The notes below the pieces were generated by a model. That model saw only the letters and a list, made by a program, of their open reading frames with translations. It was not told where the DNA came from and searched no databases. A stretch of DNA of 64,000 nucleotides from positions 6,383,001 to 6,447,000 of the forward strand of contig OY811983.1 of assembly GCA_963681505.1 (NCBI GenBank), read 5' to 3'. Position numbers and translations under genes: made by a program. Positions 1 through 64,000 of the stretch are shown in pieces; position 1 is the first letter of the stretch, and each line of letters opens with the position of its first letter. This DNA comes from Eunapius fragilis. Lineage: Eukaryota > Porifera > Demospongiae > Spongillida > Spongillidae.

Positions 1-3000
1 GCCCACCATCACATGACCACAGACTCACCATCACATGAGCACAGGCCCACCATCACATGACCACAGACTCACCATCACTAGCTATCTTTTGAAGAACGTC
101 CACTAACGTTCCAGATGACTCCACTAACATCCGCAGATGCACCGTGTCCCCCTTGTCAACTTGCAGCTAAATTGATTGGCTAAAATACAACATCAGAATA
201 ACACAAGGCAACTTACTATCTCCACAGATAGTCTGTCAGATGGAACAGATTCCACAACCAATTCAAGTTCCTGAATGAAATGAAGGAATTCAACACAAAC
301 GTGATAGTTCTGTTAGCCAAGCAAGCCACCTTTTCTGACAAAGTTGAGTGTTTGTCCGAGAGAATTGTGCACTTAAATGCCTGGGCAGGCAACACCCTCA
401 GCCTCATCTTTAGCTCTGTCAGTTGGTCCTCTCTCAAGATGGCGTCATTTCCAAAGTCTATGTACCGCACAATGTACTGAAGGGGGGCACATTAAATGGC
501 AACCAAGGTACCAGCAGTACTTACCCTGTCCCCCTCCACGCTCTCAACTCTGGCCCGATACCACAGCATGTCTTCAGAATACAGTGCTAAATAATGCCCG
601 CCTTGGTGCACTGGGGAGCTAACGCGAGGAGGACTCTCGCACTCCTTCCTATGTGCAATGAGAAGTAACATACAAGGGGGCGTGGTTAGGATGTGCACAT
701 ACAAGGGGACGTGTGTAGATACAAGGGGGCGTGGTCAGGAAGCACGCACACGAGGGGCGTGGTTAGGATGCACACATGCAAGGGGGCGTGGTTAGGATGT
801 GCACATACAAGGGGTGCGGCCACTTACAAGGAGGTGTGGTCACTTACTGGATCTCACTCTGCATGTCCTGATATTGTTTATCCAAAGGATCAACCTGCAC
901 CCAAAAGGTGCCATCTTTATCGATATCAGTGTTCACAGCCACCACAAGGCGTGCACCTTGAAACAACCAATCACATTAAAGAGATGCACCAAGTCACCAC
1001 GCCCTAAATTTACATCTACCATTACGTACACGTACCATTACGTACACCTACCATTACGTACACCTACCATTACGTACACCTACCATTACGTACACGTACC
1101 ATTACGTACACCTACCATTACGTACACCTACCATTACGTACACCTACCATTACGTACACCTACCGTTACGTACTGCTGGGTGCAACAGGCCTAGGGAAAG
1201 AGAATCTGTTTCAGCTTCCAATGGTCTGGGGACTTGAGGTAGAGCGTCAATCTTTGCATCCGGTTTCTGGGGCACACAGCTGTCTGAAGAGGTGCCCAGA
1301 CCATCTACTACTATCCTCTCTTCCACTGCAGTGACCTTGGGAGGTGGCTGCTGGTGTCCTGATGGAGGCTGGTGTCCTGGTAGAGGCTGGTGTCCTGATG
1401 GAGGCTGGTGTCCTGATGGAGGCTGGTGTCCTGATGGAGGCTGGTGTCCTGATGGAGGCTGGTGTCCTGATGGAGGCTGGTGTCCTGATGGAGGCTGGTG
1501 TCCTGATGGAGGCTGGTGTCCTGATGGAGGCTGGTGTCCTGATGGAGGCTGGTGTCCAGATGGAGGCTGGTGTCCTGATGGAGGTTGGTGTCCTGATGGA
1601 GGCTGGTGTCCTGATGGAGGCTGGTGTCCAGATGGAGGCTGAGTCTTATAGCGAATGTCTCGACTGATGAGGTCAACAGGCTAATTATGAGGAACACACA
1701 ACACAAGGATGAAGAAAGGCTACACACATACACATCAGTACTTAGTTATTTGCAACAAAATTTTAAATAAGTATCAGTATAACTGTAGGATTGCTTTTAA
1801 GGTCAACAAATCACGTGTGGAACAAATTCTAAATACCTAAAGGTTAAGAATAAAGGATTTTGCATTCCTCAAAGATTAATATAATAATATGGGATCGATG
1901 CAGCAAAAAGGGACCTAGCGCATATTTTTTCAAGTTTTCAAATTATTTCATATTCTAACAGAAATGAATGCCCTCTACAAATTCTTTCTTACGCACTGGA
2001 AATTAGTCTGTCCATCATGGAGTTACAGTGGCCTGAATTTTTAATTACACGTACATTTTTATTGCAAGCATCAACTTTGATACTCCCTTCTGGAAATCTT
2101 TTTAATATGCGCTAGGTCCCTTTTTGCTAACACGACCCCATATTATTCTACCTGACTGTCATCCCGGGGGATAAAAACATTTTTGTCGTTTGGTCATTTG
2201 AAGGGACCTAGCTACATTTAATGGCACTAGCACATAGTATAAGTTCTTTTTAGGATTGGTCCGAGAAAAGTAAGGCTTAAATCTTATTGATACGTCACTC
2301 CCCAAGCCACTCCCACTCCATCCCTAAGCCCCTCCCCAAGCCCCTCCCACTCCACCCTAAGCCCCTCCCCATGCCACTTCCTAAGCCCCTCCCCATGCCA
2401 CTCCCTAAGCCCCTCCCAATGTACGCACCTTGCTGTCTACCATGACTTGTGCAAAGGTCACCACCAATAGCCCGATGTCAAAATGCTCTTCACTTGTGAC
2501 ATCGATCAGTTCGACCAGATAACCTGACCCAGCCAGCTTCTTGACAAGTTTCACAGCTAGCTTGCGACCAGCAACCAAATCTTTGAACTTCCACTTAACC
2601 TGAAAGGAAAACATACTATGTCATGCCCCCCCATGTGCAATGACCACACCTCTCTTCTGTCAAAAGCCACCGTAGGCTCCTCTGTGATATGACAGTCCAG
2701 CACCTTTGAGTGACCATTGGATAAGAATCTAACCGACACATTCACATCACCTTACTCGAAATGGGTACGTCAGAAATTTATCATCCAGTGGGTGGAGCTT
2801 ACACAGCTGCACTTCTTCCACATTTCCATAGTCCATGAACATCACCTGTGCCTTAAAAGAAAAAAGCTCCACCCATAAATCACACCATTTAAATAACTTT
2901 ATTAGCAGCTCACAGATTCAGGCATACTCTTTTCAACACGCGCTCTGTACCATCGGTTGTCCCCACTGTACTGGGCGGCGCAGAGCTGACCAGGGACAGG

Positions 3001-5134
3001 CGGACATTGCAGAGAGGGGTGCATCCCTTGTGGTACAGACGCTCTATTTTAATGTCACCATGGTAATGGATAGTTAAATACAATGACCCCTCTCCCACCC
3101 TCCACCCCCCCAGGCTCACGAGATGGCCCTGCTGATGTGGTCGAGGATGTTTTGGGTGGCGTCGTCAGGAGCAACAAGCGCGGTGAACCTGCCCGTCGAC
3201 TGCAGAGATCCCACCTCTGTGATGTCATAGCGCTGACCTGTGTAGGCGCCACAAACGTTAACATGCACACTCGTGCCTTTGACTTGGCCCCAGTCCCAAA
3301 ATCTGGCGGCACGTTGGGTAGTGAGGGCTCACCAAGCTGCAGGTCCCAGGGATAGAACGTCACCATGGAGTCCAGAGCACTGCGCACTGAGGCAAGGGAT
3401 GGACAGAACCCACACGAAGAGGTGCAAAATGGGGTGGCAAGTCTGGAGTGGACTTTATCCTTTTGCTCTTTCAACTACACATATGGACAAAGAGGTACCA
3501 CAATTAGCAGCATAACCCACCATCACCACACCACACCATCACACAGCACCATCACCACCCACCATCACCACATCACACCATCACCACCCATCACACACCT
3601 CCACCATCACATCCCACCATCACACATCACCATCACCGCCCATCACACATCACCATCACCTCCCATCACACACCACCATCACCTTCCATCATACATCCCA
3701 CCACCACACCCCACCATCACCTCCCCATCACATACCTCCACCATCACCTCCAACCATACTTTCATCACCTCCCACCACACATCTTCCCATCACCTCCCAC
3801 TACGCCATCACCTCCCACTACGCCATCATCTCTCACCACACACCTCCACCATCACCACACACATCCACCATCACCCCACCACACACATCCACCATTACCT
3901 CCCACCACACCATCACCTCCCATCACACACCTCCCATTACTATGTATACCACACTACCTGCTTCAGTAGGTCCCTTCTTTCCTCTATTGAGGACGACTCA
4001 GATGTGAGCACCCTGACAGATGATGCCTCCAGTGCAGAGAGCCTTGACAAATCAGCGTCACAACCTTCTATGGCCTCCCTTAGACACTCGGACTTCTGTT
4101 GGTGTAAGTCCTCCAATCCTTTCAGAAGCCGCTTCCATGCCAACAAACAAGTCAATGAATAATAGATTATGCCAATATGTATCTAGGCAACAAACCTGTT
4201 GATGTGCACAGATTTCTTCCTGAAGCTGCCTCATATGAGTACACACTTCACTCCGATTAGAATTAAGACTGCTCGGAGTTAACATACAAATGGATAACAA
4301 CATATCTCCTATCCATGGTACTGATCCCATATAATGTAATGCCATAGTTCATCATGTGAAGAACCACCAACGTACACTTAAAGATGTTCAGCATACGTTC
4401 AAAGATGTCTTACAAGTATGGGATGCTCTAAATGTACAGATACGATCAAAGCTAATCTAATGGTTGGGTAAGTCTTTAGGTTGACCATTTTACCAGGTGG
4501 ATTTATCATTAGAGTAATGACCAACTGTTAATTCGTTACATATGATGACGAAAAGGTAAGTTACTTGATTAACATCCAAACGGTAAAAAGCGTGCGAAAC
4601 TAGTGCAACAGCCAGCGGAACATGGCGTTTACAGCAAACCACACTGTCCCGTTCTCGTACTAGCCACGGCCTCCACGGTACTTACTGCTCAGCGAGGTCG
4701 ACAGTGATATCATTCGCTTGTTGCCGGTATTGGCGAAGCATGTCTCGCTGTCTGAACAACAAATGCACAACGAATCTGAACAGCCCATCATTTTAACTTA
4801 ACATACCTCCCGACATCAATTACTTCCGCCGCTAAGGAATCACCACCACACTGTACACAAAGCTATGTTGAGTTGGATACAATACGTTCACAAGTCAATC
4901 AGACCTTAACTTCAATCGCCACTACTTGATGGTCCCGTGTCTTCCCAAGATGGATCTTGGCGGAACAAGACTGGCACAGCGCTAGCCGAGTATTGCCATC
5001 GCCTGCACACAACACCAGCAAATGTCCAACTACCCAGAGATCATTACAAGCATATGCTTACTCTGGCGACATATGGCACATTCCAAAACTGCGAGAGTAG
5101 CTTCGCACAAATCGCAGATACGAGCTTTCTCCAT
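1..5134 (-). CDS. B-box/multi-Tudor germ-granule protein, RNF17/Qin-like (C-terminus beyond the left edge)
   Basis: Multi-exon gene read right to left. It starts at ATG 5134 (MEKARICDLCEATLAVLEC...), followed by a B-box-like zinc module (LALCQSCSAKIHLGKTRDHQ, about 5070-4925) and helical, probably coiled-coil exons (about 4770-4685 and 4155-3960). Extended Tudor modules follow: exons near 3470-3160, 3070-2900, 2745-2640 and 2610-2430 carry the nuclease-like half. A later pair holds ...FWVQVDPLD... (about 940-840), then LYSEDMLWYRARV (about 610-545) and RYIDFGND (about 470-445), the aromatic-cage signature of a methyl-arginine-reading Tudor domain. Between Tudor units lies a Pro-rich linker with a hexapeptide repeat (1350-1660). 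B-box plus several Tudors is the RNF17/TDRD4 and Drosophila Qin layout, which acts in piRNA ping-pong in germ granules; I see no N-terminal RING. The protein is truncated by the window edge. The family is secure; the orthologue name is tentative. Confidence 0.75.
665..850. repeat. Degenerate tandem repeat (intron of Tudor gene)
   Basis: About six imperfect units of roughly 30 bp built around acaaggggGcgtggttagg. They lie between the exon ending near 640-700 and the exon at about 840-960 of the minus-strand Tudor gene, so they are intronic. Confidence 0.7.
1018..1175. repeat. 16-bp minisatellite made of splice-donor-like units
   Basis: About ten near-perfect copies of taccattacgtacacc. Read on the transcribed (minus) strand each unit contains GGTGTACGTAATGGTA, so every unit offers GT-rich donor-like strings (gtacgtaa). 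The array starts right after the exon ending ...DSLSLGL... of the Tudor gene and so fills the beginning of that intron. Confidence 0.8.
1350..1645 (-). repeat. 18-bp coding minisatellite, (HQPPSG)n linker
   Basis: About 16 copies of an 18-bp unit (ggaggctggtgtcctgat on the plus strand). In the frame that joins the flanking coding sequence (RDIRYKTQPPSGHQ... entering, ...HQQPPPKVTAVEERIV leaving) it encodes a His-Gln-Pro-Pro-Ser-Gly hexapeptide array between Tudor modules. Other frames read DTSLHQ or LMEAGV and are shadows. The low substitution rate between units suggests recent expansion, and length polymorphism is likely. Confidence 0.75.
1883..2147. mobile_element. MITE-like element with ~45-bp terminal inverted repeats
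   Basis: The left end aataatatgggatcg...agcaaaaagggacctagcgcatat is matched in inverse orientation by the right end (atatgcgctaggtccctttttgct...cgaccccatattatt). A 24-nt core is identical. The interior is AT-rich and non-coding. It sits in a large intron of the Tudor gene. A further partial core (gaagggacctagc) lies at about 2200. The target duplication is not clear, perhaps an AT dinucleotide or longer. Confidence 0.75.
2295..2420. repeat. Short C-rich tandem repeat (intron)
   Basis: Repeats of ctaagcccctccc(c/a) in tandem, several copies. They are intronic, just downstream of the Tudor exon at about 2430 on the minus strand. Confidence 0.65.
3510..3950. repeat. CAC/CATCACC simple-repeat intron
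   Basis: A stretch of about 440 bp made of cac, catcacc, cccacca and similar words lies between Tudor-gene exons ending near 3475 and starting near 3955. The long His/Thr/Pro open frame on the plus strand comes from composition and is not a gene. Confidence 0.8.
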
Positions 5135-5213
5135 CTAAATTACGCTGTGACCGCCCTACTATAGTATGATGGAGTTAAAAAATAATAATTAATATTATTA
5201 AATTGTAAACACC

Positions 5214-5846
5214 TCAACACACTTTTCCAATGTAACGAGTTCTTGGGTATGTAGCTTGAAGCTGTGGCCACTGAACTATTATGCAGTCCGCTATATAGTA
5301 CAGAATTCTCGCCGACAAAGACAAGTGTTCCACTCTACAAATGCTTTCCACGTAACATATTTTGATTTTCTTGACTCCAAAAAATGCGAACAAGTAGGCG
5401 CAAAAGCACACGGGAATACACGTTCCAGGACCATTACAGAGCACGAGATCGGGCCATGTACGAAGAACAAGTGGCAAGGAGGACATCAGTGCGATGAGGG
5501 TTGAATACACGCTAGTGATGTAGCTTTGAAGGACCTCGCGGGCTCGTGGTATCCACTCGACAGCTGCTGTCCCGCCTTTGGAAGCCTCAAACGCTTCAAC
5601 CTTTTCCAAACTCATTTTATCTGTTTGTCCAAGGACATACACTCGAGGGCGGTAACGATCAACATTCAATCCACTCAATAACCGTAGCATCTCTGTTGTA
5701 TGCCCACCTGAGCCCATGACAATAAGCGTCTTGCACGGGGACGTCCGAACCCTAGGTGGCAGCTTTCCATTTGCTGATGATAGCTGAATAAATCTTATAA
5801 GACACACTATTAAGATGCCGACCCCGATGGTGATAACGCCCACCAT
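5214..5846 (-). CDS. ALG14: ALG14, membrane-anchor subunit of UDP-GlcNAc transferase
   Basis: Single exon of 210 codons, full length for the family (about 200-220). An N-terminal membrane segment (MVGVITIGVGILIVCLIRF) is followed by the Alg14 motif VMGSGGHTTEMLRLL, then RPRVYVLGQTDK, a second hydrophobic stretch, CNGPGTCIPVC and the CYVESICRVEHLSLS segment, ending WPQLQATYPRTRYIGKVC. ALG14 recruits catalytic ALG13 to the ER membrane to add the second GlcNAc to dolichol-PP-GlcNAc in N-glycan assembly. The start at 5846 is fixed by the hydrophobic anchor. Only 34 bp separate this ATG from that of divergent PSMB7. The Tudor gene starts 80 bp downstream on the same strand. Confidence 0.97.
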   Translation of the reverse strand: MVGVITIGVGILIVCLIRFIQLSSANGKLPPRVRTSPCKTLIVMGSGGHTTEMLRLLSGLNVDRYRPRVYVLGQTDKMSLEKVEAFEASKGGTAAVEWIPRAREVLQSYITSVYSTLIALMSSLPLVLRTWPDLVLCNGPGTCIPVCFCAYLFAFFGVKKIKICYVESICRVEHLSLSARILYYIADCIIVQWPQLQATYPRTRYIGKVC

Positions 5847-5880
5847 CGCCAGTGCGCTTTATTAAGAAACCGCTGACAAA
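5847..5880. promoter_or_regulatory. 34-bp gap between divergent ALG14 and PSMB7 start codons
   Basis: The two start codons face each other with 34 bp between them, so 5' UTRs and core promoters must overlap each other or the coding sequences. No TATA box is visible. Shared initiation is inferred from geometry only. Confidence 0.6.
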
Positions 5881-7289
5881 ATGGCGGGGTGTGCTGTAAC
5901 AGAACTTCCAAGCGGTGGATTCTCGTTTGAACAATATGCGAGGTGCGGATTTGCTACTTTTTTTCTGTTGTATTGTATTTAAATATTTTTACAACCTAGG
6001 AATGAGTTGCTAAGAAGGTCTGGTGTAACATTTCCAACGCCAGTTAAAACTGGTACCACCATTGCTGGCATTGTATTCAAAGTAATATTTTCCTCAAAGC
6101 CTATTGCATTTAACTACACCTTTTTCCCCTAAGGATGGTGTCATACTGGGTGCTGACACACGTGCCACGGGGGTAAGTATGTTACCATTTAAATGCCAAT
6201 CATTTGCACGCTAACTTAGGGATCAGTGGTAGCCGACAAAAATTGTGCTAAAATCCACTATATTGCCAAGAACATATAGTGAGTATCGGAGCTAAAGTGG
6301 CCCTTGTGCGTGCGTGTGATGGTTGTGTATGTTTCTCACTTGCCAGCTGTTGTGGGGCGGGTACCGCTGCAGACACTGAATACACTACGGAAATGATTTC
6401 TTCTCAATTGGAGCTCCACCGACTTACCACTGGACGTAAGGTATGATGGTAATGTTGCTTTCAAAGTTCAATGCACTCACTTGAATATAATTCAGCTTAG
6501 AGTTACAACTGCTCTTCAGCTGTTGAAACAGTACCTCTACAGGTGTGTTCAATGACCACATCAGTGTTCATTGGTGATTGATTATGTGTGCATGTGTGTT
6601 GTGTGTGTGCGCATGTGTGTTGTGTCGGTGCGTGTGATGCAGATACCAAGGGCACATAGGAGCATATCTGGTCCTGGGTGGTATGGACATTACTGGTCCG
6701 CAGTTGTTCACTGTTCATGCCCATGGCAGTACTGACAAGCTTCCATATGTGGCCATGGGTGAGAAGAAACAGTATTGGATCAGTTTATTTACAGTTGCGG
6801 ACCACTGCTGATAATAGGGTCAGGGTCTTTAGCTGCTATGTCCATGTTTGAAGATCGTTATAAACCCAACATGGAGGTGGGTGTGGTCTTCTTTAAAATG
6901 TTGGTAATATTTTATATTGACTCTCTCTAGCTGGAAGAAGGCAAGAAGCTTGTTAGAGATGCAATAGCCGCAGGCATATTTAATGATCTTGTGAGTTCCA
7001 TTATATCTCTGATGTGAGGCATTGACTGCTGTTCATGGTCACTCTCAGGGTTCGGGCAGCAATGTGGATATGTGTATTATCACGGCAGATAAAGTGGAGT
7101 ATATACGACCTTATGAAATAGCTAATGTCAAAAGTGAAAGGTAATAAATGCACTTGCACTGAGAGTTTCGTTATACCAAATATTTCTTGCAGAACTGGTA
7201 ACTATGCTTACAACCCTGGCACCACGTCTGTGCTCAATTCTTCCGTGTGCCGTTTCGAAGTTACGTCAGAAGACGTCATGGAGTATTGA
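5881..7289 (+). CDS. PSMB7: Proteasome 20S subunit beta-2 (PSMB7)
   Basis: Nine or more small exons. Exons seen by eye include 5881-5942, 5999-6081 and 6134-6172, then exons carrying [106 protein letters not shown] and [17 protein letters not shown], ending ...SEDVMEY at TGA 7289. The propeptide [20 protein letters not shown] precedes KTGTTIAG, in which the first Thr after Gly is the mature catalytic N-terminal threonine (trypsin-like site). Introns are 40-90 nt. This is the constitutive beta-2 subunit. It is divergent with ALG14 and tandem with the glycosyltransferase gene 83 bp downstream. Confidence 0.96.
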
Positions 7290-7372
7290 TGGCGTAGATG
7301 TAACTTGGAAAACAGTATACCCGTCGATAATTAACATTTTTCATAACACCTAATAGTGCTGATTACAATCTA

Positions 7373-9256
7373 ATGTGGCGCGCTTTGAAGGGGCGGGGCT
7401 CGGATGTTCAACCTTGGTTCGAGGAGGCGATGGTTCGCACCTGCGGCCATATTATTTGGCTTATATTATTTGGGCACTTGGCTGGCAATCGACCTGCTGG
7501 GTAAGTGCATGCATCAGCGATGTACGTTTACCAAAGGCATACTCTTGTCATTTTGATTGAAGACGCTCGTCAGAAGGCGGAAGCCATTCCGTTCCACAAA
7601 GGTCCGGGATTATTTTGTTATGGCTGCGATGATACGGCTTCTTTCCTTTCAGCAGCTCTGAATCCATCGTATGATTCGCTGTGCTCAAAGGAAGAGGCGG
7701 TTAGCGGTGAACCCGAGTGGTCGGATTCCGGTGGTGGTGGTGGTGTTATTGTGTTAGGTGCTCTGACTGCGGTTGGATCTTGGCTGACGCTTACGTTGGT
7801 GGGTGGAGGAGTACGTGTCTTCCCCATTGCACACAGTAGCGAGGTCACGGTGGATGAGTTGGTGTGGTATAGAAGAGACCAGCTGCTCAACGCGGGGATA
7901 CGTGTACATGTCGTTGACACAACCTCAATGCTATCAAGCCTTCTGGAGACAGCCAATATATCCAACGTTGTTTATGTCCCAGGACTTGTAGAGAGCAACG
8001 AAATAGACAACTTAGACAACAAGCTGATGAACGAAGATTTGAACAACTTTATCTCCATCCTAGAAGTTATCAAGAACATACGTCTGCGTTCATTTGTGCT
8101 GCTGAGCAGGTCGCCCTCCAGCAGTGCACCATTATTGGCAACCTGGTCACACAGCTTTGAAGCAACCCTGTCAGTTTACCACAGGCTGTACCATATCCCT
8201 GTAGTAGTCGTAAGGACGGGAGATTTGTACGGTCCATGGACGCATTTGACTCTTAATTCAATTTCTCAAAGTTCTTACCAGAAGGGCGGCTTGCACCAAT
8301 GCTGGTACATAGCTGATGTAGCACTAGTTGTACGCACAGCACTGCCAATCAGAACACACTGCCTTGTGGTAAGCACTGAAGACTGCAACAACACCGTGCT
8401 CAGATCTGACGCACAAGGTCTCTGGGGCCAACTTGATGCATTGTCATTGCACAATCTCGAGGACAGTATATTTCGTTCTAACCTGTGGGGCAGGGCTTAT
8501 GTCCAGAGGGACGCGGGGAAAGAAGTCGTGATGACATCATACTTTACAACAGCACGTGATCCTCAGTGGAACGTTTCAAGACCTCCAAACCATTTTCAGT
8601 ACATGTTAGAATGGTACCAATCACTGAAGCAGCTTGGCTTGGAGGCAGTCGTCTTCCATGATGGGTTGGATGCTGGATTCATGCACAGAGTGCTCAGAGA
8701 TTACAGCAAAGTGACTTTCGTGTTAGTTCCATCACTCCAGAACAGAAGCACCAATGACGCAAGATTTTATGCATACCAAACATACCTGGACAACCATCCT
8801 GATATCTCCATGGTGCTGCTCACTGATATCAGTGATGTGAGGTTCCAAAAAAATCCTTTTTCCCTCATGCACCTCCTTGGAGACAACATCTACGTAGGAA
8901 CCGATATAGATGTATTTCCTAGTGTCAAGTACATGCCTTGGATTGGTCAGAAGTTAGAAGCATGTCTTGGACACCATGCTGCTCCCATGTACCAAAGCCT
9001 GCAGTGTCTGTCAGAGCTAGACACAGTGTACAATGCGGGCGTGATAGGAGGAACCAGACATGTGATGGCGGCAGCCCTCTGGTGGATCACACGCTACCTG
9101 AGTGTCAGCCCCGCCCACTTGAACTGTAATATGGCTGCTGTGAACGTTGCGCTTCACCGACATTTCTATGGGCGTATATTCACTGGCTTTCCCCTGGTAA
9201 GCAGGTTCATGTGCAAGCAAGCATCCCCTAAAGGTGTGTACATCATACACAAATAG
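7373..9256 (+). CDS. Type II membrane fusion: degenerate extended-SDR (epimerase-like) domain + GT-A-like glycosyltransferase
   Basis: ATG 7373 begins a short exon with a hydrophobic signal-anchor (CGHIIWLILFGHLAG); ATG 7430 is an alternative start in the same frame. GT at 7501 and AG at 7536 would remove a stop and join phase-correctly to the long exon 7537-9256. About residues 120-320 resemble an extended short-chain dehydrogenase: VIVLGALTAVGSWL in place of GxxGxxG, then NVVYVPG, VVVVRTGDLYGPW and CWYIADVA. The catalytic YxxxK is not there (the position reads LATWSHSFE). About residues 335-625 look like a GT-A domain: YFTTARDPQ, VLLTDISDVRFQKNPF as DxD-like metal site, YVGTDIDVFPS, NAGVIGG. 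It probably acts in the Golgi on an unknown acceptor. Stop 9256 lies 24 bp from the stop of the convergent M16 gene. The domain calls are my inference from motifs. Confidence 0.75.
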
Positions 9257-9280
9257 ATCACATCAAACGTCTTTGGTCCT

Positions 9281-12200
9281 TCAGAGGCCAGTGAATTCTC
9301 CGAGGTCATACACTACATTAACTTTATGTCCAAACCTGAGTGAATTAAAAAGTAGAGGGGAAGAATGGGGAGGAGAGTAGAATGGAGAGGGGAGGAGGAA
9401 CAGTAAAATGGAGAGGGGAGGAGGAACAGTAAAATGGAGAGGGAGGAGAAGCAGAATGGAGAGGGGAGGAGTAGCAGAATGGAGAGGGGAGGAGTCCCCC
9501 ATTGTATAAATATGGCATTAGATTTGGTTTTCAAGGCACGATGTCATCACTGACCTCTCAAAGCCCAGTCTGATGTCCTCAGCCTTGCTGGTGTTGCAGA
9601 CCATGGCAGACGTAGCGATGGTGGGATCAAACAAAGCCACAAAGTACATGCTCCCAACTCTGACGAGGTCCTCAGCAGTTACCTTGGCAACAGCACTAAG
9701 GAGGCTCCTACAGCAATGCATATCACTATCATTAAAGGCACACAGAAGGGGAGGGGGGTGGGGGTGAGGGGAGAGGCTTACTGGGAGAAGGTGATATTCA
9801 AGCCCTTCAGAGATGTTAGGATGGCCTGATCAGCCAAATCGTTCATGGACTGCTCGAGGTCAATGATGCAGAATATTGTACCACTGATGGCTGCTTCAAG
9901 CTGTCCTGGATCAACTGGCGTTTGGCCTTTCACGAATTCATCCTTTCAATAAACGATAAAATTATTCTAAACAGAGCCCCTCAAATATTGTCGCAAATAC
10001 AAAACTAACCACGATCTTTCTGGCAGCTTCATATGCCTGCACAAGATGACTGGACCTGAGCAGCATAAAGTACAGAAGGCCATCTTCAGGTTTGCATTCC
10101 AGCCTACAAAGGGTTATTTTATTAACAATAGTAATAATAGGCCAGTTACACTTAACCTGTAGCCATAGGAGAGACCCATTCCTCTTATCTGCCTCCACAA
10201 AGGACCCTGGTGGGAGGTGTACATGAGAGGCAATGTCGGGGGGGGAGGGGGAGGGGTGGGGGTACCTCCAATGCTCCGAGGTACTCAATGAGTACCATGA
10301 TTGAAGGAAGATCAGAGTGATCAGGTGTCTTGATGCAGGGAGCAGATTGTATGAGGTAACTAGACTCCACACTTCCTAAACCCGCCAAGGTGGTCCTTCC
10401 ACAGCTCAAATCCTGTAACAGGGACATCGATAGGCTTACAGCAGGTGGCTGAGCAGAACATGACCTGGGGACCAGAAAAACGTACAGAGGTAGAAAGTGA
10501 ACACAAAATAACAAATGCATACACATGCACACGCACACATATGCACAAACACACACACATACACACACATGCACACACAGACACACATGTACTCTCCACG
10601 CACCCTTCTAAATAAGAACTTGGCACAAACTGAAGCCAAGGTTCAGTAGGTACTTGATGAGGTAGAGTATCTGCATTCATGGCTACAAACACACGAATAT
10701 TTCCAGGAGAAACAAGAGCACTTTGTACACTCTTCAAGTCTTCAATAACCTGTGGTGGAAGCTGAAATTACGCAAGCAATACAATGACATGGCAAAGTAC
10801 CTTTTCTGATGTGGCGGGATCTTTTAGACATATCAGTAGATACTCAAGGAACTTCTCCTGTGTGACAGCGCTACAAGAATTATAGACACTTTCTGTTTCA
10901 AGAGAGAGAGATAGAGGGATTTTATAGTACTATCAATCTGGCGCTTTGGTACATGTAGTTAACTTTTACATGTAGTTAACTTTTACATGCACTTCATTTA
11001 GAAATGCACACATTGCTGGCTTGAAGCACATCACCATCACACATGTTATCCTTCCTAACCTGACACCTAAACCCAATTCACACAGAGAGAGAATAAATAA
11101 ACACAGACAGTCTGTTTACACAATACATTCAGCTCAAAGAGAGGGTCTGGATGTTGCAAACTTGAATAACTAAAGTCGCAATTTCACAGTTGCACATACC
11201 ACTGTACCGCATGTGATGTTTGTATTAAGTCAAAAGTGTGATGTAATGTACTAAGACCTTGTAACAGATGGACGCACCTCCTTTGAAGACCATATTGGAG
11301 TGGACCATCTTCACTGCCTTATCTCCCATCCTTTTAACCCTGCGGTGTGTCAATATATTTGGGCACGATGGACACGCCAGAGATCTGGGTTGGGCCACTA
11401 GCACTCACTTGGTTACATAGTTGAGCAGTTTATTAACAACAATAGTTAGCCTCTCTATGGTAAACTGAACACCATACATGGCTTCCTGGAGACATTCTAC
11501 TCCTTTTGTGTAGTACTCAGGCTCTACCTGTTTCCCCCGTGCCCCATCCCGGGCCAGCAGAGGTCAGAGGTAAGTACTATGCAGTGATTTTGAAGTGGTA
11601 ACAAACCTTTACGGTGACAAATGCTATCTCAGGGAACGTCCCACATACAAACTTATTTCCCTTCTGACCCAATACGGCTGAGGTGTTCACAGTATGATCA
11701 GCTATCTCCCTAACCCTGACATCATGGGGAACCAACACTGCAGGGGAAAAAAAAGCCCCCAGGACATTAACTAAGACGCGCCCCTAAAACAAAGCCACAC
11801 CCACCTCCGTTACGTTGGACTGGGGAATCAAAAAGTAACTCGAGGTACAGAGGGAGGTATGACCTTGACTTCTCTGGTACCACTGATGTGTTAAGGGCTG
11901 CCGTCAGCTGTGAAACCATCCGCCATTTTTGAACTCCACTGACTGTATATATATATCATGATCATAGCACCGCCCACCTTCACCAATGACGAGTGCATGT
12001 GGTGGAGCTGGAAGAAAAATGGCAGCTGGTCCACAGGCAGCTTTTGGGAGAGGCCAGCATCTGTTGTATCTTGGTTGCCATGGACAACGAGTGGATGAAA
12101 CCTTATACAGTCTATGCCTGGTATTGGAAAAGTGTTAACGATGTCCACTGGCGCAGGCAGCTTAAGGGTTAACAGTCAGAGGGGTTAAATGCTTCACAGT

Positions 12201-14893
12201 GTACGCCACAGTTGTGTGTCTACCTCATTCTGTCTAATGGCTTCCTCCAGCTCCTGCCCCTTCAGTTTTAGCCCCGCCTCCCCCAATGACTCCTTCTGCT
12301 TGGCTAGGCGTTCCTTTTCTTCCTGGGCCATTGTCTCAGCCAGTGCAATACTAGGTGTGCCCAACATCTAAACCAACACCCAACATTAACCCTCTGAAAG
12401 CTCCCAGATCACCCCACATGGCAACCCTCTGGAAGCTCCCGGACCACCCCACACATTAACCCTCTGAAAATTCCCAGACCTACGCACTTACAGCAACAAA
12501 TGGACCAGTAATGAAATATCGTTTGAGCAGCTCTAGCCAGAAGCTCTCCGGCTCTTCCAGCAGTTTACGGTAATGAACAGACTGATCCACGTAAGTGGTG
12601 AGCTGGTTATGGGAGTGGTTATGGGCGTGGTTATGGATGAGGTTATGGATGTGGGGACACATAGGTGTGAGGATTTCAATGTGGCCAACACGACACTCAC
12701 ATCTTCGGCTGCCTGTCCAAACAGAAAGTCGCCTATGGTTTGAAAGGCTACAAATGCATGTGGGTCCTCCTCCATCTACTCAGGTGATAGTCATATGACA
12801 GGCATGTGACAGGCACACATCCAGTCTAAGGATAGCAAAGACATACCTTATTTAGCAATCCTCTGATCTGTGTGACAAGGATAGACCGCATTCTGTTCAT
12901 GTCAAAAGGCGTCTTGCCATCAGTAATTGCAGAAAGAATTTCTAACACCCTTTTGATATAGACACACACATATGGACACACACATTTGGGGACCACCCAC
13001 ACACACTTACTTGTCCTTGATTCGTGGAAGCATCTCCATAGGTACACCATGGAACTCAAGTCCTACACAAACCACAGCATTCTCCTGCAGTAGCAATTCC
13101 ATCTAGAAAAGAAAAAAAAATTGTGAGTATTTTAGCTGACACACACACATATGCACACGCACATACACGCACATGCGCACACATACACATACGTGCTCAT
13201 GCACACCCCCTCACACACACACACGCATGCACACACACATGCGCACACACACATACGTGCTCATGCACACCCCCTCACACACACACGCATGCACACACAC
13301 ATACACACACATGCGCACACATACACCACATGTGTGCACGCACACCCACATACACACACATGCATGCACACACACACGCATGCACACACACATACACACA
13401 CATGCGCACACATACACACATACGTGCGCACGCACCCCCACATACACACACATGCATGCACACACACACACACGCACACATACACATACCTCAGAACAGT
13501 ACGGCTCTTCTATCTGTATCAGCCCGCGTTGCAGTGGAGCTACAGAAGTGCTATAAAGGTACTCGGAGAGAGACACAATGGCAGAGTACGCGTAACGGTC
13601 CATGGCCCTGGGCCCCCTCCAAGCCATCACCACCAACCCATCCCTCTCGTCATCGCAAGGGAAGGGCACAACCTCACACACACTGGACAACAGCGGAGGG
13701 ACAGGGGACTGCCAGGGGCGCTGCATTGTCGGGAGGGGACCCTGAATGAGTGTAAATTGGTGATCAGATGGAGCGGACAATGGAGCTCCACAGGGTAACT
13801 TAACCTTGCTTAGAATCTTCTCTTCAAGTGGAGCCAGTGCAGCGAACACTTCATCTGGTTTCAGTTGCCCTGTTATGATGACAGCAAGGTTGTCTGGCCG
13901 ATAGTATTGTTTGTGATAGGCTTTAACCTAGATCAGGGTTAAGATTAATAGCTAAGGTTAAACAGTACCACAAATGAACACCTTTTTAGCAGTTAAGAAT
14001 AACAGTACATTTATCAGTATAGGGTCATTACTGAACTAACCCGCTCATTGGAGCAGCTTGTGCGAAGGTTATGCAGTCGTCCTCCAGTATCTGACTTAAA
14101 AAGAAGCAAACCTATTCCCTTCAAGTGTACTGAAAGTGAAAGTTAATCCCTCACCTTGTATCCACAGTCCCCGGGGTACATGGCCTTTAAGAGTTGGAAC
14201 AGTGTTCGTTCCTCCGCAGTGTTCTCCCGGGCCTGCATCTCACAATACACCACACCTGCATCTTCTCCTTCACCATTGATGTGGTGCACTTCAGTAGTAA
14301 AGCCAGCATCCTAATAGATGCACACCAATACAGCCACTGTGCTTTGTCATCTACCAACTTACGGTCAGTGTGGGGTACAGGATGTGCTCCAAATAGGGTG
14401 GCATCAAGGTCAGAAAACCTTGACTTCCAGCATTTGTCATAGTGTACACAGTGTTGTCCACGTCTGTCCAAGCATTGGTACCACGTGCAAGGCAACGGTT
14501 TGCCAGTTGGTCCAGCACACCCTTTGTGTGCAATGCACGATGTAACGACGCAAAGTGGGAGTGGTTATAATACAGCATACCTTGTAAGGATAGTCCTCAC
14601 TTCCCAGAAAAATCAAGTGCTCGAGGGTGTGAGGAAGGCCGTCGTTGTCGTGGGCTTCAGTGGCTACAGAATGTAAAAAAAAAAAACACGCAGTCAGGTA
14701 TACGTATAAAATTACACCAGCTGCAGATCACTTGTGTCCCCTGCACCAAACCTAGGCAGAAATATCCGTTGACCAGCGGTCCCTCCACTTGTGCATGATA
14801 AACCGTCATGCCAGTCCTACGGCTCTTCAGCTTGCGTACAGTCACCCCGCAAATCTCGCACGAGCCCAGCTCTTCATACGCAACGCACTCCAT
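9281..14893 (-). CDS. M16-family zinc metallopeptidase, C05D11.1-like (presequence-protease/insulinase superfamily)
   Basis: Large multi-exon gene. ATG 14893 (MECVAYEELGSCEICGVTVR...) is followed by ...EAHDNDGLPHTLEHLIFLGS (about 14645-14590), the inverted zinc motif HxxEH, so the active site is intact. Then come RCLARGTNAWTDVDNTVYT, TEVHHINGEGEDAGVVYCEM, GGRLHNLRTSCSNER and YYRPDNLAVIITGQL, with the rest of the two M16 halves spread over exons down to 9281. The last exon (FGHKVNVVYDLGEFTGL, stop 9281-9283) is joined by GAG AG/G across an intron filled with a purine repeat to the exon ending ...EDIRLGFE. The family is about 1000 residues and occurs in fungi, plants and invertebrates but is poorly characterised. 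Introns hold CA-rich repeats. It is divergent from NEK copy A (150 bp). Confidence 0.88.
9355..9500. repeat. Purine minisatellite in last intron of M16 gene
   Basis: Units of about 23-30 bp built on aatggagaggggaggagga. The array forms most of the final intron; donor at about 9559 and acceptor at about 9350 on the minus strand. Confidence 0.75.
13136..13490. repeat. CA-rich cryptic repeat intron (M16 gene)
   Basis: About 350 bp of acacacatgcgcacacatacac-type words with embedded larger duplications (for example acacatacgtgctcatgcacac twice at 13190 and 13250). Intronic. The apparent Cys/Val and His/Thr reading frames are compositional artefacts. Confidence 0.8.
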
Positions 14894-15043
14894 GATTTAT
14901 TAAAATAGTGCAGTTATAATAGCATATAGTTATTTTGTTATCGATAAATAATCTAATTATGCCTCAGATGCAGTATGCTAGGAATGTAGGTTCATCTCTT
15001 CGTCATTCTCTCGCGCGTCGTGGTCGTGGTGGCGGATTCAAAC
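14894..15043. promoter_or_regulatory. 150-bp bidirectional promoter interval, M16 / NEK copy A
   Basis: Head-to-head start codons lie 150 bp apart. The left half is AT-rich, and the right half contains tctctcgcgcgtcgtgg, a CpG-rich stretch. No TATA box at a convincing distance. Confidence 0.5.
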
Positions 15044-17083
15044 ATGGCTGACAGCAGTATTACTGATGAGACCATTCAGGCCTTCTCTTCACTACCTATT
15101 CCGGACCCACACTCCGTGACCCCTGCTGTCCCCGACTACTATGCCTCTCTCAAAAACTTTCAAGTTGAAAAGAAGATCGGACAAGGCCAGTTCAGTGTCG
15201 TGTTCCGCGCCAAGTGTGTGGTGGACGGGAGAATAGTGGCACTCAAGAAAATTCAGGTAATAGGATTCAAATTTACCGTCTGTTATTATACACCCTGGCC
15301 TACGTTGCTAGATTTTTGACATGATGGACGCTAAAGCACGTCAGGACTGCATCAAAGAGATAGATCTACTAAAGGTAACTAATTGACCTGAAAGGAAGTG
15401 GCGCGGAAGGCAGAAGCCTTCGTAAAATAGATGTAAATGTAAATAGCCCTACGAATAGGGGCGCGGAAGGCATGTTACGTGTAAATAGTCCTACATGATG
15501 ATAAAACGTCCGCTACGGTACGAAAAGCGTACAAATAAAAAAGCTCTTGAAATTCAAGTGATTGGCAAGCATGAATATGTGTGTTCTGTGATAACATATC
15601 ATACATGTTTAGGACCGTCAGTATACACTCATCCCTTACTAAATTTAGTACCGTTTATTTAATCTCTTAGCATCTCCCTAAAAATCCTATTTACTACCTA
15701 CCTAAGTCTGTAAATATATGAATGTAATTTAAAGTTTACAAACATAGCTGTCAGCTGGTCTTGTTACCCGTAAATTAGTATATGTGGCATTGATCAAAAT
15801 CAGTAAGTGAAGGAAATGCCATCCAGTTTCGTATAAGTTTGTAGTATTGAGTTTTACAAAGTTCTGTAGCTTTGTGAGTGATATTCTAGTTAAAAATAAA
15901 CAATAAAAACAATTAAATGTATTTGGAATGTCCTATACATACAGCAACTCAACCATCCCAATGTGATTACCTACCTCGCTTCTTTCGTGGAAAATAATGA
16001 GGTGAGGCTTCCTTGAGCTAACACGCCCATGCACTAACTCTTATCACGTGATCAGCTGAACATAGTCCTGGAGCTAGCTGATGCAGGAGACCTATCAAAA
16101 ATGATCAGAGTAAGTAGCGAAGTCATTATTTGCCAATGTATCCATAGTAACGGTCCTTTTTTTTTTCAGCATTTCAAAAGAGTTAAAGAGTTGATTCCTG
16201 AAAGGACTATTTGGTACACACCCCTCCATTGTATGTATTGCCCCCTGCCTTATCCATACCCACTCACTCAGGAGGTACTTTGTGCAACTGTGCAGTGCCC
16301 TCGAACACATGCACTCACGAAGAGTGATGCATAGAGGTGAGCTCTAGATGGGAAAGCTGAAACGTGTGTCATCATAACACACTTGGCAGATATCAAACCA
16401 GCAAATGTATTTGTAACAGCATCAGGAGTCGTAAAGCTCGGAGACCTTGGTCTGGGTAGGTTCTTCAGCTCAAAGACAACAGCTGCCCACTCCCTTGGTT
16501 AGTCTGCACGTGGTTTGGTGTACATGGTAGTCATGATGCAGTCCTCTTGGGCAGTGGGCACACCCTACTATATGTCTCCTGAGAGGGTCCATGAGCATAG
16601 CTATGATTTCAAATCTGACATCTGGTCGCTAGGCTGCTTGTTGTATGAGGTATGCTCTTCACCTTGGTCATTATTAAATAGCCACCACCCATCCTTGGGA
16701 CACACACACACACAACACATACACACACACATACATACACACACATACACACACATACACACACACATACACACACACACATACACACAGATGGCAGCTT
16801 TGCAGTCACCCTTCTATGGAGACAAGTTGAACTTGTACTCCCTGTGCAAGAAGATAGACAAATGTGATTACCCCCCACTCCCAGCAGACATCTACTCACA
16901 AGAGGTGAGGGTCAATGGACAATGGGTCAAATGACTATATTTATAAACTACCAGCTTCGAGAGCTAGTTGATGCCTGCATCAATGCTAATCCTGCTGACC
17001 GACCAGACATACAGACAGTGTATGGAATCGCCAAGGAGATGTATGAGCGCACCAAAATGGCTGGGCAAGCCAAACGATTATGA
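15044..17083 (+). CDS. NEK6/NEK7-like mitotic serine/threonine kinase, copy A
   Basis: [12 protein letters not shown]... N-extension, then the kinase domain: [10 protein letters not shown] glycine loop, VALKKI lysine, helix C ([10 protein letters not shown]), [14 protein letters not shown] hinge, [11 protein letters not shown] catalytic loop, [12 protein letters not shown] (DLG in place of DFG, as usual in NEK6/7), activation segment [52 protein letters not shown] and [19 protein letters not shown]. It ends ...GQAKRL, TGA 17081-17083. Length and order match NEK6/7 (about 300 residues), which act in spindle assembly; mammalian NEK7 also controls NLRP3. Coding starts at 15044. From about 15942 to the end, exons and introns are nearly identical to copy B at 21538-22647 on the other strand, while the first exons have diverged. 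Confidence 0.95.
15942..17054 (+). repeat. Left arm of inverted NEK duplication (conversion tract)
   Basis: About 1.1 kb, almost identical to the reverse complement of 21538-22647, including intron bases. For example the intron starting gtgagctctagatgggaaag is shared. Differences are mainly repeat-length changes (CA tract) and one intron near 16110-16180. Confidence 0.9.
16697..16793. repeat. CA/CATA dinucleotide-rich intron segment
   Basis: acacacac and acatacac words in the NEK copy A intron. The equivalent intron in copy B is a pure (TG)n run at 21841-21888 as read on the plus strand. Confidence 0.85.
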
Positions 17084-17343
17084 TGATGATGTTCTCCTGA
17101 GGCTCCTATGTTTGTCTGTGCACTGAATCAACTAAGACTTCCATATAATTCATTTCTCATCACTTGCTAAAAATCATATACATCTTATGTATTTTTGGTA
17201 CACAAAGTGTACTATATAGTTCATTAAAATAAATCACGTAACGCATGGAGCAATGCTTGAAAGATTGTAACACCCATAATCAAACTGTTTCACTGTATCA
17301 GATATATATTTTTTAAAGCTGCACAATTTGGAAAGCATAACAA

Positions 17344-18289
17344 TTAGCTATGAGCAGGCTGATAAACACCGTGTCCAAATGTTCCTGTCCTTGAAGTGGC
17401 ATCCGACGCGTGAGACATAAATGCAGCTGTACGCTCCTGTTCGGTGCGAAATGTCTGAAGGTTTGCAGGAACCTATTACGCGGAGGATAATTCACACTCC
17501 AATAGAATCATTTATTTGACCCACACCTGTGCAAATTTCGACATCTTCCAAAGAGGAGCAGGTTCCACTGGTTCAGAATAGTGTCTTAGCAGAGACGCTC
17601 TGGTTTCATACACCTTTCCATTCAGCTTCTATATAACGAGATCTCGGGGGTATAGCACATATCATTATTATGTGCTCTGTCTGTACCTTGCCCATGAGTT
17701 CCCTTTTACGCTTTATCTCTGACTTTCTTGCTTCCTCCAACCACTCTTCCTGGTAGCGGTGCGCCAAAAGCTCGAACACGGGGGTTGATGGTCGTGTTGA
17801 AATGCCGAATGTAATGTCTGGGGGGGCGGGGGGCTCTCTCTTTCCCCTAGGCGACTCCTCTTTTCGCCGAATATCATGCGTCTTCCTGTATTGTGCTTGT
17901 TCGATGGCCGTGGTCAGCCCAGACTGCACAGAACGCTTGTTAAGGGTCATGAAGTCTTTAGCTGGCTCGCCCGTAGCAGCCTTACTTGCAGGTCGACGAG
18001 TGTTCCACACCATCACTATAACATAGGCAAGCTTAGTTCCAGCTACATAAGTTAAACTTTACCTTCTGCAACACCCCCATCCAAGCGCTCATTCTGCATT
18101 CCGTAAGTGAACTCCACAGGCGGTAGGCTAAAGCATCGAGTCCTGATTTTCCCTGTCTGAGCCTGTACCGGCAATGCAAGGTTGTGACATATGTTCCACG
18201 AAATACTAACAACGTACCCTAATCAGCAGAGGGTTTGTAGAGAGCGATTCCCTTTGCGATCCTAATGCTTTTAGTTCCTTTCTACTCAT
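17344..18289 (-). CDS. CFAP77: CFAP77, cilia- and flagella-associated protein 77
   Basis: Four or five exons. ATG 18289 gives MSRKELKALGSQRESLSTNP; then TGKIRTRCFSLPPVEFTYGM with RLDGGVAE; then MVWNTRRPASKAATGEPAKD, FMTLNKRSVQSGLTTAIEQA, YRKTHDIR; then EPPAPPDITFGISTRPSTPV and FELLAHRYQEEWLEEARKSE, the most conserved CFAP77 block. The last exon carries VPANLQTFRTEQERTAAF and ends TGTFGHGVYQPAHS with TAA 17344-17346. In vertebrates CFAP77 is a microtubule inner protein of axonemal B-tubules. The N-terminus is shorter than in mammals. It shares a 69-bp promoter with TTC16. Confidence 0.93.
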
Positions 18290-18358
18290 TTCGCGATTTG
18301 TACATGCAGCTTCGCTGCCATAGCAACTAAGTTATCACGTGATCTGAGATCCGCTGTC
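18290..18358. promoter_or_regulatory. Bidirectional CFAP77/TTC16 promoter with X-box-like RFX site
   Basis: gctgccatagcaac at 18314-18327 fits the RFX X-box (GTNRCC N1-3 RGYAAC) at 11 of 12 half-site positions; only the second base differs. A palindromic atcacgtgat E-box sits beside it at about 18333-18342. Both flanking genes encode cilium-associated proteins, as expected for RFX control. Confidence 0.65.
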
Positions 18359-21191
18359 ATGACTACGGCTGAGATGGCCGGAGCTGTGATATCCACCTTT
18401 GCTGAGATAATGGAAAAGAAAATTAATTCAATGTAATATAATAAGTATTGTTTCCATCAGTACACAACTTTACATGATTCTCAGGCTCCAGGAGGCCGCT
18501 GGACTATTGACGAGCAATCCACAGGGAGCTATTACCAAACTCACAAGAGCAATAGCGCTACAGCCACACAACGCAGAACTGTTCAGACAGCGGGCAGAAG
18601 CTTACGAGGCACTACATGATCACCATTCAGCTATTTTAAATTTTAGAAAGGCGTTAATTCTTGGCCCGCCAAATAAAGACGCTCTTGCCGTCAGAATGGC
18701 GGAAGTGTACTGCACTTACGGGGAACGTTTATGCGAAGAGCAGCAGCACGTGCTAGCATTAGAGATGTTCATGAAGGCGCTTGAACACCAGCCACATAAT
18801 AGGGAGTATGCCTTAAAAAGGTACCAGATATCGCCAATCAAAAAAAAATTGTGTGCATACTAGGAAAAAAAAAAAAGTGATTCCCCATGTTGATAAAAAC
18901 TGTATATAATCTGCATTAGAATGTCTACAACCTGTTTCAGTCTGGGTGGCGTGGTGATTCCCTTTTTTTTTTTTTTTTTTTTGCTATCAGTGTGAGTGTA
19001 AGTGTAGATTGCAAGAATGTAGATTGTAAGAATACTCAATGCCACTCATTGAATGAGTCCTCTAATTCTTAAAATAGAATCACATGTTTGTCTACATTGA
19101 AGCGGTATGATGAGTGTATCGAGATGATAAAGCAGCAGCTTGAAGAGGACGGTACTAGCACAGGTCTCTACACTTCCAGATCTGTGCTGCACATGATGTT
19201 TGGCAATGTAAGTCACCCAAGTTATGACCAGCAAACAGTGCTTCCATCCGTACTACGTACAGAACACACAAGCATTCTATGATGCATGCCGGGCACTTGA
19301 GCTGGATCCTTCTAACTTCAAGGCTGGCCATCTCAAAGATCAGCTGGAGGCTAAAGCCGAAGCCTTTAAAAGCAATGTCAGTTTTTGTGTGTAATGCAGT
19401 ACACCTCTACCGCTGACCACACCTCTTCCTCTCTCCCCTGCATCATGACCGTATAGGCCATCACCCATGCATTAGTTGGTGAAAAGGCAGAGGCCATTAA
19501 AAATATCACTAGTGCAATTGAAAGCAACCCGCAAAGGGTCGACTACCACATCTTTAGGTAAGTTGCGTACATTTGTTGTCTGTTATAAACCATGACTCAA
19601 TGTAGAGGATCGTTGTACCGGAAGACAGGCCAGTACGACAAGGCGTTGGACGACTTACTTATAGCGATGGATATTAACGAACACAAAGTGGAGTGTCCAT
19701 TGTACAGTGCAGCCTCCCGGCAGCTGGTATTGACGTACAATGACTTTGCTATTGAATGCTTCAGGTATGACCCTTTCCATGTCCTCATGTGCTCGGTGCA
19801 CTCCAACACACTGTCTCTCTCTCTCTCTGCACGTTGCATTCTCCATAACTCACAAAACACTATCTTCTCTACACATTCCACGCACAACCATCACCATTCT
19901 TAAGCAAACAACACTATGATGAAGCTGTGACACTGCTGAACAAGGCAATAAAGTCTGAGAAGAGAGAGAAGGGACTTTATGTTAACAGAGGGGGTAATGT
20001 AGACTGTATGGTCCATAAACACATCGATGCATTGAAATTTGTTTTCAGACTGTTTCTATCATATGAGGAACCTTCCCTTTGCCTTGGCTGACTACAAGCA
20101 AGCATTTGAATTGGATCAAAGTGATTGGGGCATTGCGTCAAGGATTGCTGTTGTCACTTATGAAATTGGGCTACAACATTTTCATGAACAGAATCTCATA
20201 AAGGCCAAAGAGTATCTTTCTGATGCTATCAAATTCAACCCCAGCATCAGCCATTTCTATGTTTGCAGAGCAATGGTTCTCCAAGCATTAAAGGTGATAA
20301 ATGAACATGTGCCATTCACATGAGCAGGCACATTTACAGACTCACTCATGTGAAAGACACATGCACTCTCACATGTATACCCAGCAATTATATTATGGCA
20401 TCTTGTCATCAGCTTGGCCGAGATTGATAAGATCATGGCAAGTTTTTTTTTAATTTTTTTTTTACCAGCATGTCAAGATCTGATACTGATCTTGGGCAAG
20501 TGCCAAATTCCTGCCATAACCATGGCTGACTTGCCATGATTATGCTGGGCAAGAAGTAGCCAAGATGTTTTTGCTGTGCATACTGACTCACTCACATGAC
20601 AGATATGTTCACATGTTGACTCACTTTCACTGATCTTCTGGTTTGCAGAATATTCCAGAGGCAGAAAGAGATTTGGCACGTGCACTTTATTTAGAACCTA
20701 ACAATGAGAACTGCCTTGCTGTTATGGCAAGGGTATGCCCCGGAAAAATAAAGGAGGATATTTTGGAGAACTATACAGTTCCTTCACCTCCCCTTCAGTC
20801 AGCTATGACATCTTCATTGGGCAGAAGTCCTCCAACTGATCCAACCAATAAGGATGGTACTTCTATATTAACTGTATTACTCAAAGATGAAAGCATAAGG
20901 CCATTTACTCACCTACAAGACAAGATAATAGATGCCGCTGACTTGACATGTTCAAATCCCTCTAACCATTCACTTCTGCATAATGATTCCCAGCCAGGTA
21001 CCCAGTCCCCGAGAGATTTTTATATGCAGATGTTCTACTGTAAGAAAGCAGTAAGCACCTCTGCTTGTGTCTCCCTGCATAGTTATATGCTCCATCCACA
21101 GGTTTCAGAAGACTTCAGGAGGATGATGGACACTTTGGTGCCATCTCAGGTCCCTGCAATAAAGCTCCTTCCTCTGAGGGGTGTGGTTTGA
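18359..21191 (+). CDS. TTC16: TTC16, tetratricopeptide repeat protein 16
   Basis: ATG 18359 (MTTAEMAGAVISTFAEIMEK) is joined through a short intron to LQEAAGLLTSNPQGAITKLT, RAIALQPHNAELFRQRAEAY (TPR1-2). Further TPRs: MFMKALEHQPHNREYALK, YDECIEMIKQQLEEDGTSTG, AFYDACRALELDPSNFKAG, ITSAIESNPQRVDYHIFR, then QLVLTYNDFAIECF, NKAIKSEKREKGLYVNRG, FALADYKQAFELDQSD, EYLSDAIKFNPSISHFYVCR and EAERDLARALYLEPNNENCL. The segment with TYNDFA and KREKGLY is characteristic of TTC16, which is associated with ciliated cells. The tail is low-complexity and ends RRMMDTLVPSQVPAIKLLPL... at TGA 21191. A 51-nt intron (21051-21101) is a multiple of three with no stop, so it may be retained. Confidence 0.9.
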
Positions 21192-21522
21192 ATGAAGGCA
21201 GAACACAGATTCCACAAGTTACCTGGTAGTTATTAACACAGCACATGCCGCTGGCAATTAACACAGCTAACTGACACTTATCCTGCCAACTCTACTGCCT
21301 AGAAGTGCCCCTGGAATGGTTGAAAACTAACATAATTTCATAGCAGTTTAATTTCAACAACCACATTAAGTTATCAGATCACACAGATTTAGCAAATTCA
21401 TTGGATTGTACTGGATGGTATACTAGGGACAGAACAACATGTACACATTGTTGATACAATAAATATTACAGCAAAACAGGATGTTCTCTAAGACAAATAA
21501 CAAAGCATAGTACATCTTGGAG
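21192..21522. other. 3' intergenic interval between convergent TTC16 and NEK copy B
   Basis: 331 bp of AT-rich 3' UTR-type sequence, including an ATTAAC-rich stretch. I see no gene or repeat in it. It also contains aataaa on the plus strand at about 21460. Confidence 0.5.
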
Positions 21523-21839
21523 CTAAGCCTGTGCTCTGGTGCGCTCATACATCTCCTTGGCGATTCCATATACTGTTTGTATGTCTGGTCGGTCAGCAGG
21601 ATTAGTTCTGATACAGGCGTCAACTAGCTCTCGAAGCTGGTAGTTATGTAAAGATATGATCATACAATCTAGCAACCTCACCTCTGTCCCTCAAAAAAAA
21701 ATGCAATTTCACCCTTTGACCCTCACCTCTTGTGAGTAGATGTCCGCTGGCAGTGGGGGGTAATCACATTTGTCTATCTTCTTGCACAGGGAGTACAAGT
21801 TCATCTTGTCTCCATAGAAGGGAGACTGCAAAGCTGCCA

Positions 21840-21888
<49 letters not shown>

Positions 21889-23032
21889 CCCAAGGATGGG
21901 TGGTGGTTAGTTAATAATGACCAAGGTGAAGAGCATACCTCATACAACAAGCAGCCTAGCGACCAGATGTCAGATTTGAAATCATAGCTATGCTCGTGGA
22001 CCCTCTCAGGAGACATATAGTAGGGTGTACCCACTGCCCAAGAGAACTGCACCGTGACTACCATGTACACCAAACCACGTGCAGACTAACCAAGGGAGTG
22101 GGCAGCTGTTGTCTTTGAGCTGAAGAACCTACCCAGACCAAGGTCTCCGAGCTTTACGACTCCTGATGCTGTTACAAATACATTTGCTGGTTTGATATCT
22201 GCCAAGTACAAGTGTGTTATGATGACACACGTTTCAGCTTTCCCATCTAGAGCTCACCTCTATGCATCACTCTTCGTGAGTGCATGTGTTCGAGGGCACT
22301 GCACAGTTGCACAAAGTACCTCCTGAGTGAGTGGGTATGGATAAGGCAGGGGGCTATACATGCAATGGAGGGGTGTGTACCAAATAGTCCTTTCAGGAAT
22401 CAGCTTATTAAGCTTCTTGAAATGCTATTGCAGGAAAAGGTTGATTCTTTAATTTCATGACTTCACTAAATTTACTTACTCTGATCATTTTTGATAGGTC
22501 TCCTGCATCAGCTAGCTCCAGGACTATGTTCAGCTGATCACGTGATAAGAGTTAGTGCATGGGCGTGTTTAGCTCAAGGAAGCCTTACCTCATTATTTTC
22601 CACGAAAGAAGCAAGGTAGGTAATCACGTTGGGATGGTTGAGTTGCTGCACAGTCAGAAGTTCAATGAAAGTCAGTGGGGATGACAGTACCTTACCTTTA
22701 GTAGGTCTATCTCCCTAATGCAATCTTGCCTAGCTTTGGCATCGGTCATTTCAAATATCTGAAAGAAGTCTAAATGATGCCATATGGCTTCAGCTCACAA
22801 TCTACGCTCTATGTACCTGAATTTTCTTGAGGGCAACTACCCTTCCGTCTACCGTACACCTCGCACGGAACACGACACTAAACTGCCCTTGTCCGACCTT
22901 CTTTTCGACCTGGAAGCTCTTGAGCGAGCTATAGTAGTCTGGTACGACCGGGGCCACGTAGGTCTGGGGATCTGGAATTGATAGAGACGCGAAAGCCTGA
23001 GATATGGTTTCATCAGTGCTGGGTTCTGCCAT
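21523..23032 (-). CDS. NEK6/NEK7-like serine/threonine kinase, copy B
   Basis: ATG 23032 gives [20 protein letters not shown], then [26 protein letters not shown], and the same exon series as copy [15 protein letters not shown] catalytic loop, [65 protein letters not shown] and [12 protein letters not shown], with TAG 21523-21525. All kinase motifs look intact, so both copies are probably functional. The N-terminal 70 codons differ from copy A at many positions, whereas the 3' two-thirds, introns included, is nearly identical. A HxxD or splice defect was looked for and not seen. It is divergent from QTRT1 (315 bp). Confidence 0.94.
21538..22647 (-). repeat. Right arm of inverted NEK duplication (conversion tract)
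   Basis: Reverse-complement partner of 15942-17054. Together the arms bracket about 4.5 kb containing CFAP77 and TTC16, a geometry that permits inversion by homologous recombination. Confidence 0.9.
21841..21888. repeat. (TG)24 microsatellite
   Basis: Uninterrupted tg dinucleotide run in a NEK copy B intron. Confidence 0.95.
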
Positions 23033-23347
23033 TTCCAATGTTTAGCAACCTCCCGTAGAAACGTCCTTTTATAAATATAATGATTGCAATCATAGAGACT
23101 CAGAGAGGGCGTGGTGTCAGTCTGTAAACAAACCACCGGGCTGGCTGTTATAGCATGGCTACTGAAACATGCAAATGCCATTTTCGACGGAGTTAGTGCC
23201 CATATCCCATCGCTCCATGTTTTTTTTTTTTTTTTTTTTTTTCCCCTCGATACACAACCCAAAATTTCGCTTCGTAACGGATTGTTATTGGCAAACATAT
23301 TACCCAGTTAATCGTTGGCCTGGGCACGTGCACGTGCGCATGTAGAA
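23033..23347. promoter_or_regulatory. Divergent NEK copy B / QTRT1 promoter interval
   Basis: 315 bp. It contains a T-run of about 24 bases at 23219-23242 and a double CACGTG-type E-box (gggcacgtgcacgtgcgc, about 23321-23338) just upstream of the QTRT1 ATG. The promoter role is inferred from gene orientation. Confidence 0.5.
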
Positions 23348-24997
23348 ATGAGCGAGGTACCATTGAAGTTCACTATCATAGCAAAGTGTTCTGTTACTAA
23401 GGCGCGCGTTGCCAAGATGGTATTGTCGCACCATGCTGTGGACACGCCGGTTTTTATGCCAGTAGGCACCCAAGGTACCCTCAAAGGAATGACTCCAAAG
23501 CAATTGGAAGAGATGGACTGTCAAATTATGCTTGGAAACGCCTACCACTTGGGTAACAGACCGGTAAGAGGCATTGTGCTTCTGCTTTTCTTTCACTCAC
23601 ATTTCCTAAAAACCAGGGATGTGGAATACTTGAGAAAGTTGGTGGACTGCATAAATTCATGGACTGGAACAGAGGCCTGCTTACGGTAAAAATTGTGTAT
23701 TCTGGATTTCATTTTAACTCTGTTTATAGGATAGTGGCGGTTTTCAAATGGTGTCCCTTTTGAAGCTGGCAGAAATAACGGAGGTGAACGGTGTAGTCAT
23801 ATATTGTATTGAGGACTTAAAAGGGTTATGGTTGCTGTAGGAAGGTGTCAAGTTTCAGTCCCCACATGATGGGAGTGAGATGTTGCTGACACCCGAGCAC
23901 TCCATTGCCATCCAGAACACGATTGGTGCTGACATCATCATGCAACTGGATGATGTTGTGCACAGCACTGTCACTGGAGCCAGGGTGGAGGAGGCTATGT
24001 GGAGAACTATAAGATGGCTGGACAGGTACGTGCAGTGCTGCCATTGCAGCATTCCCTCTAACATGACGGTGTTGTGGTGACACCTTGAACATCACAGGTG
24101 CATAGCAGCCCATAAAAACAAGGGTACCCAAAGTCTATTTGCAATTGTTCAAGGTGGCTTACAAATCGAACTTAGAAAGAAGTGCCTTGATGGTAAGAAA
24201 TTCTTTTAACGAATACAGGTAACTATTAATTGTTGTAGCCTTGATGCAGCGGGATATGCCTGGTTACGCAATTGGGGGGCTTAGTGGTGGAGAAGAGAAG
24301 GATATCTTCTGGAGGATGGTCAATATCTGTACAGATATGTTGCCAAACGAGAAGCCACGTTACCTCATGGGAGTAGGGTAAGATCTAGTGCCCAGACCTG
24401 TGTTATTGTTCTCCCATATATGGCATTACACTGTTGCTAGATTTGCTGTGGACCTGGTAGTATGCAGTGCCCTGGGTGTGGATATGTATGACTGTGTCTT
24501 CCCTACAAGAACTGCTGTGAGTTTTATTTTACCTAAAAGAAAATAATAATAACGTATTTTATGATCCCTTTTGCTTCTCTAGCGGTTTGGTACTGCCCTT
24601 GTACCGTGGGGACAACTCAACCTCAAATCTAAGGAATTTGCGGCGGACTTTAACCCCATCGATCCGACCTGTCAGTGCAGCACCTGTAGACTGTACAGCA
24701 GATCGGCTTTGCATACGCTGTTGGTACAGGGGGAGCCGACGGCCTGCAACCTCATGACTGTTCATAACATCCATTATCAGGTAGACTAAACTGTGTAAAT
24801 GTAAATGTAAATGTATGTGTTGCCACAATAACCAACAGCTGGCTCTAATGAAGGAATTGCGTAAAAGCATCCTGGAGCAAAAGTTTCCACAGTTCATTCA
24901 AGAATTTATGGACTTGCAGTATCCTGAGCGTAACTACGAACCATGGGTAGTCAACGCGCTGGCATCTGTAAATGTACACCTTAGAAGTACGCCATAG
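23348..24997 (+). CDS. QTRT1: QTRT1, catalytic subunit of queuine tRNA-ribosyltransferase
   Basis: About 400 residues over about ten exons. [71 protein letters not shown] (first catalytic Asp in DSGGFQ), [85 protein letters not shown] (nucleophilic Asp in YDCVFPTR), then [18 protein letters not shown] with the C-x-C-x2-C zinc site and the later His (MTVHNIHYQ). It ends [11 protein letters not shown] 24997. It exchanges guanine-34 for queuine in tRNAs with GUN anticodons, as a dimer with QTRT2. All catalytic and zinc residues are visible. Confidence 0.97.
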
Positions 24998-25079
24998 AAT
25001 TATTTATTCATTGTATTGTGCATTTTCACGTGATGAGGGCGTTTCTAAGGTAACGGATGCAACGCCTCCAAACATAGCA

Positions 25080-28000
25080 ATGGGGTGTGGAGCTTCGCGG
25101 TCCGCTCGAAGTAAGTTTTAACAGACGCATTGCCTGGAAATTAAGAATTAGCGAATGGGTGTTCCTGGAAATTAAGAATTAGCGAATGGATGTTTCGTAG
25201 GCCCAACTAAGGTGGTATAAGTAATCATGTTTGCTCGCCATAATACACAGACGTACAGATCCCAACGCCAGATTTGCAGAAAGAAGCTTCTAATACAGTT
25301 CAGATTGCACCAGTAAGTTGATACGTAGCTAAACCGTGCAGCGGTGAGCCATACGTGTTCGTATACCTGCAGCCCGCACATGGGAGCAATGAACTAGATA
25401 AAACGGCCGCGGGGATTCCGCCGATCATGAAAGATGCATCGAAACTGAATAGTGTCAGTGACGAAGCGCGAAAAGCTAATGATGAGGTAGATGGTCCTCG
25501 CCATACTTCCAATTCGAAGGATGAACCCAAAAATGGCGAGACACCCGCACAGGACAACAAAGCACCACTCCCAAAGGTTGACAAAGCTCCACCTCCAAAG
25601 GATGACAAAGCTCCACCGCCAAAGGATGACAAAGCTCCACCTCCAAAGGATCCAAAGGATGACAAAGCTCCACCCCCAAAGGAAGACAAAGCTCCACCTC
25701 CAATGGATGAGAAAGCTCCACCTCCAAAGGACGACAAAGTTCCACCTCCAAAGGAAGACAAAGCTCCACCTCCAATGGATGAGAAAGCTCCACCTCCAAA
25801 GGACGACAAAGCTCCACCTCCAAAGGACGAGAAAGTTCCACCTCCAAAGGACGAGAAAGCTCCACCTCGAATAGATGAGAAAGCTCCACCCCCAAAGGAT
25901 GACAAAGCTCCACCTCCAAAGGATGAGAAAGCTCCACCTCCAAAGGACGAGAAAGCTCCACCTCCAAAGGACGAGAAAGCTCCACCTCGAATAGATGAGA
26001 AAGCTCCACCCCCAAAGGATGACAAAGCTCCACCTCCAAAGGATGACAAAGCTCCACCTCCAAAGGATGAGAAAGCTCCACCTCCAAAGGACGAGAAAGC
26101 TCCACCTCGAATAGATGAGAAAGCTCCACCCCCAAAGGATGAGAAAGCTCTACCCCCAAAGGATGAGAAAGCTCCACCTCCAAAGGATGAGAAAACTCCA
26201 CCCCCAAAGGATGAGAAAGCTCCACCTCCAAAGGATGACAAAGTTCCACCCCCAAAGGATGACAAAGCTCCACCTCCAAAGGATGACAAAGTTCCACCCT
26301 CAAAGGATGAGAAAGCTCCATCCCCAAAGCATGACAAAGCTCCACCCCCAAAGGATGACAAAGCTCCACCCTCAAAGGATGACAAAGCTCCACCCCCAAA
26401 GGATGACAAAGCTCCACCTCCAAAGGATGACAAAGCTCCACCCTCAAAGGATGAGAAAGCTCCACCTCCAAAGGATGAGAAAGCTCCACCCCCAAAGGAT
26501 GAGAAAGCTCCACCTCCAAAGGATGACAAAGCTCCACCTCCGAAGGATGACAAAGGTCCACCCCCAAAGGATGACAAAGTTCCACCCCCAAAGGATGACA
26601 AAGCTCCACCCCCAAAGGACGACAAAGCTCCACCTCTGAAGGATGAGAAAGCTCCACCCCCAAAGGATGACAAAGCTCCACCCCCAAAGGATGACAAAGC
26701 TCCAGCCCCAATGGATGAGACAGCTCCACCTCCAAAGGATGACAAAGCTCCACCTCCAAAGGATGACAAAGCTCCACCTCCAAAGGACGACAAAGCTCCA
26801 CCTCCAAAGGATGAGAAAGCTCCACCCTCAAAGGATGAAAAGATGTCACTCCCAAAGGATGAGAAAGCTCCACCTCCAATGGACAACAAAGCTCCACCCC
26901 CAAAGGATGAGACAGCTCCACCTCCAAAGGATGACAAAGCTCCACCCCCAAAGGATGACAAAGTTCCACCTCCAAAGGATGACAAAGCTCCACCTCCAAA
27001 GGATGAGAAAGCTCCACCTCCAAAGGATGACAAAGTTCCACCTCCAAAGGATGACAAAGCTCCACCTCCAAAGGATGAGAAAGCTCCACCTCCAAAGGAT
27101 GACAAAGCTCCACCTTCAAAGGACGACAAAGCTCCACCTCCAAAGGATGAGAAAGCTCCACCCTCAAAGGATGAAAAGATGTCACTCCCAAAGGATGAGA
27201 AAGCTCCACCTCCAATGGACAACAAAGCTCCAGCCCCAAAGGATGAGAAAGCTCCACCTCCAAAGGATGAGAAAGCTCCACCTCCAAAGGATGAAAAAGC
27301 TCCACCTCCAAAGGATGAGAAAGCTCCACCCCCAAAGGATGACAAAGCTCCACCTTCAAAGGACGACAAAGCTCCACCTCCAAAGGACGACAAAGCTCCA
27401 CCTCCAAAGGATGAAAAGATCTCTCCTCCAAAAGATGACAAAGCTCCACCTCCAATGAATGAGAAAGTTCCACCCCCAATGGATGACAAAGCTTCACCTC
27501 CAAAGGATGAAAAAGCTCCACCTCCAAAGGACGAGAAAGCTCCACCCCCAACGGATGAAAAAGTTCCACCTCCAAAGGACGACAAAGCTTCACCTCCAAA
27601 GGACGACAAAGCTCCACCCCCAAAGGATGAAAAAGTTCCAACTCCAAAGGACGACAAAGCTTCACCTCCAAAGGACGACAAAGCTCCACCTCCAAAGGAT
27701 GAAAAGATCTCTCCTCCAAAAGATGACAAAGCTCCACCTCCAATGAATGAGAAAGTTCCACCCCCAATGGACGACAAAGCTTCACCTCCAAAGGATGAAA
27801 AAGCTCCACCTCCAAAGGACGAGAAAGCTCCACCTCCAAAGGATGACAAAGCTCCACCTCTAAAGGATGACAAAGCTCCACCTCCAAAGGATGACAAAGC
27901 TCCACCTCCAAAGGACGACAAAGCTCCACCTCCAAAGGATGAGAAAGCTCCATCTCCAAAGGATGACAAAGCTCCACTCCCAAAGGATGACAAAGCTCCA

Positions 28001-31000
28001 CTCCCAAAGGATGACAAAGCTCCACTCTCAAAGGATGACAAAGCTCCACCCCCAAAGGACGACAAAGCTCCACCCCCAAAGGATGAGAAAGCTCCACCTC
28101 CAAAGGATGAGAAAGCTCCACCTCCAAAGGACGACAAAGCTCTACCTCCAAAAGGTGAAAAGATCTCTCCTCTAAAAGATGACAAAGCTCCACCCCCAAA
28201 GGATGAGACAGTTCCACCTCCAAAGGATGACAAAGCTCCACCTCCAAAGGAGGACAAAGCTCCACCTCCAAAGGAGGACAAAGCTCCACCTCCAAAGGAT
28301 GACAAAGCTCCACCTCCAAAGGACGACGAAGCTCCACCCACAAAGGATGACAAAGCTCCACCTCCAAAGGATGACAAAGCTCCACCTCCAAAGGATGACA
28401 AAGCTCCACACCTAAAGGATGACAAAGCTCCACACCTAAAGGATGACAAAGCTCCACCTCCAAAGGATGAGAAAGCTCCACCCCCACAGGACAACAAAGC
28501 TCCACCTCCAAAGGATGAGAAAGCTCCACCCCCAAAGGATGACAAAGCTCCACCCCCAAATGATGACAAAGCTCCTCCCTTAAAGGATGACAAAGCTCCA
28601 CCCCCAAAGGATGACAAAGCTCCACCTCCAAAGGATGAGAAAGCTCCACCTCCAAAGGACGAGAAAGCTCCACCCCCCAAGGACGAGAAAGCTCCACCTC
28701 CAAAGGATGAGAAAGCTCCATCTCCAAAGGACGAGAAAGCTCCACCCCCCAAGGACGAGAAAGCTCCACCTCCAAAGGATGACAAAGCTCCACCCCCAAA
28801 GGATGAGAAAGCTCCACCTCCAAAGGACGACAAAGCTCCACCCCCAAAGGACGACAAAGCTCCACCCCCAAAGGATGAGAAAGCTCCACCACCAAAGGAT
28901 GAGAAAGCTCTACCTCCAAAGGATGGGAAAGCTCCACCCCCCAAGGATGAGAAAGCTCCACCTCCAAAGGACGACAATGCTCCACCCCCAAAGGATGAGA
29001 AAGCTCCACCTCCAAAGGATGGGAAAGCTGATAATCGAGACCCAGCTACCAAAGATGCCCATCCTGCATCTAGTGTAATGACCAAAAGTATTGATTCCAA
29101 GCATAAGACTATTGACAACTTAAAATCAAGTTCCACCACAAGCATTGGTAAAGCTCATACTCGTGATGGATTGAAAGCTGGTTCTCAAACTCACCTTCCT
29201 ACAAAATCCAGTGACAAGGGCAGCACACATAATCTTTCTTCTAAAGTGCTATCTAGCAGTCGGGATCAATTACAGGGTGTGAGTCAAGGGCCATTAAAAA
29301 AGGCATCATCCCAGAGCCGCGAGAAACTGGCTGATAAACATAAGGACCAATCAAAGAAATCAGAATCTGTGGATGTAAAAACAACAGAAGTGGTTAAGGA
29401 AGGGTTGAAGTCCAATAACCCTGTGGATGCAACCCCTCGCCCAAAGTCTGCAAAGTCAGATTCACAAAAACCTGACAAACACCCTGAATCAATTAAGACT
29501 GGTAACACTGCACCACAGACAGATGTTGTCAAGGATGAAAGCACATCAGCTGCCCCTAAGGATGAAGTGAAAGCACATCCTAAGGAGGCTGCCCCTAAGG
29601 AAGAAGTGAAAGCACATCCTACGGAGGAGAAAGCTGCTGCCCCTAAGGAAGAAGTGAAAGCGCATCCTAAGGAGGCTGCCCCTAAGGAAGAAGTGAAAGC
29701 ACATCCTAAGGAGGAGAAAGCTGCTGCCCCTAAGGAAGAAGTGAAAGCGCATCCTAAGGAGGCTGCCCCTAAGGAAGAAGTGAAAGCACATCCTAAGGAG
29801 GAGAAAGCTGCTGCCCCTAAGGAAGAAGTGAAAGCGCATCCTAAGGAGGCTGCCCCTAAGGATGAAGTGAAAGCGCATCCTAAGGAGGAGAAAGCTGCTG
29901 CCCCTAAGGAAGAAGTGAAAGCGCACCCTAAGGAGGCTGCCCCTAAGGAAGAAGTGAAAGCACATCCTAAGGAGGCTGCCCCTAAGGAAGAAGTGAAAGC
30001 ACATCCTAAGGAGGAGAAAGCTGCTGCCCCTAAGGAAGAAGTGAAAGCGCATCCTAAGGAGGCTGCCCCTAAGGAAGAAGTGAAAGCACATCCTAAGGAG
30101 GCTGCCCCTAAGGAAGAAGTGAAAACACATCCTAAGGAGGAGAAAGCTGCTGCCCCTAAGGAAGAAGTGAAAGCGCATCCTAAGGAGGCTGCCCCTAAGG
30201 AAGAAGTGAAAGCACATCCTAAGGAGGCTGCCCCTAAGGAAGAAGTGAAAGCACATCCTAAGGAGGAGAAAGTTGCTGCCCCTAAGGAAGAAGTGAAAGC
30301 ACATCCTAAGGAGGAGAAAGCTGCTGCCCCAAAGGAAGAAGTGAAAGCACATCCTAAGGAGGCTGCCCCTAAGGAAGAAGTGAAAGCGCATCCTAAGGAG
30401 GCTGCCCCTAAGGAAGAAGTGAAAGCACATCCTAAGGAGGCTGCCCCTAAGGAAGAAGTGAAAGCACATCCTAAGGAGGCTGCCCCTAAGGAAGAAGTGA
30501 AAGCGCATCCTAAGGAGGCTGCCCCTAAGGAAGAAGTGAAAGTGCATCCTAAGGAGGAGAAAATTGCTGCCCCTAAGGAAGAAGTGAAAGCGCATCCTAC
30601 GGAGGCTGCCCCTAAGGAAGAAGTGAAAGCGCATCCTAAGGAGGCTGCCCCTAAGGAAGAAGTGAAAGCACATCCTAAGGAGGAGAAAGCTAAAAGTGAA
30701 AAAGATGAGCCAAAAGCAAATAGCTCAGTAGATATAACCCAAAAGGCTGAGAAGCGCCCAAACTCTGCCAAGACAGGTTCACAAAAAACTGAAAAGGTCG
30801 CTGAACCAACCAAAGATAGTGCAGGCCACACCCTTCATACACATAGAGTTGTTGCATTATCTGACTCTAAAAATAACCTGCATGGTTCGAGGGGGAAGCT
30901 GTCATCATCAAAACAAGATCTCTCTTCAGAAGATCGCAAGCTCCCTCAGCAATCAGGTTCAAAGGTGAGCCTTCACACCTCCTCCCAGGTGAAGCATGCA

Positions 31001-31309
31001 GCATCGAGTACAAGTCTTCACAAGACAGACTCTAAGACCACCACCACCACCACCACCACCGTGCACAATGAGAAGACATCCAAAGCACCTTCTGGCTCAA
31101 CATCACACCTTGAAGCATCTGACTCCAAGAGCAACCTTCAGAAGGCAAAGCCCCAACTTCATGGGTCAAAGCCCAACCTTGCTCAAATGGACTCAAAGGG
31201 CGCATCCAAAACTGCTCACAAGGGTAGTGATTCCTCTGTTATGGCAGAAGCACCTGTTGCTACAGCAGAGAAGACAGCTATACCCCACGAAGTGGCTCAG
31301 TCAGCGTAG
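25080..31309 (+). CDS. Giant predicted N-myristoylated repeat protein (about 2000 aa), unknown function
   Basis: Exon 1 (25080-25110) encodes MGCGASRSAR, a good N-myristoylation signal (Gly2, Ser6) with Cys3 available for palmitoylation. Exon 2 (25251-25312) gives VQIPTPDLQKEASNTVQIAP; exon 3 (25373-31309) holds the rest in one frame. Layout: acidic-basic linker (residues 30-90), about 140 octapeptides of consensus DDKAPPPK (variants E for D, V/S for A, M for K), a short Ser-rich linker, a second block of about 28 EEVKAHPKEAAPK / EEVKAHPKEEKAAAPK units, then a Lys/Ser tail with repeated S-K-x-[ND]-L words (SKNNL, SKQDL, SKSNL, SKPNL). It has no globular domain, no Cys after exon 1 and no membrane segment. 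By composition it resembles titin PEVK springs and lipid-anchored disordered proteins such as BASP1/GAP43. I recognise no orthologue. Confidence 0.85.
25580..29030 (+). repeat. 24-bp coding minisatellite, (DDKAPPPK)n, about 140 copies
   Basis: Unit gatgacaaagctccacctccaaag. Higher-order duplications are visible (for example the block with KMSLPKDEKAPPPMDNKAP occurs twice, near 26830 and 27170; the KISPPKDDKAPPPMNEKVP block occurs twice, near 27410 and 27705). Changes are mostly substitutions that keep the frame. Several other frames are also open; they are shadows. Confidence 0.95.
29545..30690 (+). repeat. 39/48-bp coding minisatellite, (EEVKAHPKEAAPK)n
   Basis: Alternating 39-bp and 48-bp units differing by insertion of EKA-type residues, about 28 copies in all. 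Higher-order dimers and trimers of the two unit types are evident. Same reading frame as the first block, unrelated unit. Confidence 0.93.
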
Positions 31310-31707
31310 CCATGGCAACCCTACCACTTTATCAGTGTTTTCATTTACATGTTTTGTCGTTGTAAAAATTGTGTAGTTTTCATAGAAACTGATGTAAATT
31401 ATTGATAGTGTACAAACAAACTGCATTGACATTTGGCACTAAACCGTTAAAACTACGTAGGGAGGTAAGGGGAGAGGAGGGGTAGCAGGAGGGGTAACAG
31501 GGAGGGAAGGAGAGAGGAGGGGTAGCAGGGAGGGAAGGGGAGAGAGGGAGAGTAAGATGTTCAAAGCACATGAAGTGACTGGGGAACACTGTTGGCTGCT
31601 CGTGTGGTGTCTGTGTGAGCTCTTTTCCCAAATGTAGTCATTTCTACATTTGATCCACCTCTGGAGAATGTACTGCAATGAAAAGGATAAGCATACATAC
31701 CAATCAC
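31310..31707. other. Convergent 3' interval with purine repeat
   Basis: 398 bp between the stops of the repeat protein and the TPR gene. Positions 31455-31555 are a ggggagaggaggggtagcagg-type tandem repeat. Nothing else is recognised. Confidence 0.6.
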
Positions 31708-34700
31708 TTATACTATTACACACCTGTCATCTGTTAGGCCCTGTATTTCCAACCACTGATTCCATTCTCGATCTGTACTTTCAATGCCCAATTCAGTAAG
31801 AGGCTTACTAAAGTCTTCGGTCATGCGTTTCAATTCACGTAAATGTCTCTCCTTCCTTATGTCATATGACTTCACACCTGATGGCCCTGCCTCTTCATTA
31901 ATGACGGCATAGTCAGAAACACCTCCTGCGCCGTGATGGTTGTTGCCATGGCAACGATCATCAGGAATGTTTGGCAGAGGCCGGCCCTCTGGTCTCATGA
32001 GAGATGGATGGGTGGCACCAGTAGTTGGGAAAGGAAGCACATTAGAGTTTGTTGAATGTGGTGCGTCCATAAAGCCTCCAAGCTTATACAATGAATGTCC
32101 AGCTTCTTGTTCAAACAGCACTTGCATCATATTTTGGTCGTTGTACAGGTTATCAGCACCGCTCTCAAACGTGTTTATTGCTCTGTGATTTTCCAAGATA
32201 AACGCTGCAGGGGCGGCGCTCCAAGCTCCTCCTGATAAAGATGGAATTGTTTTGTGCCAACTGCGTGGCCCAGAAGCCACATGCGGAGTCGGCTTTCTTC
32301 CCCTCCGTACCATAGGGCTATCCTCCACCTCAAGGTTCTCAAGGCTTTGGTTGACTGAACGGCTTTTGGACTTTCTATGGCTTTTGTGCTTCATAATCGA
32401 AGTGATATGTCCTGTTGCCATGGCTACTGCTTTCTGATCACCCAATTGTTGGAAGATTTCAACCAGCTGTTGAAAGGAGAGGTGTATTATACAAGTAAAT
32501 AAAAACATTCTCTACGAGAAAGTTGGTGGGATATAGGATTTGATTATGACATTGGTGGTGTAAAAAGCAAGGAAACAAGGTCTTATCAGAAGGGAAAATG
32601 TCATAGTCCTATATTTAGCACATTTCTAGGGCATGTGTTGTTTGTGTGCTAAATATAGGACTATGACATTTTCCCTTCTGATAAGACCTTGTTTCCTTGC
32701 TTTTTACACCACCAATGTCATAATCAAATCCTATATCCCACCAACTTTCTCGTAGAGAATGTTTTTATTTACTTGTTTTCTTTATTTTTTTCATACCCAT
32801 TTAATTATACAAGACATTAGTCTCGTACCCAGACCGTCTATGACGTAAGCGATTATCGCTGTAAACAGAATAGTCACTACGTCCATACGTATGGACGTAG
32901 TGATTATACTGTTTACAGCGATAATCGCTTACGTCATAGACGGTCTGGGTACGAGACTAACAAGACATAGGAGGCTGATAGTCGATTGTTTATCAAAGTA
33001 TTATATTATATAAAAGCGAGTCCTCCAGCCGATTCTGAAGCTATTGGTGAAATTTTCATCGCTTAGAAATGTTCCTGTCCTGAGTTATGCGTTGCCAAGA
33101 AGAAGAAGGAGAAGACGACCCGCCCCTTGTTCCGAGACTGGGTACGAGGACGGGCAGTACACTCTGGTTCTCAACAACCACGCGGTTCAGCGACATGAAA
33201 CAAAAACGAAACTACTCATTTTTGACTTCTAGATCGATTGCTAAAACAAGCTACACGATCCGATCGTCGGGAGTGTTGTTACAGACGGGTCGCGTTTTTT
33301 AATGACATTCATAGTCGTGGTCAAATCCTATATGGAAGTTTCTAACGAAACTTCCGATACCTTACATGCCTTCACACCTCTCTCTCTTTTACACAACTCC
33401 ATGTGATGCCCACCTCCTTTCACCTTGCTCAGCACACAATGATGGTCGCTCACAGGGGTGATGGAGTCTTGGCCCACCATGGAGGCTATACTTTTACCAG
33501 TTCATTAATTATTCATGCATAATGTAGGTCATATACCAAATTATTCATAACTGCATGGTTGGCTGCCACACTCCTTTACCCCTTCTGTTGCCACTGGCTC
33601 ACCTTGGTATAATACAACTGAGCCTTCTTAATGTCTCCACTATCTTCGCTCAAGGATGCCAGTGTTGCTAGTGCCCTGGCTTGACCACAGAGGTCCTTCT
33701 GTTGCACCACAATGCTGAAGTACTGTGATTTTAAAGTTAAGAAGTCTATTGAGTATGTTGCCATAGCAACTCACCAAAGTGTACCATTCGATGGCTTTTT
33801 GTGTCCGTCCCAGCAGTTCACAGGTTGCTCCAAGGTTCAGCAGTGATGCCACCTCACTGGCAGTATTGTCCATTGACCTGGAGAGCTCCAAACTCTGAAA
33901 AATAAGTACATGTTTATATAAGGACCTTTGAAGTCTGAGAGGCCAGTCTTTAATTGCCATAAACTGAACATGTGAGGTGGGGCATGTTTTGGCATGTTGT
34001 ACATAATTTATCCCTGAAGCTGAATGTTGGGCAAGCCAGCTGTCATTGTGTTTACAAAAATTAGTGTAACAGTGCCCAGGGTTTATAGTTTTAGGAGTTA
34101 AGTGAATGACATGTGCTATGCAGTCAAGTCAAAGACATGTGCTATGCAGTCAAGTCAAAGACATGTGCCGGGCAGCCAAGTGCTAGGTAGCCAAGTGAAG
34201 GGCATGTGGTGGAGGCTGGGTCATGCACTACTGCAATGTGTGTACATTGGGGTGATGCGATGACATAGCTCTGTCCCTTCCATCTTGCTATCTTGCTCAA
34301 CTACCACGCTTAGTAATAGTTGTGTTTATTAATATAGTGTATTATTAATAAAAATCGGTAGTATAATATTAATCACCTAAACGAATGCATGAGACGAAGC
34401 TAATTGAGATGACCCACCGTTGCATAGTACTCCAATGCTTCCTCGTACTTGCGAGTAGCGCGGCAGCAGTTTCCCAGGTTGCACAGGGCGTAGCACTCCG
34501 AACTCAAGTCACTGGTCATGCGAACCATCTCCAATCTCTGTGTGTGTGGGGGGGGGGGGGGGGGGGGGGGGGGCGGCCACTTAAAATCCATGCACCAAGC
34601 CGTAAAGGTTACCTTGCCGTGACAGAACATTGCCTGTGGATACTGTCGGGCCATTTCGTGACACGATCCCAGATTCCCGTATGCTCTTGCCTGCTTCTCG

Positions 34701-35545
34701 CTGAATGTTATGAGTGCATGCATTTCAATCCTTGGGAAAGCCAAAACATACCGGAATCTACGGACTTACACATCTCCGTATTGCTCTACGATCTCCAGGT
34801 GTTGCTCGAAGTATCCGATAGCTCTCTTTAGGTTTGCTTCAGCGTTTTCCATTGATATGCTATTATCGCGCCGCGCCGCCTCGTACGCACGTGCGGCCAG
34901 AGTCTTGGAAAGCACTCCTAGATTGCTTAACGCCTTAGCAATACCCATATTATCCTGGAGTACACGGGAATTTTCCAGGTACTGTAGAAAGCAGCGACCA
35001 GCGAGCTTTAGCATGCCTAACTTCATGTAAGATATGCCAAGGTTGCATTCGGCCTTAGTGATGCCTTCGAAGTCGTTCAACTCCCTGCAAAAGGCAAGAT
35101 GGTGCAGAAAGCATATGGACGCCTTTCTGTACTGGCTAAGTGAGAGATGGGCGTTCCCTAAAAGGCGCCATAGCAGGGTCAGAAGTGAAGAGTCTGCACT
35201 GGAAGTTAACAGCGCCAGTTCTATGCAGTATATTGCCTCGACGTGCTTCCCTCTTTTAAGTAACCCGTCGATTTCTTCCAATTGTTTAGATACTTCTGCT
35301 CTCAGTCCGAGGTGGTGGGCGTGTCTGATGTACTCGCTTAGGGGGCTGGAGTGCCTCATGTGTGACGTCGACGTGTGCACGCTTCGCACGGGAGAGTTGG
35401 GGGGAAAGCTGACTTCGCTGGTTCTGGGAGACATGGGCACGTGGTGTAAATTATTTCTAACCTCCACCACTACACCACCTCGTCTTCGTACTTCTTCGTC
35501 ATGGACACTCTCAACCAGCGGATTGGAAGAAATGAAATCGGCCAT
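31708..35545 (-). CDS. TPR-repeat scaffold protein, TTC24-like (tentative)
   Basis: ATG 35545 (MADFISSNPLVESVHDEEVR); the frame is open a further 105 bp upstream but without ATG. A Ser/Pro-rich N-terminus precedes TPR-type helices: LRAEVSKQLEEIDGLLKRGK, AIYCIELALL, LLWRLLGNAHLSLSQYRKAS, ITKAECNLGISYMKLGMLKL, GIAKALSNLGVL, then on later exons ARAYGNLGSCHEMARQYPQA, CYALCNLGNCCRATRKYEEA, VASLLNLGATCELLGRTQKA and ALATLASLSEDSGDIKKAQL. The C-terminal 260 residues (exon about 31708-32473) are low-complexity, then helical (ERHLRELKRMTEDFSKPLTE), ending GLTDDRCVIV, a CaaX-like or PDZ-ligand-like tail. TPR runs of this LGN-like kind usually bind peptide partners. The orthologue is not certain. The intron 32474-33600 is inflated by mobile elements. 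Confidence 0.75.
32491..32776. mobile_element. 286-bp palindromic element, copy 1
   Basis: Starts acaagtaaataaaaacattc and ends with its exact inverse. The arms, about 128 nt each, are identical by eye, with a loop of about 30 nt around 32625-32645. It lies about 20 nt from the 3' splice site of the last exon of the TPR gene. It is related to copy 2 at 58637-58913. Confidence 0.88.
32818..32959. mobile_element. 142-bp foldback element with 9-bp target duplication
   Basis: Terminal repeat tagtctcgtacccagaccgt and its inverse. The whole element is one near-perfect palindrome (about 70-nt arms, a few mismatches). It is flanked by acaagacat at 32809-32817 and again at 32960-32968, a clean 9-bp target duplication. 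It is inserted between palindromic copy 1 and its downstream partner sequence. Confidence 0.9.
32969..33345. other. Non-coding partner segment of palindromic element copy 1
   Basis: Similar by eye to 59395-59690 downstream of copy 2 (shared words: gagttat...gagaagaagaag, tagctacac, ggtcaaatcctatat vs ggtcaattcctatat). It is probably part of the same larger transposable unit. Short open frames here are not genes. Confidence 0.55.
34547..34574. repeat. Poly-G tract (poly-C in the transcript) next to a 3' splice site
   Basis: About 27 G on the plus strand. In the minus-strand TPR transcript it is a C-run followed by acacacag and the exon starting AGATTGGAGATG. Confidence 0.85.
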
Positions 35546-35863
35546 ATTAGTACGCCCTTGAACTTTTGTGCTTTGGAAGTAAGCTTCTCTTAAATACCTA
35601 CTTGTACGTTTGCTTTTCTCTAGAGGGTTCGCCTTTTCCCCTGACGGCAAATGCCGGTTTGTTCCATATCATGAATCAACTATGGATTAAATAAGTGGAA
35701 CGGATCACTGAGCACAACTGTGCGTTGTAATGCACAAGTAACGTACACAACACTAGATGACATGGCCCACGACAAAAGTATAGATCTAGCTATGGATTAG
35801 CCTACCGGCCTGATCTAAATCAGCAAACACGCTCGTAATATTGTAATTCCGGGTGACCAAAAA
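35546..35863. promoter_or_regulatory. Divergent TPR-gene / TMCO1 promoter interval
   Basis: 318 bp between ATGs; the proximal 105 bp may be 5' UTR of the TPR gene. No recognisable motif. Confidence 0.4.
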
Positions 35864-36960
35864 ATGATACAGGACACTCTCCTCATCGTCTTCATTTCGC
35901 TTTGCACTGCTCTTGCGTCAGAAGGTGGGCACGCACTGTCATTAGAGTAACATACCTAAGTACTCGTAGCTGCATAGCTGTTCTTTACGTGCTGGTGTAT
36001 CGTACCGAAAACTATAAAAGACTCAAAACAGCCGTTGAAAAACAAAGCAAGAAATGTAAGTAAGGTTGAAAGAGGGAAGGGAGAGAGGGGGAAGAGAGAG
36101 AGGAGGAGATGGGGAATGCTGTACGTTTATGCAACGTGCCTCACTATACATGTATGAAATGCATATACTTAGTCACGTGTTACGGCTAACTGTGTTAATC
36201 TAAAAGTGGAAAAGAAGAAAGAAGTGATTGGAGATCGACCAGCTGGTCAGAAAGGAACCAAGAAAATAGGTGAGTGTGTGTGAAATCCTTACTCCTTACC
36301 CTGCATGCCAAGTATTGGCTGTGATGAACAGAGAAAGCTGAGGAACAACTGAAGAATGTTAGCAGAGACCTCTCCATGGTAAGTAATGTGTTAGCAGATA
36401 CCTCTCTGTGGTATGGGATATCTTGCAATAAGCTAACCTTACCGCAATGGTGCGCACATCCTGTAGATAAGGATGCAATCTGTCCTGGTGATCGGGTTCA
36501 CGTTCACAGCGCTCCTGGGAATGTTCAATACAATGTGAGTTTATGTATACGTAACATGTGTTGGTGTAGAGCATATTCACGCATGCATACTAGCGTGTGT
36601 GCAAAAGCCATCATCACCCACATTCTCCATCCCTCCACGACGACGTGCACACACTGCTGTGGTTAGCTTCGACGGTCGGGTGGTTGCTAAGCTACCATTT
36701 GAACCGTTTGGCATTGTGCAAAGCATATCGCACCGCAACCTGATGGGCAAGGATATCACAGATTGCTCCTTCTTGTTCCTTTACATCCTATGCACCATGT
36801 CTATACGAGAGGTAAGCCTACAAGACCACACACCTCTTCCGATATGCAAGACAATCTATGACCACCCCAGAATGTCCAGAAGGTACTCGGATTTGGACCA
36901 TCTCGCACTGCTAGCAAGATGGGTGGAGGCATGTTTGGCCCCACCCCTACCGCAAAATAA
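35864..36960 (+). CDS. TMCO1: TMCO1, ER calcium-load-activated channel / Oxa1-superfamily membrane protein
   Basis: Seven exons. MIQDTLLIVFISLCTALASE (first membrane segment), VLYVLVYRTENYKRLKTAVE, KQSKKLEKKKEVIGD, KAEEQLKNVSRDLSM (the family's charged coiled coil), IRMQSVLVIGFTFTALLGMF (second segment), DGRVVAKLPFEPFGIVQSIS, HRNLMGKDITDCSFLFLYIL (third segment), CTMSIRE, NVQKVLGFGPSRTASKMGGG, ending PTPTAK with TAA 36960. About 180 residues, as in other animals. Mammalian TMCO1 sits in the ER membrane and works in the GEL/multipass translocon; a Ca2+-leak role is also reported. Tail-to-tail with the NCS gene at 55 bp. Confidence 0.96.
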
Positions 36961-37015
36961 TTTTAAAAACCATAGCCATCAAGGGTGTATACAAATGCTC
37001 TTAGCCACGTGGTCT

Positions 37016-37996
37016 CTACAATTGGCTGTGGGCTTGGAGTGCCTGTATAATTATTTGATCTTGTCTGGCTCCAATCATAAACTGTTCCCGACTTATGGCT
37101 TCTCTGTCACCCTGCTTGTATGGGTAGAGCGTGGGAACAAAAAAATGGTGAAACATGGCGGGTGGTATGTGTGTGTGTGTGCATGTGTGTGTGTATGTGT
37201 GCATGTGTGTGTGTATGTGTCTGTGTGCACATGCATACATGTGTGTCCACCCCCCACCTCGGTTGTGTTCATGAACAAGTTGTTGACTCTGTTCTGCAGT
37301 GAATTAGGTGGCAGTTCCACCATGTGGCCCTGTGTTTACGGAACACAGTGGTTACCAAGGTTACCAACAACCTTCTACTCCCCCCTAACCACCATCTTGT
37401 AAATGGCATCTACTATGCCTGTCACTTCAGCCTTGCTCAGGTAGCCATCTTGGTCTCGATCGATTAGATTGAAAATCCCTGCTGACACATGAATAATGAT
37501 ATCATGGTGATTGTTAGGATCAGTTCTTACACTGCAAGGTCTCTTCTGTGCTTCCCCGCAACACAATTGACAAATTCACCACAAACTGCTTAAATCCTAC
37601 GCTTCCATCCTTCTCGGGGGGAAATGCTCTAAATATGTGAGATGCTAATACATCGGAAGTTCCGAAAGGGAAGTATTGGCGATATATTCTACAGAACTCC
37701 TAGATACAGGACACGTTATTCAAATGTTAAAGGGCAGAGTTGCACGTACGTCCTCCATCATGTAGCCTGACGGACAGTCTCGAATAAAGCCTTTATACCT
37801 GTTTTTTATGTGTGCGTTAGTTATCGGGGCAATGATGTGGGCGGGGCTCACCATTGGTTTAGTTCTTTGGAGTTGACTGCATATGTGAAGGTCGTTTGTG
37901 ATAAGCATGTACCTCGAGTATGCTAATCTTACAGTGTGTAATCTTGATCAACTCCGCAATTTCTTCGCCCGATAGTTTTGAATGCCTTTTCCCCAT
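37016..37996 (-). CDS. Neuronal-calcium-sensor family EF-hand protein
   Basis: ATG 37996 gives MGKRHSKLSGEEIAELIKIT, the NCS N-myristoylation signal (MGKxxSKL). Next come NRYKGFIRDCPSGYM (degenerate EF1 with the family's C-P-x-G), EFCRIYRQYFPFGTSDVLAS, HIFRAFPPEKDGSVGFKQFV (EF2, altered), VLRGSTEETLQWIFNLIDRD and DQDGYLSKAEVTGIVDAIYK (EF3, canonical D-x-D-x-D-G-x-x-x-x-x-E), VELPPNSLQNRVNNLFMN and GDREAISREQFMIGARQDQI (EF4, altered loop), ending QALQAHSQL with TAG 37016-37018. Layout and length (about 190) match VILIP/hippocalcin/NCS-1 relatives. Only EF3 keeps a full set of Ca2+ ligands, unlike vertebrate family members, which use two or three. Confidence 0.88.
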
Positions 37997-38408
37997 CGCG
38001 CCTACTTACGTCACCGTTCAGAACCGGGAAATCTTCGTAAACTATTGGTAGTGCTATGTTTTGTTGACGTGTCCAGTGGTATTGTTCGATACCTTGCCGT
38101 GCATTTCAAATGGCTTTGATCCCGCTGTACCCTTGGAGGTGTGAGGCGAGCTGACGCAGTTGGAACCTACATATTTTAATGGCCGTTGAAGCCATGCTGT
38201 GGTCGTCATAGACTCATAGACTACACACCCAAACAGCTAAAGGGAAGCCGAAGCAACGTGTATGCAATGCTCATCTTCTGTACTAGCAGCTACTGTGATG
38301 TATACCAAAATATACGCATAAATAAAAAAGTAGAGGTGGTTGTGGTCGCCTGAATCGTCAGTTTATTTTGATGCCATCCGGATCGCGGAACAAATACACG
38401 ATATATTA
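37997..38408. promoter_or_regulatory. Divergent NCS / Kir promoter interval
   Basis: 412 bp between start codons. There is AT-rich sequence with ataaataaaaaag just before the Kir reading frame. I see nothing else of note. Confidence 0.4.
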
Positions 38409-39500
38409 ATGCCGCGCATTTCCTTTAGTTACGTCATGAATGTTTCGTCGCGACCAGCTCAGCCCTTTTGTGCCGACATTCAGCAAAGTGCGGATTGGGG
38501 GGAGTGTTCCATGGGAGATACGGTCCACTATTCTAAGTACGTCCCTGCGGTGCTTTTGGGCGGAACGACGCATGAGGTCACTCCAAAGTTGCTGAAACGA
38601 GTATCAGGTAGGTCTCAGCTCAGCTATGTAGGCCTTCAAACCAAGAACATCGGATTTGTTAGAGATATTTACACAACAGTAATTAACGCCAAGTGGTGGG
38701 TAATTTTAGTGCTCTTCACACTTGCCTACCTCGTTTCGTGGTTCGTGTTCGGAGGTCTTTGGTACGCTGCCAACCGAAACAGCAACTTCACCTGTCTGGC
38801 CCAGGTGAACTCCTACTCAGCCGCATTTCTGTTCTCGGTGGAGGTCCAGGCAACTATTGGATTTGGGAACAAGTACATTGAGAGCAATTGCGTACAAGGT
38901 ATACTGCTTCTCGTCCTTCAGTCACTTCTCTCTATATTGATCACTTCCATATTTGGCGGGCTCGTGTATGCTAAGGTGGTGCGGCCGAGGAACAGAAGAA
39001 AAACGTTGCTTTTCAGCGAAAAGGCTGTACTATATGAAAAAAATGGAGGAAAGGTATTCCAATTTCGGGTGGCAAACCTGCGACATGACGGTGTTGTGGA
39101 GTGTCATGTAAGACTGCAGCTCTACATGCCGCGTTTTGTTGATGGCGGATATAACCTAGAACAGTATGACTTAGACGTGGGATACAGCAGCGGTACGGAC
39201 AGGCTGTTCCTGTTAACCCCAGTGGTCATTACCCATCACATTACACCAGCTAGTCCTCTTTACAACCTTACTCCACACAACCTGGCTGAGATGGACTTTG
39301 AAATAATAGTAGTCCTAGAGGGAGCTGTTGAAGCAACAGGACTGACTGCCCAGGCACTGTGGTCATACACTAATAATGACATTGTGTTTGACCACATGTT
39401 TAAATCACTTGTCAGTAGAGAGCGAAAATGGATTGTTAACTTCTCTCATTTTAATGAAACCATACCTGTATCATTAGCACATGAATTACCTCATGTTTGA
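38409..39500 (+). CDS. Inward-rectifier potassium channel (Kir), intronless
   Basis: 363 codons in one exon; ATG 38409 is the first in frame. M1 about residues 90-120 (WWVILVLFTLAYLVSWFVFG), pore with Cys pair (NFTCLAQVN...SNCVQG) and filter QATIGFGNKY, M2 GILLLVLQSLLSILITSIFG, then the PIP2-binding basic strip PRNRRKTLLFS and the cytoplasmic immunoglobulin-like domain (VFQFRVANLRHDGVVECHVR ... VVITHHITPASPL ... EIIVVLEGAVEATG, ALWSYTNNDIVFDHMF). The filter is TIGFG, as in Kir6, rather than TIGYG. The arginine after it is Lys, and the M2 rectification-controller site (Asp172 in Kir2.1) reads Thr. All Kir blocks are intact. Sponge Kir channels are known; subfamily is not assignable. Confidence 0.95.
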   Translation: MPRISFSYVMNVSSRPAQPFCADIQQSADWGECSMGDTVHYSKYVPAVLLGGTTHEVTPKLLKRVSGRSQLSYVGLQTKNIGFVRDIYTTVINAKWWVILVLFTLAYLVSWFVFGGLWYAANRNSNFTCLAQVNSYSAAFLFSVEVQATIGFGNKYIESNCVQGILLLVLQSLLSILITSIFGGLVYAKVVRPRNRRKTLLFSEKAVLYEKNGGKVFQFRVANLRHDGVVECHVRLQLYMPRFVDGGYNLEQYDLDVGYSSGTDRLFLLTPVVITHHITPASPLYNLTPHNLAEMDFEIIVVLEGAVEATGLTAQALWSYTNNDIVFDHMFKSLVSRERKWIVNFSHFNETIPVSLAHELPHV

Positions 39501-39636
39501 GTTGTCTCGTGTTACCCCAAAAAGTGGACTAAAATGTTTGACACCGTTGTATACATTTTGTGTGTATGTACACTGTATGTATGAAAGTGAACAATGAAAT
39601 ACTATATTTTACAAGTGCTTCTCTTAAACCCTCCCT

Positions 39637-42600
39637 TTACACCCTAATAAGAAGGTCCCAGGTACTCTTCCACTGTCGAGACATTATCTGGTCACGACTA
39701 AGGGCTGGGTACCCGTAGGTGAAAGGGAAGAAGATGATGAATGAGAGCGTACACCCCAATACGAGCGCGCCAGTCAGCACATAGTAAGTGTACCAGAGCA
39801 GGAGGGCAAACCTGAGGAGGAGGAGGAGGAAGGGATAATCAAGGCGTGGTCAGTGGGGTGGCTCCACCCACTTTTTGCTGGCTAGCAGACTGCTCCAAGT
39901 CAGCAGATGCTCGCATAACACCGCCATCAGCATGAACTTGAAGGGGAGAGCAGGGAGGTAGTGATGGAGGAAGAGGACACGTGAGAGCAGGAAATAGGGA
40001 GCGTAGTGGACCAGCCAGCCAACAAACAAGAGTGCACCACACGTCCACAACTGCATGAAGTCAGCTGCTGGTGATAAGGGGGGGGGAAGGGGGGGGGGGG
40101 GGCACCATTACCTATAAGCAGAGGACCAATGGCGGCATCTCTCTCACCTTGGGGAATATCAAATATCATCCGTTGCCTTCTAAGAAGATAGAAGGCAGTC
40201 ACAGCAAAGAACACCACCAGACACAAACTGCTGCACCACCAAAGAATAGGGTTTCCAATGAGAGTGATTTGGGCCTAAGAAAGTGTGATATGTGTGATGT
40301 GTGTGTGTGTGTTCACATGTCTGGATCTGGGGACAAGGGTACTCACATTGTTCTTTTCATCAAGCCAATATGGAAGGGTCTTTCCTATTAGCGGCCATGA
40401 TTGAGGGGCTGCCCCAAACTGATGGCTACCAAGATTACCATGTGCCGTTACCATGTGATACTGCAAAAGATGTAATCACATCATGTGCAACTCTGTGATG
40501 AGTTGCAGAAAAATACACATCCTTTCCCACCCACCATGGGACACACCCTTCCCCACCACCATGGGACAAACCCCTTCCCCACCCACCATGGGACAAACCC
40601 CTTCCCCACCCACCTGGGACACACCCTTCCCCACCCACCATGGGACACAACCCTTCCCCGCCCACCGTGGGACACACCCCTTCCCCACCCACCATGGGAC
40701 ACAACCCTTCCCCACCACCATGGGACAAACCCCTTCCCCTTCCCCACCCACCATGGGACAAACCCCTTCCCCACCCACCATGGGACACAACCCTTCCCCG
40801 CCCACCGTGGGACACACCCCTTCCCCACCCACCATGGGACACAACCCTTCCCCACCACCATGGGACACACCCCTTCCCCACCCACCATGGGACACACACC
40901 CTTCCCGCCCACCGTGGGACACACCCCTTCCCCACCCACCATGGGACAAACCCTTCCCCGCCCACAATGGGACAAACCCTTCCCTGCCACCATGGGACAA
41001 ACCCTTCCCTGCCACCATGGGACACACCCCTTCCCCGCCCACCATGGGACACTCCCCTTCCCGCCCACCTTCCCCGCCCACCAAGGGACCCTGTGTACCT
41101 GTAACTCAATCAGTTTCTCCCAGAACATTATCTGCTCATTGCTCTTCTCTTCTTCAGAGGAATACTTTTCCACTAGTGCTGCCAGTGATGGAATGGGAAA
41201 AATGATGTCATAAGAGGAATGAGAACATAATGATGTCATGAGGAATGAGAACTAATGTCATAAGAGGATGAGAACATAATGATGTCATAAGAGGAATGAG
41301 AACATAATGATGTCATAAGAGGAATGAGAACATAATGATGTCATAAGAGGAATGAGAACATAATGATGTCATATGTAATCTTGAGGAATGAGAACACAAT
41401 GTTACATGACCATGTTCCAATGGAGACCTGGGGGTGGCCCCATACACTTCCTCCTCTACAGGCAACATACTTTATCTAGACCCCACCCCCACCTATACCC
41501 AGGCTCCACCCCCACCTATACCCAGGCTCCACCCCCACCTATACCCAGGCCCCACCCCTACCTTTTTTGAGCTCTTCCTCCTCTGTCTGATTAGCACTCA
41601 TAGGAGGAGGAGTGACGGAGTCAATAATCCATGTGGTATGCCCTCCTTCTACTGCCCTGTCTGTCACCACCTGTCCTCACAGAGCTAGCTAGCTAGCAGC
41701 AAGGCTGGTGTGGTCACTTACCTCATACTGCTGGGCACCCCATTCAGGGAGGCGCTTCCCTGTTGACTGCAGGGACATATTTTATATCAATGTTACCTTC
41801 TCGACCCTAATTAATGCTCTCTTACTCCTAATGCCTGCTTAGATTGCTCATGGATAAGCTTCAACTTGAGAGGTTGTTCTGGGGACCAAAAGAGCAAGTC
41901 CCCAGGCCCACTTGAGATAACGTCCTGTAGAACATGCACGTGTTATAAGCAGCACACCCTATTTAATGCCTACCACCCTCCAGTGAAGGTAAGGAACAAA
42001 CTGCGCAGAGTAGTTGATGTACGCTGCTACCTCCTGGTTCACAGGCGTTAGGGGTGCGGCCACGTCGTGACTAATAACGATGACATCGTTAGAATGGTGT
42101 GCTGACCAACAGCACTGTTACAGACCTGTTGAGCAGTTTACTGGACGTCACGTGCACCAGCTCAATAGTGTCGTTGCTCTTTATGGGAGACGTGTCGTTC
42201 CCCACGGCTGCATCGTTGGGTCTAGGTGTGCACGGTACCACAATTGAATGTGGCCACACCCACCCACACTTACTCTCCAGGCCTCCTCACCGCCCACACA
42301 TTGTTGGTGTCTTTGAACTCGTAGCAGGTGACCTGTTGTTGGTAGCTGGAGCCCCGCCCATCGGGGTACTTGAGCGGGTAGAGAAGGGGGTGGGAGTGGA
42401 GCCAACAGGAGAGATCAGAGGAACGAAGGGTCAGCCGTGTCCCATACCGTAGCACTGAAGGGTCAGAGGGGTGGAGTTAAGGGGAGGAGGGAGGATGGAA
42501 GGAGGGAGGAGGGAGGAAGGAGTTAGGGAGCTATGGGTGTCACAAGTAGCATCGAACAACTAACGTGTGGAGTTGGGAAGGATCTCTATTGGAGGGTGGG

Positions 42601-44867
42601 ACACTTGTGTGCTTTGGAGAGAGTTCCTGAAGGCTCTGGAGACAAACGCGTCCCCAGGACCAGACTGGGTCAGAAGGAGGAGGTGGATGTAGAAGAGGCC
42701 TATATTGCAGAGCACTGGGATCCCTAGAAGATAGATGCCTCGCAGAAGGAAGTGAAGAGACAGGTCCACCTTAGAAGGAGGAGGGAGGGGAAGGGAAGGA
42801 GAAGGGGAGGAGGGAGAAGAGGAGGGAGGAGGGAGGGGAGGAGGGAGGGGAGGAGGGAGAAAGAAGGGGAGGAGGGAGGGAAGGGGAGGAGGGAGGGGAA
42901 GGGGAGGAGGGGAGAGGAGGGAAGGGTTCGATGGAGGTTTCATGCCCAGGTGAAGGCACTAACCAGTGGTATTTCAATGTCACCCATGAGCTGCCAGAGG
43001 TCACACACAGTGAGTATGCCAATGAAGGCTAATGCAAACAGACCGGTGTACTTCACCCTATACAGGTGTACAGGACATCACAAAGTAACACACCACCACA
43101 TGTCCAGTAATTTATTCCATCCGTCTATTCTTACCCCAGCAGACAACCCAAGGCAACTCCAGTCACAACAAGCCACTTATGCCAGGTCTCAGAAAACGGG
43201 CTGCAAAATGAGAAGAACTATTTCGATTGCAAATATCTTATGCTAAGTTGATGGTCAGTGATACACAACGTGTATTATAAACCTACTGACTGCGACAATG
43301 ATAGAACTTCAAGTAACAAAGAATAGAGAGATACGTCAGAAAGATGACAAAAGAATCGAGCATGATGACACGGCTTTGAATGATTAAGGAGTTGTCTACA
43401 CAGAAAGGGGGAGGATGAGGAGGGGGTGGGGAGGAGGAAGGGAAGAGGTAGAGGAGAGGTAGGGGAGGGAGGAAGAAAAGGGGAGGGAGGGGGAGAAGGG
43501 GATGACAAAGGGAGCGAGGAGGATGATAGAGGAGGAGGCAACATTGCAAGATGATGACAATGCACTCCAATTACAAGTACTCACCTAAGATAGTAAATAT
43601 TCCTGCAAGTAGAGCAACACGTGAAGAAAATCCCATTTCAATCACTATCTAAAGCCAGGGAGAGGACATTGGGAGGGTGAGGGGAGGGAGGGCATTGGGA
43701 GGGTGAGGGTGAGGGGAGGGAAGGCATTGGGAGGGTGAGGGGAGGGAGGGCATTGGGAGGGTGAGGGGAGGGAGGGCATTGGGAGGGTGAGGGGAGGGAG
43801 GCATTGGGAGGGTGAGGGGAGTGAAGGCATTGGGAGGGTGAGGGGAGGGAGGGCATTGGGAGGGTGAGGGGAGGGAGGGCATTGGGAGGGTGAGGGGAGG
43901 GAGGGCATTGGGAAGGTGAGGGGAGGGAGGGCATTGGGAGGTGAGGGAAGAGAGGGCATTGGGAGGGTGAGGGGAGGGAGGGCATTGGGAGGGTGAGGGT
44001 GAGGGGAGGGGGTGAAGGGGAGGGAGGGCATTGGGAGGGTGAGGGTGAGGGGAGGGAGGGGAAGGAGTTGAAGGGGAGGGAGGGTATTGGATGTAAGAGA
44101 AAGTTCTGCGCACATGGTGCCTCATCTCCCTTACCTGGTACACACACGGTATCAACAAACTGCCTGCTGTTGCAGACAGGGCTCGCATCATGACATAAGG
44201 CACATTTGGTGGAAAGTCTGGGCACGAGGTGCAATAAATAGGTTTGGGAAATATGGTAATGACTTACCCACTCCAATGTTTGGAAACAGAAAGGATCCGT
44301 CATACCCACAGAGGTAACCTTTGTTATGTAAACCAACGACCTCACCTGACACAGCACATGTACAATACACGTATCTCCCTCACCAATAAGAGCGAATAGC
44401 AATTTTCCAAGAGGTGGGTGAACGTCAAAGAAAAACTGTCCATTAAGATAGTAGCTAGCGAACTTTCCGAAATGGACTTCATCAAACCTAACGCAGAGGA
44501 AAGTGTTGTAAGCGAGACACTACCTACCGCGGCACTCACACAACGTGAGACGGGAAGTCCAAACGCCAAAATCTCGTCACGAATCCTACCAATACCATGA
44601 TAACCCATGATGCGTCGACCTCCACTTTATACGATAGCCATGGTTTTCCCGTGTATCGAGGAAACCATGTCACGACGTCTCTCTCATAAGTTGTTCTATT
44701 CGGCTGTAATGGTAGTTCGCAAGGGTCGGTATTGGATGCAACCACTGGGCTTTGCGGTGATTGCTCTCCATCCTAAAGGTGATGCGGTTATGTCAATGAC
44801 CATTAGATGTTTCCTAATTGCTTACATCCTTCTTTATTCGCCTTCTAACTGACGTTTCCTCGGACAT
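39637..44867 (-). CDS. POMT1: POMT1, protein O-mannosyltransferase (GT39)
   Basis: Exon 1 (44826-44867) gives [14 protein letters not shown]; a phase-0 intron leads to exon 2 at 44772. Then [40 protein letters not shown] (catalytic Asp-Glu pair), [98 protein letters not shown], then MIR repeats with [20 protein letters not shown] and [52 protein letters not shown], and the last exon ending [14 protein letters not shown] (TAA 39637-39639). The MIR text and DIPQ block point to POMT1 rather than POMT2. It acts as an ER heterodimer with POMT2 transferring mannose from Dol-P-Man, for example to dystroglycan. At least five introns carry different minisatellites. The gap to the POLR1H start is 68 bp. 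Confidence 0.93.
40525..41085. repeat. ~27-bp minisatellite, POMT1 intron
   Basis: About 20 copies of ccaccatgggacacaccccttcc with length variants (acaacc, acaaacc). Multiple open frames arise from it; none is coding. It lies between exons at about 40475-40500 and about 41095-41205. Confidence 0.95.
41215..41372. repeat. ~28-bp tandem repeat, POMT1 intron
   Basis: Five to six copies of gatgtcataagaggaatgagaacataat. It lies just 5' on the plus strand of a second array. Confidence 0.9.
41478..41562. repeat. ~28-bp tandem repeat, POMT1 intron
   Basis: Four copies of ccacccccacctatacccaggct. Intronic. Confidence 0.85.
42776..42928. repeat. G/A purine tract, POMT1 intron
   Basis: Irregular ggaggagggaggggaagg words on the plus strand. 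Non-coding. Confidence 0.85.
43400..43545. repeat. G/A purine tract, POMT1 intron
   Basis: gggaggaggaaggggagaggtagagg-type sequence, similar in composition to the tract at 42776 but not in unit. Confidence 0.8.
43648..44092. repeat. 26-27-bp G-rich minisatellite, POMT1 intron
   Basis: About 15 copies of gcattgggagggtgaggggagggagg. Each unit has four G-runs of three or more, so the plus strand could form G-quadruplexes. Confidence 0.93.
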
Positions 44868-44935
44868 AATTTATCCCTTCGGACCCCGCCGCAATCCAAT
44901 TATCCGAATATCGGTATTACTCCATTTTGCATAGA

Positions 44936-45378
44936 ATGTCGCACGTACAAATATTCCACACTGATCCTATATTCTGCCCATTCTGTGGAACTATCTTGCC
45001 TCTAGGAAACGTCGACTTTATAGAATGCAGACTTTGCGGACATCAGCAGAAGTGCATGGGTATGACAAAAGCATAGTTTAATTGTGTAATAGCTACCGAC
45101 CCTTCCCAGTTGGACAGTCTGAAGAATATTCCTGTAGACTGTTTGCAGTCAGAAAAGACACGACGTCTTCAATGAAGAAAGGAGAAGGCCCTCTAGTCAG
45201 ATATCGACATTCATTGGGATTAGTGTGACCAGTCCCTTCTCATCAGGTCGATAGGCGATGCACACGCTGTGGTCATGACCAAATGACGTACTCCACCCAG
45301 CAGACCAGATCAGCTGACGAAGGTCAAACTGTCTTCTACTCATGCCCTCAATGCCAGTATGTTTGGCTGGTAGTTTAG
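44936..45378 (+). CDS. POLR1H: POLR1H (RPA12/ZNRD1), zinc-ribbon subunit of RNA polymerase I
   Basis: ATG 44936 gives MSHVQIFHTDPIFCPFCGTI and LPLGNVDFIECRLCGHQQKC, an N-terminal C-x2-C...C-x2-C zinc ribbon. After an intron, residues around RKDTTSSMKKGEGPL form the linker. The TFIIS-like C-terminal ribbon follows: VDRRCTRCGHDQMTYSTQQT, RSADEGQTVFYSCPQCQ. The acidic hairpin motif RSADEGQTVFY, needed for RNA cleavage and proofreading, is intact. Stop 45378 is reached by reading through (QYVWLVV); a donor-like gtatgt at about 45358 means a further small exon is possible, so the last residues are uncertain. Confidence 0.92.
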
Positions 45379-45789
45379 TGATGGGTTGGGGAGAGGTTAG
45401 GCTGAAATTTTGTGTGCGTATGAAAGTGTGATGGGTGTTGCATTAACGTTAACGACACAGCAATTCACAAGCAACGATTTAAAAGTGACCATAGCAGTTC
45501 TGTAGGGAATGCAGAGCATACACATATAATATTGTATTGGAAATCGTCTTCTACATAGATTTCAAGAAACTGAAAATTCCTGATCACATTGGCCAGAGTG
45601 AAGCACTTGCGGGAAAATGGATAAAAACTATTGTCACATGTGTTGAATCTGTACACACACACACATTGCTATGCACAGGGGATAACAAACGATTTGAAAA
45701 AAAAAAAAAAAAACAAGATAGCTATGTTGTTAAAATATACATTGAACCTCCAATATTACGAGGTACAAAAAGCATTTTTTTTTTGCAGT
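45379..45789. other. Convergent 3' interval POLR1H / NOS1AP
   Basis: 411 bp. It contains A-runs (about 45700-45715), a T-run near 45775 and a short (ac)n. A Lys-rich open frame here is not convincing. If POLR1H has another exon it would lie here. Confidence 0.5.
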
Positions 45790-47648
45790 TCATGTTGCAA
45801 CCGTGGTAACTGGTGCATCAATAGGTGCCAGCAGGTCTTGCACTGATGGTAGGGGAGTGGCAGCTTGGGCTAGCTGGAGCTGTTGAATCTGAAGTATCAA
45901 CTTCTGCATGTGAGCTAGGAGCTCCTTGTTCTGTGTCAACAAGTGGTGGACTTGGGCCTGAGGAGGAGGTGTTTCACTCAGCATATCCTCCCTCACACAT
46001 TCTAACCAGACCACACACTCCTCCTCCTCCTTACCTGGGCCTCCATCCTTGCTGTTGTTTCTGCCTGGAGCTGTTGTCCCAAGAGTGCCAGTTGTGAGCA
46101 CAGCTGTTGCTTCTCCATCAGCCAGAGGGATGGTGGCTTTGCACTGTCTGTTTCCTCTGCACCAAAAGGGTTAGCAGACTTTACATCTATTCCCAAGGCC
46201 TCCCCAAGGGAGATGGTAGGACTTAGTCTGCCATCTTTGTGTGCCTCTGTAAATGGATTCTCTTGTATCACAGTCTGAGAGTAGGAAGGAAAGTAATGAT
46301 TGGGTGGGTGGAGCCTAGGCTATCAGCTTCCTGTTTGCTATATACCTTACTACACATCACATGTATCACACATCACACACGCACTACACACAACTCAATA
46401 TACACCACACACTACACAGCCTCAAACATTACATACCATCACACATACACTATCACAGACATTACACACCATCACACATACACTATCACACAACACCATC
46501 ACACACATTACAATCACCTCACCTGTTGAGCACCAGCCCTTGGTCGGGGTCGACTAGCATATGATTGGTGAGATGGAACGTTGTGGACAACATTTGGTAC
46601 AGCAGGTGTGTATGGTACAGTATTACCATTGGATACATCAGTGGGAAACAAGGGACTGAATGGATCAAATGCAAAGACATCCTTAGATATGTCTGTAGCA
46701 TTTCCACTCCCTTGAGGTGGCTTATCCACAGCAGTAATAGGTCCAGTGGCTTCCACCTCGGTCTTATCTTTGTCCACAACCACACTCCCATCTTCACTCT
46801 GTTTGGCTTCCACACTCCCAGCTTTTTGGACATCATTATCCTCTTCCCCAGCCTTACTGTCTTTCTCTTCCCCAGCCTTACCAGCTTCTTCTTCCTCTGA
46901 TTTCTTCTTCGCTGGACGTGGATTTAGCTTATGGCACACCTCAAAGGCTTGTCCAAGACTGCGGACTATGTGCAGTGCCATGCTCTGGTGGTAACAGGTC
47001 AGGTGACAGTCACATGACATTCACATATATAGCTGACAGTCTGGTACTGCACACACTAGGGTTATTACAAATGGGTTCTTCCTCATCAAACACACACACA
47101 CACAAACACACATGCAATTCCTTACATTTTTGTACGCTTTGAAAACATTGCATCTAAACGTATTGTCTGCTACTTCACGCGTTATGTAACTGAAAATTTT
47201 AAGGTCTTGAGAGTCATGTGAGACATAGAAGATTCTGTAAGCCACGAGGGTAGCAATGATGCAACGATTGCGATATTTCTGGACCAGCTGACCTGTAAAT
47301 GGGGTGTTGCATGATTAACAGCTCTGCCTCTGTGTAAGCCCTTCTCCTCTGGTCCAGAAAAGAATGGAGGAAATGGGAGTGGACCGACTGGGTGGAATTG
47401 TTAGGCACAAGAGAACATACCATCCTCCTTCTCTTGGTCACCTTGACCCCTGCTGTAGATATCTCTAGCTGGGACCTTATTTTCTTGATGCCCTTGGACT
47501 TGTATTCATACTGAGGTGATGGGTATCCATAGCAACACATAAGCAATGCACTTTTGACTCCACCCCTATTCTGCCCCTTGTTAGTTAGAATACCAGGACT
47601 TAGTGACCAACAAAAGCCAATCAAATGATACACAGTTTATCTCTCTAC

Positions 47649-47683
<35 letters not shown>

Positions 47684-48383
47684 ACATACACATTCACACC
47701 TATACAATGAGGTATAAGCATTTACCCTTATCTTGCGCATAGCAGTAATGATGTCCATCTTCCCAGAAGGTTTGGTTATCTCTAAGCTTCCGATGAACTA
47801 GGTAAAAAAATGCCCTGCAAATTATCCACAACCCGTTCATGTTCTCAAATACCTTAGCCTTCAACTTGATGCCGTGCTGAAAGGCCTCGTCGTTATGTAG
47901 TGGGACGCGAGTATCGAGCATGTCCTGCACCTTATCATAGTCCCTGTTCCGCATATCTACGAGGTGTCCAAGTGCGCGAAGCGTAAATCACTCTTCCCTC
48001 TCACACTGCCACACCCCCACATGGGCGGCACGGTAAATTAGGCGTGTTGCCCTCGGCAATGCCCGCATAGCAACAGGCGTCCAACTGTGTTCGCGTACTG
48101 TCCCAGCGGAGCCGTGAACGTGGAACATGGGTGAGTCTACCACAACACCACACGCACACGCTGTCCCCCAAACTCGACCCCCCCCCTCCACCCCCCACCC
48201 CCCCTCCCCCTTTCCAAAATGGTACAAGCCTTATGCATTACGATAAGGAAATTAGCGGCACCTATGCGACTGTATTGAAAACTTGAAATCCTCTCACAAA
48301 CAAACGTATTTTGGGTACATACTTAGCATCCGTGACAGCTTGGAGAGCGAGAGCCTCGATGCTGTGCCGCTTTCCACCGCCAT
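45790..48383 (-). CDS. NOS1AP: NOS1AP (CAPON)-like PTB-domain adaptor
   Basis: ATG 48383 gives [20 protein letters not shown], spliced to [34 protein letters not shown]. Later exons carry the PTB domain: [85 protein letters not shown]. After a Lys/Glu-rich linker come an acidic disordered region and a coiled coil: [40 protein letters not shown]. The protein ends [17 protein letters not shown] (TGA, bases 45790-45792). The start region, PTB and the QLxAExxAR coiled coil match NOS1AP. The vertebrate C-terminus that binds the nNOS PDZ domain is absent here. In vertebrates NOS1AP links nNOS to Dexras1 and Scribble. Confidence 0.92.
46355..46520. repeat. CATCACACA simple-repeat intron (NOS1AP)
   Basis: atcacacatacactatcac- and cacactaca-type repeats between NOS1AP exons. 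No coding. Confidence 0.8.
47652..47682. repeat. (CA)n microsatellite
   Basis: About 15 ca units in a NOS1AP intron. Confidence 0.9.
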
Positions 48384-48622
48384 GTCAGCTGGTACGGCTG
48401 TAGTTAAGCTGTAATGTTCCTAACAAGACACCACGCTGGGTAGCCGTCAATGATGTTGCATCACAACTTGCTAACACAGATTAGACGGGAGGGAAGATAT
48501 TCTGGTATTCGTTCCGTATACTACTTGAAATCTGGCATATTTGGCATAGCATCCCAAACCGCAGCGTATGAATGTAATTATCCGCTACATTTGTACAGCA
48601 TCACCTCAGATAGAAGACCCAT
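48384..48622. promoter_or_regulatory. Divergent NOS1AP / TMC promoter interval
   Basis: 239 bp between ATGs. No clear element; contains no repeats. Confidence 0.4.
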
Positions 48623-49051
48623 ATGGCGACATTCCTAACCGATATCGCGGGAGACATAGATTCCGGCGAACTCGCCGGCTCCTACGCCAAGCAGGGTGAG
48701 ACCACTAGCCATTAAAAATGATGAGAGAAATACTTTGTACCGTTTCTTAGATTGGAAAACTACGAGCAAGCTATTGACCTAGCCTCAAACCCGCCTTTGC
48801 TCGAATCGAACAGTGCCACTGAGATTAACGAATTCGTTAAAGAGCAGAGAAAAGTTATCGACAGCTTCAAAGCCCAGCCATGGCCCATGGAAATGAAACT
48901 CGCAGCTGTGCAGTTGGTTACTAGTATATGGTTTGCAGCAGTACACGTGCATTGCGTGCTCTCTACCCAGGCGTTACAAGCAAAATCTATCCAAATATGT
49001 GGACCATTTGAATAGATTGGATACCATAAAAGACACTTCGTCTCAGGTTTG

Positions 49052-49113
<62 letters not shown>

Positions 49114-52100
49114 TAAGTTTTGTGTATGTAAAGTATGTTGTATGTGTGATGGGGTGTTTTCTAGTTCATTACCAAGGTCACTCACGTGTGGCACACAGCC
49201 TTACGGTTTCTAACAGTTTGGAGATCTATCATAAGGAAGATTGAAGGTATACTCCAAAACTAGGTTGCCATGGTAATGAAAACCTTGGTTGCAGGCCATT
49301 TTGGTTCTGGTGTAGCCTCTTTCTTCGTGTTCCTACGATGGTTGTGCTTCCTCAACATAACTCTGGCTGTTCTGATAATAAGCTTTTTAGTTGTTCCACA
49401 GGTCAGTGCCCATGGTCACTCTACCCCATCAGACCCATTAAGTTCTTTCTCCCCTCCCCCCCCCCCCCCCCCCCCCCCATTCAGGTGCTAATCGGCGATG
49501 GTTTAGATGTTCCTGCAGCTGTGAAGGCCACGCAATCTTCTTATTCTTTTATTTTTGATGGGAAGGTATATCACTGTCTCTTCTCCAGAATAATATAATA
49601 CGATGTCCTCCCCTTCAGGGCTATGTCTTTGAGTACTCTGTTCTGTTCTATGGTTACTACTATGGGGCAAATATGTCAATTGTGACCCATAGCAACTTTC
49701 ACTACTATAACATATCACTGGCCTATGTGATGTCAATTGCTGGAGTCTTTCTAGCCAGCCTACTGTTGCTGCTGTTTAGGTGAGACCACTAAAAGGTTCA
49801 TTGGCTGCACGCTTTATTGACCACGCTGTCATCTTTAGCCTTTCCGGTGCTTACAAAGTTGTAGGGCAGACCTCTGCAGTGACCTTCCTTGTGTCTAGGA
49901 GGGTCCTTAGCAGCTGGGATTACACTATCACCAGCGAGGATACTGCTGTCAGCACAAAGAGGTTAATACTTATATCAATCAAGGTGAGCAGGAGGGTCGT
50001 GTGGTGTTAGCGTTGAAGTGTGATAGTTGACTGTTAGGAAGCCATGACCGAGAGTAAAGGCATTGTTACCATCATATCAGAAAGGTAAATACATTATTTA
50101 GTGGTCCAGGAATATACGTACTTTCCTCAGATCTCAGACGTGCAGCCACCTATTTTGGCTTCGGATCATCACAAACATAGTCATTCTGTTGCTTGTAGCT
50201 GGCTCTAGTTACTGCATTTACCTGGCTGTGGAACACACGAGCAATACTGGAGTATCCTTTGCCACTGCTACACAGGGCCTTCCACAGTTTACCAAGTTTC
50301 TCTTGTCCTTCCAAGTGAGCGCTCACACTCACCTCAACCATACACACATACACACACACACACACACATGCACATGCACATGCACCGCATGAACACACAT
50401 GCAAGCACGCAACCACAATACATTATCACACAGCCACAATAACAACCTCCCATCATCACAGGCACAAGCTGTGGTTGCAACAGTCAACTTCCTCTTTCCA
50501 TGGATATTCCTCATTGCAGAGCTGTTCGAGAAGTATCAACCAAGAACTGCACTCAAAATAAAACTATCCCGGTAATTAACCAATCGATGTGACCACCATT
50601 TACTTTTGCCACCCCCACCCCCCCCCCCCCCCCCCCCCCCAGTATGTTTCTCCTATATCTATCCAGTCTGTATATTGTGATCATCTCACTACTGACTGTC
50701 AGCAAAGAGTGTGTGAGTGTGTTAAGTCTAATTTAAAAAAAAAACCTTTTTTAATATGAGCATGGTGTGACATACGGCCACAGATAAATGCGAACAGTGC
50801 TGTATGTTGCTGGGAGACAGCAGTGGGTCAGGCCATGTATCGTCTCTCCATTACGCATCTGGCCGTAGAAATCATCGGTATTGTTATTTCTGATGGAGTA
50901 CGCTGGGCGCTAGTTAAGATGAACATATGCAAACTGTTGACACACTGGGTAGGCAGCCCCTTGTGTGTGCATATGTTTAATATTTCTGCGTAGCTTGGCT
51001 TGGCGGAATTTGGACTGGCCAATAACATCTTACAGCTGGTCTATGGGCAGGGGCTGGTGTGGTGAGTGTGTAGACACACCATCTTGTCGTCATCATGTGA
51101 ACCACACCCACCACACGCAGGCTGGGGATACTCTTCTGTCCCCTGCTACCTTTGGTCAACATCTTAAAACTCATCGTCCTCTTCTACTTCAGAGCATTTG
51201 CAGTGTACTTCTTCAACAAACCACCAAACACTCTTTTCCCAGTTGCCTCCACCAAAAACTTCTACATGGGACTTTTAGTTCTAACCCTGTTTCTGTGTAC
51301 CCTCCCTGTAGCCTACACACTTTCCTCTCTTAGGCCCTCCGTTGGGTGTGGTCCCTTCAGGTGGGTGTGCTAACCTGGTCTTACCATGAAGCCCATGTCC
51401 TCCACCTCCTTGCAGAAGTTTACCCTCCATGTTGCAAGTCCTGTCCAACGCGATAGTTACACTGCCTTCAGCGGTGCAGTCTGTGTTAAAGTTTATGCAG
51501 ACGTCGGCTATACTTGTGCCTGTGATAGTCATCCTGTGGTAATGCAGTGATGTGGGGACATGTGAGGGGGGTGGTGATGGTTCATCTTACACACAGCATC
51601 GGCATTTGTTACTCCTGTGCACTGATGCGTATGGTGACGAAACGCAACAGTGACCTAGAGATGCAGATGTATACTGTAAGGCTTCTGGTTCATTGTTGAT
51701 TTAATCTTTGTCCCTTACCCACACACCCTCACCAACGCACCCTCACTAACACACCCTGATCCACACACCCCTCACCAACACCCTTTACCCACACACCTTA
51801 CCAACACACCCTCATCCACACCACTTCTTTTTCTGCTATAGGAACTAAAAATGGCTAAAAAGAAGCTTGCCAATCAAGGTATACACAAATTAATCAATTA
51901 GTTCAGAATGATCATAACCTGGTAACCATGTGGTTGGTAGTCCAAGAGCCACCTCTGCAGCACCGTTATATGAACAGACATCGCCGCCTAACTATTATGC
52001 TGAAGCAGAAAGCCAACACTGAAAATGAAGAAGACGCTCAGAGCCTGGGTTACTCTCGATCAGTTAACTATATGTACCCCACAGGATTGAATGCTCAATT

Positions 52101-53007
52101 ATCACAAGGCTTTGCTGAAGATGGCTACAATCAACCTCTATACCCCTCTCAGCATAGCCATGTAGAAGAATATGAATTGGGTACAGTACAGTCACAACCT
52201 CTCAGTTCTATACAAGAGCAGTTATACCAGCCTGTGGATGGTTCTACGCAAGAAGAGGAGCTGTACCAGGATGGCTCTACACAAGAGATGTTGCACCAAC
52301 ATGGGGATGGCTCTACACTAGAGACGTTGCACCAACATGGGGATGGCTCTACACAAGAGATGTTGCACCAACATGGGGATGGCTCTATACAAGAGACGTT
52401 GCACCAACATGGGGATGGCTCTGCACAAGAGACGTTGCACCAACATGGGGATGGCTCTATACAAGAGACGTTGCACCAACATGGGGATGGCTCTATACAA
52501 GAGACGTTGCACCAATATGGGGATGGCTCTGCACAAGAGATGTTGCACCAACATGGGGATGGCTCTTCACAAGATATGTTCCGCTCTACACAAGACATGT
52601 TCCAATCTACAGAAGATATGTTGTATCAGCATGGGGATGGCTCTACACAAGAGCAGTATGCAGATGAACCTCAGCATGACTTAACCCAAGAAATGCTTGG
52701 TAATCAAGTGACAAGTGACCCACTGGATGCCCCAGATAACAAACAATTGGAACACACAGACAGTTACTATCAGACGTTACTGACCCCACCCCCAGTGCCC
52801 CCACTTGCACCAACTGTGGATGGCAACAGTGTACAGGACATTCAAGATCCAGCCGCATTACCTATGGTACCCCTGCCTCATGTACCCGACCTGATTGATA
52901 GTGACACTGGTGCACCCCTTCCTATCAATTCTCTTCAGCTCTTCAGCTACACTGAGCCACCAACCACACTGTCTGCACTGAAGGCAGAGAAGCAACAAAC
53001 CCCATAA
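48623..53007 (+). CDS. Transmembrane channel-like protein (TMC family) with repetitive C-terminus
   Basis: ATG 48623 gives MATFLTDIAGDIDSGELAGS; then LENYEQAIDLASNPP... and FKAQPWPMEMK; then YKQNLSKYVDHLNRLDT. Hydrophobic segments follow: GVASFFVFLRWLCFLNITLA, FEYSVLFYGYYYGANMS, SLAYVMSIAGVFLASLLLLL, LRIITNIVILLLVAGSSYCI, VATVNFLFPWIFLIAELFEK, MFLLYLSSLYIVIISLLTVS. The TMC signature CWETAVGQAMYRL sits about two-thirds along, then LAVEIIGIVISDGVRWALVK, WLGILFCPLLPLVNILKLIV, FYFRAFAVYFF, and the last segments VLVPVIVIL and GICYSCALM. TMCs are ten-segment TMEM16-like membrane proteins; vertebrate TMC1/2 form the hair-cell mechanotransduction pore. The C-terminal exon (about 51930-53007) is hydrophilic with a 12-residue tandem repeat. 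Tail-to-tail with GNL1 at 59 bp. Confidence 0.93.
49043..49112. repeat. (GT)n microsatellite
   Basis: Long gt run with a gc interruption immediately after a TMC splice donor. Confidence 0.9.
49451..49478 (+). repeat. Poly-C polypyrimidine tract at a TMC 3' splice site
   Basis: About 23 C followed by attcag and the exon starting GTGCTAATCGG. A second case is at 50609-50640, where the C-run directly abuts ag before the exon starting TATGTTTCTCC. Confidence 0.85.
52265..52590 (+). repeat. 36-bp coding minisatellite (HQHGDGSxQE[TM]L) in TMC C-terminus
   Basis: Nine to ten copies of caacatggggatggctctacacaagagacgttgcac-type units, in frame, encoding a 12-residue repeat. The unit is preserved at protein level with T/I/A and T/M variation. 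Confidence 0.93.
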
Positions 53008-53066
53008 AATTAGACATCAACGAAACACGTGTACAGAATAACAATGATTATAATATTGCTTTGGCC

Positions 53067-53721
53067 TTAGCAGTCAATGTTCATCAACAATGAAAATTTG
53101 TTTTCATGTGTAATGATGGTGGCTGGGTCCTCTTGTTTCTTAGCTGTGGTGGTCTGTTCCTTTGTGGAGGGAAGGCCTATTCTTTGCAGCTCTATGACCT
53201 CCTGCACCTCTGGGTGGTTTGCCCATACAGCTATCATAGAAATAATGTGATCATATGATCTGCCAGACGACTACACTTTACTTATCACACTAAGATAAAT
53301 GGAATTGTTGAAGACACACCCTTATCTATAACTGAACAACTGCTTTAAAACCAATATAAAGACTTTTTGTGTTATTGATAATGCTATGCTCTAGCCCTAG
53401 GTACCAAAAATATATATATTTAAATATTGGTGTGTAACACTTGACTACGATATATAGATAGGTTGTCCATTGGATTAATTTGTTACAAGACTGGAGGGAC
53501 AGTGTAATGCAATTGTTGTAACAATGCATCATCTATCTATTTAATTATTCATACAGCCTGACCATGCCCCTGCTAACAATTCCTTTTACACATATACACA
53601 GGGTGTGAACAGATTGATATAGTGATGACCTTTCTCAAGGGAGAAGCCAGGTGGTCTGAAGTACATACTGATCTTCCCATCTGTGGCCAGTCTCAGGATA
53701 CTGTTGGCTACAAAACAAGTT

Positions 53722-53772
<51 letters not shown>

Positions 53773-56700
53773 CTCTCACCTGCCCTGTGGGAGTCTGGCC
53801 TAGCTGCCTTAGCTGTGATGTATCCACACTGCTTAGCCCAAGCTTAGTGGGAACATTTTAACTTAGTACATGCATATTCCACAATAGATGTCCCATCGTC
53901 ACATACCCACCCCATACCACCATCACATCATCACATACCCACCCCATACCACCATCATCATCACATATCCATACCCACCATCCAGATACCCACCCCATAC
54001 CACCATCACATCATCACACACCCCATACTACCATCATCATTACATAGCCATGCCCACCATCACACCATACCCACCATCACATCATCACATACCACCATCA
54101 CATCATCACATACCACCATCACATCATCACATACCACCATCACATCATCACATACCATCATCACATCATCACATACCACCATCACATCATCACATTCCCC
54201 ATACCACCATCATCATCACATATCCCATACCCACCATCACAGATGTCCCATGCAGTCCACTCATGTGTTGCTGACGCTCCACCCTCTTCCTCCTCCTCAG
54301 ACGGATGCTTCAGTTTCAGTATCTCCACAAGGGGTACTCTTTCGGCAAGGTACCCCACTATGGTGAAGGGTTCGCGCACCTGGGCAATAGGGTACATGCA
54401 ACATAGCACCTGTACGGAGAGAAAAGAGCGGGTAAAAAGAGCGGGTACAGAGCGGGAAAAAAAGAGCGGGTAATGAGTGGGAGCAAGGCAGGAGCACCCC
54501 ACCTGAAGCTGTCTGTTGATCAAGGATGGGAAGATTAAGCCTGGACAGTCACACAACCGAACTGTTTGGGTGAGGAAAATGGTCTGGAAGTGTTTTGTGT
54601 GGCCTGGCGTGCGTGACACGCTGACGTGCTGTGGGGAGCAATAGTGAACAGTGACTGCAAGATGACTGTGGTTACACAAACTGCATATAGTAACACACAC
54701 AATCAAACTATGTGCGTTTATACCAAAGTTATATCCCACGGTCTGCTTGCGGTGTGCATGGTTACATAATGAGTAAACAAGAAGCCAAAGAAGAATGATC
54801 CACACAATAACCTTTTTGCCCATTATTCCGTTTATGATAGAAGATTTGCCAACATTGGGGTGACCTGGTGGCCAGTGGTGTTAATGGCAGGGCAAGTCTA
54901 CACACACAAACATACCAACCATCCCTATAGTGATGACTCCAGGGACCACCTCGTCCACGTCAGGGCGTGATGCTGACAGGAAGAGAGTACATGGTGAGGT
55001 AATTATCTACGTTTATATTCATCACCACATACAAACTGAATGTCCTTCACCCCCCTCCTCCTCCACTTCCTCCTCCTCCTCCTCCTCCTCCTCCTCCTCC
55101 TCCTCCTCCTCCTCCTCTTCCTCTTCCTCCCCCTTCTTGTCATCTATGGCTGTTACAGCAGCTGTGTGTCCTGGGTGGAGTTTCTTTTTCCAGTTTGTGA
55201 GATCCACTGAAGTACACAAAAAGGCAAAATAAATAACTTTAAGCGCCAAATAGCAGAACTAGTCCCCAGTCCCACTCCTTATGACTGACCAACCAGTGTC
55301 AGTGGGGGGTGTCCCACAACCTATAACTTTATGGTATAAAGAAATAAAGTTTTCAGAACCAATCATTAAATATCATTATAACCCCCCACTCAACAATGTT
55401 CATTTTACCTGATCTGGATTTTGGCATAGACCAAACAATCCCATCCTACACACACCACACCCCATACCCCCACCCAGTGGACTCAATGGCCTATGGTGTG
55501 CCTTGAACTGGTCTAACTAACCCTATCCATTAACTAAACCAAAGATCCCTTGGAAACCATAAACACAGGCTCTCTGTCCAACGTCCAAACTACAGTGCAG
55601 GAATGGTTACATATTTACATTGGCAATGCCATACACATCCCAACAGTGTTAGAGGGGAAAGGGGGCGGGGCACACCAACATTACCTCGATCTCTGTACAG
55701 TGACTCAATAACTTTGAACAGCTCTTCAGGACCCACAGCAGATCTCCTCTTGCCTCTGTGTCCTCGAGACCTTAACCGCACTAGGCACAGGGTAGAGTGT
55801 GTGTATGTTTGTGAGGGAGGAGGGAGAAGAGAGGAGGAGGGAGGAGAAAGGAGAGGAGGGAGGAGGAGAGGAGGGAGGAGGGAGAGGAGGGAGGAGGAGA
55901 GGACGGAGGAGGGAGAGGAGGGAGGAGGGAGAGGAGGGAGGAGAGGAGGAGGGAGAGGAGGGAGGAGAGGAGGAGGGAGAGGAGGGAGGAGGGAGAGGGA
56001 GGAGGAAGGAGAGGAGGGAGAGGAGGGAGGAGGAGGGAGAGGAGGGAGGAGGAGGGAGAGGAGGGAGGAGGAGGGAGAGGAGGGAGGAGGAGGGAGAGGA
56101 GGGAGGAGGAGGGAGAGGAGGGAGGAGGAGGGAGAGGAGGGAGGAGGAGAGGAGGGAGGAGGGAGAGGAGGAGGGAGAGGAGGAGGGAGAGGAGGGAGGA
56201 GGGAGAGGAGGGAGGAGGGAGAGGAGGGAGGAGGAGGGAGAGGAGGGAGGAGGAGGGAGGAGGAGGGAGAGGAGGGAGGAGGAGGGAGAGTCCTGAGCAA
56301 GAGGAAGAGGAGAGGGGTAGGAGGAGGGTGTCATACCTTCCTTAGTGGCTTCAGACCCCTCCCCCAGCTTAGGGTAAGAAGTGAAGCAAACAACATCCAG
56401 TTCTGGAAACTTGCATAGGAAGTAATGTCTCCAGGCAACCACTACCTCTGGTGACACTAGGTCAATCTGGTAATGAGAAGTGGTTTAGTCACATCATTAC
56501 ATCATAACCCCCTCCTCCCTTCTTCCCCTGGGGGACTTAACCTTATTCAATACAAGGACCACGTGTTTCTTAAGCTCTTCAGCTACAAACTTGTAAAGCG
56601 CAGGTGAGAAGTGTAACACCTGAGTAGGTCAAGCAGTAAACGTGGAGAACTGGGGCACATAAAGTGTGTGTCTTCTTACAGGATGTCGCACGTCGGTTAT

Positions 56701-57514
56701 TAGGAGCAGAACGTCTGATATCTCAAGCACTCTCCATAACTGGCGCCAAGTCTACCTCAAGATGCAATACTGTATCAGTTTGAACACCCCCCCCCCCCCT
56801 CTTCTTCCCCCTCACCTCTAAGTTGTGCTCAAAAAAGCTAAGCTCTTTCGGTGTGTGTTGGGCATAAATGGCTCTTAGGTATTGTCTGAATACAGCTTCT
56901 TCATTCATCTCCACCTCAGCCTTGGTCATGTGATAGTCCCATGGAGGCCTCCTGGGCAGGTCAAGGACAGACCCCGGCTTATAGATGTCCTCCACACCTA
57001 CTTCCATCACTGTCTATAACTTAAAAAATGGTGCCATAAACACACGCAGGTCCTTCTTAACAGTAGGGTTACCTCAGGTAGCAGTTTAATTGGTTCGGTT
57101 CTGGCCTGCTGCTTTCGTTCTTCTATGTCCTCCTTCGACTCTCGCTCAAAATGCAGACGATACCTGCCGCCGCAAGCCGAGGTTATAGGGGCACGAGGGA
57201 CCGTCCCAATGGTGGTACCTGTTGGGATCGTAGTTCCTACCCGATGTTCTGGGGAGAGGCTGCTCGTTCACCTTCACAACGTCCACAGCTGGTGTGTCCT
57301 CCGCTCCCGAGCTGCTGTCTGAAGCATTCTCAGGTACGTTATCTCGTCTGGCTGGTGCAGAAACCACGACATGGGGCTCTAAAGTACAGTCATAATTAGT
57401 TTCAGTAACCGCAACGAATTCATTAGTACTCTCACCAGTTTCATTCTTTTTCTCACGCTTCTGCTTCATCTGCTCTTTCTTCTGCTTATGACTGAACGGT
57501 TTTTTCCGAGGCAT
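53067..57514 (-). CDS. GNL1: GNL1 (HSR1), circularly permuted nucleolar-type GTPase
   Basis: ATG 57514 gives MPRKKPFSHKQKKEQMKQKR, identical in style to the GNL1 N-terminus. Then GRNYDPNRYR, HFERESKEDIEERKQQA, YKPGSVLDLPRRPPWDYHMT, ELSFFEHNLE, WRQLWRVLEISDVLLLITDV, LKKHVVLVLNKIDLV (G4), FTSYP (after SPEVVVAWRHYF), VDLTNWKKKLHPGHTAAVTA, an acidic run of over 20 Glu, GHPNVGKSSIINGIMG (G1), VSRTPGHTKHFQTIFLTQTV, LCDCPGLIFPSLINRQLQ (G3), MYPIAQVREPFTIVGYLAER, HEWTAWDICD, and the last exon AVWANHPEVQEVIELQRIGL ... KFSLLMNIDC with TAA 53067-53069. The order G4-G5-G1-G2-G3 is the YlqF/HSR1 permutation. Predicted role: ribosome biogenesis or nuclear transport. Its introns hold TG, CATCACA and GGAGGGAGG repeats. 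Confidence 0.95.
53725..53769. repeat. (TG)n microsatellite
   Basis: About 21 tg units in a GNL1 intron. Confidence 0.92.
53885..54240. repeat. CATCACATACCAC repeat intron (GNL1)
   Basis: About 350 bp of catcacatcatcacataccac units. The plus-strand His/Pro/Tyr open frame is an artefact. Confidence 0.9.
55068..55130 (-). repeat. (CTC)n coding trinucleotide run: poly-Glu in GNL1
   Basis: cctcctcctc on the plus strand is GAG on the coding strand. It encodes more than 20 consecutive Glu after DDKKG. Vertebrate GNL1 has a shorter acidic patch at the same place. Confidence 0.88.
55798..56292. repeat. ~490-bp purine minisatellite, GNL1 intron
   Basis: ggagggaggaggagggagagg-type units, almost pure G/A on the plus strand (C/T in the transcript). 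It separates the exons encoding ...KLGEGSEATKE and VRLRSRGHRGKRRSAVG.... Long Arg/Gly/Glu and Pro/Ser/Leu frames across it are artefacts. Confidence 0.95.
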
Positions 57515-58069
57515 TGCTGGCTGTGTATAGGGCTGTTCAAAATTGCTTATTTCACAATTAATAATTCGTACAATGAATACGGTACATTTACTAACCTTGT
57601 ATAACGTTAGCGGGTTAGGGAATATGATGTAAACAACGTTCTCCAATTACCTTCAAAATTTGCACAGGCAACATTATAAGAATTTTTAACGGCGTTTTAC
57701 ACGTTGTACACGTTTGTAGGGGATCCAGGGTTAGGAGTTCTCCTCATTTAAAATCATTCATTTGGACTCACAGCTAGCTAGTTCAGTTCAATAGGTAAGT
57801 CAATATTATTGCGTGCAAAAGTTGCAGGCAAAAATTAATCTTTTGAACAAGCCTTAAATCGAGACTTTCTCTGGCTAGGGCGAACTATAGGGCAATGCTA
57901 TCTAACCTTGCATACTATATGCTGCTGTGAATTGTGATGCATATTTATCAAATGCTCTCCGTTTGAATCGCTATAATTAAGGCTATTGCCTTCCTATTAC
58001 TAACACTTCCTACCACACTATTTTGTCGACAGAACATACAACCCCATTAGGGTTAAAGCTTAAATAATT
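57515..58069. other. Non-coding AT-rich upstream region of GNL1
   Basis: 555 bp without a convincing gene. It holds the GNL1 5' region and generic AT-rich sequence. I see no promoter motif. Confidence 0.5.
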
Positions 58070-58073
58070 TTAA

Positions 58074-58575
58074 GCAGGAGTGTTCAAATCGCTCCAAAAT
58101 CGGTACCTACGCAGAGGATAGTTGGGCGTAGCCCGACCTTCGAAACGCGAAGGTCGAGTTTGTTAATTACGAAGGTCGAGTTCGTTAATTAAGATAGTCT
58201 ATACGAAGATATAGCCATAGATATTAGACTTCCAGTCTAATATCTATGATATAGCTGTGCAATATGGGCACAGCTATATCTTCGTAACAGCTATTGAATT
58301 CTTCTTTTCGTTAATTACATTAGTCTATACGAAGATATAGCTGTGCAATATGGGTACATCGTAACGGCTTTAATTTTTTACTTTTCCGTTTATACGGAGA
58401 TATAGGTGTTGCAAGGTGCGTGCACTGTTTCCCGCTCGATTCGCGCCAATGACTGGCGCGTATCGAGCGGGAAACCGTGCACGCAGCTATACCTTCGTAG
58501 CGGATTAAGCAAAATTCAACGAACAGGACCCTTCTACGTACGTACCGAATTTGAAGCGATTTGAACGCTCCTACC
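58074..58575. mobile_element. 502-bp non-autonomous element with TIRs and TTAA flanks
   Basis: Left end gcaggagtgttcaaatcgct; right end agcgatttgaacgctcctacc (inverted). TTAA lies directly outside both ends (58070-58073 and 58576-58579), suggesting a TTAA target duplication. The interior is a nest of smaller inverted repeats: tagtctatacgaagatatag copies, a taatatctatg hairpin at 58218-58250, and a cgtgcac...cgctcgat hairpin around 58420-58480. Confidence 0.75.
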
Positions 58576-58636
58576 TTAAGACATGGGCGTTTGGTGTCCT
58601 ATGCAGTACTGAAAATATGAAGTTTATAGTGTTTTA

Positions 58637-58913
58637 ACAAGTAAAGAAAAACATTCTCTAACGAGAAAGTTGGTGGGATATAGGAATTGGAGGCAAAGGT
58701 GGTGTAAAAAGGAAGGGAACAAGGTTTTGGGAAAAGAAAAATGAGACAAAAATCCTATATTTAGCACATGAAAATGTAACAGAACCAAAAGAAGTGCTAA
58801 ATATAGGATTTTTCTTTTCCCAAAACCTTGTTCCCTTCCTTTTTACACCACCTTTGCCTCCAATTCCTATATCCCACCAACTTTCTCGTTAGAGAATGTT
58901 TTTCTTTACTTGT
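58637..58913. mobile_element. 277-bp palindromic element, copy 2
   Basis: Begins acaagtaaagaaaaacattc and ends with the exact inverse. Arms of about 120 nt are identical apart from one ~9-nt insertion near the loop. It is homologous to copy 1 at 32491-32776 but clearly diverged from it. Confidence 0.88.
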
Positions 58914-59690
58914 TTCCTCTATTTGTAATTTTATTGTCAATAATATCTGCAAATACTGGCAAGTACTGACAAGTTATAGTTATGACTTAGCCTCGTTAAT
59001 TGAAGATCGGGTACTTATGCAAGTTCCCCCCCCCCCCCACCGTCACGAGCAGACGCCCGCTTTTGTTCAGGATCAGCATTGTACCGAACGCGGGAGGACT
59101 CTAATTCGTCGAGCGTCTCGATTTTGGAGGTATTCCTCTCGTCGTTTAGCTCTCCTCTTTTGTTTACGTGAAGGCATTTTGACAAAAACAACTTCGCCAG
59201 CCAATAGTGTGGTCAAATGAGATCAAATGAAATTCCCACCTGCACAATTCTAATTATACGTGAACGTTGCCATGGGAACGCTTCAATTTAGCACTCCGCA
59301 TTGCGTAATGATTACGTATGTCAGTTTCATGCTTTATTCATATATCTGATACCTGAAGATGTCCTTCCAGGAGGTTCTAAAGCGATTGGTATAATTTGCG
59401 CTCTTTTAAACCTTTCCTATCCGGAGTTATACTCACCCGAGAAGAAGAAGACGACGACGAACGATGACGACGGAGAAGAATTGGCCTGGGGACGAGGAAA
59501 AACACGAGCTTTTTTGTTCTCTTGAAGGAAACAGTTTGACGACTGGAACAAAACATTTAAATGACCGTCTTTGCCTTCTGGTTCGATAGCAACAAAGAGC
59601 TACACTATCCGTTTCTTGGTACGCGAGTTATACGCGGGTAGCGTTTTAAAAATGATTTCACGACCCAGGTCAATTCCTATATAGGAACTA
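58914..59690. other. Partner segment of palindromic element copy 2 with decayed ORF
   Basis: 59395-59690 matches the region downstream of copy 1. On the minus strand 59176-59030 reads MPSRKQKRRAKRREEYLQNR... then, after a one-base frameshift, ESSRVRYNADPEQKRASARD, the basic R-Y-x-x-[ND]-P-E-x-K-R motif seen in many invertebrate transposon-type proteins. It is interrupted by a C-run at 59026-59039. I treat it as a relic. Confidence 0.45.
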
Positions 59691-59699
59691 CGATAGTTA

Positions 59700-60803
59700 A
59701 GAAGATAATATCGGAAATGCTATTGTACAGGGTGTCCACGAAAGAACACAACGCTTTAAATCACTATAACTCAGGATTGAAACTAATTAACTGCTTAATT
59801 TCTTTAACGTATGTTGCCGTTGTTAGCCAAATACTGGTGTTCACGGATTTTAACTTGCAAAATGTCATCAAATCTTTTACTCGTATAAACCTTGGTGGGG
59901 ATAGATATTTCCGGGATCAGCTTCTGAACAGCAATATGAGGCAATAGGTTCAGCTCTTAACAAAGCATTTGGCATGCACATTTTGCTATGAGATATAACT
60001 ATGAGAGGTATTTGCCGGGTGGAGATGACTCTTCTTGTTCTGTGAATGCATTCGACTACACAAGAAATTCTAGTCACCTCAGGCTTACTATGAATTACCA
60101 GAAAAAATCCAATTAGGTTTCAATTATTGTAATCGATTAAGTAATTGTATCAAAATCCTCAAAGCTTCTATTATCGAAGTTATTCAAGATTACGGTTAGA
60201 GGTAGTTGATTTTAATACATGTAACTACTACTAAGTAACGCAAATCTGAATATGCGGTGGAACAGCACTGATTCAAGTTACTAAGTTCAATAGTTATTAA
60301 CATTAAGACCATAATTTGCTTTATGTTGAAGCTGTTATGGGATAATTTTAATAACCACACTAATTAGTCCATTATTAAATGAAGTAAAACACCATTTATT
60401 TGGTATTAGATTATGTATGGTTAGTTATTAAAACTCAGTTAATTGAGGACATTCAGTTGTTTTGAATATGAACTAGTAAAATCCAATCAAATTTCATAAT
60501 TTCATCAAGGCTAGTCTGAAGTTTATAACCCATGTTATTAACTAAAAGTTGTCGTAGATTATTGTCAAATTAATTAATTGCAAGCTATTTATTTTATCTT
60601 ATGAACTATTATTGATAATCGCAATTCCGATTTGACTAAACGTAGTTATGGTACATTCATACATTCATTTAGATTGACAATACTATAAATTTAAGTGTTG
60701 CATTCTTTCGTGTATAAATCCACATGTATAAGTAGATACCACGAATGGATGGTTTAAAGATGAGGAGTTTGCAATATTGTACATATCGCACTTCAGTGAA
60801 CGT
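59700..60803. other. AT-rich gene-free region
   Basis: About 1.1 kb, high A+T, no convincing reading frame and no tRNA fold noticed. It includes the 3' flank of SNRNP35. Confidence 0.5.
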
Positions 60804-61737
60804 CTAATGTTGCCATCTTGAGGTCTCCTCTCTAGCTTTCCCCAGTGGACGGCTGTTCAACACGCTAAAACCACACACAGCAATAAGACGTACACATTGT
60901 TCATTTAACAACGTCCTTACATTGGCTTCCTGAAGGGTCTGTCTCTTCCTCCAAACCTGAGCTGACCAGACTCCTTCTTACCTCCAAATCCCCCCCCTGC
61001 TCATTTAAAGTATTAACTCCACCTGTAATACGCGCACAGGCTCACCAAAGCGTCTTGGTACCCATCCGCGCAGAGACCTCTCACACTCGTACTCGACCAA
61101 GATTTGGGTGTCATCGAGGGACGTCTTGTGAGTCTTCTACTGGATGAAATCCCAAGGTGCAAAGGTTTTCCGCTGTATATATACACCCCGACTCACTACG
61201 AATGCAGATTCGGCGTCTCTTCTATGTTTGAATTCAACAAAAGCGTAGCCCTTCGACCGTCCGGACACTACACAGTGATAGAAACAAACTACGGTATGCA
61301 CAGCGGGTGGCACTCGTAAACGCATGGGACTCGGCGCACCTATGTCCCTGACCAGCCGGCATCGCTCTATCTTGCCGTAAGCGCCAAAGATTTCCTTCAG
61401 TTTTTCTACAACACACATAGCCCTCGGATTAAAGGGAAGCAAGCACACACAATGCAAGCACAAGTCAACCTTCTGTGGTACTGTGATTCAGCCTTGCGAC
61501 AAATAGTGTCTTTCTGTGGTCTCCTTGTACTTGCTTATTTGGTCTGTCTAAAACAAACGACGGTATACCTCTGAAAATCTACTGCGGCACCACCCCACAT
61601 TTGGCCTGCATGGCTCGGACTACTCCACGGTCATGAGGCAGCGTATCTGTTCCGTCGATACTGCCGGCCATGAGAGGCTCGTATGCTCCATACTCCACTG
61701 CTAACGGTGCCCATCGTTGTTTTTCGTCTCCCGCCAT
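60804..61737 (-). CDS. SNRNP35: SNRNP35, U11/U12 (minor spliceosome) 35-kDa RRM protein
   Basis: Exon 1 (ATG 61737): MAGDEKQRWAPLAVEYGAYE, PLMAGSIDGTDTLPHDRGVV, RAMQAKY. Then RPNKQVQGDHRKTLFVARLN (RNP2), EKLKEIFGAYGKIERCRLVR, SGRSKGYAFVEFKHRRDAES (RNP1), TQILVEYECERSLRGWVPRR, GKKESGQLRFGGRDRPFRKP. A donor at gtaagg after CCA AT, with acceptor about 60860, gives a short tail IVLNSRPLGKAREETSRWQH, stop 60804-60806; without that splice the protein would stop at 60917. The sequence is U1-70K-like and specific to the U11/U12 35K protein. The long Arg/Glu tail of vertebrates is missing. It implies a working minor spliceosome. Confidence 0.93.
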
Positions 61738-61802
61738 ACACGTTCTGGTTCTAATTTAATCGTCATAACGCGATTGCGCATGCGTGAAACCACATGTGAC
61801 AG
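61738..61802. promoter_or_regulatory. 65-bp bidirectional interval SNRNP35 / TDRD5-7
   Basis: Head-to-head ATGs 65 bp apart. It contains cgcgattgcgcatgcgtg, which includes the NRF1-like palindrome tgcgcatgcg at about 61775-61784. Confidence 0.55.
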
Positions 61803-64000
61803 ATGTCCAAAGAGTGCGAAGATTTGAAGAGAGTTATCAGTTCAATACTGTTGTCCGTCCCTACGGGCCGAACACAAAAACAGCTGCTCGATGACTATGA
61901 AAAATTCGTGGGGCGAGCCTTACCATATAGGGCATTTGGGTATAAGACGCTATTAGCATGCTTAGAGGACATGCGGGATTCTGTGCGGATTGAAAGAAAC
62001 GGTCTCGAATGTGTGTTGTTTGGTGTAGGTAACGAGTCTACCAAGCACATCGAGAAGTTAGTAAGCAGGCAGAAACATTCCCCGCCCAACGGACGACCAA
62101 AGGTCAACACATCTCCGAGTGCGGTCCCCGACAGATTCAAGGCACAACTCAGAGAGCTCATGCTGTCCTACCCTGACGGGCTTCGTCGTGACAGATTCAG
62201 CGAGGCTTATGCCAAGCGTTTTGGCTGCCATGCGAATTATCATAGCTGGGGATTTCCCTCTCTTGAGCACCTGCTCAAGGCGATGCCTGAAGTAGTCACG
62301 TGCCTCTATGACAAAACGAAGTCTGCTCACGTCATAAGGCTCAACAAGCAGCCTGCTACAGCATCTCTTAGTAGTAAGTTACTGTGCGAGACTGTGAGAA
62401 TGTGAGGATGAAGTTATCCGCACAAAGGGCAGTCTGGGGACCCTACACAGAGAGTGTCACTCAACTCCTTGGACCTGACACCTGATGAAATTATGACAGA
62501 GAAGAAAGCCGTACAACTTGTTCAAAGCAGTTTTGAAATAAAAGTGGAAGAGGTCAGAACAGTGGTATGTGTGTGTGTGTTTGTGTGCAGTGTGTGTGTG
62601 TGTGGAACGGAGACACTGTTGATACCTTGGTGAAATACATGTATGGATCAATCGTATGATGGTCATGATGACCATCATGCGTGTGCTCATGATGATCATC
62701 ATTTGGGTGCCTATGATGACCATCATGCATGTGCTCATGATGATCATCATGTGAGTGCTTATGATGACCACCATGCGTGTCCTCATGTTGATCATCATGG
62801 AGGACCTATGATGATCATCATGTAGGTGCTCACAGTGATCATCATGGAGGTACCTGTGATGACCACCATGTACAGGGCATGCTCGCAGACATTTTTCATG
62901 TCACAATGCAGTGACGGTGTCATGCTTGTTTGGCCTGTTGCTAGGCAACAACTACCCTTCAACCAGCATCTCCCCCATCTGAGGGAAGTATAAGTTCAAA
63001 AGGTAATGTTTGTGATTGACTGTACATTCTACAAGGGAATTTATGCTATCATAGTCACTGATGAGCCTCAGGGAGTACCTAAAGAGCTGTGTGCGGCTGT
63101 AACCAAAATGGTCGCCATGTACCCACGGGGCATTCCCCTTGATAAGTTTAAACAGGTTTTCAAGGTAATTGACCATGTGGGTGTAAGACCTCTATTTAAT
63201 ACCTACATTTGGGGGGGAAATAGGAGAAGTTTGGACGGGAGCTGCCTTACTCACAACATGGCTTCTATTCTGTGGCTGAAATGTTGGTGCATGTTCCCGG
63301 CATTAGAGTGGAAAAGCCCTCCACTTCTTCCAAGGTGCTTGTACTCCCGGCGCAAGAGCAAGGGGGTGTGGCTGAACCAAGTGAGAGTGTGACTGGGACA
63401 GGTGTCCGTGTGGTTGGAGGGGAAGAAGGTCCACCACAGATGCCAAAGGTCAGCTATTTACACTGTTGTGCTCACTTTTGAATGCTGGCGTGCAGGCGTC
63501 CGAAGTTGTGATGGAGCGTAGTCATTCTAAATACACCAGACAGCCACACCCAACCGAGAAGACATGCGCTGTGTATGTCAGCTACGTGAAGTCACCGAGC
63601 TCCTTGTATGTACAAGTGATTGGTGAGACCACATCAAAGGCTCTTGAGAGCCTGTCGGAGGAGATGAGCCACTTCTATTCTGGCAAAGATGGAGGGAGAT
63701 ACACTGTGGAGTGTGTGGAAATAGGACAGGTGGGGTTCCCCCCAAGCTAATGCATATGTAATTGCTATCTCTTCCCCAGGCCTGCTGTACCGTGTATTCG
63801 GAAGACTGTTACTGGTACAGAGCTGAGGTTGTTGCTCTACCTGATCCAGATGTGGTTAAGGTGAAGTACGTTGATTATGGCAATGTTGGGCTGGTCCCCA
63901 GAGTAACCCTACGTCGGCCCAAAGCCCATTACCTGCTGCTACCTGCACAAGCCCTGGAGTGTAGGCTGGCCAATATCAGGCCACCATGTGAGGTGGGTGT
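61803..64000 (+). CDS. LOTUS-Tudor protein, TDRD5/TDRD7-like (3' end beyond the window)
   Basis: ATG 61803. LOTUS/OST-HTH 1: CEDLKRVISSILLSVPTGRT, RALPYRAFGYKTLLACLEDM (residues about 4-85). LOTUS 2: FKAQLRELMLSYPDGLRRDR, RFGCHANYHSWGFPSLEHLL (about 103-180). After a linker (VSLNSLDLTPDEIMTEK, VQSSFEIKVEE) and a minisatellite intron, LOTUS 3: GVPKELCAAVTKMVAMYPRG, EKFGRELPYSQHGFYSVAEM. Then a Tudor module: CAVYVSYVKSPSSLYVQVIG, CCTVYSEDCYWYRAEVVALP, VKYVDYGNVGLVPRVTLR, running off the window. Three LOTUS domains plus Tudor is the TDRD5/TDRD7 layout; the number of Tudors that would decide between them is not visible. Such proteins organise germ granules; LOTUS domains bind Vasa or G-quadruplex RNA. 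Confidence 0.92.
62640..62880. repeat. ~48-bp minisatellite with internal palindromes (TDRD5/7 intron)
   Basis: Four to five units alternating atgatgaccatcatgc and atgatgatcatcat joined by gtgctc or gtgccta spacers. Each half-unit is itself near-palindromic. It lies in the intron between the EIKVEE exon and the TTLQPASPP exon. Confidence 0.88.

Follow-up and report, generated by a model that had tools for sequence, protein, structure and literature searches.

The known systems closest to the protein described here are titin with its PEVK region, periaxin with its PEVK-rich segment, the acylated proteins MARCKS, GAP43 and BASP1, and the tau/MAP2/MAP4 proteins. P, E, V and K are described as making up about 70% of the residues of titin PEVK exons (PMC6469411), and the PEVK-rich segment of periaxin (L-PRX) is described as a polyampholytic, proposed molecular spacer in which no phosphorylation sites have been mapped, the phosphorylated regions lying elsewhere in the protein (PMC7072810). 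MARCKS, GAP43 and BASP1 share a basic effector domain, and MGXXX[S/T] is a consensus for N-terminal fatty-acid modification (both from PMC6478813). For tau-type repeats a KxGS core has been named (PMC4815063).

In the freshwater sponge Eunapius fragilis, one gene of about 2000 residues with a frame kept over 6 kb had been proposed in an earlier note on a 64-kb stretch of DNA (the whole stretch that was analysed, referred to as the window). Coordinates and frame were found to be right. The joined exons 1-3, as predicted, comprise 6030 nt in an unbroken frame and encode 2009 amino acids followed by a single terminal stop. The predicted protein has a mass of 215.6 kDa and a calculated pI of 8.2. 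The gene is laid out as follows.

24995-24997: stop codon of the upstream gene, separated from the ATG by 82 bp
25080-25110, + strand: exon 1, encoding MGCGASRSAR
25111-25250, + strand: intron 1 (140 nt), donor GTAAGT; a 31-bp tandem duplication lies at 25133-25194
25251-25312, + strand: exon 2 (62 nt)
25313-25372, + strand: intron 2 (60 nt), donor GTAAGT; reading on through it leads to an in-frame TGA
25373-31309, + strand: exon 3 (5937 nt), with both repeat blocks inside
25373-25552, + strand: non-repeat N-terminal part of exon 3, aa 32-91
25553-29023, + strand: block 1, 144 octads with the consensus DDKAPPPK, aa 92-1248
29024-29557, + strand: Ser/Lys-rich linker, aa 1249-1426 (178 residues)
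29558-30691, + strand: block 2, 27 units of EEVKAHPK(EA/EEKA)APK, aa 1427-1804
30692-31309, + strand: tail and stop codon, aa 1805-2009 (205 residues)

The sequence MGCGASR fits MGXXX[S/T] with Cys at position 3 and Arg at position 7, from which N-myristoylation (Gly2, Ser6, Arg7) and S-acylation (Cys3) are predicted. The proposed dual-lipidation start (Gly2, Cys3, Ser6) thus appears to be present as an acylation-type motif. The 5' gene model itself might be wrong, with transcription or translation starting only in exon 3, where residue 50 is the first Met, to yield a cytosolic or nuclear disordered protein without lipid anchor. The mere 82 bp between the two genes and the pyrimidine tract of acceptor 1, which is poor as judged by eye, would agree with such a start. 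However, the + strand of the window has 20 copies of GTAAGT (0.31 per kb), and two of them lie inside 25080-25380, where the gene model needs donors. The frame closes across both introns, and the ATG has G at -3 and +4. Moreover, the only MGCxx[ST] word of the window that is followed by K or R, at 25080, sits exactly at the predicted start. A pattern drawn from the MGCGASRS start was found at two places in the genome, and the other one, read by hand, was MGCGTWHS, with Trp at position 6. We therefore consider a start in exon 3 unlikely. In the upstream gene two segments matched queuine tRNA-ribosyltransferase (PF01702, E 5e-20 and 2.6e-14); its last segment gave no match.

The genome searched comprised 218,937,333 bases in 24 contigs, the window being positions 6383001-6447000 of chromosome 13. 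The assembly is described as 23 chromosomes and a mitochondrial record (218.91 Mb), HiFi-based with a QV of 60.4, yet it contains 802 gaps, and its BUSCO completeness is given as 60% (PMC12616128). Because of the gaps and the completeness value, the length of the octad array needs confirming in reads.

Since the 24-nt period of block 1 keeps several frames open, ORF length alone is weak evidence, and antisense ORFs of 1284 and 1189 aa likewise cover the octad array. The 443 non-repeat codons of exon 3, which contain no stop in the claimed frame, are good evidence for this frame; linker and tail alike are interrupted by stops in each of the five remaining frames. These counts also bear on the idea that the octad array is coded antisense, as an SFGGGA-type Gly/Phe-rich protein. 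An antisense frame without stops extends over 1284 codons, from 29154 to 25300, and accounts for the octad variants as well as the sense frame does: 120 of the 284 differences from the consensus are synonymous in the antisense FGGGALSS frame (0.33 expected), and 117 of the 284 are silent in the sense frame (0.28 expected). However, the FGGGALSS frame has 0, 5 and 9 stops in the three non-repeat parts of exon 3 (N-terminal part, linker and tail), whereas the sense frame runs through the non-repeat codons and carries strong protein-level words in the tail. An antisense product is highly improbable.

Block 1, for which about 140 octads had been estimated, contains 144 units of 24 nt each, interrupted by one 9-nt in-frame insertion. 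Forty units are exactly DDKAPPPK and 35 exactly DEKAPPPK. An octad DNA pattern with up to 3 mismatches was found 132 times genome-wide and 132 times within 25559-28976 of the window, so it occurs at this locus only. No run of five or more identical successive units was detected at any offset. Charge-changing differences from the consensus are rare by count (33/284, 0.32 expected), but when variants are counted by type there is no depletion (14/43, 0.32 expected). In stratified tests the deficit was weak (one-sided p = 0.035 for transitions and 0.052 for transversions), and same-charge amino-acid changes were not rarer than silent ones (p = 0.39). Because of these weak tests, and because the antisense frame scores equally well, selection on the exact octad sequence appears to be weak and the spacer sequence seems to be under loose constraint; there may be mild selection to keep the charge neutral. 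The indel value reported by TRF was 1% for the octad array, compared with 5, 8, 9 and 12% for four other long arrays of the window (40521-41069, 43662-44090, 41190-41373 and 55817-56290). This is not taken as proof, because arrays with 0% exist as well (e.g. 1011-1173).

Block 2 is the second repeat announced for the same frame. It consists of 27 units (about 28 had been given), 17 of them 13 aa long, nine 16 aa long and one truncated. The units are nearly identical, which suggests recent growth. Both blocks are poor in phosphorylatable residues, S+T+Y amounting to 2.3% in block 1 and 0.8% in block 2, compared with 26.4% in the linker and 28.8% in the tail. The whole protein contains 435 Lys+Arg and 428 Asp+Glu, and the five parts, from the N-terminal part (aa 1-91) to the tail, carry net charges of -2, -9, +10, -2 and +10. 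The charge-segregation index was 0.0175, whereas 50 shuffles gave a mean of 0.063 and a minimum of 0.049. The chain is a nearly balanced polyampholyte with well-mixed charges, a feature that the first description did not mention. It had noted a practical absence of Cys, Trp and Tyr, which agrees with the counts (Cys 1, Trp 0, Tyr 0; Phe is also 0). Such a composition would fit an extended polyampholyte that kinases could hardly switch, flanked by segments that they could.

In-frame repeat expansion is by itself ordinary, and the blocks may have grown by no more than ordinary in-frame minisatellite expansion in a loosely constrained disordered protein, perhaps lipidated, in which only the ends matter, block length and block sequence being of little functional importance. 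The window is rich in tandem repeats, with 101 TRF rows when overlapping ones are counted, and further arrays also lie in open frames (for example 36 bp x 8.5 at 52269-52574 and 18 bp x 16.2 at 1350-1641). The near-identity of the block 2 units, the lack of purifying selection against same-charge changes in the octads and the weak charge-change deficit point in the same direction. On the other hand, net charge stays within 10 of zero in all five parts, the charges are mixed far better than in shuffles, and Ser, Thr and Tyr are almost missing from both blocks. These properties are not decisive for function, because balance and mixing are partly a consequence of the founding unit, as is in part the shortage of Ser, Thr and Tyr. 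On balance, we regard growth without much function as possible but doubtful.

The tail had been described as carrying recurring S-K-x-[ND]-L words. Four were counted where 0.02 were expected, and none of 5000 shuffles reached four; the linker has none. Seven words of the more general form [GDSQ]SxxxL are present in the tail, part of them in two tandem series.

30860-30943, + strand: four tandem heptads, SDSKNNL HGSRGKL SSSKQDL SSEDRKL, Leu at 1860, 1867, 1874, 1881 and 1888
31118-31180, + strand: three tandem heptads, SDSKSNL QKAKPQL HGSKPNL, Leu at 1953, 1960 and 1967

Leucines thus recur every seven residues in two runs, of five and then three, and the tail contains 6 Leu pairs at lag 7 where 0.63 would be expected, a number reached in none of 3000 shuffles. 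In addition to the two blocks, the words of the tail make up a third tandem repeat, a diverged one with heptads of the form x-[GDSQ]-S-[KR]-x-x-L, of which only the words had been recognized. The heptads are spelled with differing codons (seen by eye, unscored), suggesting that the word pattern has been kept at the protein level and has outlasted the DNA repeat.

Four [GDSQ]SxxxL words, out of heptad register, were also found in the linker, within 29180-29329. Word clusters therefore lie on either side of block 2, the linker cluster being new with respect to the earlier note. In linker and tail together, [GDSQ]S..[NDQSKH]L occurred 11 times (4+7; 0.64 expected, 0 of 5000 shuffles) and S...L 14 times (3.67 expected, 0 of 5000 shuffles), the word expressions having been shaped in part on the same data that they score. 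The enrichment was specific to Leu in the fourth position after Ser: the spacings S..L (2 vs 3.64 expected) and S....L (4 vs 3.65) were at chance level, and S.....L was moderately increased (8 vs 3.66 expected, 86 of 5000 shuffles). Linker and tail did not prove to be copies of each other (their local alignment scored 78, compared with a mean of 71 for shuffles, 121 of 500 of which did equally well). Likewise, the N-terminal part was not recognizable as a copy of the linker (165 of 500 shuffles as good) or of the tail (377 of 500).

A leucine zipper or helix built from the heptads was also considered and rejected, as a structure model of the tail contained no helices and had a mean pLDDT of 52.3, which is weak evidence because the model was made from a single sequence without alignment. 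Expressions for SH3 class I and II, EVH1, LIR and IQ motifs gave no matches in the protein. The EB-type motif [ST]x[IL]P had two matches in the protein, and 2 of the 11 words had a basic residue of the AMPK/MARK type at position -3 or -4 relative to their serine. None of the known motifs tried explains the words of the tail and linker.

No described family of this layout had been known to the earlier note. In agreement, a Pfam search with exon 3 (plus 17 codons of intron 2) and with its parts gave nothing over the cut-off. Sub-threshold matches were judged to reflect chance or composition: IL31 for the linker (E 0.02), TX13_rpt for block 2 (E 0.031), and Sec8_N, Leu_zip and AIMA-like_N for the tail (E 0.67 to 7.3). 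The same judgement applies to the three PDB chains obtained with 216 residues of block 1 (E 0.017, 0.02 and 9.4). The tail found nothing in the PDB at E up to 10. The N-terminal part, linker and tail have no second copy in the sponge's own genome. Tail patterns matched 26 times in viral contigs and 30 times in prokaryote genomes, collections that hold no sponges, and none of the matches was confirmed. Full-text searches for the octad and unit strings, in a collection with thin coverage of subscription literature, found only work on tea peptides and no description of such a protein; in the same type of literature no lipid-anchored disordered repeat protein of sponges was found by title.

The PEVK-like composition noted before holds for the spacers. 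P+E+V+K+A make up 74.8% of block 1 and 91.3% of block 2 (about 64% and 69% without Ala). Like the titin PEVK region with its PPAK and poly-E motifs, the sponge protein has a Pro/Lys/acidic/Ala-rich, presumably disordered spacer of two motif types. Membership in titin PEVK did not hold up. The titin region is encoded by more than 100 short exons, whereas the sponge blocks are tandem repeats inside one 5937-nt exon. Block 1 has Asp in place of Glu, a lipid anchor is predicted, and, in the absence of Pfam matches over the cut-off, there is no Ig/Fn3 giant around the blocks, unlike in titin. With periaxin the protein shares the concentration of S/T/Y outside the repeats, but it differs by its predicted lipid start, by the lack of an AHNAK2-like or other Pfam match and by its unit, octads and 13/16-residue units in place of pentapeptides. 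By the features compared, the protein would belong to neither, although titin PEVK and the PEVK-rich region of periaxin would be its nearest working analogues.

The suggested likeness to MARCKS, GAP43 and BASP1 extends to the acylated N-terminus, which is only predicted here, and to a presumably disordered K/A/P/E-rich body. It does not extend to the effector domain, which in that group binds acidic lipids and calmodulin: the most basic 25-residue stretch of the sponge protein has a net charge of +5, and the protein has neither Phe, Trp or Tyr nor an IQ motif. It also differs in being about 2000 residues of tandem repeat.

The idea of a microtubule-binding tail found no support in the tau-repeat profile PF00418, which had no match at this locus and none over the cut-off in the genome; two sub-threshold places lie on other contigs (E 1.07 and 7.9; a profile of 31 positions has limited power), and hmmscan of the tail did not return PF00418 at E up to 10. 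The protein has two copies of K.GS, at residues 1299 and 1831, and two of GS..N[IL], at 1314 and 1962. The words KAGSQTHL, KGSTHNL and HGSKPNL recall the KxGS core, and presumably their resemblance to tau-type repeats goes beyond this core. As in tau, MAP2 and MAP4, a disordered projection precedes a repeat-bearing C-terminus. However, the sponge words are seven residues apart, in contrast to about 31 in the tau group, and their resemblance may serve as a lead only.

One site upstream of the gene pointed to a different function.

25041-25054, + strand: X-box-like site GTTTCTAAGGTAAC, separated from the start codon by 25 bp; no function is claimed for it

Together with the weak PDB match of the octads to cilia and flagella associated protein 57 (E = 0.017), this site could indicate a ciliary or flagellar protein, directed to the ciliary membrane by its double lipid and expressed in flagellated cells through the RFX site. 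However, all five control loci (two tektin genes, a weak tektin-like match below the cut-off, IFT20 and BBS1) lacked an X-box-like site in the 1.5 kb on the 5' side of their matched exon; in three of them the true first exon was not located. RIB43A, sought as an additional control, gave no hit, which is no proof of its absence. In addition, X-box-like sites are common in the window (23, compared with 6.14 expected), and the PDB match is compositional (bias 31.8 bits). The ciliary reading, very unlikely, was dropped in view of the control genes without a site and of the many copies of the motif across the window.

The reading that we find best, and put forward tentatively, is that one gene encodes a membrane-tethered, disordered tether with a dual-acylated anchor, entropic spacers and multivalent docking words. 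The acylation-type start, the PEVK-like composition and the tail words of the original interpretation are retained in it; the microtubule-binding tail is not, and the likeness to the MARCKS group is kept only in part. With Gly2 myristoylated and Cys3 palmitoylated, as predicted for MGCGASR, one end of the chain would be fixed to the inner face of the membrane. The 144 octads would then form a long, net-neutral polyampholyte with well-mixed charges, an entropic spacer permanently extended and poor in phosphorylatable residues. From composition and length, the whole chain might measure roughly 50 nm across when relaxed, with a contour of about 720 nm. The x-[GDSQ]-S-x-x-x-L words of the two Ser/Lys-rich segments, four in the linker and seven in the tail, part of them strict heptads, may serve as weak multivalent docking sites, possibly regulated by phosphorylation, for a cytoskeletal or scaffold partner. 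Block 2 could be a second spacer that sets the distance between two docking clusters. Along the chain, the lipid anchor would be followed by the long entropic spacer, a first docking cluster, the second spacer and the other docking cluster.

A bolder version, which we rate as rather unlikely, is an animal cortical tether of a new kind, with an anchor that is dual-acylated, two polyampholyte springs that evolved separately and a docking code of Ser/Lys/Leu heptads for a cytoskeletal partner, block 2 spacing the two docking clusters. If the tether reading is true, two unrelated repeats would have converged on zero net charge, well-mixed charges and few phosphosites, and the conserved, working end of the protein would be its diverged heptad words. 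These words offer a concrete bait for the partner. Block length should differ between individuals, so that spring length could be related directly to function. An animal that has neither muscle nor neurons would then possess a PEVK-like spring anchored to a membrane, and the cortical tether, if real, would mean that early animals had a spring system that did without titin-like Ig/Fn3 modules.

X-box-like palindromic sites (RFX-type motif, GTHNYYNNRRNAAC) were found in excess: 23 matches were counted on both strands of the whole window, against 6.14 expected, and none of 100 shuffles reached this number. The matches fall at 16 distinct places in the window; examples, identified by motif match, lie at 9678, 31306, 31942, 32414, 33757, 47523 and 59266.

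The octad array, the 24-nt repeat block of the gene under study, is also spanned by two long antisense reading frames, which the 24-nt period has probably produced as a side effect.

25300-29154, minus strand, first antisense ORF, 1284 codons, SFGGGA-type repeats
25476-29045, second antisense ORF, 1189 codons

Two other minisatellites lie within open frames, both listed by TRF (tandem repeats) with 0% indels.

1350-1641, 18 bp x 16.2
52269-52574, 36 bp x 8.5

The following further genes of the window were recognized, the TPR exon being located downstream of the gene under study on the opposite strand.

5214-5858, minus strand, Alg14 (PF08660)
34766-35668, minus strand, TPR exon that resembles G-protein-signaling modulator 2 (LGN/Pins), with E 6.3e-26 for the PDB match
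38334-39500, plus strand, inward rectifier potassium channel (PF01007, PF17655)
61800-62405, plus strand, OST-HTH/LOTUS protein (PF12872)

On the 3' side of the gene under study two inverted repeats lie close together, both with the look of foldback or MITE-type elements.

32491-32776, arms of 132 nt, 100% complementarity, 22-nt gap
32817-32960, arms of 72 nt, 97% complementarity, no gap
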